Positions 1-64,000 of a stretch of DNA of 64,000 nucleotides are shown piece by piece. The notes beneath the pieces are model-generated. The model worked only from the letters and a program-made list of their open reading frames with translations, was not told where the DNA came from and ran no database searches. The position numbers and the translations under genes were made by a program. Within the stretch, counting starts at the first letter, position 1, and every line of letters starts with the position of its first letter. The stretch covers positions 1-64,000 of the forward strand of contig QCKM01000008.1 in NCBI GenBank assembly GCA_003215335.1, read 5' to 3'. The stretch comes from Prochlorococcus sp. AG-409-P01. GTDB taxonomy: Bacteria; Cyanobacteriota; Cyanobacteriia; PCC-6307; Cyanobiaceae.

Positions 1-2844
1 TCCAATGGAAAAAGAGTTGTTTTTGAGATTTTTGATTACTTGTTTTATTGCATTGGAAGCATTTGTCTGAAGATGAGACATATATTCTGTTACTTGTTGA
101 TTTCCGTTGATGTGAGCTAGTTTTTCAAGCTCATTTACTCCTAATAGATTTGCTGCGACTTGAGCATGAAGATCAGCAAATAACTCAGAGGGATTGCGAG
201 GGGGGTTTTCATTGTTCGATATATGCCTTTCCCAGGCCGAGAGGTCATGGCTACCATCTATTACAAATGTTTCATTCCTAAGGAGGAGGCCTTCGTCTTC
301 AATAGTTCTACTAAATGGTGGCATAGAACCAGGGGTTATCCCACCGACATCGGCATGATGCCCTCGGCAGGCTATGAAATATTGAGGAGTCTCTAAACCT
401 GCAAAAACAGGTGTAATTGCTGTGATATCCGGTAGATGGGTGCCGCCATGAAATGGGTCATTTGAAAGGACTGTTTCTAAAGGACGAAGTGCAGTCCTTT
501 CAGAGTTGTTTATTTGATCTAGTAGGTCGATTACAGATTCACCCATAGAGCCCAAATGCACGGGTATGTGAGGAGCGTTGGCAACTAACTCACCTCTTGC
601 ATCAAAAATTGCACAGGAGAAATCCAGTCGTTCGCGAATATTTACTGAACGACTTGTTTGCCGTAGTCGTTCCCCCATCCTTTTTGCGATTCCACTAAAT
701 CTGTGGTGAAACAATTCAAGCAAAATAGGGTCTGGTTCACTTTTGAGAAATGAGATTGGCCGAATTCTCTTTTCTTGGCTTGATCTTATTTTTTGTAATA
801 GGACATTTTTATCGGCATCTATTGATGCAATCCAACCGGGATCTAAAACAACTGTACTTGTTGCTTCTACAATAAGAGCAGGCCCTTCAACTGGGAGATT
901 TATGGGAAGGCATTCACGCTTGTAGCAAGGAACTGTTTCCCAACCATGTTTTGGCCAATGCACCTTTACGTAACTAGGCTTGCCAACATTCCTGCTTATT
1001 GGTTTTGCCGTTGTTTCAAGTCCAATACCTTGAGGAGCCAATACTTCTACTTCAATTCTATCAACTACTAACGACTCATTGCGTGGTGAAATATAACCAA
1101 ATCGTTCTTTATGCGCAGCTTCGAATAGCTTTATTAAATGATTTACCTCCATGCCATATTCAAATTTGATCATCAGACCATTTTCACTTGATTTGTATCG
1201 AATTTCTATTCTTGAAATGCACTCAACCTTGCCATTTTTTTCTACGTTTGAGGAATAACTACTTTTTACTAGTAGTTTTGTTGCCTTTGTCTCTTGTTCT
1301 TGGCGTAAATTTTCAAGACTTATAAGTAGTTCCTGAGAAAGTTCTTTACGTATATTTGTGGTTTGGAATTGATTTTCACGTGCAATTCCAATTCCAAATG
1401 CTGAAAGCACGCTTGCCAATGGGTGTACCAATATTTTGTCAAGGCCTAATTGGCTTGCTAGACGACAAGCATGTTGTCCTCCTGCACCTCCATATGAAAC
1501 AAGTGTCCCTCCTCGTATGTCATGGCCACAGAGTAAAGAAACTTGTTTAATTGCATCGGACATGTGCTGTTCAGCAATTGATAAAGCACCTTCTGCCATC
1601 TCTTCTGGTGAACTTCCTAAAGCGTTGGCTAGGGTTTTAAACTTTTTTCTAACAATCGAAATGTCTAGCTTTTGATTTGAATGTTCTCCTAATACTGCTG
1701 GAAATGTGTTGGACTGTAGTCGGCCAAGCAATAGATTCGCATCGGTAATGGTCAATGGTCCTCCTCGTCGATATGACGCGGGCCCAGGATTAGCTCCTGC
1801 AGAACGAGGGCCTACTTGAAGTCGCCCACCACTTGTATGAATTATCGATCCACCTCCAGCTGCAACTGTATGAATTGGCATTCTTTTTGCCAGCAATTTG
1901 TGTCCTGACACATCAGTCTCTGAATCCCTTTCCCAGTGCATGCCTTGATTACCAGGCAGACAAAATACATCTGTAGACGTTCCTCCCATATCAAACCCCA
2001 CTAATGCTTTTTTAGTAAGGCCTGAGGCTTCTGCAGTTGATATGGCTCCAATCATGCCTCCTGCCGGTCCTGAAAGAATTGTATCTTTGGCAAGAAGAAT
2101 GTTTGGCTTCACTAGCGAGCCACTTGAAGACATAACATGCATTTGTGTTGACGTTCCTATTGAATTGACTACTTGTGATAAGTAGTCCATCAATACAGGA
2201 TTAACTGTTGCTTCTACCAATGTGGTTTGTCCTCTAGGGATAAGGCGAGGGAGCGGAGTAATCTCATGAGAACAAATTATCGTTTTAAATCCGATTTCAG
2301 CTAAGGATTCTTTTAAATGGAGCTCATGATTAGGATTTTTGTATGAATTTAGAAAAGCAATTGCACATGAATGATTGGTTTCAATAAATTCTTTTAGTGA
2401 TTTAGATAGGCTGTTATTGTTGATTTTTATAGGCTCTATTTCTATGCCATCTGCATCTATTCGTCCTGGGACTTCTATGATCGTATTTGCAATAAATGAT
2501 GAACGATGAATATTTAGTTCGAATAAATCTGGTCTGTGCTGGTCACCAATTCGTAATAGATCTCCTAGGCCATGATTGCAAAAAAGGACAACAGGTTTTC
2601 CACTTCCTTCTAATAAGGCGTTTGTAGCCACAGTTGTTCCAAGGCGCAATTCGGTTATAAGACCAATTGGGATGGCATCAGTTTGATTGATTCCCAGGAT
2701 TTCTTTAATCGCATTTATTGCTGGGTCTTTGCTATGACCTTCTTGTTCAGATAGTACTTTTCGAACTATATATTCACCATGTGAATTCACTCCGATCAAG
2801 TCAGTGAACGTTCCACCTCGATCAATCCAAAACTTCCACTTCAT
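1..2844 (-). CDS. 5-oxoprolinase / N-methylhydantoinase (HyuA-HyuB fusion), 3' end cut by window edge
   Basis: The frame is open from an ATG at 2844 (MKWKFWIDRGGTFTDL) to the left edge, about 948 codons, so the C-terminus is missing. The N-terminal half is HyuA-like: RGGTFTD and TTVATNALLE near the start, then GFDMGGTSTDV near residue 280, both typical of the actin-like ATPase fold. The second half is HyuB-like, with ACRGHHADVGG and GITPGSMPP near residue 820. Fused HyuA-HyuB proteins of about 1200 residues are ATP-dependent 5-oxoprolinases or hydantoinases that open cyclic amides; in cyanobacteria this probably recycles 5-oxoproline to glutamate. The exact substrate cannot be read from the sequence. 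It stands alone and is divergent from the next gene. Confidence 0.9.
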   Translation of the reverse strand, partial: MKWKFWIDRGGTFTDLIGVNSHGEYIVRKVLSEQEGHSKDPAINAIKEILGINQTDAIPIGLITELRLGTTVATNALLEGSGKPVVLFCNHGLGDLLRIGDQHRPDLFELNIHRSSFIANTIIEVPGRIDADGIEIEPIKINNNSLSKSLKEFIETNHSCAIAFLNSYKNPNHELHLKESLAEIGFKTIICSHEITPLPRLIPRGQTTLVEATVNPVLMDYLSQVVNSIGTSTQMHVMSSSGSLVKPNILLAKDTILSGPAGGMIGAISTAEASGLTKKALVGFDMGGTSTDVFCLPGNQGMHWERDSETDVSGHKLLAKRMPIHTVAAGGGSIIHTSGGRLQVGPRSAGANPGPASYRRGGPLTITDANLLLGRLQSNTFPAVLGEHSNQKLDISIVRKKFKTLANALGSSPEEMAEGALSIAEQHMSDAIKQVSLLCGHDIRGGTLVSYGGAGGQHACRLASQLGLDKILVHPLASVLSAFGIGIARENQFQTTNIRKELSQELLISLENLRQEQETKATKLLVKSSYSSNVEKNGKVECISRIEIRYKSSENGLMIKFEYGMEVNHLIKLFEAAHKERFGYISPRNESLVVDRIEVEVLAPQGIGLETTAKPISRNVGKPSYVKVHWPKHGWETVPCYKRECLPINLPVEGPALIVEATSTVVLDPGWIASIDADKNVLLQKIRSSQEKRIRPISFLKSEPDPILLELFHHRFSGIAKRMGERLRQTSRSVNIRERLDFSCAIFDARGELVANAPHIPVHLGSMGESVIDLLDQINNSERTALRPLETVLSNDPFHGGTHLPDITAITPVFAGLETPQYFIACRGHHADVGGITPGSMPPFSRTIEDEGLLLRNETFVIDGSHDLSAWERHISNNENPPRNPSELFADLHAQVAANLLGVNELEKLAHINGNQQVTEYMSHLQTNASNAIKQVIKNLKNNSFSIG

Positions 2845-3118
2845 TAGACTCGTTCCAAGGTGAAACATTCCTATGAGCACTTCTTCTTAGTAGATGAAGT
2901 GTTTTCCTTAAAAGCCTATACCTTGTTTTTGCTTCTAAGGGTTAAAAACTTGAACGCCACATACCCATAGTGCTTTTGTTAACCCATTGCGGCACGATTC
3001 AAGGAGTTTCTTTGAGGGCACTCTTCTCAGAAAGGGCAAATCTATTAAATATGTTTCTTGTGAAATTGCTCTCTCTCTAATTCGAATCAGCATGTAGTTA
3101 GTAATTGCCACTCTTGAG

Positions 3119-4633
3119 ATGGGCCTCAACTTTCGAGAGTTGCAGCAGCAACTCCAGCAAGATTGGGCTGAAGGTTGTACTACTTCTAATAGCGAGTACG
3201 ACTTGTTGGTTGTTCCTTCCTTGAGTTTGGAGCAACGTGAAATGGAATTAGTTCGAGGGGTCCACCATTACGAGGAACGCCAATTATTTGCTCTTACAAG
3301 ATTACGCTTCCCAGGGGTGCGAATGGTTGTGGTTACAAGTACCCTTCTCCCTGATTTGGTGGTGGATGCTGTTTTGGAACTTTTGCCTGGGGTTCCGACA
3401 GCTCATGCTCGTCAAAGGCTCAGACTATTTGATACTGACGATGCTTCTCCTAAACCTCTGACTGCAAAACTGCTTGAAAGGCCCGCCTTGCTTCGCAGAT
3501 TGCGGGACCATCTTCGCCCAAATAAGAGCTTCATTACTTGTTTTAACGTTACCCCTTTGGAGCAAGAACTTTCAGAAAAACTTCAAATACCTATTCTTGG
3601 CTCTTCTACTGATTTGTCCTATTTAGGTACTAAAGCAGGAAGTCGTGATTTATTTAAACGATTAGATGTCCCTCATCCTCCTGGGACAAATTTAGTTTTT
3701 AGCCTTACGGATTTAGCAGAGGTTTCAGCAGACCTTTGGGAATCGGAGCCAACTATTGAGAAAGTAGTGGTCAAGCTTAATGAAGGGTTTAGTGGCGAAG
3801 GCAATGCAATATTAGATCTATCTCAATTGAAATTGAATGATTTCTCTTCAAGCCAGCGAAGGAGAAAACTGCAACAAGCTCTTGAGCAAATAGCTATGCC
3901 AACTGAATGTTGGTTGGATTTGCTTGTTGCCCAAGGTGCTTTGGTTGAAGCATGGGTTGGTCCAAAGTCACTTGCTTCCTCAAAAAAGGTTTGCTCTCCA
4001 AGTGTTCAGGGCACGATTCGCCCAGGGGATTCTCCTCAAGTTGCGATTCTCTCGACTCATGAACAGGTATTAGCTGGACCCCACGGACAGACCTATCAGG
4101 GATGCAGATTCCCAGCTGATGAACCATATCGAAAGGACTTGATGCATTATGGAGAATCCATTGGTCAGGCACTAGCTTCGGAGGGTGCTTTGGGCCATTA
4201 CGCGATTGATTTTGTCGCTTATGTAGAAAATGATAAATGGAATTTGCAAGCCATTGAAATTAACCTTCGGCAAGGTGGGACAACTCATCCATATATGGCT
4301 CTTTGCCACACCACTAGTGGACATCTAAATCCAAGTAATGGGCTTTTCTTGGCTCCAAATGGCCAAGAACTTTTTTATGAGGCGACAGACAATCTTTGTG
4401 ATCCGAGGTTGCGAGGATTATTGCCCTTTGATCTATTAGATATTGTTGCGCGAGCAGGATTGCATTTTGACCCTGCTCAACGTCGAGGGAGTCTTTTTCA
4501 TCTCCTAGGTTGCCTTAGTGAATTTGGCAAGCTTGGAATGACTTGTATTGGTCATAGCCCTTATGATGCTCGTATGGTTTATGAGGCCACAGCTGAGCAA
4601 CTTTTAAAAGGTGCAGCTGGACAAGGGGATTAG
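3119..4633 (+). CDS. ATP-grasp protein, PGM1-related peptide-ligase type
   Basis: This 504-residue protein resembles the conserved cyanobacterial family annotated as peptide ligase PGM1-related or carboxylate-amine ligase. The central part carries ATP-grasp features: a KVVVKLNEGFSGEG nucleotide-binding strand and loop near residues 218-231, and a YAIDFVAY...EINLRQGGTTHP metal-binding segment near 360-395. The start MGLNFREL is the first ATG, and its upstream region is shared with the divergent hydantoinase gene. Such enzymes join a carboxylate to an amine through an acyl phosphate; the substrate in picocyanobacteria is unknown. No partner gene is adjacent. Confidence 0.8.
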   Translation: MGLNFRELQQQLQQDWAEGCTTSNSEYDLLVVPSLSLEQREMELVRGVHHYEERQLFALTRLRFPGVRMVVVTSTLLPDLVVDAVLELLPGVPTAHARQRLRLFDTDDASPKPLTAKLLERPALLRRLRDHLRPNKSFITCFNVTPLEQELSEKLQIPILGSSTDLSYLGTKAGSRDLFKRLDVPHPPGTNLVFSLTDLAEVSADLWESEPTIEKVVVKLNEGFSGEGNAILDLSQLKLNDFSSSQRRRKLQQALEQIAMPTECWLDLLVAQGALVEAWVGPKSLASSKKVCSPSVQGTIRPGDSPQVAILSTHEQVLAGPHGQTYQGCRFPADEPYRKDLMHYGESIGQALASEGALGHYAIDFVAYVENDKWNLQAIEINLRQGGTTHPYMALCHTTSGHLNPSNGLFLAPNGQELFYEATDNLCDPRLRGLLPFDLLDIVARAGLHFDPAQRRGSLFHLLGCLSEFGKLGMTCIGHSPYDARMVYEATAEQLLKGAAGQGD

Positions 4634-4792
4634 ACTAACAAATTAATTTATTAGAAAGGATTTGATAAGCTGAATGCTCTATTTTTAATTTAGATTGAAA
4701 AATAAATTCTATAACAACCTTTTTTGAATTTGAATAATAATTGCCTATCTAATAGAGGCATTATTTCTCATTAATTAAAATCAACTTATAGC

Positions 4793-4827
4793 AAAAAAAA
4801 GCCTCGCCAGAAAGGCGAGGCTTTTTT
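4793..4827 (-). terminator. Intrinsic terminator of pcb copy 1
   Basis: A perfect 8-bp stem (4801-4808 GCCTCGCC with 4814-4821) has a 5-nt loop and is flanked by an A8 run on the left and T6 on the right. It can therefore act in both directions: for the pcb gene on the minus strand and possibly for the convergent ATP-grasp gene. The stem is nearly the same as those after the other three pcb copies. Confidence 0.85.
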
Positions 4828-4878
4828 GACTGTTTACTTATACTCTATTTATTAGTCAATAGAGTAATTGAAAAAGTA

Positions 4879-5964
4879 TCAGTCATTAAGGGTAACGGCT
4901 GTGCTATCTAAGTTTTGAACAGCTGTTGCAATCCTCTTGAAGTCAAAGCCCATTGCACGAATGGCGTGCCATAGGTGACCTTGAATAAAGAAGAATCCAA
5001 GGTAGTAATGAACATTTGTTAGCCAAGCTCTGGAGGTGTGACCAGTCACCACTCCATCCATGTTTCCAGTATCTATCCAATATGGAGAGATGCCAAATTT
5101 GAGAGCCAATGGTTCGCCATACCAGGCCTCTGGATAAACAGTGGTGTTAGTTGCGCACCAGAAAGCAGCAACAATTGCCATCCAGCCAATACCAGCTAGC
5201 GACCAGGAAAGAACAGCTTCAGCTGAGAGAACATTTTTCCCTTTGAACTCGGTGTATTCACCAATTTGCTTGGTTGCAATGTGGAATGCACCACCACCTA
5301 TTTGGAAGAAAGCCAAGAATGCATGTCCTCCCATTACGTCCTCAAGGCTATCGATGGTAAGGAAGTCAAACTGGTGGTTCCAAATTTGAGTCAAGTCGAG
5401 GTTGTAATTAACCTGACGGATAGCTTCGATTGCAGGGTCGTAGATGCCGTGAACTCTGGCCCATTCAACAAACCAGATATTCGCAACACCAAAGAAAATC
5501 AGGTGATGACCAAGAATGAAAGTCTGGTTGTCGGGGTTATCCCATTCAAGTTTGTACCTTGCGGCTTGCCTATGTTCTGGGCGATCAGCTGCAAAAAGTC
5601 CTGAGCTGTTTTGAGTGTCTTCGCTGAAGACCAAGGAATGCAATAGTGCAGCTCCTCCATAGACCATGGAGAAGATCAAGTGGAAAATACCTATTGTGGC
5701 AACTCCTGCCCCGGTCCAGACTCCAGCTTCGTCGAAGCCAATGCCTATAGACGCCAGATGGTTAATGCTAACCATTCCTTGGTGCCCCATTGGAACCGAA
5801 GGGTCATAGCGAGCAAGCTCCCAAAGGGTGTTTGCGCCAGCTGTGAAGCTAATTATTCCTGTATGAGCAACGTGCGAGCCAATGAAACGGCTTGAGCGGT
5901 TGGTCACTACAGAATTACCAACCCACCACCCGTAGGTGGGGTCTGGATTTCCATAGGTTTGCAT
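4879..5964 (-). CDS. pcb: Prochlorophyte chlorophyll a2/b2-binding antenna protein Pcb (copy 1)
   Basis: This 361-residue protein belongs to the CP43/IsiA-like six-helix antenna family. It starts MQTYGNPDPTYGWWVGN, has the family signature KLEWDNPDNQTFILGHHLIF near the centre and SLEDVMGGHAFLAF in the lumenal region, and ends after the last helix (QGHLWHAIRAMGFDF), with no long CP43-type lumenal loop. Pcb proteins bind divinyl chlorophyll a and b in the thylakoid membrane and pass energy to PSII or PSI. An insert around residues 120-133 (SEDTQNSSGLFAADRP) is longer than in the neighbouring copies. It has its own promoter block, leader and terminator, so it is probably transcribed alone. Which photosystem it serves cannot be decided here. 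Confidence 0.95.
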   Translation of the reverse strand: MQTYGNPDPTYGWWVGNSVVTNRSSRFIGSHVAHTGIISFTAGANTLWELARYDPSVPMGHQGMVSINHLASIGIGFDEAGVWTGAGVATIGIFHLIFSMVYGGAALLHSLVFSEDTQNSSGLFAADRPEHRQAARYKLEWDNPDNQTFILGHHLIFFGVANIWFVEWARVHGIYDPAIEAIRQVNYNLDLTQIWNHQFDFLTIDSLEDVMGGHAFLAFFQIGGGAFHIATKQIGEYTEFKGKNVLSAEAVLSWSLAGIGWMAIVAAFWCATNTTVYPEAWYGEPLALKFGISPYWIDTGNMDGVVTGHTSRAWLTNVHYYLGFFFIQGHLWHAIRAMGFDFKRIATAVQNLDSTAVTLND

Positions 5965-6075
5965 AATTTAAGAGTGCAAGGCGGAAATACGCTTCGAAGA
6001 CTACACTCAATTGGGCTCGCATGGCAAAGCGGTTCAGCATCCGTAAAGGTCTGCGGCACAAGGGTTTTACCCTCT
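5965..6075 (-). promoter_or_regulatory. Conserved pcb leader (copy 1)
   Basis: This leader contains the 46-bp core at 6013-6058 that is base-for-base identical upstream of all four pcb genes, plus well-conserved flanks. The core lies 49 nt before the ATG. An AGGGT...ACCCT hairpin sits at its upstream edge. It lies between the promoter-like block near 6123 and the start codon, so it should be 5' untranslated RNA. Confidence 0.7.
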
Positions 6076-6122
6076 GTCATAAAGCGGCTTTTTTATAGGA
6101 GCCGTCAAGGCTTCTGTAAAAA

Positions 6123-6149
6123 CCAATATTGTCACTGCCTGACTGGGTT
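6123..6149 (-). promoter_or_regulatory. Promoter-like block of pcb copy 1
   Basis: Read on the minus strand, an ACCCAGTCAGG box is followed by GACAATATT as a possible -10. The same arrangement recurs about 160-165 nt upstream of each pcb start. The transcription start is inferred, not seen. Confidence 0.5.
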
Positions 6150-6532
6150 CTAGACGAATGTTCGCAAAGCTATGAGCCTGAACAACTCAAAATTTATCAG
6201 CTGAGAATTTTTACTTTCTAAATCATTTTTTTACATCTCACTCCACAAACCCTTCTTGAAAAATTGTTTTTGAATAATCTTTCACCTTAATTACAGTAGA
6301 AAGGTTTCTTCTTAGACCAAGATTTCTTCGATGTTGCTGGTTTGGGTTAAGGAGATCTGCTTGTTGGATACCTCTTTAATGACTCTTGCAATCAATTTTG
6401 GTTCCAAAGCTATAAACCCATTTTTAACAACCTTTACTTAATGCGACTCTGATTCAAGTGAAGCCTTGGTATGACAGCATTTGTCTGATCCAATAATCAT
6501 CATTAACGTAATTAGAAAAAATTAGTCAAAAA
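6150..6532. other. Intergenic stretch between pcb copies 1 and 2
   Basis: About 380 AT-rich bases lie upstream of the pcb copy 1 promoter block and downstream of copy 2. I see no convincing ORF, tRNA or repeat in it. Distant upstream control sequences are possible but not recognisable. Confidence 0.5.
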
Positions 6533-6559
6533 AAGCCTCGTCATTTGACGAGGCTTTTA
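6529..6559 (-). terminator. Intrinsic terminator of pcb copy 2
   Basis: Stem GCCTCGTC (6536-6543) pairs with GACGAGGC (6548-6555) around a 4-nt ATTT loop. A run of A on the left gives the U-tract for minus-strand transcripts. Confidence 0.85.
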
Positions 6560-6609
6560 TGAGATATGCAAAGGATTTGCATTATTCAAATCCTCAATAG
6601 GATTTGTGT

Positions 6610-7671
6610 TTAGCCTTCTGATGTGGCTGCTGTGAGTCCACCTATAGCTTTTGCTATCCGGCGGAAGTCAAAGCCCATTGCACGCAGTGCATGCCACAGG
6701 TGTCCTTGGATGCAGAAGAATCCAAAGTAATACTGAACATTTGTTAGAGCCGCACGTGTTGTGTGACCTAGGAAGTAGTTGCAGTCAGATAGGTTGCCTG
6801 TGTCAGACCAGTAAGGAGAGATGCCAAATTTGAGTTCTAATGGCTCTCCGTAAAATTCGACTGGAAAAACAGTGGTGTTAGTAGCGCACCAGAAGGCAGC
6901 AATGATGCCCATCCAGCCAAGCCCAGCTAGAGACCAAGAAAGAACTGCCTCAGCGGACAAAAGGCCTGATCCTTTGAATTTGGTGTATTCACCAACTTGC
7001 CTGGTTGCAATGTGGAAAGCACCTCCGGTTATCTCAAGGAATGCCAAGAAGGCATGACCTTCCATTACATCTTCAAGACTGTTGATTGAGAAGAAGTCAG
7101 TTTGGTGACTAAATATCCGCGCGAAGTCACCATATCCTGGGAAGACTTGTCGGACAGCTCCGATTGCAGGGTCATAGATTCCATGAACCCTTGCCCATTC
7201 GACAAACCATATAGAAGCAACACCTAAGAAGATCAGGTGATGGCCAAGGATAAAGGTCAGGTTGTCTGGGTTGTCCCATTCAAGTTTGAACTTTGGAGTA
7301 TTTGGAAGAGGACCTTGCTGTAAGTCAGCATCAAAGAAAAGTGAGTGCAAAAGTGCTGCGCCCGCGTAGACCATTGAGCAGATCAAGTGAAAAATAGCTA
7401 TGAAGCCAACATTTTCACCAGTCCAAACTCCAGCACTGTCGAATCCAATTCCCATTGAGGCCAAATGGGCCAAGTAGATTGAACTCTGATGCCCCATTGC
7501 GATTGATGGGTCATATCGTCCAAGCTCCCAAAGGGTGCTTGCACCCGTAGCGAAACAAATTAATCCTGTGTGTCCAACATGAGAGCCAATAAAACGGCCT
7601 GCCTTGTTGGTCACTACAGAATTACCAACCCACCACCCGTAGCTGGGGTTTGGATTTCCATAGGTCTGCAT
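6610..7671 (-). CDS. pcb: Prochlorophyte chlorophyll-binding antenna protein Pcb (copy 2)
   Basis: This 353-residue Pcb/IsiA-like protein starts MQTYGNPNPSYGWWVGN. The open frame extends 33 codons further upstream, but that stretch is the conserved leader, whose reading frame differs between copies, so the ATG at 7671 is the start. It keeps the family core FKLEWDNPDNLTFILGHH and SLEDVMEGHAFLAF; the Glu in VMEGHA replaces the Gly of the other copies. The region around residue 175 (GAVRQVFPGYGDFARIFSHQ) departs from the RQVNYNLDL seen in the other three, so this is the most divergent copy in the lumenal loop. It is a thylakoid antenna protein; its photosystem partner is unknown. Confidence 0.95.
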   Translation of the reverse strand: MQTYGNPNPSYGWWVGNSVVTNKAGRFIGSHVGHTGLICFATGASTLWELGRYDPSIAMGHQSSIYLAHLASMGIGFDSAGVWTGENVGFIAIFHLICSMVYAGAALLHSLFFDADLQQGPLPNTPKFKLEWDNPDNLTFILGHHLIFLGVASIWFVEWARVHGIYDPAIGAVRQVFPGYGDFARIFSHQTDFFSINSLEDVMEGHAFLAFLEITGGAFHIATRQVGEYTKFKGSGLLSAEAVLSWSLAGLGWMGIIAAFWCATNTTVFPVEFYGEPLELKFGISPYWSDTGNLSDCNYFLGHTTRAALTNVQYYFGFFCIQGHLWHALRAMGFDFRRIAKAIGGLTAATSEG

Positions 7672-7782
7672 AATTTCTAAGAGTGCAAGGCGGAAATACG
7701 CTTCGAAGACTACACTCAATTGGGCTCGCATGGCAAAGCGGTTCAGCATCCGTAAAGGTCTGCGGCACAAGGGTTTTGCCCT
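7672..7782 (-). promoter_or_regulatory. Conserved pcb leader (copy 2)
   Basis: The invariant 46-bp core lies at 7722-7767, 51 nt before the ATG. Flanks match copy 1 almost completely from the core to the start codon. A GGG...CCC hairpin follows the core on its upstream side. Confidence 0.7.
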
Positions 7783-7827
7783 CAGAGACTCAGGGATTTG
7801 TCAGATATTCGGGTCATGCCATTCGTT

Positions 7828-7857
7828 AAAACCCTTATCACCACTCCCTCACTGGCG
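7828..7857 (-). promoter_or_regulatory. Promoter-like block of pcb copy 2
   Basis: On the minus strand a GCCAGTGAGGGA box precedes GATAAG as a -10 candidate, about 162 nt before the start codon. It is the weakest match of the four blocks. Confidence 0.4.
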
Positions 7858-7931
7858 TTTTAAAGAGTTCATGGTCATCCATTTCTATATCAATTGTTTT
7901 TGGCAAGATCGTTAATCCTGTTTAACAACCT

Positions 7932-8112
7932 TTAGAAGAATGCAATAACTTGTCTTTTTTTTCGACATTTCACCACTAATGCTTCTGCCTCCTCAGGATT
8001 TAGGTACCCATAAACATCCTATTTTCCGTTATTACGAGCTATATGGCTCAGGTAGGGTTTTCCTAAACCATTGATTTGCTGCCACAATTGCCTCACTAGT
8101 AATTTCAATCAT
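7932..8112 (-). pseudogene. Decayed small gene inside the pcb cluster
   Basis: From an ATG at 8112 one frame reads MIEITSEAIVAANQWFRKTL and stops after PEPYSS. A shifted frame then reads DVYGYLNPEEAEALVV and on to QVIAFF with a stop at 7932-7934. The 181-bp total is one base over a multiple of three, and an extra amber codon lies just before the DVYGYL part. This fits a small protein of about 60 residues broken by one indel and one nonsense change. I do not recognise the family. It could also be chance, because the pieces are short. Confidence 0.4.
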
Positions 8113-8285
8113 TTTTTCTCGCTTTTGCACGTAAGATCATTTTCTGTTCTGATCCAAAAAACCAGTGAGGGCTGAAATTCTTGTATTTTCAACCAACTGA
8201 TTTCTTATAGATTGGTTTTTTTCGATTTAAATGGTGGTAGATGCCTAATCAATACTGTTGGTAGTTTTTCTGTCTCTCGAAGCGT

Positions 8286-8495
8286 ATGAACAATCATTGG
8301 GACAAAATTTTTCAACAAAAGTCACTCCCCTTCAACGAGCTGCCACCAGTCAGTGCTGGAATCATTTGGGCAATGCTAGTTGGTTTGATAGTTCTGATAC
8401 TTGCTGTTTCAGCATCTATAAAGCTTCGTCTTGATTACAGCAAGAGAACTGGCCAAGCTGGTGTCCCGCAAAGAACTATCTCTAAAGGCTTTTGA
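8286..8495 (+). CDS. Small single-helix membrane protein, unknown
   Basis: This 69-residue protein has a soluble N-terminus (MNNHWDKIFQQKSL), one strongly hydrophobic helix at about residues 25-44 (AGIIWAMLVGLIVLILAVSA) and a basic tail, so the tail is probably cytoplasmic. I do not recognise the family. It is the first of three small plus-strand genes set between divergent pcb copies, which hints at a thylakoid or antenna role, but that is only context. The ATG is the first in frame. Confidence 0.6.
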   Translation: MNNHWDKIFQQKSLPFNELPPVSAGIIWAMLVGLIVLILAVSASIKLRLDYSKRTGQAGVPQRTISKGF

Positions 8496-8551
8496 AACAT
8501 TTATGAGCTTCGCTTTTGAAGATGCAAATTTAATCGTGATTTTTTTGAAGA

Positions 8552-8755
8552 ATGGCTGAACTGATTGAATCATTGTCAAAACTTGATTTGGGCAGAGCCC
8601 TTTTGTCCATTGCACTATTCATCGGTTGTTTGGGATTTGTTGCTGTAATTTTCAGATCTATAGAAATACCCATAAGGATTTACTTAGACAAGAGGAAGAA
8701 GAATGCTGCTACCTCCTCGCTTGAGATAGAGGAGAAAGGCTTTGAATCAAAATGA
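8552..8755 (+). CDS. Small single-helix membrane protein, unknown
   Basis: This 67-residue protein has one hydrophobic helix near residues 17-36 (LLSIALFIGCLGFVAVIFRS) followed by a charged tail with a DKRKK cluster. A GAAG ribosome-binding-like sequence lies a few bases before the ATG. It is 56 bp downstream of the previous small membrane gene on the same strand, so the two are probably transcribed together. Function unknown. Confidence 0.6.
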   Translation: MAELIESLSKLDLGRALLSIALFIGCLGFVAVIFRSIEIPIRIYLDKRKKNAATSSLEIEEKGFESK

Positions 8756-8953
8756 ATGGGTCTTACGAGCGTTCTTTGAATACTCTTGCCCTGTCTTGGA
8801 TCTGAGCTCACGAAAATCTTGAAGAGGTTGAACTTGTTCAATAAATTGGGTTTATCTGTTTTCAAGATGCAACAGAGACTCCCTTGCTGGCACGCTTCTG
8901 GTTTATAAATACCCTCACAATCAAACTTCGGCCATCAAAAGGCCCATTTATTA

Positions 8954-9148
8954 ATGATTGATTTACACCACATTATTGATTTCGCCACCCAGCTGCCTCA
9001 TCCATCTGACATAGGTTTAATAAAGCCATCCGGTGGTTTCAATATTGCAGCTGCTCTTTGCGGCTTGGGAGCAGTCTTTGGTGCTTCTCAATTCTTCTAT
9101 TATTCAGATGATTCAAAGAGGGTAGACCCTTGGGCCAAGCCTGATTGA
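8954..9148 (+). CDS. Small membrane protein, unknown, followed by terminator
   Basis: This 64-residue protein starts MIDLHHIIDFATQLPHPSD and has one glycine/alanine-rich hydrophobic segment at about residues 30-47 (NIAAALCGLGAVFGASQF), then an acidic/basic tail. The pattern resembles small photosystem subunits in size and layout, but it matches none I know. It closes the three-gene plus-strand group inside the pcb cluster and is followed by a clean intrinsic terminator. Confidence 0.6.
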   Translation: MIDLHHIIDFATQLPHPSDIGLIKPSGGFNIAAALCGLGAVFGASQFFYYSDDSKRVDPWAKPD

Positions 9149-9179
9149 GAATTATTTTTTATAGAACAAAATTTCCTAT

Positions 9180-9210
9180 AAAAAAGCAGTGGTTTGACCA
9201 CTGCTTTTTT
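9180..9210 (+). terminator. Intrinsic terminator after the small membrane genes
   Basis: Stem GCAGTGGT (9186-9193) pairs with ACCACTGC (9197-9204) around a 3-nt loop, followed by T6 (preceded by A-rich sequence). It lies 32 bp after the last small gene. The stem sequence differs from the pcb terminators. Confidence 0.85.
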
Positions 9211-9420
9211 ATGCATTTAGAAGATAAGGTTGATATTTAGATATTTATCTATAGCTTAGTTTAGTGATAGAAAAAAGATTTAAATTTCTTTGATAGCAGG
9301 CTGTATGAATCTCTCTGTTCCATTGTAATGAGGGACTTTTGAAGACAATCAACTCTATGTATAATCTATTAAAATCAACTTCATTATGTATTTGGGAATG
9401 TATTGATTGTTGCCATTAAT

Positions 9421-9454
9421 AAAAAAGCCTCGCCAATTAGGCGAGGCTTTTTTT
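9421..9454 (-). terminator. Intrinsic terminator of pcb copy 3
   Basis: Stem GCCTCGCC (9427-9434) pairs with GGCGAGGC (9440-9447), with a 5-nt loop, an A6 run on the left and T7 on the right. It has the same stem as copy 1. Confidence 0.85.
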
Positions 9455-9502
9455 ATCTAATTGGAGCTCTTTTGAAATTCTCTAAATATATATTTAGAGA
9501 AT

Positions 9503-10594
9503 TCAGTCATTCAGAACAATTGTAGATGTATCAGAGTTACCAACTGAACTCACTACCTTCTTGAAGTCAATACCCAAAGCACGTAATGCGTGCCAAAGGT
9601 GACCTTGGATGTAGAAGAATCCTAAGTAATAGTGGACATTTGAAAGAGCCGCACGTGTGGTGTGACCTAAGAATGCAGTAGACCCACCATCTGTTAGATC
9701 AACTGAATCGATCCAATAGGGCGATATCCCAAATTTGAGTTGCAATGGCTCACCAAACCATTCGATTGGATAAACGGTGGTGTTAGTAGCGCACCAGAAG
9801 GCAGCCACAATAGCCATCCAACCGATACCAGCTAAAGACCAGGAAAGTATTGCCTCAGCAGAAAGCAAGTCAGCACCTTTGAATTTGCTGTATTCACCAA
9901 GACGTTTCTTTTCCCAAGGTGTAGATCCAGCTATGACATGGAATGCGCCACCTGTTATTTCTGCAAAAGCCAAGAATGCATGCCCACCCATAACATCCTC
10001 AAGGCTATCAATGCTGAGGAAGTCAAATTGGCGTTGCCAAATCATCGATAGATCGAGATTGTAATTAACTTGGCGTATTGCACCTACTGCTGGGTCATAG
10101 ATGCCATGGATCCTGGCCCATTCAACAAACCAAACACATGCAACACCAAAGAAGATCAGATGGTGGCCAAGGATGAATGTCTGGTTGTCAGGGTTATCCC
10201 ATTCAAGTTTGAATTTTCTTGCTTGGAGGACCTCGCTGTCCTGGATGTCTTCATCAAACAAGACAGCATGTAAAAGTCCACCGGCTCCATAGACCATTGA
10301 AAAGACAAGGTGGAGTATGCCTATTGTGACAACTCCTACTCCTGTCCAAGCTCCAGCGTCATCGAAGCCAATGCCGATCGACGCTAAATGGGCTAGGAAG
10401 ATTGAGCTCTGGTGACCCATTGGGATGGAAGGGTCAAAGCGAGCGAACTCCCAAATAGTTGAGGCACCAGCAGCAAAACAAATCAAACCTGTATGCGCAG
10501 CATGTGAGGAAATGAATCGTCCAGAGCGGTTGGTAACCACAGAATTTCCAGCCCACCACCCGTAGGAGACGTCTGGATTTCCATAGGTCTGCAT
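9503..10594 (-). CDS. pcb: Prochlorophyte chlorophyll-binding antenna protein Pcb (copy 3)
   Basis: This 363-residue Pcb/IsiA-like antenna protein starts MQTYGNPDVSYGWWAGN at 10594. The 33 codons open upstream belong to the shared leader. It has the family motifs FKLEWDNPDNQTFILGHH and SLEDVMGGHAFLAF. Between FHV and LGEY it carries a longer segment (IAGSTPWEKKR, about residues 225-240) where the other copies have IATKQIGEY or IATRQVGEY, a lumenal-side insertion. The C-terminus ends in a LND tail like copy 1. It has its own promoter block, leader and terminator. Confidence 0.95.
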   Translation of the reverse strand: MQTYGNPDVSYGWWAGNSVVTNRSGRFISSHAAHTGLICFAAGASTIWEFARFDPSIPMGHQSSIFLAHLASIGIGFDDAGAWTGVGVVTIGILHLVFSMVYGAGGLLHAVLFDEDIQDSEVLQARKFKLEWDNPDNQTFILGHHLIFFGVACVWFVEWARIHGIYDPAVGAIRQVNYNLDLSMIWQRQFDFLSIDSLEDVMGGHAFLAFAEITGGAFHVIAGSTPWEKKRLGEYSKFKGADLLSAEAILSWSLAGIGWMAIVAAFWCATNTTVYPIEWFGEPLQLKFGISPYWIDSVDLTDGGSTAFLGHTTRAALSNVHYYLGFFYIQGHLWHALRALGIDFKKVVSSVGNSDTSTIVLND

Positions 10595-10705
10595 AATTTC
10601 TAAGAGCGCAAGGCGGAAATACGCTCTGAAGACTACACTCATTTGGGCTCGCATGGCAAAGCGGTTCAGCATCCGTAAAGGTCTGCGGCACAAGGGTTTT
10701 CCCCA
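10595..10705 (-). promoter_or_regulatory. Conserved pcb leader (copy 3)
   Basis: The invariant 46-bp core is at 10645-10690, 51 nt before the ATG. A few substitutions occur only in the flanks. Confidence 0.7.
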
Positions 10706-10754
10706 CTGCCTTTAATCCCCTTTAATGGGAGCACTAACTTAGCTTGATTGAAAA

Positions 10755-10784
10755 CTCGTATTATCCCTCCCTGACTGGGTTTTC
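10755..10784 (-). promoter_or_regulatory. Promoter-like block of pcb copy 3
   Basis: On the minus strand ACCCAGTCAGGGAGG is followed by GATAATA, the best -10 match of the four. It lies about 163 nt before the start codon. Confidence 0.55.
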
Positions 10785-10874
10785 GTTGGTATCAGTCTTT
10801 GGAAACAGGACTCACTTGATTCGACCAGGTTGAAAAACTTTCTATATACACCGAAATAAAAGAAGACAATTCCG

Positions 10875-10907
10875 AAAAAAAAGCCTCGTCATTAAGACGA
10901 GGCTTTA
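10875..10907 (-). terminator. Intrinsic terminator of pcb copy 4
   Basis: Stem GCCTCGTC (10883-10890) pairs with GACGAGGC (10896-10903) around a 5-nt loop. An A-run upstream supplies the U-tract on the minus strand. Confidence 0.85.
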
Positions 10908-10965
10908 GAAGTTTTTTTGTAAAGGCTCAATCGAGCCGAAGAGAATGAAAAGATTCTCTTATTAC

Positions 10966-12039
10966 TTAGTTAAGAGAGGCTTGCTTACCAAATGGTCCAA
11001 ATTTGGTTCCTTCTGGGGTAGTAAGACGCCTGAAGTCAAAGCCCATTGCACGTAAGGCATGCCATAGGTGACCTTGAATTGCAAAGAATCCAAGACCGTA
11101 ATGGACGTTAACTAATGCCATACGCGTTGTGTGACCAAAGAAGGCTCCATCAGTTAGATCTACAGAATCAACCCAATATGGAGCGAAGCTGAACTTCAAG
11201 AGAAGTGGCTCACCAAACCATTCAATTGGATAAACAGTTGTATTTGTAGAAGCCCAGAAGGCAGCAACAATAGCCATCCAACCGATACCAGCTAAAGACC
11301 AGGAAAGTATTGCCTCAGCAGAAAGCAAGCCTGCACCCTTGAATTTGGTGTATGTACCAATTTGCTTGGTCGCAATGTGGAATGCCCCACCACCAATCTC
11401 AAAGAATGCCAAGAAAGCGTGACCACCCATTACATCCTCAAGGCTGTCTATTTGAAGGAAATCAAATTGATGCGCCCAAATTTGAGTCAAATCAAGGTTG
11501 TAATTAACTTGGCGAATTGCTCCTATCGCTGGGTCATAAATTCCATGGATCCTGGCCCACTCAACAAACCAAATGCAAGCTACACCCATGAAAATCAGAT
11601 GGTGACCAAGGATGAATGTCTGGTTGTCGGGGTTATCCCATTCAAGTTTAAATTTCTTGGCCTGGAGAACCTCGCTGTCTTGGATATCAGCTTCAAAAAG
11701 AACAGCGTGCAAAAGCCCACCTGCTCCATAGACCATTGAAAAGACAAGGTGGAGTATGGCTATTGTTGCAACGCCTGCCCCAGTCCAGACCCCAGCTTCG
11801 TCAAAGCCAATGCCTATAGAAGCTAAATGCCCAATAAAAAGAGAGCTCTGGTGACCCATAGGTATTGATGGGTCATACCGAGCTAGCTCAGAAAGAGTAG
11901 CTGCACCAGCTGCGAAGCTAATCATTCCAGTATGCGCAGCATGCGACGCAATGAATCGGCCTGAACGCTCGGTTACAGAGGCGTTCCCAGCCCAGAAGTT
12001 GTATGTGGGATTTGGATTTCCATACGTCTGCAGAGACAT
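10966..12039 (-). CDS. pcb: Prochlorophyte chlorophyll-binding antenna protein Pcb (copy 4)
   Basis: This 357-residue Pcb/IsiA-like protein begins MSLQTYGNPNPTYNFWAGN. It has two extra residues at the start, and NFWAGNASVTE replaces the GWWxGNSVVTN of the others. Other changes are WASTNTTVYP for WCATNTTVYP and a distinct C-terminus (LTTPEGTKFGPFGKQASLN). The core FKLEWDNPDNQTFILGHH and SLEDVMGGHAFLAFFEIGG are intact. These differences set it apart and might mark a different photosystem partner, but that is not readable from sequence alone. Start chosen at 12039, because the frame upstream is leader. Confidence 0.95.
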   Translation of the reverse strand: MSLQTYGNPNPTYNFWAGNASVTERSGRFIASHAAHTGMISFAAGAATLSELARYDPSIPMGHQSSLFIGHLASIGIGFDEAGVWTGAGVATIAILHLVFSMVYGAGGLLHAVLFEADIQDSEVLQAKKFKLEWDNPDNQTFILGHHLIFMGVACIWFVEWARIHGIYDPAIGAIRQVNYNLDLTQIWAHQFDFLQIDSLEDVMGGHAFLAFFEIGGGAFHIATKQIGTYTKFKGAGLLSAEAILSWSLAGIGWMAIVAAFWASTNTTVYPIEWFGEPLLLKFSFAPYWVDSVDLTDGAFFGHTTRMALVNVHYGLGFFAIQGHLWHALRAMGFDFRRLTTPEGTKFGPFGKQASLN

Positions 12040-12150
12040 AATTACTAAGAGGCCAAGGCGGAAATACGCACTGAGACTACACTCATTTGGGCTCGCATGG
12101 CAAAGCGGTTCAGCATCCGTAAAGGTCTGCGGCATAAGGGTTTTCCCCGC
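12040..12150 (-). promoter_or_regulatory. Conserved pcb leader (copy 4)
   Basis: The invariant 46-bp core is at 12089-12134, 50 nt before the ATG. The flank between core and gene has an indel relative to copy 3, which shifts any reading frame through it and argues that the leader is not coding. Confidence 0.7.
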
Positions 12151-12201
12151 TGCCCCAAAGATGCTATTAATGAACAGAAATAAGCGGCAGTAAAAGATTG
12201 C

Positions 12202-12226
12202 TAAAATTATGTCCCTGACAGGGTTT
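12202..12226 (-). promoter_or_regulatory. Promoter-like block of pcb copy 4
   Basis: On the minus strand ACCCTGTCAGGGA is followed at once by CATAAT as -10 candidate, about 165 nt before the start codon. ACCCTGTCAGGG is also nearly self-complementary, so a protein-binding site is possible. Confidence 0.5.
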
Positions 12227-12720
12227 TTTGAATTATTATTGCGTTAATCTCACCGCACAATGTTCGATAAAATATCTCCTACAGGAAAAATCAAGTAAGA
12301 AATCAATAACCTTTCATGCTTAGATTTTATTTTCATTGATACTCTATAGAATTAAATAATCTTGATAATCAATCTAAATATCTTCAAAAATATCTTTTTA
12401 ATGTAATTATCTTTATCCTATGGCGGATTATGCATTTTGTTATTATGCAAGATACAAATTTTTAGTTTTCATTGGCTATTTAAAAAGATTAATCTGATCG
12501 ATCTATAGCTTGTCGCTTTTGAATCAGTTAATTATAATTTCACTATGAATTGCCCATAAGGCTAGTTATAAACTGTCTTTTTAAATTTAGTTCTAATAGG
12601 AAAAAACTCTATTTTTTAAGCTAAATAACTTTGAGTCAGTCAAACTTCTTTTCGGCCTTTGACTGATGATCATGAATTTGCCAAACTTGTTCTGGCTTCA
12701 TTTTGAAATATATATTATAT
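12227..12720. other. AT-rich intergenic stretch between pcb and hli clusters
   Basis: About 490 bases without a convincing ORF on either strand. I see no tRNA or long repeat here. It may hold far-upstream control sequences for pcb copy 4. Confidence 0.5.
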
Positions 12721-12751
12721 GCTCAAAGGATCTAAAAAAGATCCTTTGAGC
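12721..12751 (-). terminator. Long perfect hairpin after the hli cluster
   Basis: A perfect 12-bp stem (GCTCAAAGGATC at 12721-12732 with its complement at 12740-12751) encloses a 7-nt TAAAAAA loop. It sits 40 bp after the last hli stop codon on the minus strand. The downstream sequence is AT-rich but has no clean T-run, so it may act as a terminator or as an RNA-stabilising 3' end. Confidence 0.6.
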
Positions 12752-12791
12752 AATCTGTTTTAAAGGAGTGAATGGATTTAATTCCACAACT

Positions 12792-12899
12792 TTAGAAAAT
12801 TCCAGGAATGATCTGTCCAGTAAATGCGTAGGTTCCTAGAGCGGCAAAAATGCCGATCATTGCCCAACGACCATTTTGGATTTCTGCTTTTTCGTTCAT
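12792..12899 (-). CDS. hli: High-light-inducible protein (35 aa)
   Basis: A minimal one-helix chlorophyll-binding protein: a short N-terminus, the EIQNGRWAMIG motif (ExxNxRxAMxG) and the TGQIIPGIF end. Hlips bind chlorophyll and carotenoid, usually as dimers, and protect photosystems and chlorophyll synthesis in the thylakoid membrane. It is the last of four hli genes on this strand, 28 nt after the previous one. It was found by reading the minus strand directly because it is very short. Confidence 0.85.
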   Translation of the reverse strand: MNEKAEIQNGRWAMIGIFAALGTYAFTGQIIPGIF

Positions 12900-12927
12900 T
12901 TTGATGTCGTAATAAGAATTGGGTGGT

Positions 12928-13065
12928 TTAAAAAATGCCAGGGATTACCCAGCCAGTGATTGAGTAGTTGTGAACTAGAGCAAAGAATCCAATCATTGCT
13001 AAGCGAGCATTCGTTAACTCAGCTTGATTCCAAAAATTTGGAATTTTTGAGTTAGTTGTTGTCAC
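12928..13065 (-). CDS. hli: High-light-inducible protein (45 aa, GTG start)
   Basis: Starts at a GTG whose first base is the last base of the upstream hli stop (TAGTG), so translation is probably coupled. The single helix has ELTNARLAMIG; the C-terminus ends TGWVIPGIF, with Trp in place of the Gln of the usual TGQIIPG. The Glu, Asn and Arg ligands of the chlorophyll-binding helix are intact. Confidence 0.8.
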   Translation of the reverse strand: MTTTNSKIPNFWNQAELTNARLAMIGFFALVHNYSITGWVIPGIF

Positions 13066-13268
13066 TAGATAATGCCTGGAATGATTTGACCAGTAGTTGC
13101 GTATGCACCAATAGCTGCAATAAAACCAATCATTGCCCAGCGAGCATTCGCTAGTTCGGCTTCTTTTGCATAGCCTTTGTATTCGGGGTCTACATACATA
13201 CGGGGTTCTGCCGCAAATGTATTTTGACGCCCATTACCTTCTTGAATAACGTAAGAAGAGCCTGTCAT
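13065..13268 (-). CDS. hli: High-light-inducible protein (67 aa)
   Basis: The longest of the four, with an extended N-terminus (MTGSSYVIQEGNGRQN) ahead of the ELANARWAMIG chlorophyll-binding helix and the TGQIIPGII end. A good AGGAG ribosome-binding site lies just before the ATG, directly after the stop of the upstream hli gene 12 bp away. It lies in the middle of the operon and overlaps the next gene by one base. Confidence 0.95.
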   Translation of the reverse strand: MTGSSYVIQEGNGRQNTFAAEPRMYVDPEYKGYAKEAELANARWAMIGFIAAIGAYATTGQIIPGII

Positions 13269-13280
13269 TTTGTTACTCCT

Positions 13281-13424
13281 TTAAATGACGCCTGGGATGA
13301 TTTGACCTGTAGTTAGGTATGCACCTACCGCAGCCCAAAATCCCATCATTGCTGCCCATCCATTGATGCGTTCAGCAAGAACCTTTTCTGGTTCTAATTT
13401 TTGATTGTTTGTTGATTGCTTCAT
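13281..13424 (-). CDS. hli: High-light-inducible protein (47 aa), first of the hli operon
   Basis: A one-helix Hlip with a polar N-terminus (MKQSTNNQKLEPEKV) and the usual TGQIIPGVI end. The helix reads ERINGWAAMMG, so the conserved Arg of ExxNxRxAMxG is Trp here. In LHC-family proteins that Arg forms the ion pair with the partner helix's Glu, so pairing may differ. The ATG at 13424 is the first gene of the cluster; its promoter should lie in 13425-13550. Confidence 0.85.
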   Translation of the reverse strand: MKQSTNNQKLEPEKVLAERINGWAAMMGFWAAVGAYLTTGQIIPGVI

Positions 13425-13836
13425 TGATAGAAGGCTTTAATAGCCTGATAGATGTAAAAGGCCAACGACTGCCGACCTGTTAATAAATGTAACACGTAAT
13501 GTTGCGCAATGTGAAGGAAAACCGAACCTTTTGCTATTCGCTCTTATCTCTAAAGTCTAAAATGACTGGCATGAAATCAATAACAGGCATTATTCTTTAT
13601 ATAATTTAAATATATTGCACTTTTATTTATTATCTATATTCTTTATTTTCTCTATTTGTTTCTCTCTTGCTCAAGGCAAGTCTCATCTATTGTATTTACC
13701 TATGAGCATTCATTTGCTTTGCTATTGCATATCATGAATAATCAGGCTCTTTGTTTGTACGCTTGAAGCTCTTGTGATGACTGTCTATTGGCATTTTGAT
13801 AAATGGACTTCTCTGTATGGTCTTATTTTGTTGTAG
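13425..13836. other. Intergenic stretch upstream of the hli operon
   Basis: About 410 bases. The right part is AT-rich, and the left part near 13430-13520 presumably holds the hli promoter. I see no gene I can support. Confidence 0.5.
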
Positions 13837-13956
13837 TCATTCTGAGCTATTTTTTTCATCTTCTAATTTGAAGCGGATATCAAATCCGACAACTATTCCA
13901 ATTGAAATCAGTAAAAGTCCTATGCAAGCTCCAAGGGGTGGAAGTTGCCAGCTCAT
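13837..13956 (-). CDS. Very small membrane protein (39 aa), unknown
   Basis: The ORF reads MSWQLPPLGACIGLLLISIG, then VVGFDIRFKLEDEKNSSE. It has one hydrophobic helix with a charged C-terminal tail, the layout of many small cyanobacterial membrane proteins. It lies 78 bp after ychF on the same strand and may be co-transcribed with it. Coding is inferred from the clean helix-plus-tail pattern. Confidence 0.5.
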   Translation of the reverse strand: MSWQLPPLGACIGLLLISIGIVVGFDIRFKLEDEKNSSE

Positions 13957-14034
13957 GATTCGTTTAGATAATCTATCAACAATACTATTGACTACATAAT
14001 TTAAGGCCGTAAATTATGTGCTAGTAATGAATGC

Positions 14035-15126
14035 TCACACATTAAATAAGAATTCCATTACATCTCCTTCATCTACTACATACTCTTTGCCTTCACTTCG
14101 AAGCCACCCTTTGCTTCTTGCCTCTGAAAGAGAGCCTGCCTTCAGTAGTTTTTCATAGCTTATTGTTTGTGCTCTTATAAAACCTCTTTCGAAGTCAGTG
14201 TGAATGACGCCTGCCGCTTGCGGTGCAGTCATGCCTGATTTGATTGTCCATGCTCTCGTTTCCTTTTCCCCTGTTGTGAAATATGTCCTCAGCCCAAGTA
14301 ACTGATAGGTCGCTCTAATTAGACTTGTTAGCCCAGCTTCATTCACTCCTAAACCTTCAAGATAGTCGGTACGCTCTTTTTCGCCGAGTTCAATTAATTC
14401 TGCCTCTACTTGAGCTGAGATGCGGATACTTTGTGACCCTTGTTTATTGGCTAGCATTTCCACTTCTTTGCTTAAGTTGTTACCACTGGCGAGTTCATCC
14501 TCACTTAAGTTTGTAGCATATATGATTGGTTTTGCGGTTAAAAGTCCAAGTGGTTTTATTATCGCAACTTCTTCTTCGTTAAGTTCTATATCCCTTGCAG
14601 CACCTCCTTCTTCAATTCTCAATTGAATTCTTTCAAGAGCTGCTTCTTCTGTTTGGGACTCTTTGTTATTGCGAAGTTGTTTCTTTATTCTTTCTCGTCT
14701 CTTTTCGATCTGATTTAAATCTGCAAAACCTAATTCAAGGTTTATCACTTCCACATCTCTTAGAGGTCCCAATGAACCTGATACGTGAATCACTTCATCA
14801 TCTTGAAAACAACGAACTACGTGGACGATTGCATCGACTTCACGAATATTTGCTAGGAATTTGTTGCCTAGTCCTTCCCCAGTGCTAGCACCTTTTACTA
14901 GACCGGCAATATCAACAAACTCTATTCGCGTAGGTATTATTTGCTTGCTTTTACTTAGATTGCTTAGCAAGTTCAATCTATTATCAGGCACAGAAACTGT
15001 GCCTACATTTGGTTCAATAGTGCAGAAGGGAAAGTTGGCAGCTTGTGCTTGAGCATTAGCTACCAATGCATTGAATAAGGTTGACTTGCCCACGTTGGGA
15101 AGGCCAACAATTCCGGCTTTAAGCAT
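14035..15126 (-). CDS. ychF: Ribosome-binding ATPase YchF (Obg-like)
   Basis: This 363-residue protein is full length for YchF. The P-loop [14 protein letters not shown] is at residues 8-21, [20 protein letters not shown] at about 72-91 is the family's G3 region, and the TGS-like C-terminus includes [20 protein letters not shown] near 305. YchF is an Obg-family protein that prefers ATP and binds ribosomes in translation and stress responses. It is divergent from the HlyD-type gene. Confidence 0.97.
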
Positions 15127-15286
15127 GACGAGGAATCTAGCTCTAACTGTGTGTTGGTTTTTTCAAGTTTTCGAATTGGGACACAATTTTTTCAAGAGTT
15201 AAAACACTAGGGAATACGAACCGTTAAGGTGCCAAGTGATAGATGTCTCTGCAGCAAGAGAGACTAGTTCTAATTAGCTTGGCCCA

Positions 15287-16423
15287 ATGGGCAGAATATC
15301 GCTCCAATCTAAATTCAAAAACCTGCAGCTGATTACGATCCGCTTGAAAAGCTTTGCTTCTACTCGCATGAAACGTCGATATTTGTTCGGAGCTGGAGTT
15401 TTCTTGATTGTTCTTTCTACTACTGGGGTTTTTACAAGAATTTTCGAGGGGAAAGGTGGAGAGAGGGATTTAAGCCTTTATACAATCCAGGCGAGGAGTG
15501 GATCTTTACCTGGACTAATAACTGCAAGTGGAGAATTACAGGCTCAAAGAACTGTAAATGTCAGTCCAGATCGACAAGGACTTCTTGATTCTCTTTATGT
15601 CGAGGAGGGAGACAAAGTTATCGAGGGCCAAGTTCTTGCAAAAATGAATAGTGGGGACTATCAATATCGACTTGAAGAAGTTCAAGAAGAATACAAAACC
15701 CATAAGGCTGCTTTTGAACGTAGAAAAGAACTTTTCAATGAAGGAGCTATTAGTGCTGACGAACTGGACGATTATCGCAACCGCTTTCTGACCAGGAAAG
15801 CTCGCCTTCTTCAAAGAGAGGTAGAGGGAGATGAACTTCTTATTCGAGCCCCATTTAGTGGTTTGATTACATCACGGTATGCAGAGCCTGGAGCATTTGT
15901 TACTCCTACAACAAGAGCTTCTTCAAGTGCAGGCTCAACAAGTACCTCGATAGTTGAACTTTCTCAAGGAATCGAAGTCTCAGCAAAAGTACCAGAAAGC
16001 GATATTGGTCGAATCCGTGTTGGTCAAAAAGCGAGCGTTAGGGTAGATGCTTTTCCTGATCAAAGGTTTGAGTCTATTGTTGATGAAATTGCTCCGAGAG
16101 CAGCTAAGAAAGACAACGTTACTTCTTTTGAAGTGAAACTTCTTCTTATAAATGAACCTAAAAAACTAAGAATAGGTATGACTGCAGATGTTGATTTTCA
16201 AACTGAAAGTACTGAGATAAGAACTTTGGTTCCAACAGTTGCGATTGTTACAGAGAATGGGCGGCCAGGTGTTTTAGTTGTTGGCAAGGATCGTCAACCT
16301 ACTTTTCAAGAAGTTGATCTTGGTACAAGTAGCGGAAGTCAGACTTCAATACTTGAGGGTGTTGATCCTGGAGAACTGGTATTTATTGACTTGCCACCTT
16401 GGGCTAAACGGAAACGCGATTAA
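15287..16423 (+). CDS. HlyD-family periplasmic adaptor of an efflux or secretion system
   Basis: This 378-residue protein has a basic N-terminus, one membrane helix near residues 30-45 (YLFGAGVFLIVLSTTGVF), a lipoyl half-motif (ITASGELQAQRTVNVSPD) around 77-94, an alpha-helical hairpin around 125-170 and beta-barrel sequence after it. This is the membrane-fusion layout that links an inner-membrane transporter to the outer membrane. No transporter ATPase or outer-membrane channel is adjacent, so the partner is elsewhere. The coiled-coil segment is short. A later ATG (MKRRYLFGAG, residue 28) is an alternative start. The polA gene begins 31 bp downstream. Confidence 0.88.
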   Translation: MGRISLQSKFKNLQLITIRLKSFASTRMKRRYLFGAGVFLIVLSTTGVFTRIFEGKGGERDLSLYTIQARSGSLPGLITASGELQAQRTVNVSPDRQGLLDSLYVEEGDKVIEGQVLAKMNSGDYQYRLEEVQEEYKTHKAAFERRKELFNEGAISADELDDYRNRFLTRKARLLQREVEGDELLIRAPFSGLITSRYAEPGAFVTPTTRASSSAGSTSTSIVELSQGIEVSAKVPESDIGRIRVGQKASVRVDAFPDQRFESIVDEIAPRAAKKDNVTSFEVKLLLINEPKKLRIGMTADVDFQTESTEIRTLVPTVAIVTENGRPGVLVVGKDRQPTFQEVDLGTSSGSQTSILEGVDPGELVFIDLPPWAKRKRD

Positions 16424-16454
16424 TCCATTAGGGCAAAGACATTTTTAGTTGCAA

Positions 16455-19415
16455 ATGAACCTCGAACGTCAAAAACCAATATTACTTTTGGTAGATGGTC
16501 ATTCCCTTGCATTCAGAAGTTTTTATGCATTTAGTAAGAATGGAGAGGGTGGACTTTCTACAAAAGAAGGTCTTCCTACAAGTGTTACTTATGGTTTTTT
16601 GAAATCACTATTAGACAACTGTAAGGAATTAAAACCTGATGGTGTAGCAATTGCCTTTGATACTGCTGTACCTACCTTTCGCCATAAAGCTGATAAGAAT
16701 TACAAGGCCAATAGAGATGTTGCACCTGATATTTTTTTCCAAGACTTAGAGCAACTGCAGAGCATCCTCAAGAATGAGCTTGGATTGCCTTTAGTTATGG
16801 CACCTGGTTATGAAGCAGATGATGTACTTGGCACTATTGCTGACACAACTTCACGAGAAGGTTGGACAGTTAGAATACTCTCAGGTGACAGAGATCTCTT
16901 TCAACTTGTAGACGACAAAAGAGATGTTGCTGTTTTGTATATGGGAGGCGGACCTTATTCAAAGAGGAGTGGTCCAATACTTATTGATGAAAGTGGTGTA
17001 TTGAATAAGTTAGGAGTTCTTCCAAAAAGGGTAGTTGATTTAAAAGCCCTCACAGGTGACAGCTCGGACAATATTCCTGGAGTTAAAGGTGTAGGTCCAA
17101 AGACTGCCATTAATCTTCTCAATGAAAATGAAGATCTTGATGGTGTCTATGCTGTCTTGAATCAATTGACTAGTGAAGGCCCCAATGCATCTCGTGGATC
17201 AATAAAGGGAGCTGTTAAAAATAAGTTAATTAATGATCGTGATAATGCATATTTGTCGCGTTTTTTGGCTGAAATAATGGTTAACGTTTCTCTTCCTCAA
17301 GAGCTAGATCTATACTTAGGTAAGGTTGACCGGGATGGGCTGTCTAATTGTTTAGAAGAATTGGAGCTAAGTAGTTTATCTCGCCAAGTTGATGCCTTTG
17401 TTTCTGTTTTTTCGGACAGTAGATTTTCTTTTAACACAGCAAGTGATCAAGTTAATTCGAATTCTCAACATCATTCTAAGTCTGAGTTCATGTTATCTGA
17501 TAAACCATCAAGTTGTTCTGATATTCCAGAGCTTGATCCAAAAATTATAACTGAATCTAAGGATCTAGACGATTTAGTTATTAGACTTATGAGCTTTAAG
17601 GATAAAGATAAACCAGTTGCATTAGATACAGAGACTACTGATCTCAATCCTTTTAATGCTGAATTAGTTGGATTGGGTTTCTGCTGGGGAGACAAAGCTG
17701 ACGAAATTGCTTATGTACCTATCGGCCATAATTCGCTAGATGAGTCTACAGAATCTATTAATTGCAAACAGCTTTCTGTAGAAGTTGTCTTGAATTCTTT
17801 GTCTTTGTGGTTTTCCAGTTCGAATCACCCTAAGGTTTTGCAGAATGCAAAATATGATCGACTTATTCTTTTAAGGCACGGTTGTGAGTTGTCTGGTGTT
17901 GTAGTAGATACTCTTTTGGCGGATTATCTGCGCGACCCAATGGCTAAACATAGTTTAGATGCAATGTCTCAAAGAGAGTTTAATTTTACACCGAAATCTT
18001 TTAGTGAACTTGTAGGGAAAGGTGAGACCTTTGCAGATGTTCCCATTAAGGATGCGAGTCTATATTGTTCTATGGATGTTTATTTAACAAGAAAACTTTC
18101 TTTTATTTTGAAGGATCAACTCCTGAATATGAATTCAAAGTTAATATTTCTTCTAGAGCAAGTTGAACAGCCATTGGAGCCTGTACTTGCCTTGATGGAA
18201 GCAACAGGTATAAAGATTGATTTGGAATATTTGCAAAGGCTCTCTCTTGACTTAAGTTCCAATCTTGTGCGCCTTGAGAAAGAGTCCGCAGAACTTGCAG
18301 GGTCTGAGTTTAATCTTTCTTCCCCTAAGCAATTAGGAGAAATCCTTTTTGAAAAGTTGAATCTAGATAAAAGAAAATCTCGAAGAACTAAAACTGGATG
18401 GAGCACTAATGCATCCGTTTTAGAAAAGCTTGAAGATGATCACCCACTAGTCCCACTTGTCTTGGAGCATCGTACTGTAAGCAAGCTACTTAATACTTAT
18501 GTTGATGCTTTGCCACAGTTGGTTGAATCAGAGACCGGTAGAGTTCATACTGATTTTAATCAAGCTGTAACAGCAACAGGAAGACTAAGCAGTAGTAACC
18601 CTAACCTTCAAAATATTCCAATAAGAACCGAATTAAGTAAACGAATTCGTAAGGCATTTTTGCCACAAGAAAACTGGAAACTTCTAAGTGCAGATTATTC
18701 TCAAATAGAGTTGCGTATTCTTGCTCATTTATCTGAAGAGAAAGCTCTGCTAGAGGCTTATCGCAAAGGAGATGATGTACATAAGTTGACAGCTAGGCTT
18801 TTATTTGAAAAAGATCAGATCAATTCTGAGGAACGTCGTCTTGGTAAAACTATTAATTTTGGTGTTATCTACGGGATGGGGGCTCAACGTTTTGCTCGTT
18901 CGACAGGGGTTAGTCAACAGGAGGCAAAGGAATTTCTTAAGAGATATAGAGAACGTTATCCAAAGGTTTTTTCTTTCCTAGAGATGCAAGAAAGGCTTGC
19001 TTTGAGCCAAGGCTATGTAGAAACTATTTTGGGACGCCGCCGACCATTCTTATTTGATAAAAACGGGCTAGGGAGACTTTTAGGAAAAGATCCACTTGAT
19101 ATTGATCTTGACATTGCACGAAGAGGAGGGATTGAGGCCCAACAACTAAGAGCAGCCGCAAATGCACCTATTCAGGGTTCTTGTGCAGACATCATTAAGG
19201 TTGCAATGGTCCAATTACAGAAAAAACTTAAAGACGCCGAATTGCCGGCTCGTTTACTTTTGCAGGTACATGACGAACTTGTTTTAGAAGTGGATTCTTC
19301 TGTATTGGAAACCGTCCACCAACTGGTAGTTAGAACTATGGAGAGCGCAGTTAACTTGCTTGTTCCACTAGTTGTCGATACTGGTGTTGGAATTAATTGG
19401 ATGGATGTTAAATAA
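16455..19415 (+). CDS. polA: DNA polymerase I
   Basis: About 986 residues from the ATG at 16455 (a TTG two codons earlier is also possible). The 5' nuclease domain has [14 protein letters not shown] near the N-terminus and [18 protein letters not shown] near residue 205. The 3'-5' exonuclease domain keeps the catalytic DTET at about 395 ([12 protein letters not shown]). Polymerase motifs [13 protein letters not shown] (motif A), [14 protein letters not shown] (motif B) and [10 protein letters not shown] (motif C) are intact. All three activities should therefore be present. It acts in repair and Okazaki fragment processing. Confidence 0.97.
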
Positions 19416-19426
19416 ATTGGATCACT

Positions 19427-20962
19427 TTGGCTTTAGCCTCTTGTAGAGGTCACTTTCAGAAATTGTCTCTGCGACTCTTTAATACCCTTTCTCGAAGGAC
19501 GGAAACCTTCCGGCCTTTAGTTCCTAAGCAGGTCAATATCTACTGCTGTGGCGTCACGGTCTATGACCTTTGCCATTTGGGTCACGCACGTAGCTATATC
19601 GTTTGGGATGTGCTTAGGCGTTATTTAACTTGGTCTGATTACAAGGTCACTTTTGTTCAGAATTTTACTGATATAGACGACAAGATTTTGAATAGAGCAG
19701 CCAACGATGGCTCTTCTATGCAAGAAGTCAGCGAGAGAAATATCAATGAATTCCATAATGACATGGATGCTTTGGGTATTATTCGGCCTGATCGGATGCC
19801 ACGAGCCACTCAATCCCTGGAAGGTATTCGATTACTTATCAAAGAACTAGAGGTAAAAGGTGCGGCATATTCAGTCGATGGAGATGTCTATTTTGCGGTA
19901 AAGAAACATGCTGATTATGGGAAGTTAAGTGGTAGGGATCTAAATGCTCAACAAAAGAATGCTGATGGCAGAGTAAGTGACTTTCAGGAAGCTAAGAAAA
20001 GACATCCTTTTGATTTTGCTCTTTGGAAAGCAGCCAAAGAAGGTGAACCTAGCTTTCCCTCGCCTTGGGGGGCGGGTCGTCCAGGATGGCATATCGAATG
20101 CTCTGCAATGGTACGTAAAGAGTTGGGACTAACCATCGATATTCATCTTGGTGGTGCAGATCTCATTTTCCCTCATCACGAAAATGAGATTGCTCAATCT
20201 GAGGTGGCCAATGGAAAGCAACTTTCAAGATATTGGCTTCATAATGGAATGGTAAATGTTGGTGGACAAAAGATGAGCAAGTCTCTCGGTAATTTCACCA
20301 CAATTAGAGACTTGTTAAAAACAAATATATCTCCTATGGCAGTAAGACTATTTGTACTTCAAGCTCATTATCGGAAGCCTATAGATTTTACTGATGATGC
20401 TCTTAATGCCGCAAAAATTGGCTGGAAAGGACTTGATAGTGCACTGACTTTGGGGTTTAAGTATTCGGAGCAGCTTGGTTGGCCAAGTTGGGATCCTATA
20501 GGTAAGTCAATCATGGATAATATTAATACTTTGCCAAAAGGAGATATCTCTCGGCTGCTAAGTAGATTTATAGCCTTTATGGATGACGACCTAAACACAT
20601 CTGGCGCATTGTCAGTACTTTTTGATCTTGCACGCCCTCTAAAAGTAATTTCAAATCGTTTGGCTCGTGATGACTTTGGTGCTTTGAATGATGAAAATAT
20701 ATCAAGTCTATTTATCCGTTGGAAAGTTTTAGTTGAACTTTCAAGTGTTGTTGGGCTTAAACCAGACATAAAAAAAGATTATTTGGAAAGCAAAAATCAT
20801 GCAATAGATAAAAGTAATATTGAACAAGCGATTTCTGCAAGAAGTAAAGCTAAATCTGTTAAAGACTTTGAGCAGGCAGATAAAATACGAGAAGAATTAA
20901 AAGAGCTTGGCATTCAATTGATTGATAAGCCAAATGGAGTTACTGAATGGATTGAATTGTAG
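19427..20962 (+). CDS. cysS: Cysteinyl-tRNA synthetase
   Basis: Class I synthetase with [19 protein letters not shown] (zinc Cys and HIGH-like HLGH) near residue 40, WHIECSAM with [10 protein letters not shown] for zinc binding, and KMSKS at about residue 285. It charges tRNA-Cys. The first in-frame start is a TTG at 19427; the family usually starts close to a LRLxNTL sequence, so TTG at 19463 ([12 protein letters not shown]), with AGAGG 13 nt before it, is a better fit. No ATG precedes the conserved part. It sits 11 bp after polA and may be co-transcribed. Confidence 0.96.
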
Positions 20963-21000
20963 CTAATCTAAGTGATAAGTTGTAAAGATCCTTCTTGAAA

Positions 21001-22332
21001 TTAAAACTGCCAATTTCTAAAAGTTTCTTCAAGAACAACTGTAAGTCCAATCGTGATAATCGGCGTAGATATCCACCGAAGTGTCCATAACAATCCATTG
21101 ATTTTTAGTTTGGATGTTTTTGAATCTTCCAATTCATTTTTGAAGCGGCTTGGAACAGACCACCCCATCAGTATTGCAAGCAGTAAGCCTGAAGTAATTA
21201 GCAGAGCATTCATTATTGAATCAGCTTGTGCCAGAAAATTCACGTCAATTGCAGAAGGCAGTCCTAATAATGCTGTGATCACTATCGAAATCCAAACTGC
21301 TTTGCTTCTACTAAGTCCTATTTGATCCATTAGTGAACTAACCGGAACTTCCAACAAGGAAATTGCGGATGTTATAGCAGCTATATATATAAGGGCAAAA
21401 AAGAGCACACTTACCAACCATCCAGTCAAGTTCATTGAAGGACCTGCTAGGCCATGTGGAAGAGTGGAAAAAAGAGTCCCGATAGAACCTTCGCCTACAA
21501 GATCTCCTAGGCCAAGTATTGCAACCAATGGAAAGGTGACACAGCCTGCGATTAATCCCACAGCTGTATCTAGTGTTACTACTGCAACTGCTTCTTCTGG
21601 AATTGCACTGCGGCTATCTAAATAAACTGAATAAGCCAAAATTGCTCCGATTCCTGTTCCAATTGAAAAGAATGCCTGCTTGAATGCATTACTTATTGTT
21701 TCCGGATCAGTTAGCTTGCTGGCATCCCAGCCAAATAAGAATGCATAGCCTTCATGTGCATTTGGTTGAAATGAGGCCCATAAAGCAAGGCAAATCAACA
21801 TTAGGAAAAGTAGAGGCATCCCCCATTTTGTTAGTCGCTCAATCCCTCCCCGGATACCTGCTGCAACTACTCCCCCAGTGATTGCAAGACTAAACATTTG
21901 GCCTCGTAAGGAGACCTCTCCAGTACTAATAGAAGAGAAATAGTTGCTTGCTTCGGTTTTGTCTAATGGGAGATTTCCAAGAACTGATTTCAGAAGTGTT
22001 GTTCCTGCATATCCCATTAAAACTATGTAATAAGAGAGTATCCCTACCGACACCAATAGGAATAGCCAACCGAGAGGCGCCCAAGCTTTTCCTCCTGCTC
22101 TTCTTGGTGCGATTAGAGGTGAGTTGCCCGTGTTCCGACCAAGGACCATCTCGGCAACTAACAAGGGAAGGCATACCAATAAAACAATGGCTATGTAAAG
22201 CAAAACAAATGCTCCCCCACCTCCTTGAGACGCTCTATATGCAAAACCCCAGAGATTGCCCAAACCAACGGCACTTCCAGCGGCTGCTAAGACAAAGCCG
22301 AGGTTTGATCCCCAACGTTCTTTACCTGTCAT
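21001..22332 (-). CDS. Sodium-dependent transporter, NSS/SNF family
   Basis: About 443 residues from the ATG at 22332 (MTGKERWGSNLGF); a start ten codons earlier is possible, but an AAGGAG lies upstream of this one. The first helix has the family signature WGSNLGFVLAAAGSAVGLGNLWGF with the sodium-site glycines. About eleven to twelve hydrophobic segments follow, as in LeuT-type bacterial NSS proteins. These carry amino acids or related solutes inward with sodium. The substrate cannot be assigned. It is convergent with cysS and divergent from dxr. Confidence 0.92.
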   Translation of the reverse strand: MTGKERWGSNLGFVLAAAGSAVGLGNLWGFAYRASQGGGGAFVLLYIAIVLLVCLPLLVAEMVLGRNTGNSPLIAPRRAGGKAWAPLGWLFLLVSVGILSYYIVLMGYAGTTLLKSVLGNLPLDKTEASNYFSSISTGEVSLRGQMFSLAITGGVVAAGIRGGIERLTKWGMPLLFLMLICLALWASFQPNAHEGYAFLFGWDASKLTDPETISNAFKQAFFSIGTGIGAILAYSVYLDSRSAIPEEAVAVVTLDTAVGLIAGCVTFPLVAILGLGDLVGEGSIGTLFSTLPHGLAGPSMNLTGWLVSVLFFALIYIAAITSAISLLEVPVSSLMDQIGLSRSKAVWISIVITALLGLPSAIDVNFLAQADSIMNALLITSGLLLAILMGWSVPSRFKNELEDSKTSKLKINGLLWTLRWISTPIITIGLTVVLEETFRNWQF

Positions 22333-22406
22333 CCTCTGATTTGCTCCTTTGATTTGCTCCAAGCATGAACCATTAATGCATTTAATGGGAGACTATCTTT
22401 AGCTGA

Positions 22407-23669
22407 ATGAACATAGTGAAGGCAATAAGTGTTCTGGGCTCCACAGGTTCAATTGGTACTCAGACTCTTCAGATCGCTGAGGAGTTTCCTGGGCACTTTC
22501 GTGTTGTTGCACTAAGTGCTGGAAGCAACCTTTCACTTTTAGTACAGCAAATCCAGCGACATCAGCCTGAAGCAGTAGCGCTCGCTGATGATTCATTGCT
22601 TCCAGAACTAAAGGAGCGCCTTGGTGAGGTTTCTTCTGAAGAGGAATCTTTCAAATTACCAAATCTATTTGCTGGCCCTGAAGGACTCAATACTGTTGCA
22701 TCGTGGGACAGTGCCGAATTGGTTGTTACTGGAATTGTTGGTTGCGCTGGTTTGCTTCCTACGCTTGCTGCGATTAAGGCTGGTAAAGACCTTGCTTTAG
22801 CTAATAAAGAGACCCTTATTGCAGCTGGCCCAGTGGTTATACCTGAACTAGAACGAACTGGAAGTCGCTTACTGCCAGCAGATTCGGAACACTCTGCGAT
22901 TTTTCAATGCCTTCAAGGGACTCCTTGGCAAGAAAACGCAAGGCTTTCAACAGGCGTACCAACTCCAGGCCTTCGTCGAATTCAACTCACAGCGTCAGGA
23001 GGGGCCTTTCGGGATTGGTCTTCAGAGGATCTAAAAAACGCGACTATTGAAGATGCCACTAGCCATCCCAATTGGAGTATGGGTAGAAAAATTACAGTTG
23101 ATTCTGCAACCCTTATGAATAAAGGGCTTGAGGTCATTGAAGCTCACTATTTATTCGGATTGGATTACGACCACATAGAGATAGTTATTCATCCACAGAG
23201 CATCATTCATTCAATGATTGAGCTTGCAGATTCTTCTGTATTGGCCCAGTTGGGTTGGCCTGACATGAAGTTGCCAATTCTTTATTGTTTAAGTTGGCCT
23301 AACCGCCTAGAAACCCCTTGGCGCCGCCTAAGTCTCGCTGAGCTTGGTCAGCTAACTTTTCAATCTCCAGACACTAAGAAATATCCATGTATGCAAATTG
23401 CTTATTCTGCTGGGCGGGCTGGCGGAAGTATGACCGCTGTACTTAATGCTGCTAATGAAGAAGCTGTATCTCAATTCCTTCAAGAGCGAATTCATTTTTT
23501 AGACATTCCAAAGTTGATTGAAGCTGCATGTGAACGTCATAAATCTGATCACAACATTCAGCCAGATCTTGATGAAGTACTTGCAGTAGACAAATGGTCA
23601 CGTATGGCGGTTAAAGAAGAAGTTAGTCGTGCGTCCAACCTTATTGGAAAATCAGATACTGCAGCATGA
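22407..23669 (+). CDS. dxr: 1-deoxy-D-xylulose 5-phosphate reductoisomerase
   Basis: This 420-residue, full-length enzyme catalyses the second step of the MEP isoprenoid pathway, NADPH-dependent rearrangement and reduction of DXP to MEP. It supplies precursors for chlorophyll phytol and carotenoids. Seen: [11 protein letters not shown] at the N-terminus (NADPH site), LADNKET-like [11 protein letters not shown], the active-site [13 protein letters not shown] near 170, and [15 protein letters not shown] with HPQSIIHSM in the metal/substrate region. The stop overlaps the next start by four bases (ATGA), so the two are coupled. Confidence 0.97.
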
Positions 23670-24004
23670 GTTTTAGTGTGAGTCATCACCTGCTTCTTTG
23701 TGCAACCTCATGTAATGGAGCATGTTGTGATCCTTCCATTGGTTTGGCTACTTGGACTCGCTTAAAGAGAATCCTTAAGGATTTTGATTTGGAGAATTTG
23801 GAAAGGCCAGGTGGTGTTGTTTTGCGAAGCAAGGTTGATTGCCTACGTATCTGCAGTGATGGACCTATTTTGCTGATTTGGCCTGATGGTATCTGGTATG
23901 GCGGTGTCACCCCTGAACGGGTCGATGTGATTGTTCGTGAACACTTGATAGGTCGCACTCCAATAGAAAAATGGATTCTCAGGAGGACTCCTCAAGCTCA
24001 ATAG
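23666..24004 (+). CDS. Thioredoxin-like [2Fe-2S] ferredoxin
   Basis: This 112-residue protein has [11 protein letters not shown] near the N-terminus and [17 protein letters not shown] near residue 60. That cysteine pattern and the following WPDGxWY(G)xVTPE match the thioredoxin-fold (2Fe-2S) ferredoxin family. The cluster probably carries electrons in the cytoplasm; the partner is unknown. It overlaps dxr by 4 bp, so they are translated from one mRNA. Coupling to dxr is notable because the later MEP enzymes IspG and IspH need reduced ferredoxin, but a direct link is only a guess. Confidence 0.85.
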
Positions 24005-24023
24005 TTGCTTACATTCTTTGTGT

Positions 24024-25148
24024 TTAGCCAGTTAAATATGCAAACCATTTGTTAACTAATTTGTCCCCCCAGCAACCATCTCTTCCATGGAATCCGTTAT
24101 GTCCTCCTTTTTTTGTGATGACAACCTTTAGGTGGCTTTCGCTAGTTGAATCAAGTAATTCACCTAATTTCTGAGCTGATATAGCGGGAACCCATGGATC
24201 ATCAAGAGACTGTAGAAATAGGGTTGGTGGCAATAATTTTCTGTATTGGCTGTTAAGTAATTTTGGTAAAGGTGAGGCATTTAAGTAATAGTCTTCTACG
24301 TCGAGATATCCCCAGCGGGGTGCTGTTATAAGTGAATCAAATGAACGGATTGTCAATTGTGTAGATTTTGCTTTTAATTTATTAGATAAGGCTTTTAATT
24401 CTTCTTGACTAACCTTGAAAGGGTCTTCCAGTGTTTGACGGATAAGTCTTTGTAAGATCCACTGCTGATAAAATTTGTTTCTTGGCTGTTCAATTTTGTC
24501 GCTACATACTGCTAGATCTAGAGGACTGCTTGTGCAAACCAACCCATCTAACAAAGGTTTATTTGATTCGTGAATCTTATTTATCCCTAGACATGCGTTT
24601 AAAAGAATTGTTCCGCCTAGCGATATCCCTGCACCAAGGAGTGGGATTGAACATTGAGAACTGTCGTTTGAACTTTGACTCAACCTTTTACATACCTCCC
24701 TGGCTTTAACTAGTACAGGTATCAGATCGCTGTTGCATTTCGCTGCATATGTACCTGGAGCTAGATGCCTCCCTGGATCTGCACCTCTGAGATTCAATCT
24801 CAATACCGCGTAGCCAGCTGCTTGAAAAGAGAGTGCCATTCTTCTAAGTCCGACCCGTTTGCTTGATCCACCAAGACCATGAAGAATCACTATTAGCCCA
24901 AGGGGATTTTTAGCTTTTTCGGGAAGGTCTAAAAAAGCTAATAGTTTTCCATTGGCTTTTTTATTTATTCCATACCCAGGTACTTCTATTTTTAGCTCCT
25001 GTCCTTTATCCGGTGGTAATTTTTCAGGACGTAAAGTATCTCTAAGAGTTTGCAGGTCACCACCAATCCAAGGAGGCCTTTCTATGAATTGGTCTATATC
25101 CACAGAGTTGATTATTTTGGTATTGAGATTAGTTTTTTTTGCCAACAC
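24024..25148 (-). CDS. YheT-type alpha/beta hydrolase
   Basis: This 374-residue protein opens with a GTG that lies inside the 3' end of pntB (20-bp overlap). It has LIVILHGLGGSSKR (oxyanion region), LRLNLRGADPG, GISLGGTILLN as nucleophile elbow near 173, and GGHNGFHG with the catalytic His near 345. This is the YheT/UPF0017 esterase pattern. The natural substrate is unknown. It is the last gene of the pnt group on this strand. Confidence 0.88.
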   Translation of the reverse strand: MLAKKTNLNTKIINSVDIDQFIERPPWIGGDLQTLRDTLRPEKLPPDKGQELKIEVPGYGINKKANGKLLAFLDLPEKAKNPLGLIVILHGLGGSSKRVGLRRMALSFQAAGYAVLRLNLRGADPGRHLAPGTYAAKCNSDLIPVLVKAREVCKRLSQSSNDSSQCSIPLLGAGISLGGTILLNACLGINKIHESNKPLLDGLVCTSSPLDLAVCSDKIEQPRNKFYQQWILQRLIRQTLEDPFKVSQEELKALSNKLKAKSTQLTIRSFDSLITAPRWGYLDVEDYYLNASPLPKLLNSQYRKLLPPTLFLQSLDDPWVPAISAQKLGELLDSTSESHLKVVITKKGGHNGFHGRDGCWGDKLVNKWFAYLTG

Positions 25149-26565
25149 CGAGTTCTTTTAATTCAACTAAAAGATCACCAAGAACTTTTTTGGCATCGCC
25201 AAAAATCATGGAGGTATTTGTTAATTCAAATAAATCATTTTTTATTCCGGAGTAACCAGCATTCATTCCTCGCTTAACCACAAATACAGTGCGAGCTTCT
25301 TGTACATCAAGAACTGGCATCCCATATAGGGGAGAGTTTGAATCACTTTTCGCTTGGGGATTTACTACATCATTTGCACCAAGAACAAGAACTACATCTG
25401 TTGCTGGGAACTCTGGATTGATGGCATCCATTTCTTTGAGCTGCTCATATGGAACATCTGCTTCAGCAAGTAAAACATTCATATGCCCTGGCATTCTTCC
25501 TGCCACAGGGTGTATCGCGTAATTGACTTCTATTCCTCCTGCCTCAAGTGCTCGTGTTACCTCTCTAAGAGTGTGCTGGGCTTGTGCTACAGCTAGTCCG
25601 TATCCTGGGACTATTACTACTCGTTCAGCTGCTTCAAGGGTAAGTGCACATTCTTCAACACTGCAACTGGTTATGTTTTTGTATTCACCAGAAGCTTGTT
25701 TAGAAGAACTATTAGCTCCAAGCGCTCCTCCAAAAAGCACTGAAACTAGAGAACGGTTCATTCCATTGCACATCACTTGAGTAAGGATTAATCCTGCAGC
25801 TCCAACCATTGCGCCAGCAACAATCAAAAGTTGACTCCCTACAACGAAGCCAGCAGCAGCAGCAGCAACTCCTGAGTAGCTATTCAGTAAAGAGATAACT
25901 ACTGGCATATCTGCTCCACCAATAGGCAGAGTCACTCCGATTCCCAGCAGACTTGAGCCGACTACAAGTAGCCACAATCCTTGTTGCCCCCCTCTAATTA
26001 ATTCAATTGCTGCGATTAACGACAAACTTGCAAATACGATATTGAAAAGATGTCTTAATTTGCTTTGTGTCCAAATAGGGGTTGATAGCCATCCCTGGAG
26101 CTTCGCCATCGCCACGATTGAACCACTGAATGTAATTGCACCTACAAACACTGATACGACAATCGAGGCTAGCTCTACTTTTCCATTGCTTAAATCCGCA
26201 CTTCTATTTGTTAATGGGAAAAGGAAAACTGCAATTGCCACAAGTAAAGATGACATCCCTCCACAGCCGTTGAACAAAGCAACTGTTTCAGGCATAGATG
26301 TCATAGGCACTTGAATTGCAGTTAATAAGCCAAGTAAGCCTCCTATTGCTGTCCCTAAAACTATCCAAGTCCAGGCTGCAATGCTTATCCCAGAAGTACT
26401 TAGATAATTGATTAATACTCCAGCCACAGCCAGTCCCATTGCAATAGCTGCAAGTCGATTTGCCTGTCTTGCTGAACGTACTTTTGAAAGCCCCTTTAGC
26501 CCAAGTGCAAGTAGTAATACTGCGATCAGATCGATTGCAAATTTAATGATGTAAGAGATATTCAT
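25129..26565 (-). CDS. pntB: NAD(P) transhydrogenase subunit beta
   Basis: A 478-residue membrane subunit with nine or so hydrophobic segments followed by the NADP(H)-binding domain III: VIVPGYGLAVAQAQHTL near 315, GRMPGHMNVLLAEADVPY near 360 and VLVLGANDVVNPQA near 405. With PntA it moves protons across the membrane while transferring hydride between NADH and NADP+. It lies 8 bp after pntA2 in a three-gene operon and overlaps the YheT-type gene. Confidence 0.97.
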   Translation of the reverse strand: MNISYIIKFAIDLIAVLLLALGLKGLSKVRSARQANRLAAIAMGLAVAGVLINYLSTSGISIAAWTWIVLGTAIGGLLGLLTAIQVPMTSMPETVALFNGCGGMSSLLVAIAVFLFPLTNRSADLSNGKVELASIVVSVFVGAITFSGSIVAMAKLQGWLSTPIWTQSKLRHLFNIVFASLSLIAAIELIRGGQQGLWLLVVGSSLLGIGVTLPIGGADMPVVISLLNSYSGVAAAAAGFVVGSQLLIVAGAMVGAAGLILTQVMCNGMNRSLVSVLFGGALGANSSSKQASGEYKNITSCSVEECALTLEAAERVVIVPGYGLAVAQAQHTLREVTRALEAGGIEVNYAIHPVAGRMPGHMNVLLAEADVPYEQLKEMDAINPEFPATDVVLVLGANDVVNPQAKSDSNSPLYGMPVLDVQEARTVFVVKRGMNAGYSGIKNDLFELTNTSMIFGDAKKVLGDLLVELKELGVGKKN

Positions 26566-26573
26566 TGGATTTG

Positions 26574-26870
26574 TTATTTGCGGCGGGAAGGTTTGCGGCT
26601 GAACATTGCGAGCATTCTGTCTGTAACAAGAAAACCACCCACAACATTGAACAAAGCAAAGCCAAGAGCTATTGACCCCATTAATAAAAGAGTCGTGTTG
26701 TTCTCTGCCTTAATTATTAGGGTTAAAGCTGCGAGAATTGTTATGCCTGAAATGGCATTTGCTCCACTCATTAGAGGAGTGTGGAGAGTGGGTGGTACTT
26801 TTCCTATTAATTCCAAGCCAAGCAGACTTCCTAGGAGCAGGACCCAAATGGCTTCACTTAGAAAAGACAT
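26574..26870 (-). CDS. pntA2: NAD(P) transhydrogenase subunit alpha, part 2 (membrane)
   Basis: A 98-residue, three- to four-helix membrane piece with the family segment HTPLMSGANAISGI near residue 30. In E. coli this is fused to the NAD-binding domain as PntA; cyanobacteria keep them separate, as here. Its ATG shares a base with the stop of pntA1 (TGATG), so translation is coupled. Confidence 0.95.
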   Translation of the reverse strand: MSFLSEAIWVLLLGSLLGLELIGKVPPTLHTPLMSGANAISGITILAALTLIIKAENNTTLLLMGSIALGFALFNVVGGFLVTDRMLAMFSRKPSRRK

Positions 26871-28012
26871 CAGTTGAGTTCTCCATTGCTTAATACTTCA
26901 CTGAAGCGGATTAAACCTTTTTCACTAATTAAGCTTCCTGCAAGCAGCTCATCCTCAGTATCTAAGAGGAGCGTCTCTTCCTTCATTAGTGGTCCTAAAA
27001 GAGCCAATATGTTACGTGCGTAAAGAGAGCTTGCATGGTTTGCCAATGTGCAAGGAAGGTTTGATGCACCTATTAGCTTTACTCCCTTTCTAAGTATCGT
27101 TTTTCCAATACAGCTACCTGCGCAGTTCCCTCCTTGGCTCACTGCTAGATCCACGACTACAGACCCTACTCTCATTCGATCTAGCATTTCCTCATTGATT
27201 AAGAGTGGAGCTCTTTTACCAGGAACTTGTGCTGTACATATAGCCACATCTGCTTCTGCCAATTGATCTGAAAGCTGTTTTCGCTGAGCATTAAGGAAAG
27301 ACTCAGAAGCTTGTTTTGCATATCCTCCTGATTCTTTGGGTTTTTCTTCTGATTCAGGAGGGGAGATGAATTTTGCTCCTAGAGATTCAACTTGTTCTTT
27401 GACTGCTGGTCGGATGTCACTCACATAGACCACTGCTCCTAGGCGCCTGGCTGTGGCGACAGCCTGAAGGCCTGCTACACCAGCACCAAGGACTATGACT
27501 CTGGATGGTTGGACTGTCCCTGCAGCTGTCATAAGCATTGGGAAGTATCGATCAAGAGCAGCCGCTGCTATTAGTACTGCTTTATAACCAGCGATATTTG
27601 CTTGTGATGAAAGTGCATCTGCTGATTGTGCACGGCTAATTCTTGGAAGCAATTCAAGAGCTATTGCGGATAGTTTGTTTTCTTGAAGTGCCTTGGAAAG
27701 TGGTTGATTTTTATAGGGATTTAAAAGTCCAACTAAAAGAGTATTTGGGCTCAGCCTCGCAAGATTTTCTTTTGTGGGACTTTGAACACAGAGAACAACG
27801 TTTGCTTGCTTCCAATTTTCCGTGTCTTCTGGAGTAAATAGTTCCGCTCCAGCACTTAAATATTCTGTATCTTTAAAACCTGCTTTAAGGCCAGCTCCCT
27901 TCTCAAAGCTGACAAAACAGCCATGGGATACGAATTTCTTTACTGTTTCTGGGGTCGCTGCTACGCGTGTTTCCCCTTCAGCAGATTCAATTGGTATTAA
28001 AAGTCTTAGCAA
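26870..28012 (-). CDS. pntA1: NAD(P) transhydrogenase subunit alpha, part 1 (NAD-binding)
   Basis: A 380-residue soluble domain I related to alanine dehydrogenase. Seen: PIESAEGETRVAATP at the N-terminus, RAQSADALSSQANIAGYKAV near 130 and VIVLGAGVAGLQAVATARRLGA near 170 (Rossmann fold). The frame opens with TTG at 28012; no nearer ATG keeps the N-terminal strand intact. It is the first gene of the pntA1-pntA2-pntB operon and divergent from the next gene. Confidence 0.95.
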   Translation of the reverse strand: MLRLLIPIESAEGETRVAATPETVKKFVSHGCFVSFEKGAGLKAGFKDTEYLSAGAELFTPEDTENWKQANVVLCVQSPTKENLARLSPNTLLVGLLNPYKNQPLSKALQENKLSAIALELLPRISRAQSADALSSQANIAGYKAVLIAAAALDRYFPMLMTAAGTVQPSRVIVLGAGVAGLQAVATARRLGAVVYVSDIRPAVKEQVESLGAKFISPPESEEKPKESGGYAKQASESFLNAQRKQLSDQLAEADVAICTAQVPGKRAPLLINEEMLDRMRVGSVVVDLAVSQGGNCAGSCIGKTILRKGVKLIGASNLPCTLANHASSLYARNILALLGPLMKEETLLLDTEDELLAGSLISEKGLIRFSEVLSNGELN

Positions 28013-28139
28013 GATGGAAGGAGTCTTACTCTAAAGTGACATTACGGGGTCAAGGTGCCAAAACGGGAGATTTTCTTGAAGAAGTTGCCTCTAATTTGAA
28101 TTTTTAGCTAATAAAAAGAAGTTCCTTTAACAAATTTCG

Positions 28140-28718
28140 ATGGGCCTCACTGCGATCGAATGCCCTGATGGGGTATGTCACAGCCATCATGGTGGCCATG
28201 CTGTAGATCGGACCACGATGCAACATAACCTTCAAGGGCATGGACGTGAATGGTGTGAGAGGCTTGCCGAAAGGATTTACGAGATATCAGTAGATACTTT
28301 TTCTGAGGAAGTAATGCCCAGTCTCCACTCTTCTGGATGGCAGAGACGACATCTTGACTGGGAGTTCAAGCTAGACAAAGGAGATTCAGAACCTGATAAG
28401 ACTTTGGTTGATGGAATTATTAATGCTACAGAGAGCTTTTTGCGTAGTAGTGAAGTTCATAGACTATTTATCCAGGAACTTGTACAAGGAACATTTGCAG
28501 AAGCAACGGCCGATTCTCTTCGTGTAAAAGCTGTTCGAAAGCTTATTGAAAATGAGCTATTAAAGATCATTACTGAGCAAAAGGACGATCTTTTAGACAG
28601 GCTTGCAGCAGATTTAATGAATGATGCTCAAGGTGACTTTGAATTGGCTCACAATGCAGCTAACGAAGGCGTTCGGGAGATAGAGAGGCTTCTTGTAAAT
28701 CACACAGAAGCTCTTTGA
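28140..28718 (+). CDS. Conserved cyanobacterial protein, unknown function
   Basis: This 192-residue soluble protein has a His/Cys-rich N-terminus (CPDGVCHSHHGGHAVD), which could bind metal, then mostly alpha-helical acidic sequence rich in Glu, Leu and Ala. There are no membrane segments. I do not recognise a named family. It is divergent from pntA1 and precedes the helicase by about 240 bp. Confidence 0.75.
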   Translation: MGLTAIECPDGVCHSHHGGHAVDRTTMQHNLQGHGREWCERLAERIYEISVDTFSEEVMPSLHSSGWQRRHLDWEFKLDKGDSEPDKTLVDGIINATESFLRSSEVHRLFIQELVQGTFAEATADSLRVKAVRKLIENELLKIITEQKDDLLDRLAADLMNDAQGDFELAHNAANEGVREIERLLVNHTEAL

Positions 28719-28956
28719 ATCTATGGATTTTTTCTTTGTACAAAAGATTTTCTAAAATTATAATTTTTATTTACAACCTATTTGCAATCAATTTTGTCTT
28801 GTTAGCGAGAACTTTATTTAGTGTTAAAGGATGCCAGTTTTAAACAGATTAGTTAGAAAGGCATAAATCCAATCTCTTTTTATTTCTAAGCAATCTTTTC
28901 AAATCAAGCTAGAGTCTCCTCCTGGTGGGATACGTCCTCGCAAATGGCAGCAACAT

Positions 28957-30330
28957 TTGACACAAATGTTGCGTAGACGTTTAGTTGTCGATGGAAATCA
29001 AGATAGGGATGTACTTGTTCATGCAGGCCCAGGTGCTGGAAAAACATTAGGCGCATTAATTAGTTTTAATTGCCTTAAGAAAGAAGGTCTTATAGATGCA
29101 TTTATTGTTTTTTGTCATAGAGCTTCAATCTTGACTCAATGGCGAAATTCTGCACTAAGACTTGGTTTGAGCCTTATGGATTTGGAGTCCTCTCTAAATC
29201 AAAGTGCATCATTTAATAAAGCAGATGGCTGGGTTGTTACTTATCAAGCGGCTTCAAGGAACCAAAAGTTTCTTCAACAAAATCTTGATAGTTTGTCTCC
29301 TGTCAGGCTCTTAGCGATTGCAGATGAAGCACATCATCTAGGTGTTGATCCTTCTGAACCAGAAGCTTCGGTATGGGGGGCAACTTTTTCGGATTTAACA
29401 TTAGGAAGCAGACTTCGAATAGGCCTTACTGGTACTCCTTTCAGGGCAGACAATTTGGCTTTTTGTTCAGCAAGAAGAATTTGGGTAAAAGATGAAGAAG
29501 GAAGATTCGTGCAGCAGATTAGTCCAGACTTATCAGTAGAACCAAGGGAATTAATTGCCTCTGGTGATGTCCGCCCTTTGGAATTTCATTTTCAAGACGG
29601 TTCGGTAGAGCATTTTTCTAAGGGGATTTCAATTGAAAAGCACTCATCTATTTCTACTGAGCAACGTGAATGTTGGCGCGCTCGTAATCTTCGGCGAGTG
29701 ATTCGGCTTTCAGATCCAAGTGGTATCGCCTCTCATATTCTTTTAAGAGCATCTCAGAAATTAGAACAAGTTCGTTTACAGCAGTCAAACGCAGCTGGAC
29801 TTGTAATAGCTAGGGATATCTGTCATGCGAAAGCTATTGCGCAGTTTCTTCGAGAAGATGGAAATAACGTTGAATTAGTCCATTCTCAGGACGCTGCTTC
29901 TACTGATCGCCTGGCCAAATTTCAGTCAAGTCAAGCAGATTGGCTGGTAAGTGTGGATATGTGTTCAGAAGGTTTTGATGCGGCAAGGATTCGAGTAATT
30001 AGCTATTTGACAACTGTTGTTACTGAAACAAGATTTCTACAATCAATAACAAGGGCTATACGGATCAATTCAACAACATGCGCACTTGAGCCTCTACCTC
30101 GATTCCCTTCATTCGTTTTTGCACCTGCCGATCCTCTTCTCATGCGATATGCGAGGAGTTGGTCAATTAACAAGCCTTATTTAATTAAGAATCCAGATCC
30201 AACCCAGTCTTTCGCATGTCCACAAGAAAGGCGTCAAGGACCAAATCTTCCTGATGAAGCAATGAATGACAAGGCTAGAGAAGTAATCACTTTTGCCGCA
30301 CCTGAATTACCAAGTTTTCTTTCGGGATAA
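28957..30330 (+). CDS. DEAD/DEAH-type SF2 helicase, start uncertain
   Basis: About 457 residues from the first TTG. Walker A is HAGPGAGKT near residue 25, Walker B is ADEAHHLG near 120, motif III is GLTGTPFR near 150, and the C-terminal RecA domain has SVDMCSEGFDAARI with SITRAIRIN (motif VI) near 370. This is a type I restriction/UvrB-like SF2 ATPase. The frame is open upstream to a stop at 28864, and that stretch encodes GGIRPRKWQQHLTQM, the usual Q-like RPxxWQ segment, so the real start is probably upstream at a rare codon. It is not near any methylase, so restriction is unlikely. Confidence 0.85.
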   Translation: MTQMLRRRLVVDGNQDRDVLVHAGPGAGKTLGALISFNCLKKEGLIDAFIVFCHRASILTQWRNSALRLGLSLMDLESSLNQSASFNKADGWVVTYQAASRNQKFLQQNLDSLSPVRLLAIADEAHHLGVDPSEPEASVWGATFSDLTLGSRLRIGLTGTPFRADNLAFCSARRIWVKDEEGRFVQQISPDLSVEPRELIASGDVRPLEFHFQDGSVEHFSKGISIEKHSSISTEQRECWRARNLRRVIRLSDPSGIASHILLRASQKLEQVRLQQSNAAGLVIARDICHAKAIAQFLREDGNNVELVHSQDAASTDRLAKFQSSQADWLVSVDMCSEGFDAARIRVISYLTTVVTETRFLQSITRAIRINSTTCALEPLPRFPSFVFAPADPLLMRYARSWSINKPYLIKNPDPTQSFACPQERRQGPNLPDEAMNDKAREVITFAAPELPSFLSG

Positions 30331-30354
30331 TTCTTTTTGTAGAGAAAAACAGAT

Positions 30355-30666
30355 TTGTGCGAATTTCTACAAGCTTTTGGCACTGCAATATGTAAATCTG
30401 GTCGGCATCGGGGACAAATCATGGATGCTGCTATCGAAAGACGAGTGAGCGTTGCTACTTGTTGGGCAACTACTCGAATAGCTTTTTTAGATACCAAAGA
30501 GAGGTATGAAGACAGCTACGCCATTACACAGGAATTCTGCGAGTGGATTACTTGTGATGACGATCATTCTGAACTTCTTAAGAGGTCAATTTTGACTGTG
30601 CCAAGCAATCATTCATATCTTGATGACGACAAAACAAGAGGCATAGACGAACCTCTTGAAATCTAA
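30355..30666 (+). CDS. Hypothetical protein (103 aa)
   Basis: The frame opens with TTG 24 bp after the helicase stop (MCEFLQAFGTAICKSGRHRGQ) and is full of charged residues toward the acidic C-terminus (DDDKTRGIDEPLEI). Its helical sequence is credible (MDAAIERRVSVATCW), but I do not recognise it. A weak AGAG precedes the start. The position right behind the helicase gene suggests co-transcription. Confidence 0.5.
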   Translation: MCEFLQAFGTAICKSGRHRGQIMDAAIERRVSVATCWATTRIAFLDTKERYEDSYAITQEFCEWITCDDDHSELLKRSILTVPSNHSYLDDDKTRGIDEPLEI

Positions 30667-30797
30667 AGAAAAGATTAAATCTTTATTTTCTTTTTATATT
30701 TGAGCCGGATAAGTTTCCTTTTTTAGATTTAAGCAATTGCATTTTTGAATTCTTTTAGCTTTACCCTTTAGTTTTAGCTTTATTTGTTTTTTTGAAC

Positions 30798-32177
30798 ATG
30801 GGTGCGGAAGACCCTCGTGAATCACTACCCATAGAGAATGTTTTGATTATTGGTTCGGGACCTGCTGGTTATACGGCAGCAATATATGCAGCAAGGGCAA
30901 ATTTGCAGCCTCTTTTGATTACTGGTTTTAGCCGGGGAGGCATTCCTGGCGGGCAATTGATGACGACAACCCACGTCGAGAATTTTCCTGGTTTCCCCAA
31001 TGGAGTCTTGGGACCAGATTTGATGGACTTGTTTAAAGCCCAGGCTCTGCGATGGGGCACTCACTTTCTTGAAGCAGATGCTGAATCAATTGATTTGAGT
31101 AGTCACCCTTTTGTCGTGAAAGCAAATGGGGATTTTTATAAGACAAATACTTTGATCATTGCTACTGGTGCCAGCGCCAATCGCCTGGGAGTTCCGCATG
31201 AGGATGTCTTTTGGAGTAAAGGGATTAGTGCCTGTGCAATTTGTGATGGAGCCACACCACAGTTTCGCTCTGAAGAGTTAGCTGTAGTTGGTGGTGGAGA
31301 TTCTGCTTGCGAGGAAGCGGTCTATCTAACTAAATATGGGAGCCATGTTCACCTCCTTGTTCGATCTGATCGGCTGCGTGCAAGTGCTGCGATGGCGGAT
31401 CGTGTAATTGCCAATCATGAGATAACTGTGCATTGGAATACTGATGTAGTGGATGTTGAAGGAAGTGAATGGCTTTCGGCAATACGATTGAAATCTTCTA
31501 ATAGCTCTAATGAAAGACTTCTTCCAGTCAAAGGTCTTTTTTATGCGATAGGCCATACCCCTAACACCGATTTGATAAAAAATCAGCTCGAATGTGATCT
31601 GAATGGGTATCTGCTTACTCGGCCTGGTAGGCCGGAGACATCATTGGAAGGCGTCTTTGCTGCGGGTGATGTTGCGGATTCAGAATGGAGACAGGGTATT
31701 ACAGCTGCTAGCAGTGGCTGTAAGGCAGCATTGGCCGCCGAACGTTGGTTGAGTCATAAAGGGCTGGCAAAGCGAGTGATCAGAAAATCTGTTGAGCCTG
31801 AATCAGCGGAATCACCTGAGGCTAGCCACGCAACATCTCCCCCTGAATTTGACCCAAACGGGCTTTGGCAACTAGGTAGTTATGCATTGCGAAAGCTTTA
31901 CCACGAAAGTGAAAAGCCTTTGCTTGTTGTTTACAGCTCTCCTAGTTGTGGCCCTTGTCATGTACTTAAGCCTCAACTCAAAAGACTTATTTCAGAATTT
32001 GATGGTGCAGTACAGGGCGTAGAAATAAATATTGAAGTCGATGAGGCTATTGCTAGTCAGGCGGGTATTACTGGTACTCCTACTGTTCAACTTTTTAAAT
32101 TAAAAGCATTGAAAAAACAATGGCAGGGAGTTAAACAGCGCAGCGAGTTTCGTGAAGAGATTAATCACCATATTTGA
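30798..32177 (+). CDS. ntrC: NADPH-thioredoxin reductase C (NTRC): reductase-thioredoxin fusion
   Basis: About 459 residues from the ATG at 30798. The reductase part has the FAD-binding [16 protein letters not shown] near the start, CAICDG as the redox CxxC near 145, [15 protein letters not shown] for NADPH near 160 and [10 protein letters not shown] near 290. After a Ser/Pro/Glu-rich linker (about 330-350) comes a thioredoxin domain with [15 protein letters not shown] uses NADPH to reduce 2-Cys peroxiredoxins and other targets in cyanobacteria and chloroplasts. The symbol ntrC must not be confused with the nitrogen regulator. Confidence 0.95.
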
Positions 32178-32195
32178 AATAGTTTATTAGTAGTC

Positions 32196-32465
32196 TTAAC
32201 GACGTTTTGGACCTCCGGGTCTGTTTCCACCTGGACGCCCTCCTGGGGCTCCAGTATTGCGCTCTCTATAGGTAATCCTTCCACGAGTTAAGTCATAGGG
32301 GCTTATCTCAACAAGGACTTTGTCTCCAGCTAACAACTTAATTCTGAATTTTGTAAGTTTGCCGGCTGCTCTGCAAAGGCATTGATGTCCAGCAGGTTGC
32401 TCGAGTGTTACTAGATAGAAGCCATTGCCTTGTTCCTTCTCTATCACTCCCGAGGTCTCGATCAT
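32196..32465 (-). CDS. infA: Translation initiation factor IF-1
   Basis: An S1/OB-fold protein of 89 residues. The family core is MIETSGVIEKEQGNGFYLV and GDKVLVEISPYDLTRGRITYR. It is longer than the usual 71-72 residues because of a Gly/Arg/Pro-rich tail (GAPGGRPGGNRPGG), which could help RNA binding. It stands alone here rather than in a ribosomal-protein operon. It is convergent with ntrC. Confidence 0.93.
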   Translation of the reverse strand: MIETSGVIEKEQGNGFYLVTLEQPAGHQCLCRAAGKLTKFRIKLLAGDKVLVEISPYDLTRGRITYRERNTGAPGGRPGGNRPGGPKRR

Positions 32466-32601
32466 CGTCTTTTGCCTTTTGCATCACTTAAACCACTTTA
32501 GGGTGCATGATTGAGTCGGACCAGCAAGGGCATTACGAATAATGAGCTGGATTTAATAGATGAACACTTAAATCTAATTGGCTTGAGCTCGAAATCAATT
32601 G

Positions 32602-32814
32602 TCAGAAGAGTGATTTGAGCTCATTAACTGTTTGCAATTGTCCGAAGTAATAATTTGCTTTAGCTCTTAGCTCTATGTCTTCAAGGCCATCAAATGCATC
32701 AAATCCATAACTCTGCCAAAGAGTATTGCCGCAGACTTTGTCTAGTTCATTAGTAGCCTCCATGGACAAATTTTCTAGTCTTCTACGGAGGTTTTTGATT
32801 TGGGCAATAGACAT
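32602..32814 (-). CDS. Small conserved protein, unknown
   Basis: This 70-residue soluble, largely helical protein starts MSIAQIKNLRRRLENLS and ends ANYYFGQLQTVNELKSLF. The start is the first ATG. I cannot name a family; a picocyanobacterial conserved hypothetical is the best description. It sits between infA and ycf39 on the same strand. Confidence 0.7.
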   Translation of the reverse strand: MSIAQIKNLRRRLENLSMEATNELDKVCGNTLWQSYGFDAFDGLEDIELRAKANYYFGQLQTVNELKSLF

Positions 32815-32892
32815 GAGAGTCGAAACGCTAGGCTTATATCAAGTTAATAGTACATATAGACTACAAATTTGCCAGTGCTGTTTTGGGATTGG

Positions 32893-33855
32893 CTAAAAAG
32901 GCAGTTTTTTCTTGGCATCTTTATCAAGATCGGCTTCCATTTCACGGAGTCGCTTGAGGATCATTTCGTAGTACTCGCGAATGTAGCTTTGCAATGTTGT
33001 TGTTGAGGAAGGGTCTAAGTCGAAATCGGCATAAGTCTCTTCCATTTCAGCGTCTAGTTTTTCGCCGCCACCAGTCACCTCAGCAAAGGCAAGTCTATCT
33101 GCCACATTGAGGGTTGGTTCAAAGAAGGAAACTAGGTTTTGTGCGACACCAATTAGAAAAGGTGAAACCCTTATCACCTTGGCTGTCTTACCACTTTCTT
33201 TTTCGCATATTTTCATTACTTCTTCTGGACTCCATGCCTTTGGTCCTACAACTGGATAGCTGTGTTTAATTGTTTGCGGTCTCTTCAATGCCGCTACAGC
33301 AAAACGGGCCATGTCTTGAGTATTCATATAGGCAATTTCTGTAGGACTTCCACTTATCCAAACCGTTTGGCTATCCAAAATGGGTATTGCAAACTGACCA
33401 ATTACTCCCTGCATAAAAGCTACTCCTTGGAGGATTGTGTAGTCAAAATTAGAATCCACTAATAGCTTTTCTGTACAGAATTTGATGTCCATTAGGGGTA
33501 CGTTCCTGAATCGATCAGCCCCTAATAAGGACAGGAAAATGATTCGTTTAACGCCAGCCTTTTCGCAGCTTCTGAAAAGATTCAGCTTGCCTTCCCAATC
33601 TGTTTCATAGACACTTTTAGGATCGTCAGGCCTGCTTGTGGAGGCATCAATTAAAGCGTTGACTCCATCTAACGCATAAGCAATATCCTTCGGTTCAAGT
33701 AAATCTCCTTTGGTTAATTCACACCCCCATTCCTGTAAGAAGGCGGCTTTGCGAGGGTTTCTAACCATGCAACGCACTTGATACCCTGCATCAATGGCCC
33801 GCTTGGCAATTTGTCTGCCAACGGTGCCGGTCCCACCAACCACCAGAACCTGCAT
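32893..33855 (-). CDS. ycf39: NmrA-like NAD(P)-binding protein Ycf39
   Basis: About 320 residues from the ATG at 33855 (MQVLVVGGTGTVGRQ); a TTG five codons upstream is less likely. The Rossmann glycines GGTGTVG, the VRCMVRNPRKA strand and the absence of the SDR YxxxK motif fit the atypical SDR/NmrA group. Ycf39 (Hcf244 in plants) acts with Hlips in delivering chlorophyll to newly made D1 during PSII assembly. It is followed by petM upstream on the same strand. Confidence 0.92.
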   Translation of the reverse strand: MQVLVVGGTGTVGRQIAKRAIDAGYQVRCMVRNPRKAAFLQEWGCELTKGDLLEPKDIAYALDGVNALIDASTSRPDDPKSVYETDWEGKLNLFRSCEKAGVKRIIFLSLLGADRFRNVPLMDIKFCTEKLLVDSNFDYTILQGVAFMQGVIGQFAIPILDSQTVWISGSPTEIAYMNTQDMARFAVAALKRPQTIKHSYPVVGPKAWSPEEVMKICEKESGKTAKVIRVSPFLIGVAQNLVSFFEPTLNVADRLAFAEVTGGGEKLDAEMEETYADFDLDPSSTTTLQSYIREYYEMILKRLREMEADLDKDAKKKLPF

Positions 33856-33916
33856 AGGAAGATTCGTCAAAACTTTGACCCTAAACGTACATAGTCATAA
33901 GAGTTTTATTTGGTTT

Positions 33917-34015
33917 TTAATCTCCTTGGAACTTCAGTAAGAGGGCTCCTCCTGCGAGACCTACTGGAATCAGTACCCAAAAAACTGCTGCAATCCCAAA
34001 AATTTCAGAGGCCAT
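33917..34015 (-). CDS. petM: Cytochrome b6-f complex subunit 7 (PetM)
   Basis: A 32-residue single-helix protein: [19 protein letters not shown], then [13 protein letters not shown]. The pattern is the well-known PetM sequence, a small b6f subunit in the thylakoid membrane. It lies between ycf39 and trm1 on the same strand and was identified by reading the minus strand, being too short for ordinary ORF lists. Confidence 0.92.
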
Positions 34016-34054
34016 TTTTAGTTATTTGAATTGTCTTACTAATTTAAAGCCTCT

Positions 34055-35197
34055 TCAGCTGCATTCATGGCAAATTTTTGAGAGCTGAGAAAAAGGTGCA
34101 TCTGTCCGTAGTTGTCCTTGCATTATTGCGCTTTGGTGCGCTTTGAAATTTTTTTTCCTTAGGGCCTCGATGAGGTGATTTAACGGTGGAGGGCCTTTTA
34201 GGCCAAGGTTCTTTGAGAGTTCATTGGTGTCCCAGCTGAAAAGAGGTAGGCCGGAATCAAGCTTTAAGCGTTCAAAAAGCTTTTTGCTTTGTTCATCTAT
34301 GTGCACTGGGTGCACCTTCTCCAGGGCTAATAATTTGGAAATAAAAATTTTTTCTTGAAGAGGCCCTAGCCAAAGGGGACCGTTGAATAGCCAAGACCCT
34401 TTCCTTGAATTGCATGAACATTCTTGCCAGCTCTTTAGAGACAAGAGCGTTTGACTGCTTTGAGCTCCACAAAATTGGCATCGGCCAAGTATTCCTATTA
34501 GAGATTCTTGGTGAGTAGGTATAAGACGATTAATGCGAACTGCAATTCGAAATGCTCTCCCATCACAAAAGCAGCAAAGAGGCTCTATTCCGCGTCGTAA
34601 CAGCCACGCTTGCCTAGCAATAACTCCAAGTTGAATTCTTAGTGCAATTTCCCAATTTGATGGATTAGAGCGAGCTGATACAAATGAAGTCCTTATTGCG
34701 CTAGATCGATCATGGCCAGTTATTGAACGAGCATCTGTACTGGAAAGCAAAAGAATGCCTTCTGGTTGGAGGACTTGTATTACGGGTTGGAGAAAAATAT
34801 TTGGAGATCCGAAACAATCAAGATCAACAAAGTGGAAAGTTTGTTTTTCAAAAAAGGCTCTAGCTAATAAATCTTGTGCAAGTGAGTTGCTGATTCTTAG
34901 TGAAATCCTTTTGTTTGTAATTTGTCTCAGGTTTTTTTCTAAGAGGTCTAAACAATCAGAATTTGCATCATTTATCCACATCTCAAGAGATCTAGGTTTT
35001 TTTTTGGTGTTTTGTTTTGACGCGATTGCTTCCAACCCCCACCGAATAGGTCTTATCCCATAACCTGACATGAGTTCTAACCAGCGAAGCTCAGAGATAC
35101 TTGTCAGCCCTCCATTGAACTGATCGCATGCAATCAGGACCGAAAGATCTCTTGAGGCTCTTGCCGCCGGACGAAAAAATCCTTCTCCAAGCTCCAA
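34055..35197 (-). CDS. trm1: tRNA N2,N2-dimethylguanosine methyltransferase (Trm1 family)
   Basis: A 380-residue methyltransferase that modifies G26, common in archaea and eukaryotes and known in few bacteria, including cyanobacteria. Seen: FFRPAARASRDLSVLIA at the N-terminus (family FxxPxxxxNRDLS-like), FHVDLDCFGSP near 122 (SAM fold with the DPFG-like loop), LLSSTDARSITGHD near 153 and a four-cysteine zinc-type region (CQFCG...CSC) near 240. The first start is TTG at 35197, but the frame stays open upstream with HYREGAAS, which belongs to the family N-terminus, so a start further up (CTG at 35239) may be used. Confidence 0.88.
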   Translation of the reverse strand: MELGEGFFRPAARASRDLSVLIACDQFNGGLTSISELRWLELMSGYGIRPIRWGLEAIASKQNTKKKPRSLEMWINDANSDCLDLLEKNLRQITNKRISLRISNSLAQDLLARAFFEKQTFHFVDLDCFGSPNIFLQPVIQVLQPEGILLLSSTDARSITGHDRSSAIRTSFVSARSNPSNWEIALRIQLGVIARQAWLLRRGIEPLCCFCDGRAFRIAVRINRLIPTHQESLIGILGRCQFCGAQSSQTLLSLKSWQECSCNSRKGSWLFNGPLWLGPLQEKIFISKLLALEKVHPVHIDEQSKKLFERLKLDSGLPLFSWDTNELSKNLGLKGPPPLNHLIEALRKKNFKAHQSAIMQGQLRTDAPFSQLSKICHECS

Positions 35198-35245
35198 AGA
35201 GGCGGCACCTTCGCGATAGTGGGATAGAGGTTTGTTCAGTTCACT

Positions 35246-36238
35246 TTGGAAGTAACTTTTTTAGAGCCTATTGACTCACCAATCCTTCAACAAGGACGGC
35301 ATTGGGGGATTTCAGGACAATGGATTTGGAAAGGATTCAAATGTCACTGGAGACATTTGGGACAAGATAAACATCCTCCACTTGTACTTATTCATGGCTT
35401 TGGTGCAAGTAGTTCTCATTGGAGAAAAAATGCAGCGGATCTTGTAGAAGCAGGTTTTAAGGTTTATGCGCTTGATTTGATTGGTTTTGGATACTCTGAT
35501 CAAATCTCTGCTGACAAGCACATTAGGTTTGACAATCAATTCTGGGCAATGCAATTAGTTGCATTTCTAGAACAAATTGTTGATACTCAGAGATTTGGTA
35601 AAGCTGTCTTAGTAGGAAATTCTTTGGGAGGTCTCGTAGGGCTTACAACAGCTGCTATGAGGCCTGAATTGGTTTCGGCTGTTGTAGCAGCGCCTCTTCC
35701 TGATCCTGCATTTCTTAGGCCTAAATCTTCTATTAGAAGAGACTGGATCATTAAGTTAAAGAATCAAGTTATAAATATTCTTTTTCGATTTTTTCCTTTT
35801 GAACTATTACTTTTTCTTGTTACCAGCACACCTTTGCTTCGAATTGGTCTTCAGGCTGCTTATTACAGAACGATTAATACAGACAAGGAATTATTTGATT
35901 TGGTTTTTCAGCCAGCAAGAAGGTCTAATGCAGGTAGTGCCCTAAGGGCAATGTCTATTGGTATGTCTCTACGTAAAAGCGCAGTTACTGGACCTGAGTT
36001 GCTTAAGCAACTTGCTCAAATTGCTTCGAGACCTCCAGTTTTGCTTTTATGGGGAAGGCACGATCGATTGGTCCCTTTGGATCTTGGGGAATTGATTAAA
36101 TCGCAGTACCCATGGATTACTTTAGAAGTGATTGAAAATTCAGGACATTGCCCTCATGATGAATATCCAAAAGAATTTAATAAGCACCTTTTGAGCTGGT
36201 TAAGCCGTAGTTTGGTTATGGATCGGAAAAGAGCATGA
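35246..36238 (+). CDS. Alpha/beta hydrolase
   Basis: A 330-residue alpha/beta hydrolase: VLIHGFGASSSHW near 50 (oxyanion hole), VLVGNSLGGLVGL nucleophile elbow near 130, and an acidic/His pair with GRHDRLVPL and NSGHCPHDEYP near 300. It resembles the cyanobacterial/plastid pheophytinase-like group, but the substrate is not provable. The start codon is TTG, inside the region shared with the divergent trm1 gene. It overlaps ilvN by 4 bp. Confidence 0.88.
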   Translation: MEVTFLEPIDSPILQQGRHWGISGQWIWKGFKCHWRHLGQDKHPPLVLIHGFGASSSHWRKNAADLVEAGFKVYALDLIGFGYSDQISADKHIRFDNQFWAMQLVAFLEQIVDTQRFGKAVLVGNSLGGLVGLTTAAMRPELVSAVVAAPLPDPAFLRPKSSIRRDWIIKLKNQVINILFRFFPFELLLFLVTSTPLLRIGLQAAYYRTINTDKELFDLVFQPARRSNAGSALRAMSIGMSLRKSAVTGPELLKQLAQIASRPPVLLLWGRHDRLVPLDLGELIKSQYPWITLEVIENSGHCPHDEYPKEFNKHLLSWLSRSLVMDRKRA

Positions 36239-36765
36239 AGCACACTCTTTCAGTGCTTGTTGAAGATGAATCCGGGGCGCTAAGCCGGATTGCAGGTTTA
36301 TTTGCAAGGCGAGGCTTCAATATCGATAGCCTTGCTGTAGGGACTGCTGAAGTTGAAGGGCAATCTCGTTTGACGATGGTTGTTGAAGGTGATGATCACA
36401 CCTTGCAGCAGATGACTAAACAGTTAGACAAATTGGTAAACGTTCTTCAGGTATTGGATTTATCTAAGAGGCCTGCTGTGGAACGTGAGTTGATGCTCCT
36501 GAAGGTTTCTGCTCCTCCTCTTCAGAGAGGCGCAATTTTGGAACTTGTTCAAGTTTTCAGGGCAAAAGTTGTTGATGTTGCTGATGAGTCGCTCACTCTT
36601 GAAGTGGTTGGAGATCCTGGAAAGCTTGTTGCACTAGAAAAGCTTCTTGCGCCATATGGCATTAATGAAATCGCTCGCACCGGACGTGTGGCACTAGAGC
36701 GGGCTTCGGGCATAAACACGGAACTTTTGAAGAGTTCAACTAGTACTAATCGATTGCCCACTTGA
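36235..36765 (+). CDS. ilvN: Acetolactate synthase small (regulatory) subunit
   Basis: A 176-residue protein: the ACT domain KHTLSVLVEDESGALSRIAGLFARRGFNIDSLAVG is visible across the first 36 residues, followed by a second domain ending in RTGRVALERASG. It binds the catalytic subunit IlvB and valine, giving feedback control of branched-chain amino acid synthesis. It overlaps the preceding hydrolase gene by 4 bp (ATGA). Confidence 0.97.
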   Translation: MKHTLSVLVEDESGALSRIAGLFARRGFNIDSLAVGTAEVEGQSRLTMVVEGDDHTLQQMTKQLDKLVNVLQVLDLSKRPAVERELMLLKVSAPPLQRGAILELVQVFRAKVVDVADESLTLEVVGDPGKLVALEKLLAPYGINEIARTGRVALERASGINTELLKSSTSTNRLPT

Positions 36766-36789
36766 AAGGTTTAATTTATTAACTTTGTT

Positions 36790-37479
36790 TTATTTTGATT
36801 TAGCTGAAATAATCTTGTCTCCTTGTTCAATTTTATCAATTATTGCCATACCTTTAACGACTTTTCCAAAAACTGCATAACGACCATCAAGTTCTGGTAA
36901 TGCACGGAGAGCTATATAGAATTGTGAACTAGCAGAGTCAATAGCTTGTGATCTGGCCATTGCGACTGAGCCTCTTTGATGGATAAGCTCTAGTTGAATC
37001 AACTCATTTGGATTGATTATTAATTGGCTATACCTTGGAATTGCTTCTGATTGTAATTTTAATTCTATTGGAATAAGACTTATTTGGCCGGTTTCGTTGT
37101 CAATATAATTTCCTAAGCCTATTAGCTTTGACGGAGTATTTGGATCTTTTGACGTTGGATCCCCGCCTTGAATAATAAACGGCATAGGACTCCTGATTAC
37201 TCGATGAAATGCAGTCCCGTTATATATCCCTTTTTTGACTATATTTAAGAAATTACCTACTGTTAATGGAGCACTATTTCCATAAAGTTCAATGGTGAAG
37301 CTTCCCTTTGTAGTTTTTACATCAACCAATGCTTTCCCTTGGTGACATATATAATTTTCACCTGTACAGATATTACTTGTAATTTGACGCTTAGAATTAA
37401 CGCAACCAGCAGCCAATAAAATTAATATTAATGTACTCAAGAACTTTATTGACTTTAGCTGCCTTGCTAAATCGTTCAT
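36790..37479 (-). CDS. Lipoprotein cyclophilin-type peptidyl-prolyl isomerase
   Basis: A 229-residue protein. Its N-terminus has a signal helix and a lipobox (LAAGC, Cys at about residue 26), so it is exported and lipid-anchored. The cyclophilin domain follows: FTIELYGNSAPLTVGNFL, GTAFHRVIRSPMPFIIQGGDP and VAMARSQAIDSASSQFYIAL. It would assist protein folding in the periplasm or thylakoid lumen. It lies 2 bp from ycf4 on the same strand, so they probably form an operon. Confidence 0.92.
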   Translation of the reverse strand: MNDLARQLKSIKFLSTLILILLAAGCVNSKRQITSNICTGENYICHQGKALVDVKTTKGSFTIELYGNSAPLTVGNFLNIVKKGIYNGTAFHRVIRSPMPFIIQGGDPTSKDPNTPSKLIGLGNYIDNETGQISLIPIELKLQSEAIPRYSQLIINPNELIQLELIHQRGSVAMARSQAIDSASSQFYIALRALPELDGRYAVFGKVVKGMAIIDKIEQGDKIISAKSK

Positions 37480-37481
37480 TC

Positions 37482-38057
37482 TTATAGACCTTCTAGCGCT
37501 ATTTCTAAAAATCTGGCGAGCTGTGCTCCTTCTTTTTCTAATTGAATAAGGGGTGGTGGGTTTCCTACTTTGGAAATGGGAACGTCTTTACGGCCTTGAA
37601 TCCTTAATGAAAGCCTTCTTCTAGGGTTTATTCCTTCTTTTACATCAAGCTTTACTGCTTTTACATCTTTGAGAGGTATATCCACTTTTATTTCTTTAAA
37701 AAAACCTCGTCTGGCGATGGTTATATAGCCAGAAGCTTTGTTGAAGCTGTTTACGCCTGACCCAAAGTTGACTGCGATAAGAGTCCAAAGATATGTAGCC
37801 AGTAATGCCGCAGCTAGTCCATAGACACCCATCAAGAGGCCCTGCGGAACAAAAATTAGTGTTGAGGGATTACCAAGAGGAAGAAGATCTTTCCCTTGAA
37901 AACTTGAAATTGCAGCAAGAAGAAAACCAGAACCGCCGATCGTAACTGCACTAGCGATAATGAGGTTTGATGCCCTTCTAGAACCCTGAATCGATTGCTC
38001 TAACAAGGTTTTGGAAGGATTCCCTGGTGGTGAGTTTTCTTGAATATTTGCGGTCAT
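37482..38057 (-). CDS. ycf4: Photosystem I assembly protein Ycf4
   Basis: A 191-residue protein with two membrane helices near residues 30-55 and 65-95 and a soluble C-terminal half with [23 protein letters not shown] and [15 protein letters not shown]. Ycf4 is a thylakoid scaffold for PSI assembly. It is divergent from psbD and probably co-transcribed with the cyclophilin gene. Confidence 0.95.
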
Positions 38058-38244
38058 GTGGGCATGGTAAGAACTTTTATTTTCTAATTATTTACCTCAA
38101 TTGGGGCAACGTTCAGGGACTTTTAAATGCTACAAGCAATACAAGGGGTTTCATATCGGGATTATTTAGCCCAATAAACCCTTATTGATTGTTAAGGTCA
38201 TGCGGTATCCCACAGCTAGCGGAACACCCGCACCGTTTACTCCC

Positions 38245-39300
38245 ATGACGATCGCTGTTGGAAGCGCACCTCAGCGCGGATGGTTCGACATCCTCGATGA
38301 CTGGTTAAAGCGCGACCGCTTCGTTTTTGTCGGTTGGTCCGGCCTTCTTCTATTCCCAACTGCCTACTTGGCAATTGGTGGCTGGTTCGTCGGCACCACC
38401 TTTGTCACTTCCTGGTACACCCATGGTGTAGCCAGTTCTTATTTAGAAGGCTGCAATTTCCTTACTGCTGCAGTAAGTACTCCTGCTGATGCATTAGGTC
38501 ACAGCCTTCTACTGCTCTGGGGCCCCGAGGCTCAAGGCGATTTCGTTCGCTGGTTTCAACTAGGCGGACTTTGGAACTTTGTTGCATTGCACGGCGTTTT
38601 CTCACTGATTGGCTTCATGCTTCGTCAGTTTGAGATTGCTCGTTTGATTGGCATTCGCCCATACAACGCACTTGCATTCTCTGCTCCAATTGCGGTTTTT
38701 ACCAGTGTTTTCCTGATGTATCCATTAGGTCAACACAGCTGGTTTTTTGCTCCCTCTTTCGGAGTGGCAGCGATATTCCGCTTCATTCTCTTTATTCAAG
38801 GCTTCCATAACTGGACTTTGAACCCATTCCACATGATGGGTGTTGCAGGCATTCTTGGAGGTGCACTTTTGTGTGCCATTCATGGAGCAACTGTTCAGAA
38901 CACTCTTTATCAGGATGGTGATCAGAGCACTACCTTTAGGGCTTTTGATCCAACGCAGGAAGAGGAGACCTATTCAATGGTTACTGCGAATCGTTTCTGG
39001 AGTCAGATCTTCGGAATCGCCTTCTCTAACAAGCGTTGGCTTCACTTCTTCATGCTTTTTGTGCCTGTAATGGGCATGTGGGCACCATCAATCGGCATTG
39101 TCGGACTTGCAGTAAACCTGCGGGCCTATGACTTCGTCAGCCAAGAAATTCGTGCTGCAGAGGACCCAGAATTTGAGACTTTCTACACAAAGAATGTTCT
39201 TTTGAATGAGGGTATGCGTGCATGGATGTCTTCCGCAGACCAGCCGCACGAAAACTTTGTATTCCCTGAGGAGGTACTGCCCCGTGGAAACGCCCTCTAA
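38245..39300 (+). CDS. psbD: Photosystem II D2 protein
   Basis: 351 residues from the ATG at 38245 ([20 protein letters not shown]); the open frame extends 20 codons upstream, but D2 proteins start here. It has the five-helix reaction-centre sequence with [55 protein letters not shown] (metal/quinone His) and the conserved C-terminus [11 protein letters not shown]. It binds P680 chlorophyll, pheophytin and the QA quinone. It overlaps psbC. Confidence 0.98.
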
Positions 39301-40669
39301 TAGCAATCTATTCCGCCTCGAGAACGCAAGTTTCGAAGAGTCTGGGTATGCCTGGTATGCAGGTAATGCTCGTCTAATCAACTTGTCAGGACGACTCTTA
39401 GGAGCCCACATTGCTCATGCTGGCCTCATGGTCTTCTGGGCAGGTGCCATGTTGCTTTTTGAAGTGAGTCACTTCACTTTTGATAAGCCAATGTGGGAAC
39501 AAGGATTAATCCTTATGCCCCACGTAGCCACTTTTGGTTATGGCGTAGGCACAGGAGGAGAAATAGTTGATGTTTATCCTTTCTTTGCCGCTGGCGTTGT
39601 TCACCTTGTAGCTTCTGCTGTATTGGGATTAGGTGGAGTTTTCCATTCCCTATATGGTCCAGCTCGCTTAGAAGAAATCTCTCCATTCTTTTCTCAGGAT
39701 TGGCGAGACAAGGATCAAATGACCAAAATCCTTGGATACCACCTTTGTGTCCTTGGCCTTGGTTCACTGGCTTTTTCATTGAATTGGATGTTCCTTGGTG
39801 GTGCTTATGACACATGGGCACCAGGTGGAGGTTCAGTTCATTTAATTAGACCAACTCTTGACCCAGTAAAAATCCACTATTGGCTATCTAATACCCCATG
39901 GGGTGGTGGTGGTTGGATGGTAGGTGTCAACTCAATGGAAGACATTGTCGGTGGGCACATCTATTTAGGTGTTGTTCAACTCATTGGTGGACATTTCCAT
40001 ATCCTTACCAAGCCATTTGGTTGGGCACGTCGTGCATTTATTTGGAATGGTGAGGCACTTTTGGCATACGCCTTAGGTGGCCTATGTGTTGCAAGCTTTG
40101 TAGCTTCTACATTTGTTTGGTTCAACAACACTGCCTATCCTTCTGAGTTCTATGGACCAACTAATGCCGAGGCATCTCAGGCTCAAAGCTTCACTTTCCT
40201 TGTTCGTGACCAACGAATAGGAGCGAATATTGGTTCTGAGATGGGCCCAACTGGATTGGGCAAGTACCTAATGCGATCTCCAACAGGTGAAATCATCTTT
40301 GGTGGAGAAACCATGCGTTTTTGGGACTTCCGTGGCCCTTGGCTAGAACCTCTTAGAGGACCTAATGGTTTGAGTCTGGATAAACTCCAAAATGATGTTC
40401 AGCCATGGCAAGTTCGTCGTGCTGCTGAATATATGACTCACGCACCTAATGCTTCTATCAACTCTGTTGGTGGCATTATCACTGAACCTAACGCAGTTAA
40501 CTTTGTAAACTTGCGTCAATGGTTGGCTTCTGCTCACTTCTTCCTTGGATGGTTTACTTTTGTTGGACATCTTTGGCATGCAGGACGAGCAAGGGCAGCT
40601 GCGGCAGGCTTCGAAAAAGGTATCGATCGTAAGATCGAGCCTGCATTGTCTATGCCTGACCTTGACTGA
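39284..40669 (+). CDS. psbC: Photosystem II CP43 chlorophyll-binding protein
   Basis: 461 residues from the GTG at 39284 ([17 protein letters not shown]); a GAGGAGG ribosome-binding site lies 9-15 nt before it inside psbD, and the overlap with psbD is 17 bp, the arrangement known in all cyanobacteria. The six helices and the long lumenal loop between helices 5 and 6 (with [21 protein letters not shown], the Glu and Arg near the Mn cluster) are intact. It is an inner antenna of PSII. It is followed by an intrinsic terminator. Confidence 0.98.
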
Positions 40670-40726
40670 GTAAGAAAATAGAGATTTAGACATTTAAACC
40701 TCTATTTTTATAACTTCTAAGATAAA

Positions 40727-40758
40727 AGCTCTTCCTCTTTATTTGGAAGGGCTTTTTT
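40727..40758 (+). terminator. Intrinsic terminator after psbD-psbC
   Basis: A 9-bp stem (AGCTCTTCC at 40727-40735 with GGAAGGGCT at 40745-40753, one G-T pair) is followed by T6. It lies about 60 bp after the psbC stop. Confidence 0.8.
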
Positions 40759-40847
40759 CGTGGGAATATTTAAATCTGTATATAAAAAGGCCTATATTCT
40801 TTTGAACTAATTGCTTGTCCACATATATCAAATCAGATAAATGATTT

Positions 40848-41486
40848 TCAAATGATATTTTGGCAAATAATAGTTTTTTTCATTGCTTCTCTCAGCCATG
40901 GCAAGCTGAGTCCAATTACATTGCTGAAACAGCCATCTATTTTTTCTATAAATAGTGATCCTTTTCCTTCCAATGCAAAGCAACCAGCACATTGCATTGG
41001 TTCGCCAGTATTTACATAATTTTCTATATCTTTTTTGCTCGCTTTGACAAAGTGCACCTTAGTGCTAACTATTCCCTCCAATAGACCATCGTATGTAATT
41101 ACAGGAAAATCCTTTTCAGATTTACTGGAGAACCTCAGGGCATGACCAGTATGCAATATTCCAAAATTGCCAGCCATTCTGGTTAATCTCTCAACAGCTT
41201 CGTTTTTGCTTTTTGGCTTTCCAAATGCTTCACCTCTGAACTCGAATATTGAATCACATCCCAGAACCATTGATTCATTGCTTTTTGAAGAGTTCTGTTT
41301 GAACTTCGAAGATATTTTGCTGACAACAACATCTGCCTTAGCTTTAGATAGTAACTGTACAGTTTCCTGGGCATCGACTTTTGAAATTAATTCTTCGTTG
41401 TACCCACTTATGATTGCTTTATATGAGATGCCAGCATTATCTAGAAGTGTTCTTCTGGCCTTTGAGGCAGAGGCAAGAATTAACAC
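40848..41486 (-). CDS. maf: Maf-family nucleotide pyrophosphatase
   Basis: A 212-residue protein: ILASASKARRTLLDNAGI at the N-terminus, the catalytic GCDSIFEF near 75 and ENYVNTGEPMQCAGCFALEG near 165. Maf proteins hydrolyse non-canonical or modified nucleoside triphosphates. The start is GTG at 41486. It is convergent with psbC and divergent from the next gene. Confidence 0.93.
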   Translation of the reverse strand: MLILASASKARRTLLDNAGISYKAIISGYNEELISKVDAQETVQLLSKAKADVVVSKISSKFKQNSSKSNESMVLGCDSIFEFRGEAFGKPKSKNEAVERLTRMAGNFGILHTGHALRFSSKSEKDFPVITYDGLLEGIVSTKVHFVKASKKDIENYVNTGEPMQCAGCFALEGKGSLFIEKIDGCFSNVIGLSLPWLREAMKKTIICQNII

Positions 41487-41561
41487 AACAAATTCATTGG
41501 GAAACTTAGTACTTAGGCTGCCATTGAAAAACCAGTTTTCAACTTCTTCTTATTGTTTTTG

Positions 41562-41933
41562 ATGGATTACATAAATAAACAAAGCTTTAAACGTGCATCC
41601 TGGATAATTCGTTGTTTGCCATTCGGTTCATCTTTTTATGAAGCATTAAAGGATACCGGTCTTAGTTCTGAAATGGTTTTTGAGGATTCGTCCAAATATT
41701 GTGTCAATCCTCGAAGTTGGTTTAAAAGTGAAAACTCAGTTGAGGATGCCTTCCGCTTATTAATCAAAATAGGTGTCTTGCGAAGAGAAGTTGATGGACA
41801 GGGCCTAACGTCAAAGATCAGATTGACTCCAATGGGAAGAAAGCTTCTTGAGAGTCGACCTAAGTTGTTTTTAGAAAAAGTTGCAGTCTGGGAACATTTA
41901 TCCTTTTCGCTTTATCGTTTTTGGCCCTTTTGA
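41562..41933 (+). CDS. Small conserved cyanobacterial protein (Npun_F0494-like)
   Basis: About 123 residues from the ATG at 41562 ([21 protein letters not shown]). The sequence [12 protein letters not shown]...FYEALKD...[13 protein letters not shown] looks like the cyanobacterial Npun_F0494 family, with a winged-helix-like [11 protein letters not shown] stretch. Function unknown. Its stop overlaps the cobQ start by one base (TGATG), so it is coupled to cobQ. Confidence 0.75.
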
Positions 41934-43453
41934 TGAGCTCCCACCACTTGCCTACTCCTTTGATGATTTTGGGTACCTCTAGTGGTGCAGGTAAATCTTT
42001 AATGACTACAGCTTTATGCAGGGTATTAAAGCGTCGCGGTGAATTCCCATTACCATTTAAGGGGCAAAATATGAGTAATAACGCTTGGGTAGATGAAAAC
42101 GGGGGGGAAATGGCTTACTCGCAGGCAGTTCAGGCTTGGGCTTCAGGTTTAGAGCCCATGAGTTACATGAACCCTGTTCTTCTTAAGCCAAAAGGAGATA
42201 GTACTAGTGAAGTTATTCATTTGGGTCATGCAGTTGGAACTGCAGTTTCAGAAACCTACTACGAAAAATGGTTCCGTCCTGGTTGGTTTGCCATAAAACA
42301 GGGTCTGCTTGAGCTTCAATCTATTAATCAAGCAGGACGTTTAATTCTTGAAGGGGCTGGTAGTCCAGTGGAAGTTAACCTTCAGCGACGAGATCTGACT
42401 AATTTGAGACTGGCTCAGTTTTTACGAGCAAATTGTATCTTAGTTGCTGATATAGAAAGAGGTGGTGTTTTTGCTCAAATAGTGGGCACACTTTCATTAT
42501 TGAGACCTGTTGAAAAATCTTTAATCAAAGGCTTATTAATAAACCGATTTCGTGGACGACAAGAACTTTTTGATGAAGGTATAGCTTGGCTGGAAAAACA
42601 AACTGGCATCCCTATTTTAGGAGTGGTCCCATGGTTGAATGATTGCTTTCCTCCAGAAGATTCTCTTGACCTTCTTGAACGTAACACTCTTAAACCTTAT
42701 GCAGAAATTGAAATAGCTGTTATTAGATTACCTTCTCTTAGTAACTTTTCAGATTTTGACCCTTTAGAGACTGAACCTTCAGTAAAAGTTAGATGGGTAG
42801 AACCAGGTGCTTACTTGGGTAAACCTGATGCAGTAATACTCCCTGGAAGCAAGCAAACAATACGTGATCTTTCTATTCTTAATAAGAGTGGATTAAGTGA
42901 TCAATTGAAGTCTTATACAAAACAAGGAGGTATCGTTTTTGGTATTTGCGGAGGCTTGCAGATGCTAGGTAGAACTTTAGAAGACCCTCTTCGATTAGAA
43001 GGGGATTTGGGTGGGGTAAATTCATGTCGAATTCAAGGACTTGATTTGCTCCCTTTGCACACAGTTTTTGAGGAAAAAAAGATTTCAAGAAAACGAAAGT
43101 TGATCTCACAATGGCCAGGCCTTTTTCCCATTAAAGGATTTGAAATACATTATGGAATTACCAATATTATCAAAGGTAATTCATTACTTATCAAACCATT
43201 AACTGATGATTCATCTCTTGGGTGGTATGTTGAGAATACCCCAAGAGGAACTATCTCAGGAACATATTTACATGGTATTTTTGATAATGGTAGCTGGAGA
43301 AGATCTTGGCTTAATCAAGTCAGAAAGATGAAAGGGCTAGCAAATTTACCAATCGAAATCACAAATCATTATGAACATAGAGAAAAATTAATTAATAGCC
43401 TAGCTGATGTATTTGAAGATAATGTAGAGCTAGCTCCCTTGTTAGGAGAATGA
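41933..43453 (+). CDS. cobQ: Cobyric acid synthase (glutamine-hydrolysing)
   Basis: About 506 residues from the ATG at 41933 ([18 protein letters not shown]). The N-terminal domain has the P-loop [13 protein letters not shown] and [10 protein letters not shown]; the C-terminal class I glutamine amidotransferase has [29 protein letters not shown] (catalytic Cys) and [10 protein letters not shown] (His). It amidates adenosylcobyrinic a,c-diamide at four positions in cobalamin synthesis. It overlaps the preceding gene by one base and the ferredoxin by four bases. Confidence 0.97.
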
Positions 43454-43695
43454 GCCAAAAAGAGGTGAAAATCGAATGGCCAAATGGCAATTGCTCGTTA
43501 GTCCCATCTGGTAGTGATTGGATTGATGTCGCAGCATCAGCCGGGTTTAATATACCAACTGGTTGTCTAGGAGGCAGTTGTGGAGCATGTGAAATTGATG
43601 TGAATGGCTCGGTTATTAGAGCATGTATAAGCACTGTAGAGTCAAATACAACGGGACGAATTATAGTCAAGAGTTTCGTTGATCCTTATTGGTAG
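43450..43695 (+). CDS. Plant-type [2Fe-2S] ferredoxin-like protein
   Basis: An 81-residue protein with [13 protein letters not shown] near residues 39-51 and a fourth Cys (RACIS) near 59, the spacing of chloroplast-type [2Fe-2S] clusters. It is shorter and less acidic than photosynthetic PetF, so it is likely a specialised electron carrier. It overlaps cobQ by 4 bp. A link to cobalt or corrin reduction is possible but unproven. Confidence 0.88.
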
Positions 43696-43726
43696 TATAT
43701 GCTTAACAGAGTTTTGTGATTAGTTA

Positions 43727-44370
43727 TTGGAAGAAAGTAATAGGCTGTTTTTTCATGCTGTAGGACGTAATTCTCAGCCTATTGGAGATAAGCTAGAAGA
43801 ATTATTACCTAATTCTGGGACTGTATTAGAGCTCGCCAGTGGTAGCGGCGAGCATGCAGTTATTTATTAAAAAAGGTTTCCTAATATTAAATGGCAATCG
43901 AGTGAAATAACTATGCACATTTACTAAGTATTGAATCTTGGATTGTTCACGAGAATCTTAAATCAATTATGCCTGGACCAATATACCTTGATGTTGATTC
44001 TGATAGATGTAATTTAAATTCAAGCATAAGGAAAGAACTTGCAGTTATTGTATGCATTAACTTATTGCATGTTAGTCCTTGGAGATCAGTTGTCTCATTG
44101 TTTAAAAATACAAGCAAATTATTGAGACCAAACTTAAACCTGATTATATACGGACCATTTAAAATCCATTGCAATCATACCAGCAAAAGTAATATGATAT
44201 TCGACAGGAAGCTTCGTAATGAAAGACCAGAATGGGGATTACGTGATATAGATGATATTGTAACTTTTGCTAGTTCTAAACTCTTTATTCTTGAAAACTC
44301 ATATCATATGCCTTCCAATAATTTTTTATTAGTCTTTAGTAAGCAAAAAACAAGTATAGAGCAAATATAA
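43727..44370 (+). pseudogene. Broken DUF938-family methyltransferase
   Basis: The reading frame from TTG at 43727 gives AVGRNSQPIGDKLEELLPNS and VLELASGSGEHAV (SAM motif I), then a stop at 43868-43870. The frame after that stop still reads KRFPNIKWQSSEI, then stops again. From about 43920 the family sequence continues in another frame: MPGPIYLDVDSD, CINLLHVSPW, LIIYGPFK and RNERPEWGLRD, ending near 44367. This matches the layout of DUF938 class I methyltransferases. So at least one nonsense change and one frameshift have inactivated it. Confidence 0.8.
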
Positions 44371-44546
44371 AAGATTTTTTGTGATTTAATATGCTATTTC
44401 TTCTCTTTTTGACATCATGTCATTGATTAGTATAAATCGTGACACCTTCTTGACTAGCTATTGCAATTTTAAAAATCGTAGGCATAAATATACTTAGTGC
44501 TCCTACTTCGTTGTGGGGACACTTGAAAACCCTTTAAATTCAGCTG

Positions 44547-44834
44547 ATGGTCAATTACTTACCTTTCCTGGAACCAGCCCAAGAGAATATTAGTAGGATA
44601 TATTCAATGACTTCTGGAATTATTACTGCAATATTTGCCCTCTGGTTTTTGAATTTCTTGGCAGGCCTTATACAAAGGACTTATGCTACTGGCCAAGCAT
44701 TTGGTTCGTTTTATAGAAGTACAATAAGGCCCTTTTTAAAACCTGTGCTTTTGAGATTTCACAGCATTTTCAGGAGACCAAGAAAGGAAACTATGTCGAA
44801 AACTATATTGAACCCTTTTGGGTCTTTGCGATGA
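44547..44834 (+). CDS. Small membrane protein, unknown (95 aa)
   Basis: Starts MVNYLPFLEPAQENISRIYS and has one strong helix near residues 22-42 (SGIITAIFALWFLNFLAGLI), then a basic tail with RRPRK and a short end. I do not recognise it. It stands alone after the broken methyltransferase. Confidence 0.6.
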   Translation: MVNYLPFLEPAQENISRIYSMTSGIITAIFALWFLNFLAGLIQRTYATGQAFGSFYRSTIRPFLKPVLLRFHSIFRRPRKETMSKTILNPFGSLR

Positions 44835-44979
44835 GCATTAATTTGATTTCTTTGATTTATGATTTTTTAGTAGTTCTGCCACTTATGGACAAAAGTGGAT
44901 GTTCTGAGTGTTCACAAAAAAGCCACTCCTTATAGGCGATTTACCCATAAGCAATGGCTTGGTCTGGTGCTTCTTATTG

Positions 44980-45120
44980 TTAGGCGCCCTGAAGGACTCC
45001 AACTACGAGTGTTACTACTGCCACCAAGAGGCCACCCCATTTCACTACTGGCTGGTTTCTGTCATAGGTGGATGCGGCAAGTATTGCAGCAAGTTGCACC
45101 ACAATGATTTGATCGTTCAT
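44980..45120 (-). CDS. Very small membrane protein (46 aa), unknown
   Basis: The minus strand reads MNDQIIVVQLAAILAASTYD, then a loop (RNQPVVKWGG) and a second helix LLVAVVTLVVGVLQGA. The two-helix pattern is clear, while the plus-strand frames over the same DNA look like noise. Function unknown. Confidence 0.55.
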   Translation of the reverse strand: MNDQIIVVQLAAILAASTYDRNQPVVKWGGLLVAVVTLVVGVLQGA

Positions 45121-45590
45121 CAGTAGTCCAATATTATGCTCTTTTTTTGTAGCAAACTCTTTAATGTTCGTCTATAGAAATTAACCAATTGCTATTTATG
45201 GGTGCATATATGTTCGGATGCTTTACCCTTTATCTGTTTAGATTTTCTAAATATTCATTATTCAGAATTGAAACCATACACCCTCATCTATTAACAGCAA
45301 GTCTCTCTTGGGTAAATTTAAGTGCCTTATAAACGCTCTCTTCAGTAAATAAAATTAAACTTGGCTTTATATTTGGTTGATATTTACTAAAGATCTAGCA
45401 GTTTTTTTGGTACTTTGAAAGTAAACAAAAAAATGGTCCAAATCAAGGTATAGCTGTCTTTCTTATGCTGTATACCCTATAAACGCATCAGGATTTCCAC
45501 ACCAAGCTTTCTAAATTAACCATTTACTGTTTTTAATGACAATAATGATTGTGAGTTACATCTACAGTAATGCTTAGGAAGCCATATACA
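45121..45590. other. AT-rich intergenic stretch
   Basis: About 470 bases. A minus-strand frame near 45303-45390 reads SLILFTEESVYKALKFTQER, but it lacks a start codon, so it may be a gene remnant. I see no other supportable feature. Confidence 0.4.
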
Positions 45591-45740
45591 GTGAGTTACA
45601 GAGACCATCTCTCTCATCGCCATGAATTCTGTACATACGCTAAGGATTCTTATGATGCGAGACTGCTGGCTATAGAAATCAATGAGTATTTACACAACCA
45701 TCCCAATTCAATAGAAGTAATTAAGCTTGAATCTGACTAG
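45591..45740 (+). CDS. Small protein (49 aa), GTG start, unknown
   Basis: The frame reads VSYRDHLSHRHEFCTYAKDS, then YDARLLAIEINEYLHNHPNS and a short acidic end. It is rich in His, Tyr and Asp and looks like a compact helical protein rather than random sequence. The ten bases at the start codon (GTGAGTTACA) also occur 40 bp upstream. Not recognised as a named family. Confidence 0.5.
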   Translation: MSYRDHLSHRHEFCTYAKDSYDARLLAIEINEYLHNHPNSIEVIKLESD

Positions 45741-45779
45741 AGACATTAATTCTGCTTGAATCTGGCTTTTATAAAATTA

Positions 45780-45932
45780 CTACCGGTCAAATGACCTATG
45801 TTCATTAATCCAGATCTTTTCACTTTCGTTCTGTTGAAAGCGAATACCTTCGGAATGTGTGCAAAGACAATTAGGATTGGCTTCTTGTGAATTCTTTGAG
45901 TGAGCTTTATTATGCTTTAGGCTCGCTGGCAT
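45780..45932 (-). CDS. Small protein (50 aa), uncertain
   Basis: Starts MPASLKHNKAHSKNSQEANP, with CLC near residue 22 and a charged end (EKIWINEHRSFDR). The frame is also open for about 30 codons upstream (including GKTLSNLLEIGSYLC), back to a stop just after the SDR gene, but without a usual start codon. This may be a real small gene or the end of a decayed one. Confidence 0.35.
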   Translation of the reverse strand: MPASLKHNKAHSKNSQEANPNCLCTHSEGIRFQQNESEKIWINEHRSFDR

Positions 45933-46052
45933 GGTTGGATCACTACAAAGATAACTTCCTATTTCTAACAGATTAGAAAGCGTCTTGCCATGTTTATTTA
46001 TTAATACGTCTTTTAAAATAGAATAATCATCCCAGAAAAAAGAATCTCAAAA

Positions 46053-46763
46053 TTATATTTCCAGGTTGCAGTTTAACTTCAGTTCGAATGGGATGCATGA
46101 ATTAGGCAATTCTAATAGTTTTGAGCATACAGATCCAATGTCTTCTGGTTGAGTCATTGACTGCTTAGAAACCATATTTATGTTCGCTGCCATGTCAGTG
46201 TTGACCCAACTAGGACATATTGCTGTAACCCGTATGCCTGAGCTCCAACCCTCGTTTCTCATGGTTTCACACAACCCCATTAATGCAAATTTACTTACCG
46301 TATATCCTGCCAGATTGCTTTTTGACCTTTTCCCACTCATCGAAACTAATACTATTATTCTTCCTTGCCCGTGTTTAGCCAGTTCACTCCAAGCCAATCT
46401 AGTTAGTAACCATGGCCCCATTAAATTAACTTGAATGAGCTTATCTATGTCTTTACGCTCTTCATTATTAAAGTTTAGACCTACATTGTTAAATATCCCC
46501 GCACAATTTACTAATGTATCAAAATTACCAAATCTATTTATAGAGTTTTTAATCCAATTTGTCGCCGATAGTTCATCATTTGCTTCATATTTATTTAGGA
46601 GTATTCTTTCCACTCCGCTGACTTCTGGATCTAAAATACTCCCATATAAGTGACTGGGATTTCTTACTCCAAGACTTATTCTGTGCCCATCTTTAAGTGC
46701 TTTTATGGCTATAGACTTTCCAATACCTCTATTGCCGCCACTTATCAGGATTGTTCTTTTCAT
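46053..46763 (-). CDS. Short-chain dehydrogenase/reductase
   Basis: About 236 residues from the ATG at 46763 (MKRTILISGGNRGIGKSIA). It has the NAD(P) motif GGNRGIG, NCAGIF, and the catalytic SGKRSKSNLAGYTVSKFAL (Ser and YxxxK). The substrate cannot be assigned. It lies about 85 bp downstream of crtL on the same strand. Confidence 0.9.
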   Translation of the reverse strand: MKRTILISGGNRGIGKSIAIKALKDGHRISLGVRNPSHLYGSILDPEVSGVERILLNKYEANDELSATNWIKNSINRFGNFDTLVNCAGIFNNVGLNFNNEERKDIDKLIQVNLMGPWLLTRLAWSELAKHGQGRIIVLVSMSGKRSKSNLAGYTVSKFALMGLCETMRNEGWSSGIRVTAICPSWVNTDMAANINMVSKQSMTQPEDIGSVCSKLLELPNSCIPFELKLNCNLEI

Positions 46764-46847
46764 AAGATGCAATGTAATTGTGAATTACTCTTCATCATTG
46801 AGATCTTGGTGAGCTGAATTCCAATTTAGTAGTTTTCACTTGGAATA

Positions 46848-48212
46848 TTACATAGATGGACGTATAAAGTTCCACAAAAGTTTTAATTCTCGTCCTTGCA
46901 TTCCCATTAGGCCCCATTTTACGCTCCAAGGGGCTTTTATAAACATATCAACCATTGCTTTTACTAGATCTTTTAATGTCAAAGTGTTAGTCAAGAAACC
47001 GAACCACTGTGGATTTTCTAACTTGAAGAAACTTTTGAAGAACTCTCTTAGTTGAGGTTCTGTAAACCTCATCAACTTTTCTAAACCAAATTGGTATAGT
47101 GCTTGTTTTCTTCTAAGTTCTCGAGGCCACAATTCTTTCCAACCTGCTTTTGCCAATTCCGCTGGTGAAGCATTTTTATCATTCATTCTTTCAGCAATTA
47201 CTTTTGCAACTCCTGTTGATCTTCTCAGTAATGCACCAACCATATAACCAGAAGCTGGATGAACCATTCCAGCTGAACCACCAAACCCAAGTACTGGCTG
47301 ATCTAAATCTGGAATAGGTATGTTCATAGGAAGAAATAGACCGATCTCCTCATGCTCAAGTCTTGTTATTTGTAAACCACGGTGCGCTAATCGACTTTCT
47401 AACCTTGCCTGCAAAGTTTCTAATGACAGTGGTGGGGCTAGTCCAAGTGAAGTCTCTTCTAAAAAATAACTTCCTCCACCCATATCCATAGCATATAAAA
47501 ATGTCGGAGGCTCTTTTTGTTCAGATAGACTCAAATGATCACTTCGATAATCCATCAAAACAAACTGACCTGTATCAACTGGTGGAGTATTGAATTTGCC
47601 AACTACCCCATAGCAAGTTTGAACAGCTAATGAGTTTTGTTTTTTATGTTTGAGAAATACTGGTTCATATCCAGTTGCGTCAATTACTAATCTGGCTGTT
47701 AATTCCTTTCCATCTTTGGTTGTAACTACACTTTCCTTGTCTCCTATTGAAAGGTTAACGGCAAATCCCCTGTGCCAAGTGACTCCATAATCATTGCAAA
47801 TATCTATCCAGTAGTGTTGCAGCTTTATTTTGTTGAATAGACCATAATCTCTGCCATGATTAGTCGGTTTATTCTCTGGAGAATTAGGGTTTTTATCACC
47901 ACTTCCAAAAAAACTCACTGTATTTTTCCATCTATGTTCAAGCAGATGGCTTAAACCGAGATCATCTACTTCCTCTCCCCATATCCCATAAGTAAATGGC
48001 CAGGGATCTTTAGGGTCTGAACCAGTCAGAATTTCTATACGAAGACTTTCCTTAGCCATAGCTGCAGCAATGGCTAAGGCGCCTGGACCTGAACCAAGCA
48101 CTATTGCATCAGTCGATGCTCCTGTCATAGAAGAATTTGCATCAAAACAATTGGCGTTGCTGATTTTTTGGTTAAACACCGATCGTCTTTGATCATGTGA
48201 CCTGGGCAGCAT
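46848..48212 (-). CDS. crtL: Lycopene cyclase, CrtL type
   Basis: A 454-residue flavoprotein: VLGSGPGALAIAAAMA (FAD Rossmann) near residue 35, PWPFTYGIWGEEVDDLGL near 70 (cyclase motif), RLVIDATGYEP near 182 and GFGGSAGMVHPASGYMVG near 312. CrtL cyclases turn lycopene into beta- or epsilon-ring carotenes for beta-carotene, zeaxanthin and alpha-carotene. Prochlorococcus has two CrtL paralogues with different ring products; I cannot tell which one this is by eye. A start at the ATG 27 codons later (MTGASTDAIV) is possible. Confidence 0.92.
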   Translation of the reverse strand: MLPRSHDQRRSVFNQKISNANCFDANSSMTGASTDAIVLGSGPGALAIAAAMAKESLRIEILTGSDPKDPWPFTYGIWGEEVDDLGLSHLLEHRWKNTVSFFGSGDKNPNSPENKPTNHGRDYGLFNKIKLQHYWIDICNDYGVTWHRGFAVNLSIGDKESVVTTKDGKELTARLVIDATGYEPVFLKHKKQNSLAVQTCYGVVGKFNTPPVDTGQFVLMDYRSDHLSLSEQKEPPTFLYAMDMGGGSYFLEETSLGLAPPLSLETLQARLESRLAHRGLQITRLEHEEIGLFLPMNIPIPDLDQPVLGFGGSAGMVHPASGYMVGALLRRSTGVAKVIAERMNDKNASPAELAKAGWKELWPRELRRKQALYQFGLEKLMRFTEPQLREFFKSFFKLENPQWFGFLTNTLTLKDLVKAMVDMFIKAPWSVKWGLMGMQGRELKLLWNFIRPSM

Positions 48213-48578
48213 TTCCCCATGCCCACGCTTAGCACCTCCTATTTCTGATATTGAGATTACCCCGTTTTGACTTGTCTTTCTGTCTACTTAGCCGTTTGTT
48301 TTATTACATCAAAATCTAAATTGACCTTGATATGGCTAAGCTTTTTAACAAATCATTCTTTGAAAATCAAAAAACATCACCATTTCTAAGTTGTTTTTTA
48401 AAAGATAAGCTGATTTTACTTAATGCTTTTAAGTCTTATATTATTGGGTTGGCTAATTTATTTGATATGGACTAATAGATAAGATTCTAAAAGAATCCTT
48501 CAATATAATATGCACGAATATAGCATAGTATAATGCATCATATTTAGCTTATAATAATAAATATGCTCATAAATAGAA
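48213..48578. other. AT-rich intergenic region between divergent crtL and POR-like genes
   Basis: About 365 bases, very AT-rich, with repeated short TATA/ATAAT stretches near 48500-48570. It should hold both promoters. No ORF can be supported. Confidence 0.5.
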
Positions 48579-49577
48579 ATGCCTAAGAATACAATACTTA
48601 TGACTGGAGCCAGTTCTGGAATAGGATATCAAGCATCAGCCAATCTTGTTCAGAAAGGGTATAAACTTATTATTCCTTGTCGAGACACTTCAACTTCAGC
48701 TAAGACTTTGCATTCGTTAGAACAGGGAATTTCAGATAAATATTTTTCATCAGAAGATCTTCTGAGTCCATTACTTGACTTGTCGGATTTAGATAGTATT
48801 AAATCGTTTTCCAATGAGCTTCTATCTAAATATACCCATATTGATTGTCTTGTACTTAATGCGGGTTTGCAATATACAGGTAGATCATCTCCTATAAGAT
48901 CGGCTCAAGGAATTGAGCTTACTATAGCTGTTAACCATTTGAGCAATGTTTACCTCATCAATAAAATACTCCCTTTACTTAAATTTTCAAAGAATCCTCG
49001 AATCATTATTACTTCTTCAGAAGTGCATAATCCATTAAGCCCTGGTGGACGTATAGGTGAGAAAGCTTGTTTGGGTAAGTTAGATGGACTGGCAAAAGGA
49101 TATGATTTTGATATGCTCGATGGAGTATCACCATTTAGTGCTGACAAGGCATACAAAGATAGTAAATTGTGTAATATTCTATTCGCAAGAGAATTATCAA
49201 GAAGGCTTTCAATTTTTGCTGACAATATTCCTGTTATAGCTTGGGCACCTGGTTTAGTAATCCCTAGAACTAGATCAGGTTTCTTTCGTTATAGTCGAAA
49301 ATATAATGAGTTGGGATATTTACTATTTTCTTTGTTTGCTCGAGATATATTTCGATTTAGTGTTACTCCTCAGCATGCAGGAGAGCTTCTAGCGAATTTG
49401 TGCGATGATGATTTATATAAAAAAGAAGGATTCAGATTTTATAGTAACAAATTAGTTGGTCCTGGTTTGTTTAAATTCGAAGAGACGGAAGTTAGCTTGG
49501 AAGCTTCTAATGATAATCTTGCGAAAAAATTATGGGATCTAAGTTGTAATGTAATCAACGTTGTATCAGTTATATAG
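48579..49577 (+). CDS. POR-like short-chain dehydrogenase
   Basis: This 332-residue SDR resembles light-dependent protochlorophyllide reductase (POR). Seen: ILMTGASSGIGYQA near the start, LVLNAGLQYTG near 90, NHLSNVYLINKILPLL near 125, SSEVHNPLSPG near 148 and AYKDSKLCNILFARELSRR near 193, the POR-type YKDSKxCN block with the catalytic Tyr and Lys. After it, APGLVIPRTRSGFFR replaces the usual POR loop with its conserved Cys. So it is a POR-related paralogue, and its substrate is uncertain. Confidence 0.85.
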   Translation: MPKNTILMTGASSGIGYQASANLVQKGYKLIIPCRDTSTSAKTLHSLEQGISDKYFSSEDLLSPLLDLSDLDSIKSFSNELLSKYTHIDCLVLNAGLQYTGRSSPIRSAQGIELTIAVNHLSNVYLINKILPLLKFSKNPRIIITSSEVHNPLSPGGRIGEKACLGKLDGLAKGYDFDMLDGVSPFSADKAYKDSKLCNILFARELSRRLSIFADNIPVIAWAPGLVIPRTRSGFFRYSRKYNELGYLLFSLFARDIFRFSVTPQHAGELLANLCDDDLYKKEGFRFYSNKLVGPGLFKFEETEVSLEASNDNLAKKLWDLSCNVINVVSVI

Positions 49578-49609
49578 ATTTATTCTGATTAATATAAGTT
49601 TAATTAGTC

Positions 49610-49783
49610 TTAATCATGAAGCTCTGCTTGATGCAATTTTAATTTAGCCCGTAATGAATAAATTTGTTGTCTAAATATGCCTAGTTCTCCGTTAGTCCAG
49701 TTTTTAGGTTGATCAAGTCTCGCCTCAAGCTCCGATATCCGAGAACGTAGTCGATAAATCTGTATCTCTAGATCTTCATTCAT
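49610..49783 (-). CDS. Small coiled-coil protein (57 aa), unknown
   Basis: The minus strand reads MNEDLEIQIYRLRSRISELE, then ARLDQPKNWTNGELGIFRQQ, then IYSLRAKLKLHQAELHD. The heptad-like Leu/Ile pattern at both ends predicts helices forming a coiled coil or helical hairpin. It lies convergent with the POR-like gene and upstream of the MscS region. Not recognised as a named family. Confidence 0.6.
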   Translation of the reverse strand: MNEDLEIQIYRLRSRISELEARLDQPKNWTNGELGIFRQQIYSLRAKLKLHQAELHD

Positions 49784-49817
49784 TGGTTGACTATATCAGA
49801 TTTGAAGCAAATTGACA

Positions 49818-50886
49818 TTAGGAACTTAGATTAACAGCTTTGATTTCTGAAGCAAGGTTATTTGACTGTTGACTATTAACGTGTATTGTTCTTGTAGGAA
49901 AGGCAAAGCCGATCCCTTCTTTTTCGAAATCTTTAATAATATTTAAATTAATATTTTCTTGTATAGTCATGGCTTTTATATAGTCGTTGCTAGAAACATA
50001 ATATGCGATTTCGAAATCTAGACTGCTATCACCAAACTCTATAAAGTGACATCTGTCAAACTCTGCACCATCATTATCTTCAACAATTTTCTTAATTATG
50101 TTTGGAATTCCCTTTAATTTATCCAACGACGTATCATATACAACACCTAACTTATGTACAAGTCTTCGCTTTTTCATTTCAGCATAATTTGATATTACAC
50201 TTTTAGTTAGAAGACTATTGCTCATTACTATAGCCTCTCCATTTATGCTTCTCAATCTTGTTGACCTAACACCTACCCTTTCTACTGTCGCCCATACATT
50301 CTCAACATTAATAAACTCTCCATCTTGAAATGGCTTGTCTAGTAAAATTGTTATGTATTCAAAGAATTCCTGAACTGGCTCCTTTAATGCAAGGCCAGCT
50401 CCTATTCCACCTGCACTTAATAGAGCCCATATTGCAGCCATTTGAACTCCCATGTTTTGGAGGTAGAAAATTGATCCGATGATCCATATAGTTGCCCTGA
50501 CCATAGGTTTTAATGAGAGCAGCATTCCACTAAACGCATTGTCATCAATACGATATGACCATCTACTGATTATTCTTAGGAGGGTTTTATTGATCAACCT
50601 AACAATTAGAATTAGAAGAATTAGCTTCGCAAAACCAACGACAAAAACATCTATCTCTGAATTTACTGGCAACAACTGCCATGCCAGAGTACAACTTAAT
50701 ACAAATCCTATAGGTTTAATTGAATTGACAAAGATTTCAACTATATAGTCATCGGTTTGGCTTTTTTGTTTTAGACGTAATCTTTACTAGTGCTACCTTG
50801 GATATTCTTTTTATGATTGTTGATATGATTATTCCCGAGATAAGCAATACGGCAGACTGGATTAACGCGGTATACCAAATCTGCAT
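49818..50886 (-). pseudogene. MscS-type mechanosensitive channel, apparently frameshifted near its N-terminus
   Basis: The main frame (49818-50675, about 285 residues) has the MscS core: GGIGAGLALKEPVQEFFEYI, LDKPFQDGEFINVENVWATVERVGVRSTRLR and a beta domain. Its first possible start, TTG, cuts into a membrane helix. The same frame upstream encodes DDYIVEIFVNSIKPIGFVLS, and a start ATG at 50886 in a different frame encodes MQIWYTALIQSAVLLISG and KITSKTKKPN. The two halves join naturally if one base is removed near the T6 run at 50762-50767. It is either a broken gene, a read error, or a shorter channel using the later start. Confidence 0.75.
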
Positions 50887-50930
50887 TTTCAGAAATAGAA
50901 CGGTCTTTAATAAAAATAGCTATTTTTCGA

Positions 50931-51509
50931 CTAAATTCCATTATTTGTCATTTTTTCTTTCGCTAAATTGCTTATTGATTTGAATTGTGGGTTTGAGGCT
51001 CTCTTACACCATTCAAACATTAGTGACTCTGTTGTTGTTATGACAGCTCCTGATTGTCTCATTCTCGCAATTGACACTTCATGGTCATGAGGATATCTGC
51101 TACCAACTGCATCAGATACAACATAGACATCGTAATCCTTAGCTAGTAAATATAGGCATGATTGCAATATACATATATGGGTTTCTATGCCAACTAAAAC
51201 AACACGTTGTATGTTTTGATTAGTATATGAACTCATTAACTCCTTGCAGCCTTCACAACTAAAGCTTTCCTTGGCATGAAATGAGGTTATGAGGTTTGCA
51301 ATTGGTTTAAGCGTAGACCCTAGTTTTGATGGGACTTGCTCTGTCGCGCCAATTCTTACATCAAGACATTTAGCTGCCTTTATGAGTCTTTGTATGTTCC
51401 AAAGTACAAGAGATTTCTGGTCTATTTGACTTATTAATCGTTCTTGAACATCTACTACCAGAATGCTGGTAGTAGATGTTTGGATTTGTTTGTTTTGATT
51501 ATTTCCCAT
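50931..51509 (-). CDS. Isochorismatase-family cysteine hydrolase
   Basis: A 192-residue protein: ILVVDVQERLISQI with the catalytic Asp, the ATEQVPSKLG region near 56, and VVLVGIETHICILQSCLYL with the catalytic Cys near 112. The family includes nicotinamidases and isochorismatases; this one is closest in pattern to the YcaC-like group. The substrate is unknown. It is divergent from the Fur gene. Confidence 0.88.
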   Translation of the reverse strand: MGNNQNKQIQTSTTSILVVDVQERLISQIDQKSLVLWNIQRLIKAAKCLDVRIGATEQVPSKLGSTLKPIANLITSFHAKESFSCEGCKELMSSYTNQNIQRVVLVGIETHICILQSCLYLLAKDYDVYVVSDAVGSRYPHDHEVSIARMRQSGAVITTTESLMFEWCKRASNPQFKSISNLAKEKMTNNGI

Positions 51510-51754
51510 TGATCTCTTGATCTACTTTTAATTATATTAGCAATTTATTAGGTTTTTGAGGTTGCTTTTTCTTTTGGTTCATCAGTCCATTTCACTAATG
51601 TATAATTACCTTTAATTGTCTCTATATCAATTAATAGTTCTTAAGTCATTCATGATGCATCACTTAAAATGTTTTTTTAATTATCCTTTTTCACTGTTTA
51701 CATGCATTTATTGGCTATAGAGGTTACTGTTGAACAGAAACTCGTGATCTGTCG

Positions 51755-52228
51755 TTGTCCTCCTCGTCTTTTGCTGGTTCTGATCGAACACTTGCTTTAG
51801 GCTTGCATCAAGATGGACGTCGTCTTACTCCTCAAAGGAGAATAGTACTTCAATTATTTGAAAGTGTAGGTTCAGGCAAGCATCTTAGTGCTGAAGATGT
51901 ACACCATCATTTATTACAAGCTAATTCTAAGGTCTCCTTGGCCACTATTTATCGGACGCTTAGATTGCTGGTAAGTCTTGGCTTGCTGCATGAATTAGAG
52001 TTAAGTGAAGGTGGTCATCGTTTTGAGCTGGCTAGCCATGATCAACCTGACCACCACCATTTAGTGTGCATTGGTTGTGGAAGAACTGAAGAATTTGAGA
52101 GTGATTCTGTATTAGAGGCTGGACGCAATGCTGCTGAAAACATAGGCTTTAAACTAATCGAATCAACATTAAATGTAAGAGCATTGTGTCCTTCTTGCCA
52201 AAAGCAGGATATGAACATTAGTTCTTGA
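51755..52228 (+). CDS. Fur-family transcriptional regulator
   Basis: A 157-residue protein: a winged helix with TPQRRIVLQLFES and KVSLATIYRTLRLLVSLGLL, then the metal-binding half with HDQPDHHHLVCIGCG and a C-terminal CPSC. Two CxxC pairs form the structural zinc site. It could be the iron (Fur), zinc (Zur) or peroxide (PerR) type; the sequence alone does not settle it. The start is TTG at 51755. No operator can be assigned. Confidence 0.93.
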   Translation: MSSSSFAGSDRTLALGLHQDGRRLTPQRRIVLQLFESVGSGKHLSAEDVHHHLLQANSKVSLATIYRTLRLLVSLGLLHELELSEGGHRFELASHDQPDHHHLVCIGCGRTEEFESDSVLEAGRNAAENIGFKLIESTLNVRALCPSCQKQDMNISS

Positions 52229-52263
52229 ACTCAAAAACAATATAAACAAGTTTGCTTGAAGTT

Positions 52264-53244
52264 CTATTCGTTAATAAGTGCCCCCCCACAACTGGACCCT
52301 GAACCGGCTGTGCAGCCATAGCAATGATCTCCGACTGCAATTCTTTCCCCCAAAAACTGATATTGATGTTTAACCAGACTCTCTAACGTCTTTACTGAGG
52401 CACCTATTTCTATGCTAAGCATTTGATTGAAATCACAATCGTATAATTCACCTTTCCAATTGACACTTATAATCTCTTTACACATTACATTGTTTAGATT
52501 TATTGGATTATGTGAATGCTTCAGAAGTTTCATATAGGCTTCAAATTCATTGTTTAATCTCAATTGCTTCTCGAATCTTTGTATTGGCATATTAGTAATA
52601 GTATATAAATGGTTAAACTCAATGCCATATCTTTCTTGCAGAATTTTGTGGTATGCCTTTTCTAATTCGGCTTGAGGTGCTGGCAGGCTCGCACCTTGAG
52701 GATTGTAGACTAAATTAAGTTTTAGCTTCCCATCAGATTTTCCATACCCCAATTTGTTGAGATCGACCAATCCTTTTATACTCTTTTCAAAAACACCCTT
52801 TCCTCTTTGTTTATCTACATTTTCTTTTTCATAACAAGGAAGAGAAGCAATAATAGTTACATTGTTATTGGCTAAGAAACTTGCTAAATCCCCTTGACCT
52901 GTTTCACTTAATATTGTGAGATTACATCTATCTATAACTTCAATATCTCTATGTCTAGCTTCTTTAACTAAATATCTGAATTTATCATGTAGCTCAGGAG
53001 CTCCGCCTGTGAGATCAATACATGACAAATGATATTTATCCATGACTTCAATTACAAGATCTATATTTTTTTGACTCATCATTTCTTCTCTGTATGGGCT
53101 AGCATCAACATGGCAGTGAGAACAACTTTGATTACATCGGTATCCTAGATTCAATTGAAGGATTGAAAATGACTCTCTTTTTAGATCTGGAAACATTTCA
53201 GTAGTATTTATAATTTGTTGTATAATATCCCTATACATTAACAT
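52264..53244 (-). CDS. Radical SAM protein, ArsS-like
   Basis: About 326 residues from the ATG at 53244 (a TTG nine codons earlier is possible). The iron-sulfur motif CNQSCSHC lies near residue 40, with LTGGAPEL as the GGE-like SAM strand near 85 and a C-terminal cysteine cluster (CDFNQ...CYGCTAGSGSSCGG) that binds a second cluster. This matches the arsenosugar-biosynthesis radical SAM protein ArsS/DUF3641. It lies 60-odd bases after the StpA-like gene on the same strand. No arsM or other arsenic gene is visible. Confidence 0.85.
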   Translation of the reverse strand: MLMYRDIIQQIINTTEMFPDLKRESFSILQLNLGYRCNQSCSHCHVDASPYREEMMSQKNIDLVIEVMDKYHLSCIDLTGGAPELHDKFRYLVKEARHRDIEVIDRCNLTILSETGQGDLASFLANNNVTIIASLPCYEKENVDKQRGKGVFEKSIKGLVDLNKLGYGKSDGKLKLNLVYNPQGASLPAPQAELEKAYHKILQERYGIEFNHLYTITNMPIQRFEKQLRLNNEFEAYMKLLKHSHNPINLNNVMCKEIISVNWKGELYDCDFNQMLSIEIGASVKTLESLVKHQYQFLGERIAVGDHCYGCTAGSGSSCGGALINE

Positions 53245-53306
53245 GTACCATATCTTTATCTTCTTATTCAAGTTTTTGCTGCTTGAATTTTATATTTTGA
53301 TAATAT

Positions 53307-54515
53307 TTATCTTTGGTTTATGGCTCGGCTAAGATTGCAGAACCAGCGTATATATTCGTCGGGACCTCCAGGAAATAGCAAATTAAACTTTAGTGTGTCA
53401 TCAGCGTCAGTGATTCCTTTTAATTCTTTATTATTAAAGCTAGGTCTATTGACTTCCCCACCACTACTATCTACAACCAGCACTTGATTCTCTTTCTTAT
53501 ATTGCCTGCCTAACTCTTGAATCAATGTTAGAAAGCCCCTGTCACTTCCTCCTCTTAGCCACATGTTCTTGTTGGTACAAAAGGTTGATGTAATGGTATC
53601 TCCGACTCCAATTAGCAGTGGCATATGCTCTGGCTTGATTTCCTCTATGCAAAGTCGTACCATTTCTTTTTGTGTACTTGGTGCGTTCCTTGCATTAAAT
53701 TCATTTCCTAGTGGATGATATCCATGCTTTTGCTCTATGTGATCATTTATTAAAACCAGTAACCCAGCTTCTTTTATTGCACCTTTTAGCATGAATTGGA
53801 TATCTGTTGTGCCAATATCATTTTGATCTGCATATTTTATTACTTCTTTCCCATTATTAACCCCTAGATTAGGAGCCTTATGTAGAAAAAATGAGTTATC
53901 AAGCCCACTATTCTTGGCGGATTGCAATTGACATTCCATAACATCTTCTATTACCAATTGTAGTTTTCTCATTACATCTAAGTCCCAATTGATAAATGCA
54001 AAAAGGTTGTTTAAATTTATGGTAGGCGAAAGCTCAGTATCCAGTATTGATTTACTTGTAAGTTCATCAAGCTTTTCATCAGTTAGTTTTACAAATAGTT
54101 TCTTCAATTTTGTCCTTAGCATACTTTGCATTTCACTTGGCCTCGACTGAAGAAATACTATTTCGCTCTGCTTTATACCAGGAAGATCAATTATACCTTT
54201 TATGTTTTGTCTTTGAACACCTCCTGCAGCTAGGCCAGATAAATATATTTCTTTGGCTTTCGAAGAGATTAGATTGGAATTCATTGCTTTCTCAACCAAT
54301 TTGTTAAGACCCCTAGCACCTTCGAATTCACCGTTCGTAAGTACTTTTAAACGATCCCCCAAATTATCAGCAGCATAAACATAATCAGGGCTTAGTAATC
54401 GAGTAAGCGGATCATTAACTAATTGCATACATACTCCATCCATGTCCTGAATAATGAGGAAGTCATTATGCTTTACTTTTAGCTCCTGTATCAAGTTACT
54501 CTTGGCAATTTCCAT
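53307..54515 (-). CDS. stpA: Glucosylglycerol 3-phosphatase-like protein (StpA family)
   Basis: A 402-residue protein with IIQDMDGVCMQLVNDPLTRLL near residue 21 and YVYAADNLGDRLKVLTNGEFEGARG near 45, matching cyanobacterial StpA, the phosphatase that releases the osmolyte glucosylglycerol. The DMDG and the later GVGDTITSTF resemble HAD-type acidic motifs. The synthase GgpS is not in this window. It faces a GpsA-like gene across a 250-bp divergent promoter and is followed by the ArsS-like gene. Confidence 0.82.
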   Translation of the reverse strand: MEIAKSNLIQELKVKHNDFLIIQDMDGVCMQLVNDPLTRLLSPDYVYAADNLGDRLKVLTNGEFEGARGLNKLVEKAMNSNLISSKAKEIYLSGLAAGGVQRQNIKGIIDLPGIKQSEIVFLQSRPSEMQSMLRTKLKKLFVKLTDEKLDELTSKSILDTELSPTINLNNLFAFINWDLDVMRKLQLVIEDVMECQLQSAKNSGLDNSFFLHKAPNLGVNNGKEVIKYADQNDIGTTDIQFMLKGAIKEAGLLVLINDHIEQKHGYHPLGNEFNARNAPSTQKEMVRLCIEEIKPEHMPLLIGVGDTITSTFCTNKNMWLRGGSDRGFLTLIQELGRQYKKENQVLVVDSSGGEVNRPSFNNKELKGITDADDTLKFNLLFPGGPDEYIRWFCNLSRAINQR

Positions 54516-54765
54516 CTCAACCCAAAATTGACTTTTACCATTAAAACATATTATTTCGCTTAATTAAAAATATGATAGACTACTGCTAATTGATTTTAGC
54601 TGAATATATCGATAAAAACCTCTTTATAGCAAAATAAAAATACAGGATTCAATGAACTTTTTGAGTAATCATATATAATGAATAAGTTGGGATGGGTTTT
54701 CTCCTTAAGATATTTTTTGCCTAAAGGAGATTCCATTTTTTTGATTTGAAGATTTTGGAGTTCTG
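54516..54765. promoter_or_regulatory. Divergent promoter region between StpA-like and GpsA-like genes
   Basis: 250 AT-rich bases separate the two start codons. TATGATAGACT near 54570 and TATATAATG near 54671 are -10-like, one for each direction, but neither has a convincing -35. The shared control region ties the two arms of the locus together. Confidence 0.4.
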
Positions 54766-56295
54766 ATGCAAAACAGTTTTTTTCAACATCTACTAGATGC
54801 CAACCAAATAAGAAGACGTCTTTTAGAGATTGATTCTGGTTTTATAGGTTTTTATAGCATAGGTTTATATCCTTTGTCCTTGGCATATAACTGTGTAATG
54901 CAAACTAAAAGCTTAAAACTGTTGTTGGCAACTAGACCAAATCGAGAATTATTTGGAGCATTATCTGATTCCGATTTAGCTAGGATGAGTCCTAATCATA
55001 TTGAGACAATAGAATCACTAGCTTTTCACACCAAGAATTCATCCTCTCTACCTAATACTCTTACTTATTTAATTGAAAAATGTGAGCTGGTTGTATTAAG
55101 TGCTAACAGCAATCATATTGAAAAGGATCTAGTTGAAGCTAAGGAGATCAGGAAGAAACTTGGGCGTGAAAATGTTGTCTTGGCATGCTTAGCTGGTTCC
55201 TTTTGTCATGATGATAATTCACACGATTCATATATACTTTGTGAAAAGGAACCTAACATAGCTTTCTTTTCTGGTTTTCATAGGCACGGAGCTTTATGTA
55301 ATCCATTAGATAGCTTTACAGCTAATTTTACTCACCCCGATGCTTTGTCTGCTCTTTTAGGAGCAAAAATGCTTGATAAACTCTCACCCAACATTCAAGT
55401 TTCATCTGGTATTCATAATTTAGAAGGACAATATATTAAAGCTGTTAAGAACATGTCTTCAATATTTGCTGGATTTGCATACAGTTACCATTCAGACAAG
55501 CCAGCTCTTCTGACAACCTTACTTACCCTTTTGTTAGACCAATGTCTAGATCAAGCGGCAAGTGTTTCAATGCTAAGGTCAGACCGTAAAAAAATCTATA
55601 GCGAGCAGCCATTTCCTCTGACCGAGCTAGGTTATGGTGTTCAAAAAATTGAGGCTTCTTTGGTAAAGGATGGCGACTATGAGTTGGTCAGAGATCATAC
55701 TTTTTCACAATTGACCGCAATGGTTGCTGATGTAAAAGGTAGTTTAATGTTACCTATCAATGGTAAGCCAACTAGAAACTTTCAAGCAGGTCAAGTGTTA
55801 GCCAAATTTGTAGCAGATAATAAGAGATGTCCTCTAGATATTGATGAATTTACAAATGAATGTATAGATGCTGGTCTTACATCAGGTGGTTTAGAGGGGC
55901 TTAAATCATTGCGATTTTGGCCAGATATATCGAAAAAGTATCAAATACCTTTACATGATTGCTCTATGATCAACCTACTCTATATCACCATTTATGGTAA
56001 AAATCAGATCAAGCAAAATACCTATAACGTTCTAACTGATAGTAGAGAATTAACTAATTTCTGTCAGGAGTCTGTTAGACCTACTCATAGTCGTATTTAT
56101 TCAGAAGCTTTAGATAACCTTGATAAGAGTGAATCTATGGACTTACTAATTGGTGCTGTTCAATCTATTAACTCTCTACAATTTACAGAACGAAAAGACC
56201 CATATCTATCCACCAATAATATCTCTTCACCAGTCTTTCCAGCTTATATTAAGGCTATGAGCTATATTGAAAATATCTTTCAAGAATCAATTTGA
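54766..56295 (+). CDS. Glycerol-3-phosphate-dehydrogenase-like protein
   Basis: A 509-residue protein. It has a weak dinucleotide-fold start (FIGFYSIGLYPLSLAYN) without a clean GxGxxG, CELVVLSANSNHIEKDL (like the strand-loop GpsA uses) near 110, and QYIKAVKNMSSIFAGFAYS near 230, which aligns with the ALKNVIAIAAG helix of GpsA with its catalytic Lys. MVADVKGSLMLPINGKPTRNF near 325 is like its C-terminal GDL...SRN(R/F) segment. It is longer than GpsA (about 330). So it is a distant, possibly specialised relative. Function not proven. Confidence 0.6.
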   Translation: MQNSFFQHLLDANQIRRRLLEIDSGFIGFYSIGLYPLSLAYNCVMQTKSLKLLLATRPNRELFGALSDSDLARMSPNHIETIESLAFHTKNSSSLPNTLTYLIEKCELVVLSANSNHIEKDLVEAKEIRKKLGRENVVLACLAGSFCHDDNSHDSYILCEKEPNIAFFSGFHRHGALCNPLDSFTANFTHPDALSALLGAKMLDKLSPNIQVSSGIHNLEGQYIKAVKNMSSIFAGFAYSYHSDKPALLTTLLTLLLDQCLDQAASVSMLRSDRKKIYSEQPFPLTELGYGVQKIEASLVKDGDYELVRDHTFSQLTAMVADVKGSLMLPINGKPTRNFQAGQVLAKFVADNKRCPLDIDEFTNECIDAGLTSGGLEGLKSLRFWPDISKKYQIPLHDCSMINLLYITIYGKNQIKQNTYNVLTDSRELTNFCQESVRPTHSRIYSEALDNLDKSESMDLLIGAVQSINSLQFTERKDPYLSTNNISSPVFPAYIKAMSYIENIFQESI

Positions 56296-56374
56296 CGATA
56301 CTATTGCGAATACAAATAAGTATTATTTAACTAAACTTGATCATTTTAACTTACGTTCTCTAACATGATTTCAT

Positions 56375-57523
56375 ATGGATACGCCGAACAGCAATTATCA
56401 ACACAAGCCACATTTTACCCAGATGCAATTGATAGATATAGCCTCTCATTTTCTCGAGAAGTCTTGTATTAGAGAAATAATAGAAATTCAGATAGGCAAT
56501 ATTAATGATACATATTTAGTTACATTCACAAATAAACTTCATACAAATAAATACATTCTACAAAGATTAAATATGAATATTTTTCCTTCTATTCAAAAGC
56601 TTATGAATAATTATTCAGTGGTTTCAGATCATCTTGTGAATAAACTAAACCTCGAATTTGAGAAGCCAGTATTTGAATTCAAGCCTATATGTCTACTTCA
56701 ACCTAAACAAAGTGAATCCTCTTATCTAACGAAGGATGAATCAATCTGGAGGATGATGAATTATATAGAAGGATATTGTATTACTGAAATGTGCAATTCA
56801 TCAGACTTAGTATTTCAGATAGGATACGGTCTGGGAACATTTCATTTTTATACACATGATCTTTCACATTATTTTCTCGAAGAAACAATTAATGACTTTC
56901 ACGTCTTGTCTAAATATTTAGCCTCTTATGACAGCATCCTCAACTCAACTCTTCTAGAAGATAATCATAAAATCGAGTTTTGTTCACATGTTATTCATCA
57001 TTACCGTTCAGATTTTTATTATTTTGAGCACGCTCTCTCTATAGGCGCAATACATAAATCCGTTGTACATGGAGACCCAAAAATAAGCAATTTTATTTTT
57101 GATAGTATGTCTGATCGTTTTCTTTCCTTGATTGATTTGGATACAGTATCACCAGGTTTGATTTATTTTGATCTCGGTGACTGTGTAAGGTCATGTTGTA
57201 ATCTGCTAGGAGAGGATACACAACTATTTAGTGATGTTGAATTTGATATAAATTCATTCGAACTGTTGTTTAAGGGTTATCTTTCAACATATGGTAGCTT
57301 TATTTCCGTCTCTGATATTGAACCTATATCTGAGGCTGTTCAATTACTGCCATTTGAACTTGGAGTGCGTTTCTTTACAGATTACTTATGTGGTAATACT
57401 AATTTTAAGACAAATTATCCTTCTCAGAATTTAGATCGTGCATATGTTCAGTTTCTACTATATAAAAGTATATTAAGTCAAAAGCATAGTATCATTTCAA
57501 TACTAAATGATTTAATTCAATAA
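56375..57523 (+). CDS. NahK-like phosphotransferase (sugar kinase of the APH fold)
   Basis: A 382-residue protein: IGNINDTYLV near residue 41 and YILQRLNMNIFPSIQKLMNN near 63 match the N-terminus of N-acetylhexosamine 1-kinases. SVVHGDPKISNFIFD (catalytic Asp, Asn) near 230 and SLIDLDTVSPGLIYFDLGD (metal Asp) near 252 are the APH-type kinase site. NahK-type enzymes phosphorylate a sugar at C1. The substrate here is unknown. It is 80 bp after the GpsA-like gene and 3 bp before the next gene. Confidence 0.75.
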   Translation: MDTPNSNYQHKPHFTQMQLIDIASHFLEKSCIREIIEIQIGNINDTYLVTFTNKLHTNKYILQRLNMNIFPSIQKLMNNYSVVSDHLVNKLNLEFEKPVFEFKPICLLQPKQSESSYLTKDESIWRMMNYIEGYCITEMCNSSDLVFQIGYGLGTFHFYTHDLSHYFLEETINDFHVLSKYLASYDSILNSTLLEDNHKIEFCSHVIHHYRSDFYYFEHALSIGAIHKSVVHGDPKISNFIFDSMSDRFLSLIDLDTVSPGLIYFDLGDCVRSCCNLLGEDTQLFSDVEFDINSFELLFKGYLSTYGSFISVSDIEPISEAVQLLPFELGVRFFTDYLCGNTNFKTNYPSQNLDRAYVQFLLYKSILSQKHSIISILNDLIQ

Positions 57524-57526
57524 TTT

Positions 57527-58069
57527 ATGGCAAGGCTTGCTATATCTACTAATAATATTCACGTATTGGAATCAGATGACATGGCAATTGGTAATAATAT
57601 TATCGGTAATTCAGCATATGTTTGGAAATATGGTGGCGACCTAACACTAGACTTTAGCTTTAGATCTACCCGTAAATCCGATTTTGATGATTTAGTTCCT
57701 ATTAATGACCATACGTTTCAATCACCTAGTTTCATTTCATTCAACCAAACATGCTTCCAGGCATTAATTTATCAACCAAAACAAACTATGTATTGGAGGC
57801 TCAGAGTTTCTATGGCAAAGACTTTAAGCATTGATTTCTATCCTCACTCTGATAAGAAAAAATCTATAATAATTCTAGAAAATAGACCAAACATATCCAT
57901 TGAAACTTCTGGTGAAATGCTTACTTGTCATACGCATATCAAAATGAGCCAATGGTACACATCCAAGTCTGAACCAATCATAGAAATGTCTGCAGTATTG
58001 GATATTCGCCAACTAGGTTCAAGTAATTGGACTTGTAAGCAATCTACTATTTCCAACTCACTAGAATGA
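57527..58069 (+). CDS. Unknown protein in the StpA/GpsA/kinase locus
   Basis: A 180-residue protein, MARLAISTNNIHVLESDDMA at the start, with alternating beta-strand-like sequence (YVWKYGGDLTLDFSF, TMYWRLRVSMAKTLSIDFYP) and no membrane helix or signal. I do not recognise a family. It follows the kinase by 3 bp and is almost certainly translated from the same mRNA, so it belongs to the same process. Confidence 0.65.
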   Translation: MARLAISTNNIHVLESDDMAIGNNIIGNSAYVWKYGGDLTLDFSFRSTRKSDFDDLVPINDHTFQSPSFISFNQTCFQALIYQPKQTMYWRLRVSMAKTLSIDFYPHSDKKKSIIILENRPNISIETSGEMLTCHTHIKMSQWYTSKSEPIIEMSAVLDIRQLGSSNWTCKQSTISNSLE

Positions 58070-58110
58070 ATAATTGAACAAACTAATTTAATGGATATTA
58101 TATTTGATTT

Positions 58111-58365
58111 TTAATTTGTATCTGATTTGGTGTGTATAGTTAAAACATCTTTATTGATATCCTTTAGGGAGTTATTGATTCCTGTAATCGAATATGCAAT
58201 AGAAACTACTGATATTATAAGTATTAAATTGTACAGGGACTTGCCATGTTTTTGGGCTAGTATCTCAAGGTCAGTATCCATAATATAATCAATTAACCTT
58301 AATAGTCTCTTCCTAAATCTTGGGATAAATAAATTCCTCATTTTCCTAGCCAATGTACTTCTCAC
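58111..58365 (-). CDS. Small membrane-anchored protein (84 aa), unknown
   Basis: GTG start; a very basic N-terminus (MRSTLARKMRNLFIPRFRKR) is followed by one helix near residues 46-63 (LILIISVVSIAYSITGI) and a short charged end. It lies 13 bp after a second small gene on the same strand. Not recognised. Confidence 0.55.
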   Translation of the reverse strand: MRSTLARKMRNLFIPRFRKRLLRLIDYIMDTDLEILAQKHGKSLYNLILIISVVSIAYSITGINNSLKDINKDVLTIHTKSDTN

Positions 58366-58378
58366 TTGGATTTGATTT

Positions 58379-58525
58379 TTATTCTAATTCCAGGGTCCTT
58401 GCAGCGACACTGACCTCTTGACTATTCTCATTTGTACGTAGAACTGCGTCAGCTAGATCTTTTGCTAGTTCTTCTTTGATTGCCGACATGGCTGCTGAAA
58501 GTGGACAAGTTACCTCTTCACTCAT
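58379..58525 (-). CDS. Small acidic protein (48 aa), unknown
   Basis: The minus strand reads MSEEVTCPLSAAMSAIKEEL, then AKDLADAVLRTNENSQEVSV and a short end (AARTLELE). A helical, acidic, compact sequence, found only by reading this strand. It is 13 bp upstream of the membrane gene, so the two may form a small operon. Confidence 0.5.
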   Translation of the reverse strand: MSEEVTCPLSAAMSAIKEELAKDLADAVLRTNENSQEVSVAARTLELE

Positions 58526-58725
58526 GATGCATGCAATGATTTTTTTGAATTATCGCCAACTTATTTGCATCTGCCGTCTACCTTTACAAGATTGTTTTAA
58601 ATACATGGCCTTTGTTCGGTACAGGATATATAAGCGTTATTTTCTTTACTATTGCTAAAGGTTTGCCGGTTTTCGTGAATAGTGATTGCTGAGGCGAGCT
58701 ACCGCTTTTTCTAGGGACTTTTTGC

Positions 58726-58962
58726 TTAGGCCGCTTCGGAAATTATATTTGCATCATGAGATCTCCAGTATTCCATTTCTTCTTTACTCCACTGTAATTG
58801 GTAAATCACAGTTTCACTGCCATTTGACTGGGTGGAACGCCAATGAGTACCTTGTTTTAGGTAGCCAGCTCTTCTCCAGGTCTGAAGGGTTTTTACATCT
58901 ACATTCAAGTGTCGACAAGCATCATCTGCTGTGCCCCAGCGGTGGTTGCTCATTACGGACAT
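58726..58962 (-). CDS. Helix-turn-helix DNA-binding protein
   Basis: About 78 residues from MSVMSNHRWGTADDACRHL. DDACRHLNVDVKTLQTWRRAGYL looks like an excisionase/MerR-type winged helix, with a hydrophobic core after it (VIYQLQWSKEEMEYW). The frame is open for 39 more codons upstream, but that part is basic and unlike a protein, so the ATG at 58962 (or three codons later) is preferred. It may control the neighbouring small genes. Confidence 0.65.
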   Translation of the reverse strand: MSVMSNHRWGTADDACRHLNVDVKTLQTWRRAGYLKQGTHWRSTQSNGSETVIYQLQWSKEEMEYWRSHDANIISEAA

Positions 58963-59109
58963 GATTTTTCTTATAAATACCGTTATTCTCTGGATTAGCA
59001 AGCTTCTACGTGTTAGGTTCAACACTAATTTTAGATTGATTACCCTATTACAATCATTAACGTTGTATGTACTTCTCATTTAAATACTGATTTACCTATC
59101 TCATTAGTG

Positions 59110-59490
59110 ATGTCAAATACAATTTTTTTTAAAATTACAATAACTTTCTCTTGTATTTTTTCTTTTATATCCTGGTTTAATTTCTATTTAAATGGCATAT
59201 TGCTATGGATTCCAACCGGTGTATCACTGCTAATAATACTCTTATGTATATTTAAGGGTCCTTATTTTGTTAATAAACTATTTTTTATACCTGGACTTAA
59301 TTTTTCACCATCAAAGATCCTTCTTAGAATATCTGCTTTTATTTATTTCTTCTCATCTATGCATGGTATGATATTTACACTTTGGCATGTTCCGATTAAT
59401 GATAAAAGTGTAATGGCTTTTCCTATTATTATAATGGCTTGCATTTTCTCTGGTGCAATTTTAAGCCTTATTCAGGTAACTAGAATATGA
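59110..59490 (+). CDS. Hypothetical membrane protein (126 aa)
   Basis: Begins MSNTIFFKITITFSCIFSFI at 59110 (a GTG one codon earlier is possible) and has four hydrophobic segments near residues 5-25, 32-50, 70-88 and 98-118. It is low in GC and rich in Ile and Phe. Not recognised. Confidence 0.6.
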   Translation: MSNTIFFKITITFSCIFSFISWFNFYLNGILLWIPTGVSLLIILLCIFKGPYFVNKLFFIPGLNFSPSKILLRISAFIYFFSSMHGMIFTLWHVPINDKSVMAFPIIIMACIFSGAILSLIQVTRI

Positions 59491-59603
59491 AGTAAAATAT
59501 CTTCTAATCCTGTTTGTTTATTTTATTAGCAATTCAGAACATTCATTTCTTCAATAGCATATAATAAAATCTCAATTCTTAATAGCACCTCTTTAAACGA
59601 GCC

Positions 59604-59759
59604 ATGACAGGATATCTTCTTTTGTTTTTATTTATAAGCATCATTTCTTTTATTGGTTATCGTTTTTATAGGGCTGAAGTCAATTATCAAATGAAAACTA
59701 GACCTAAACCATATTTAAAATATAGACGAGGTTATAAAAGGACACATAGAATTAAATAA
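59604..59759 (+). CDS. Small single-helix membrane protein (51 aa)
   Basis: ATG at 59604 reads MTGYLLLFLFISIISFIGYR, then a strongly basic tail (KPYLKYRRGYKRTHRIK). The helix-then-basic-tail shape is a clean inner-membrane pattern, with the tail inside. Not recognised. Confidence 0.55.
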   Translation: MTGYLLLFLFISIISFIGYRFYRAEVNYQMKTRPKPYLKYRRGYKRTHRIK

Positions 59760-59796
59760 ACTGTTATCTGTAATAAACAAATTTGATGAGCCCAAT

Positions 59797-59841
59797 ATTA
59801 ATACTAAATTTAGTATTAATTTAGTATTAATATTAATACTA
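59797..59841. repeat. Two adjoining perfect palindromes of a 10-bp half-site
   Basis: 59797-59820 is a 24-bp perfect palindrome (ATTAATACTA, AATT, TAGTATTAAT), and 59822-59841 is a 20-bp perfect palindrome of the same half-site in reverse order. So four copies of TAGTATTAAT or its complement sit within 45 bp. It lies between a small membrane gene and the NdhF-like gene. Confidence 0.75.
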
Positions 59842-59903
59842 GTACTTTTCTCATAGGCGTTAGTATAATTATGTAGGAAATTTAATTCATAGCCAGTCAA
59901 ATA

Positions 59904-60776
59904 ATGGAACTTCGTTTTATGCTCGCATACCTTGTCCCATCTTTACCATTCCTTTCATCTACTCTGCTTGGATTCCTTCTTTTGTTGTTTCCAAAGACTG
60001 TCAAAAGGCTTGGCAAGCCTGTTTCTGCTCTCACTCTTTTGTTTTTGACCCTTTCAGCTTTATTAAGTATATGGCTAACGCTTACCTCTATAAATGAACA
60101 TTTAAACTTAACCACTCATTTGTTTTCTGACTTAGAAATATTAGACCATTCATTCGACATCGCTTTTCACCTTGACTCTATATTTTTTTATTCTCTTAGT
60201 GTTTTAACTACACTCTCATTGATTTTTCTTTTTTTCGCGCAAAGGTTCCTTTCAGGAAAAAAAGTGTATGTTCCATTTGTTATTCTAGCAGGCCTTTATT
60301 TTGGTCTTGTTTATTTAATGTTTGGATTAGCAGATATATATCAATTAACCATAGTCTATGTAGCCTTAGCTATACCAACATACTTCATGAATGGCATATT
60401 GACGGATGAATTCAAATTGTCTAATAGTATAAGCAATCTTTTCAAGCTTGATTATTTAGCTGTTATTTTTTTCCCACTGGCAACATTCAAGTTGGCAACT
60501 GGATCAGATACATTTTTTATTGTTGACATTTTAGATCAAAATAATTCAATTCTTTCTAATCTTAATCTAATTAGTTCACACATATCTATATTCATCTTTC
60601 TTTTGCTAGCAATAGTACCAAAGATAGTCCAATTCCCCTTTTTGTTGCTAACGCCCTCTAAATCCTCAACATCACCTGATTCTCTATTGGCAGTTTTCTC
60701 TCTAGCAAACTTCTTTGTAATTATTTACCTTGTTTTAAGATTCTCGGCTCTATTCAATTTCTATCTCATTAACTGA
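59904..60776 (+). CDS. Short NdhF/NuoL-like membrane protein
   Basis: A 290-residue, about eight-helix protein that starts ELRFMLAYLVPSLPFLSSTL like the N-terminus of proton-pumping NDH-1 subunits. VPKIVQFPFLLLTPSKSSTS near 243 and PDSLLAVFSLANFFVIIYLVLR near 263 echo the [23 protein letters not shown] segment of NdhF/NuoL, but with several key residues changed. Real NdhF is over 600 residues, so this is a truncated or specialised paralogue. Function unknown. Confidence 0.65.
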   Translation: MELRFMLAYLVPSLPFLSSTLLGFLLLLFPKTVKRLGKPVSALTLLFLTLSALLSIWLTLTSINEHLNLTTHLFSDLEILDHSFDIAFHLDSIFFYSLSVLTTLSLIFLFFAQRFLSGKKVYVPFVILAGLYFGLVYLMFGLADIYQLTIVYVALAIPTYFMNGILTDEFKLSNSISNLFKLDYLAVIFFPLATFKLATGSDTFFIVDILDQNNSILSNLNLISSHISIFIFLLLAIVPKIVQFPFLLLTPSKSSTSPDSLLAVFSLANFFVIIYLVLRFSALFNFYLIN

Positions 60777-60857
60777 CCACTCTTATTAATTATTAGCTAT
60801 TCGTATGGCCAATTCATATCGCTCCTGATATTATTATGATTGCCTACTTTGCTCCTT

Positions 60858-61181
60858 ATGGAAAATCTATCACTTATTAAATTTAGCTCTGAGGATTGTG
60901 GAACCTGTCACAAAATGAGTCACTACGACTCTAAGGTTTCACAGGAAGTTGGATGTGAATTTATCAGTGTAATCCTGCAAGATGTTCAATCATACAGGCA
61001 ATACCGTAAGATCCTTCTTTCTAAATACCCTACAAAAGAAGGTATGGGATGGCCTACCTATCTTCTCGTTACTGATCCACTTGGAGAATTCACTATATAT
61101 GGTGAGATTAAGGGAGGGATGCCTAAAGGTGATTTTCGAAACAAGCTTACTGAATTAGTAGAATCAGCCAAGAATAAATAA
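60858..61181 (+). CDS. Thioredoxin-like protein
   Basis: About 107 residues from the ATG at 60858 (MENLSLIKFSSEDCGTCHKM). The CGTC redox motif sits after a beta strand, and GWPTYLLVTDPLGE near 73 gives the cis-Pro-like loop (WPT). A small cytoplasmic thiol-disulfide protein or peroxiredoxin partner. It follows the NdhF-like gene on the same strand and converges with mfd. Confidence 0.8.
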   Translation: MENLSLIKFSSEDCGTCHKMSHYDSKVSQEVGCEFISVILQDVQSYRQYRKILLSKYPTKEGMGWPTYLLVTDPLGEFTIYGEIKGGMPKGDFRNKLTELVESAKNK

Positions 61182-61190
61182 TATTAATGA

Positions 61191-64000
61191 TTATCCATTT
61201 TGTAAATCATTTGTTGCCTGCATAGTTGAACTCATTTGTGAAAACCAGTCAATAAGTTGTTCTAATTGTTTGTCAATTGGCAAATTTGTAAGTCCCCGTA
61301 CTAGTACTTTGGCTTTTAGTCCTGATTCTTTCTGATATATCAGCCTTCCATGTAAATGACTGGGCAACCCTTTCCTCAAATATCTAAATGCAGATTCTTC
61401 CATTTGTGTATCCATAATTATGTTTGCTTCATTTCTTCTGATTCTTGAGAAGCCATTGGCCTTTGCTAGTAATTTTAATTTCATCAGCACTATTAGAGAT
61501 TCAACTGCTTTTGGCAACGATCCGTATCGATCTGTCCAGACAGCAGCAAGATCAAACAACTCATCCATACTCTTACAATCTGATGCTGCTCTATAGGCTG
61601 ATATTTTTTCTTCGCTATCTGTTATCCAATCCGCTGGAATAAATGCTGTTATAGGTAGATCTATCTGTGTATCATCTACAGGTGTTATTTTCTCACCCTG
61701 AACATTTGCTAATTCTTCTTGTAGCATCTCCATATATAAATCAAAGCCTATTAACTCCATCTGTCCACTTTGTTCTACACCAAGTAAATTTCCAACTCCT
61801 CTTATTTCCATATCTCTCATTGCTAATTGATATCCACTGCCCAGTTGTGTGAACTCTTGGATTGCCCTTAACCTCTGTCTTGCATTAGCACTTAATTTTT
61901 CTTGTGTTGGATAAAACAACCATGCATGTGCTTGAACACCACTTCTTCCAACCCTTCCTCTTAATTGATACAGCTGTGCTAAACCAAATTTATGTGCATC
62001 TTCAATCAGAATTGTATTGACTCTTGGTATATCCAAACCACTTTCAACAATTGTGGTGCATAACATCAAATCTGCTTCACCTGCATTAAAAGCTACCATT
62101 GCATTTTCTAATTCTCCTTCATGCATTTGACCATGAGCTACTATTAATTTTAGGGTTGGAAGCATTTGTCTTAAATCTGTAGCTACTCTTTCGATACTTT
62201 GTATTCTTGGCACAACATAGAAAACTTGGCCACCTCGATCAATCTCCTGCCTAATTGCACTCCTGACGACCTCGCTATCTAATTCGGCTAAGTGTGTTTT
62301 GATTGGTCTTCTTGAAGGAGGTGGAGTTGTAATCAAACTCATTTCTCTTACACCTGATAAGCTCATATATAATGTTCTTGGAATAGGTGTTGCCGATAAT
62401 GTAAGTACATCTACGTTGCTTTTTATGCTTTTTATCTTTTCTTTCTGCTTTACACCAAACCTTTGCTCTTCATCTACTACTAGCAGGCCTAGATCTTTAA
62501 ATTGTATTTTCTTATTTAAGAGTAGATGTGTCCCTATTAAAAGATCTACTTTGCCTTGCCTTAAGCCATTCGATATGTCTTCTTTTTCTTTAGATGTGCG
62601 AAACCTATTAAGTAGACTAAGTTTTATTGGGTATGCCGAGAATCTATCAGATAATGTTCTCCAATGTTGTTGAGATAATATTGTTGTAGGAGCCAAAAAA
62701 GCAACCTGTTTTCCAGATGTAATTGCTTTAAATATTGCACGTATAGCTACTTCAGTCTTTCCAAAACCAACATCTCCACATATTAATCTATCCATTGGAA
62801 GATTTTTTTCCATGTCATTCTTCACATCATCTGCAGCTTTTTTTTGGTCAGGTGTTGTTTCATAGGGAAAAGAGTCTTCTAGTTCTCTTTGCCAAGGTCC
62901 ATCTGGGGGGAATGCATATCCTTTGGTTTTTAGCCTTTCCGCGTAAAGCCTTATCAGATCAGCTGCAACTTTTTTAATGGCTTTCGAAGCCCGTTCTTTG
63001 GCTTTTAGCCAGGAAGCACCTCCCATCTTATTGATTTTTGGACTCGTAGTTTCATTACTTCTGTATCTACCTAAGCTTCCTAATTGATCAGCTGCCACCC
63101 TTAGAAGTCCATCTAGATATTCAACAACTAAATAGTCTCTGTATTGATTGCTTATAGCAAATTTTTCCATTTTTATAAATCTTCCTATACCATGTGTTCG
63201 ATGAACAATGAAATCTCCTGGGTTTATCTTATTTGGATTAAGTGTTTTACTAGAACTCTTGTTCCTTCTTCTAATATATCCAGTCGACTCTAGAGATAAC
63301 CTACCAAAGAACTCCCTATCGGTTATTACGACAATTTTCCATGGTTTAAGATGCAGTCCTTCAAAGTCTATGTTGCTATTTATTTTTAATGCTACTGGAG
63401 TCTTCTGTTCCAGTAGCTTGTTTATAGAATTCAAATCATTGTTGTTTGGTATAAATTTCGCGAAACAGTCATGTTCTTCTAATAGTGCACAAGCTCTACT
63501 GGGTTGAGATGAGATAATCCAAATGTGTTGATTTTCTTTTTGATAGTCTTTTATTTTTTGTGCTGTTTTACCAAATTGATTCGCATACGTCTCAACTGCA
63601 TTAGTTGATAGGTTGAAATGGTTTTCTCCTATGAAATCATTTTCTAGTTCAGTTAGGTCAAAGCCATGAAAACTATTTATTTGTTTGTTACACTCCTCAG
63701 CTGTTCTAATAAGATTGTTAGGTAAAATAGTTTTCAAATCTAGTTCTTCATTATCACTTTTTTCACTTATTTCATTGTAATGTTCATTAGCATGTTCTGT
63801 CCATTTAGTGCAATGTGTATTGCATTGACTTCTTTCATCAACAACAACATAGTAATCTTTTGAGATGTAATCTAATAAATTAGCTGGACATTCCCAAGCG
63901 AGGCTTATAAATCTTTTCATACCTTCTGGTGTAAGACCTTCTTTTAACTCTTCATAAGCTTTTTGTCCCAGTAGTACTTCTATTTTTTTTTGATTGTATT
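61191..64000 (-). CDS. mfd: Transcription-repair coupling factor Mfd, N-terminus beyond window edge
   Basis: The minus-strand frame is open from its stop at 61191 to the right edge, about 936 codons, with no stop before 64000. Seen: the RNA-polymerase-interaction domain (NPGDFIVHRTHGIGRF), Walker A GDVGFGKTEVA, DEEQRFG (Walker B), TLSATPIPRTLYMSL, then CTTIVESGLDIPR and QLRGRVGRS of the translocase. The UvrB-like N-terminal domain is only partly in view. Mfd removes stalled RNA polymerase and recruits UvrA. The apparent start near 63920 is internal, because the frame continues upstream. Confidence 0.96.
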   Translation of the reverse strand, partial: YNQKKIEVLLGQKAYEELKEGLTPEGMKRFISLAWECPANLLDYISKDYYVVVDERSQCNTHCTKWTEHANEHYNEISEKSDNEELDLKTILPNNLIRTAEECNKQINSFHGFDLTELENDFIGENHFNLSTNAVETYANQFGKTAQKIKDYQKENQHIWIISSQPSRACALLEEHDCFAKFIPNNNDLNSINKLLEQKTPVALKINSNIDFEGLHLKPWKIVVITDREFFGRLSLESTGYIRRRNKSSSKTLNPNKINPGDFIVHRTHGIGRFIKMEKFAISNQYRDYLVVEYLDGLLRVAADQLGSLGRYRSNETTSPKINKMGGASWLKAKERASKAIKKVAADLIRLYAERLKTKGYAFPPDGPWQRELEDSFPYETTPDQKKAADDVKNDMEKNLPMDRLICGDVGFGKTEVAIRAIFKAITSGKQVAFLAPTTILSQQHWRTLSDRFSAYPIKLSLLNRFRTSKEKEDISNGLRQGKVDLLIGTHLLLNKKIQFKDLGLLVVDEEQRFGVKQKEKIKSIKSNVDVLTLSATPIPRTLYMSLSGVREMSLITTPPPSRRPIKTHLAELDSEVVRSAIRQEIDRGGQVFYVVPRIQSIERVATDLRQMLPTLKLIVAHGQMHEGELENAMVAFNAGEADLMLCTTIVESGLDIPRVNTILIEDAHKFGLAQLYQLRGRVGRSGVQAHAWLFYPTQEKLSANARQRLRAIQEFTQLGSGYQLAMRDMEIRGVGNLLGVEQSGQMELIGFDLYMEMLQEELANVQGEKITPVDDTQIDLPITAFIPADWITDSEEKISAYRAASDCKSMDELFDLAAVWTDRYGSLPKAVESLIVLMKLKLLAKANGFSRIRRNEANIIMDTQMEESAFRYLRKGLPSHLHGRLIYQKESGLKAKVLVRGLTNLPIDKQLEQLIDWFSQMSSTMQATNDLQNG

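Follow-up and report, generated by a model that had tools for sequence, protein, structure and literature searches.

One of the closest described systems to the locus reported here is the glucosylglycerol pathway of the Synechocystis PCC 6803 type, in which GgpS and StpA (GgpP) are accompanied by GgtABCD, GghA, GlpK and GlpD. Another is the canonical glycerol-3-phosphate dehydrogenase (GPDH), GpsA or GPD1, a protein of about 335 residues composed of PF01210 and PF07479 (PDB 1txg, 1n1e and 1x0v). Glycerol 3-phosphate (G3P) is required for every glycerolipid. For Prochlorococcus strains and WH7803, EC 1.1.1.94 has been recorded as unannotated (PMC3369817). The FAD-dependent GlpD, called "glpA" in PMC9361551, is the named marine variant of G3P dehydrogenase, and its fold is unrelated to that of the protein p509 discussed below. 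Our search for literature on GpsA-like proteins in picocyanobacteria found none.

Genes of the locus

The window, i.e., the whole analyzed stretch of 64,000 nucleotides from Prochlorococcus sp. AG-409-P01, contains the five open reading frames listed in Table 1. All of them were confirmed at the coordinates given in the first-pass annotation, and so was the 3-bp gap between the kinase gene and the p180 gene. A scan of the locus for promoter-like and terminator-like motifs gave chance-level numbers with no excess.

Table 1. Features of the p509 locus; positions are those of the window.
Feature	Positions	Strand	Description	Basis
arsS	52264-53271	-	arsenosugar-biosynthesis radical SAM protein	TIGR04167, PF12345
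stpA/ggpP	53307-54515	-	predicted glucosylglycerol-phosphate phosphatase	TIGR02399, PF09506
stpA/p509 intergenic region	54516-54765		250 bp between divergent genes	
p509 (509 aa)	54766-56295	+	diverged GpsA-fold protein, proposed glycerol-3-phosphate dehydrogenase	structure model
nahK-like	56375-57523	+	N-acetylhexosamine/anomeric sugar kinase-like, APH fold	PF01636, PDB 4ocj
p180 (180 aa)	57527-58069	+	DOMON/CBM9-like beta-sandwich, probable carbohydrate-binding protein	model

StpA belongs to its family with 498 bits for TIGR02399 (cut-off 365.5) and 499 bits for PF09506, and its HAD-type DxDG motif is intact. ArsS, whose gene follows stpA after 35 bp on the same strand, scored 451 bits against the equivalog model TIGR04167 (cut-off 300) and has the CxxxCxxC motif. 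These two genes are same-strand neighbours in 24 of 24 cohort loci having both, among them the loci of all eight ggpS-less genomes inspected. Since the order of stpA, divergent p509 and usually nahK recurs in most marine Cyanobiaceae loci, the arrangement is not a matter of chance.

The kinase is a distant homologue of the solved NahK (PDB 4ocj; phmmer E 3.3e-36, residues 18-376) and a predicted sugar kinase; the HxDxxxxN and DxD motifs common to both proteins are intact in it as HGDPKISN and IDLDT. The model of p180 (pLDDT 78.8) matched 4jpq and the CBM9 structure 7nwo in Foldseek (prob 1.00, E 2e-3 to 6e-3), and its gene, present in six loci, lies at a distance of -49 to 3 bp from the kinase gene. 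A role of the kinase in recycling the sugar of the solute, as proposed in the first-pass annotation, was not borne out, since nahK is missing from some genomes with p509 and stpA (G003 and G017) and often precedes a lytic-transglycosylase-domain gene, which is found near 14 cohort loci. The kinase and p180 are looser neighbours of p509 and stpA. It is rather probable that they form an independent unit for cell-wall or amino-sugar recycling that merely lies downstream of p509, and this is compatible with p509 being a dehydrogenase. The NahK-like and CBM9/DOMON-like characters of the two proteins agree with such a unit, as do the nearby lytic-transglycosylase-domain genes and the lack of nahK in G003 and G017, whereas the position of nahK 5-50 bp after p509 in several genomes is compatible with co-transcription.

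Fold and conserved residues of p509

Neither p509 nor p180 matched any family of Pfam or NCBIfam at cut-off. For PF01210 and PF07479, no match was obtained with the p509 of the window, and the highest score of a homologue was 16.7 bits (cut-off 25). One family member matched PF07479 at E 0.0087 (residues 294-418). Homology with GpsA was undetected by sequence alone, the profile-profile probability being about 1%. Structural comparison assigned p509 to the two-domain GPDH fold. When the AlphaFold model of p509 (pLDDT 87.5, pTM 0.87) was compared with 350,542 PDB chains by Foldseek, the best 15 matches were all glycerol-3-phosphate dehydrogenases (prob 1.00, best E 3.8e-9, TMt up to 0.70), and other enzymes of the 6PGDH superfamily came after them with TMt of about 0.45.

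Motifs were compared with those of 21 cyanobacterial GpsA sequences, in a residue register set by motif and secondary structure rather than by superposition. The catalytic and substrate positions of GpsA correspond to K228-N229, D322, S326, R337-N338 and E377-G378 of p509, and these are invariant in 112 homologues; the K-N of "LKN", the T/S four residues after D, the "RN" of "SRNYxxG/TRNFxxG" and the "EG" are thus common to GpsA/GPD1 and p509, as is the overall fold of both domains. The description of p509 as GpsA-like in the first-pass annotation therefore agrees with the GPDH-like fold and the catalytic positions that are kept.

Differences from GpsA/GPD1 are also evident. The nucleotide loop is S31-x-G33-x-Y35-P36 (SxGxYP) instead of GxGxWG, with the middle Gly and the aromatic residue kept, and R57 and R60 follow beta-2. 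Position 143 is A, S or V where the "TKG" of GpsA has its active-site lysine, which we take to be K120 of human GPD1. The conserved H172, R173 and H174 are specific to the p509 family and occupy the place of GPN in GpsA. About 170 residues are additional, and extra C-terminal helices follow after about residue 395.

Distribution among genomes

Co-occurrence was counted in 271 near-complete Cyanobiaceae, which are phylogenetically correlated. Both p509 and StpA were found in 179 of these genomes, StpA only in six, and p509 only in two. Shared marine ancestry may be considered as the sole cause, with p509 a functionally unrelated gene hitchhiking in a conserved segment; marine Cyanobiaceae are related, and the segment fur-arsS-stpA-p509-nahK is common to most genomes. 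We regard this as quite unlikely, because the two genes also co-occur where they are not adjacent (G023, G025, G029 and G053) and occur together sporadically in freshwater or brackish strains belonging to several genera. Furthermore, RCC307 and its relative have a different arrangement with ggpS and ggt, and in RCC307 p509 lies inside ggpS-ggtBCDA-p509-stpA-gghA.

The presence of canonical GpsA is complementary to that of p509 across the Cyanobiaceae: 159 genomes have p509 only, 83 GpsA only, 22 both and seven neither (Fisher p 4e-40, to be read with the phylogenetic correlation of the genomes in mind). WH7803 has p509 and gave no PF07479 match. Among GpsA-positive genomes, the presence of p509 follows that of ggpS nearly one for one (21/1/1/82), and this is an indication of G3P supply. 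Together with the linkage in RCC307, it upholds the earlier assignment of the locus to glucosylglycerol. The two freshwater strains for which ggpSP has been reported (PMC9361551), CH-040 and ATX 6A2, likewise both have p509.

In six complete ggpS-less genomes tested, p509 is present and GpsA, GlpD and GlpK are all absent, so p509 is the only candidate G3P source found there. GlpD was found only together with ggpS and glpK (24 genomes tested) and, being absent from these six, cannot supply G3P in them. FAD-dependent GlpD or GlpK as a general replacement of GpsA was rejected on the same ground.

A protein of GpsA fold that is non-catalytic or has a regulatory role, such as sensing G3P, DHAP or NAD(P)H to control the activity of StpA or GgpS, would fit the near-perfect pairing of p509 with StpA, the altered loop, the lost lysine and the additional residues. 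Such a role is rather unlikely, since the remaining catalytic positions are all invariant, Prochlorococcus would be left with no known G3P source, and another target would be required where p509 is kept after the loss of ggpS.

Outside picocyanobacteria, p509 is not simply a replacement of GpsA, because GpsA is kept in 21 of the 24 p509 genomes searched. Its neighbours there within 3 kb include FHA, LpxB, LpxA-like, SecF, CorA and MFS proteins and others, and no consistent gene partner was found within that distance. A search of phage records gave no match to p509.

Proposed role of p509

The first-pass annotation had noted that GgpS is absent and had suggested a variant pathway or a new product. 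GgpS is indeed absent from the window, but an intact ggpS is present on another contig of the genome (G000:C13:21428-22885; 777.6 bits, cut-off 569; frame open to the terminal stop). Ordinary glucosylglycerol synthesis therefore suffices in this genome, and a new product explained by missing GgpS was rejected for this genome. Compared with the Synechocystis type, stpA is unlinked to ggpS and clustered with arsS, the genes for GlpK and GlpD are on contig C5, and p509 is added as the proposed G3P-forming step.

From the observed fold, invariant positions, co-occurrence, complementarity and gene order, we infer a reaction, cofactor and direction. It is likely that p509 reduces dihydroxyacetone phosphate (DHAP) to G3P with NAD(P)H, as a diverged glycerol-3-phosphate dehydrogenase that arose with the marine glucosylglycerol module and replaced GpsA in marine picocyanobacteria. 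Against this reading stand the non-significant sequence similarity to GpsA, the altered dinucleotide motif, the lost lysine and the retention of GpsA in most p509 genomes outside picocyanobacteria. The earlier proposal that the GpsA-like protein supplies G3P is thus probably correct, given its GPDH-like fold and retained catalytic positions. In the window organism, G3P from p509 would be used by GgpS to form glucosylglycerol-phosphate, from which StpA would remove the phosphate to give glucosylglycerol, and GlpK and GlpD would recover glycerol. After replacement of GpsA, the G3P would also serve membrane lipids; having become the lipid G3P source, p509 would therefore have been retained when Prochlorococcus lineages subsequently lost ggpS, glpK and glpD.

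Among the 271 genomes, 106 have stpA and p509 without any ggpS, and therefore StpA may act on a second substrate in these relatives, which come unexpectedly near to what the first-pass annotation had in mind. Its residues D24, D26 and G27 and 66 more positions are identical between ggpS-less and ggpS-bearing genomes. These 106 genomes would also suit reduction by p509 of another keto-phosphate or keto sugar-phosphate, whose product StpA would dephosphorylate to a glycerol-type solute with no need for GgpS, and the conserved H172, R173 and H174 are in line with a different substrate. We consider this unlikely, since p509 follows ggpS where GpsA is present, the nearest folds are specifically those of GPDH, and the gap in lipid G3P would stay open.

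With p509 taken as the dehydrogenase, a more speculative and doubtful idea is that in more than 100 ggpS-less genomes of the Prochlorococcus type the p509-StpA pair makes a glycerol-capped product without GgpS. In its concrete form, p509 would provide G3P, a putative transferase would join this to the arsenic-containing ribose from ArsS, and StpA would dephosphorylate the product to a glycerol arsenosugar. We know of no enzyme for the transferase and dephosphorylation steps, and our literature search on the step after ArsS led nowhere. If the idea is true, StpA would be a general glycosylglycerol-phosphate phosphatase.

Significance

About a quarter of the primary production in the sea is due to Prochlorococcus and marine Synechococcus (PMC6753628). 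Should p509 be the missing dehydrogenase, their metabolic models would lose a gap, and the synthesis of lipid backbones and glucosylglycerol in the absence of the normal enzyme would be explained. One enzyme would then tie lipid synthesis to osmolyte synthesis, and p509 would define a GPDH subgroup that escapes Pfam and NCBIfam and whose recruitment went together with that of the marine osmolyte module. The survival of StpA without GgpS in 106 genomes is a puzzle that has now become directly testable.

The locus and the glucosylglycerol pathway

All five ORFs that the first-pass annotation had placed in this locus were found there, in a Cyanobiaceae genome of 1.78 Mb with a completeness of 99.5%. 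StpA (GgpP, glucosylglycerol-phosphate phosphatase) and ArsS both scored above curated NCBIfam cut-offs, and alignment of the kinase to solved NahK structures spans almost its entire length, with the motifs HGDPKISN and IDLDT both intact. The upstream synthase GgpS had been regarded as absent and a new product proposed, but the genome-wide search found ggpS on contig 13 (TIGR02398, 777.6 bits against a cut-off of 569), in a reading frame open up to the terminal stop, leaving the new-product reading unsupported in this genome. The locus is one half of a split, otherwise ordinary glucosylglycerol pathway. The same split is already known in WH8102, where ggpP is SYNW0860 and ggpS is SYNW1281 (PMC2874817).

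Coordinates of the locus and of other features in the genome of Prochlorococcus sp. AG-409-P01 (G000)
Feature	Position	Strand	Observation
arsS, stpA, p509, NahK-like kinase gene, p180	window 52264-58069	-, -, +, +, +	
Genes for HTH_17-type protein (117 aa) and probable membrane protein (127 aa)	window 58726-59490	-, +	Adjoin the locus; no clustering with genes of other loci compared
G+C content	window 44000-64000		~0.42, down to 0.32-0.36 in final third of the window
glpK and glpD	G000:C5:936-3936 (contig 5)		Adjacent

Fold and predicted activity of p509

A structure model of the 509-aa protein (p509), built from 32 homologues (pLDDT 87.5, pTM 0.87), was compared with 350,542 PDB chains, and the best 15 matches were all glycerol-3-phosphate dehydrogenases (GPDHs), from archaea, human, Leishmania and Dunaliella; other 6-phosphogluconate-dehydrogenase-superfamily enzymes ranked below them with clearly lower TM-scores. 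In a comparison with 21 cyanobacterial GpsA sequences, whose register was set by motifs and secondary structure and not by superposition, EGQYIKAAKNMSSIFAG, ADVRGS, TRNFQAG and LEG of p509 correspond to GVELGGTLKNVIAIAAG, GDLLAT, SRNYRVG and AEG of GpsA, respectively, and these positions show no variation across 112 homologues. Two genuine differences remain: p509 has SxGxYP as its nucleotide loop where GpsA has GxGxWG, and the lysine of the GpsA TKG loop is replaced by A, S or V. Sequence-level comparison gave no significant relation, and p509 fails the sequence definition of the GpsA family. Judged from the model, p509 has a GPDH fold with most of the active site kept, and is GpsA-like by anatomy. 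The likeness noticed earlier is thus borne out by the GPDH matches and aligned motifs; since p509 matches nothing in Pfam or NCBIfam (nor does the 180-aa protein, p180), that recognition was a real inference made by no family library.

In the best-supported scheme, p509 would form glycerol 3-phosphate (G3P) from dihydroxyacetone phosphate and NAD(P)H, GgpS would couple G3P to the glucose of ADP-glucose, and StpA would remove the phosphate from the GgpS product. R57 and R60, both invariant arginines that closely follow the second strand, would suit NADP as cofactor.

Distribution of p509, StpA and GpsA

Among 271 Cyanobiaceae genomes with completeness of at least 90%, 179 carry both p509 and StpA, six StpA without p509, and two p509 without StpA. 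These genomes are phylogenetically non-independent; 159 have p509 only, 83 canonical GpsA only, 22 both and 7 neither, against ~55 with neither expected under independence. Two of the seven (G013 and G100, drafts with completeness of 90-94%) have StpA, and the other five are members of the genus g18 set. The 105 GpsA-bearing genomes are useful despite this non-independence, because p509 is sporadic there and spread over several genera: 21 of them have both p509 and ggpS, 2 have just one of the two genes, and 82 have neither. RCC307 and one relative have the gene order ggpS-ggtBCDA-p509-stpA-gghA. Within Cyanobiaceae, therefore, all genomes that also have GpsA show p509 linked to the glucosylglycerol module. 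Further carriers of p509 are marine Xenococcaceae, Acaryochloris, Leptolyngbya and others; among these, 21 of 24 retain GpsA.

Exceptions to the module are SynAce01 (L172, apparently G282), with p509 and ggpS and no StpA match, and G287, with ggpS and StpA and no p509. Four loci (L139, L140, L142 and L170) with p509 together with stpA or nahK/p180, at ~61% identity, lie on contigs labelled as Gammaproteobacteria MAGs, most likely mis-binned picocyanobacterial contigs. Genes for a Rad50/SbcC-like ATPase (~883-918 aa) and an SbcD/Mre11-like nuclease (~405-442 aa) are inserted between p509 and nahK in L053, L055, L060 and L071, and a phosphoesterase remnant alone in L068, which suggests an insertion hotspot. 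In L057 and L061, from one genus, stpA and p509 lie 3.3-4.7 kb apart, with a Rieske/pheophorbide-a-oxygenase-like gene and others between them.

Kinase and p180

The p180 gene, where present, lies -49 to 3 bp after the kinase gene, and its product is modelled as a beta-sandwich, with a putative carbohydrate-binding protein and a CBM9 module as the top structural hits (E only 2e-3). Since the kinase gene is absent from G003 and G017, and a transglycosylase-domain gene is found near 14 cohort loci, mostly directly downstream of the kinase gene, we read the kinase and p180 as a neighbouring sugar-recycling unit, and not as part of glucosylglycerol metabolism.

StpA without GgpS and a candidate source of G3P

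StpA is present and GgpS gone in 106 of the 271 genomes. Because 69 of the 88 StpA positions invariant in ggpS-bearing genomes, DxDG included, are unchanged in the eight ggpS-less genomes examined, StpA is not decaying there. In all eight, the gene that follows stpA downstream on the same strand is arsS (in G028 after a 691-bp gap). The retention would be explained by a hypothetical further substrate of StpA, perhaps a glycosyl-glycerol phosphate from an arsenosugar route.

G3P is needed for every glycerolipid. GlpD and GlpK were both present in 12/12 tested genomes with ggpS and in 0/12 without it, and such tracking of ggpS by the glpK-glpD neighbours is consistent with glycerol recovery from glucosylglycerol. 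Six complete ggpS-less genomes (G003, G010, G017, G028, G038 and G055) have no GpsA, GlpD or GlpK and retain p509 and StpA; p509 is therefore the only candidate found for G3P formation in them. The p509 gene may have arisen together with the marine glucosylglycerol module, GpsA then being lost in picocyanobacteria, and ggpS, glpK and glpD later in some Prochlorococcus.

For marine strains, an FAD-dependent 'glpA' has been assigned instead of gpsA (PMC9361551), and EC 1.1.1.94 is on record as lacking an annotation in WH7803 and in Prochlorococcus strains (PMC3369817). WH7803 has p509 and lacks a PF07479 match, and our literature search found no paper linking p509 to the EC 1.1.1.94 gap. The suggestion that the GpsA-like protein supplies G3P is supported, with its activity predicted, and it bears on a documented gap in the annotation of very abundant phototrophs.
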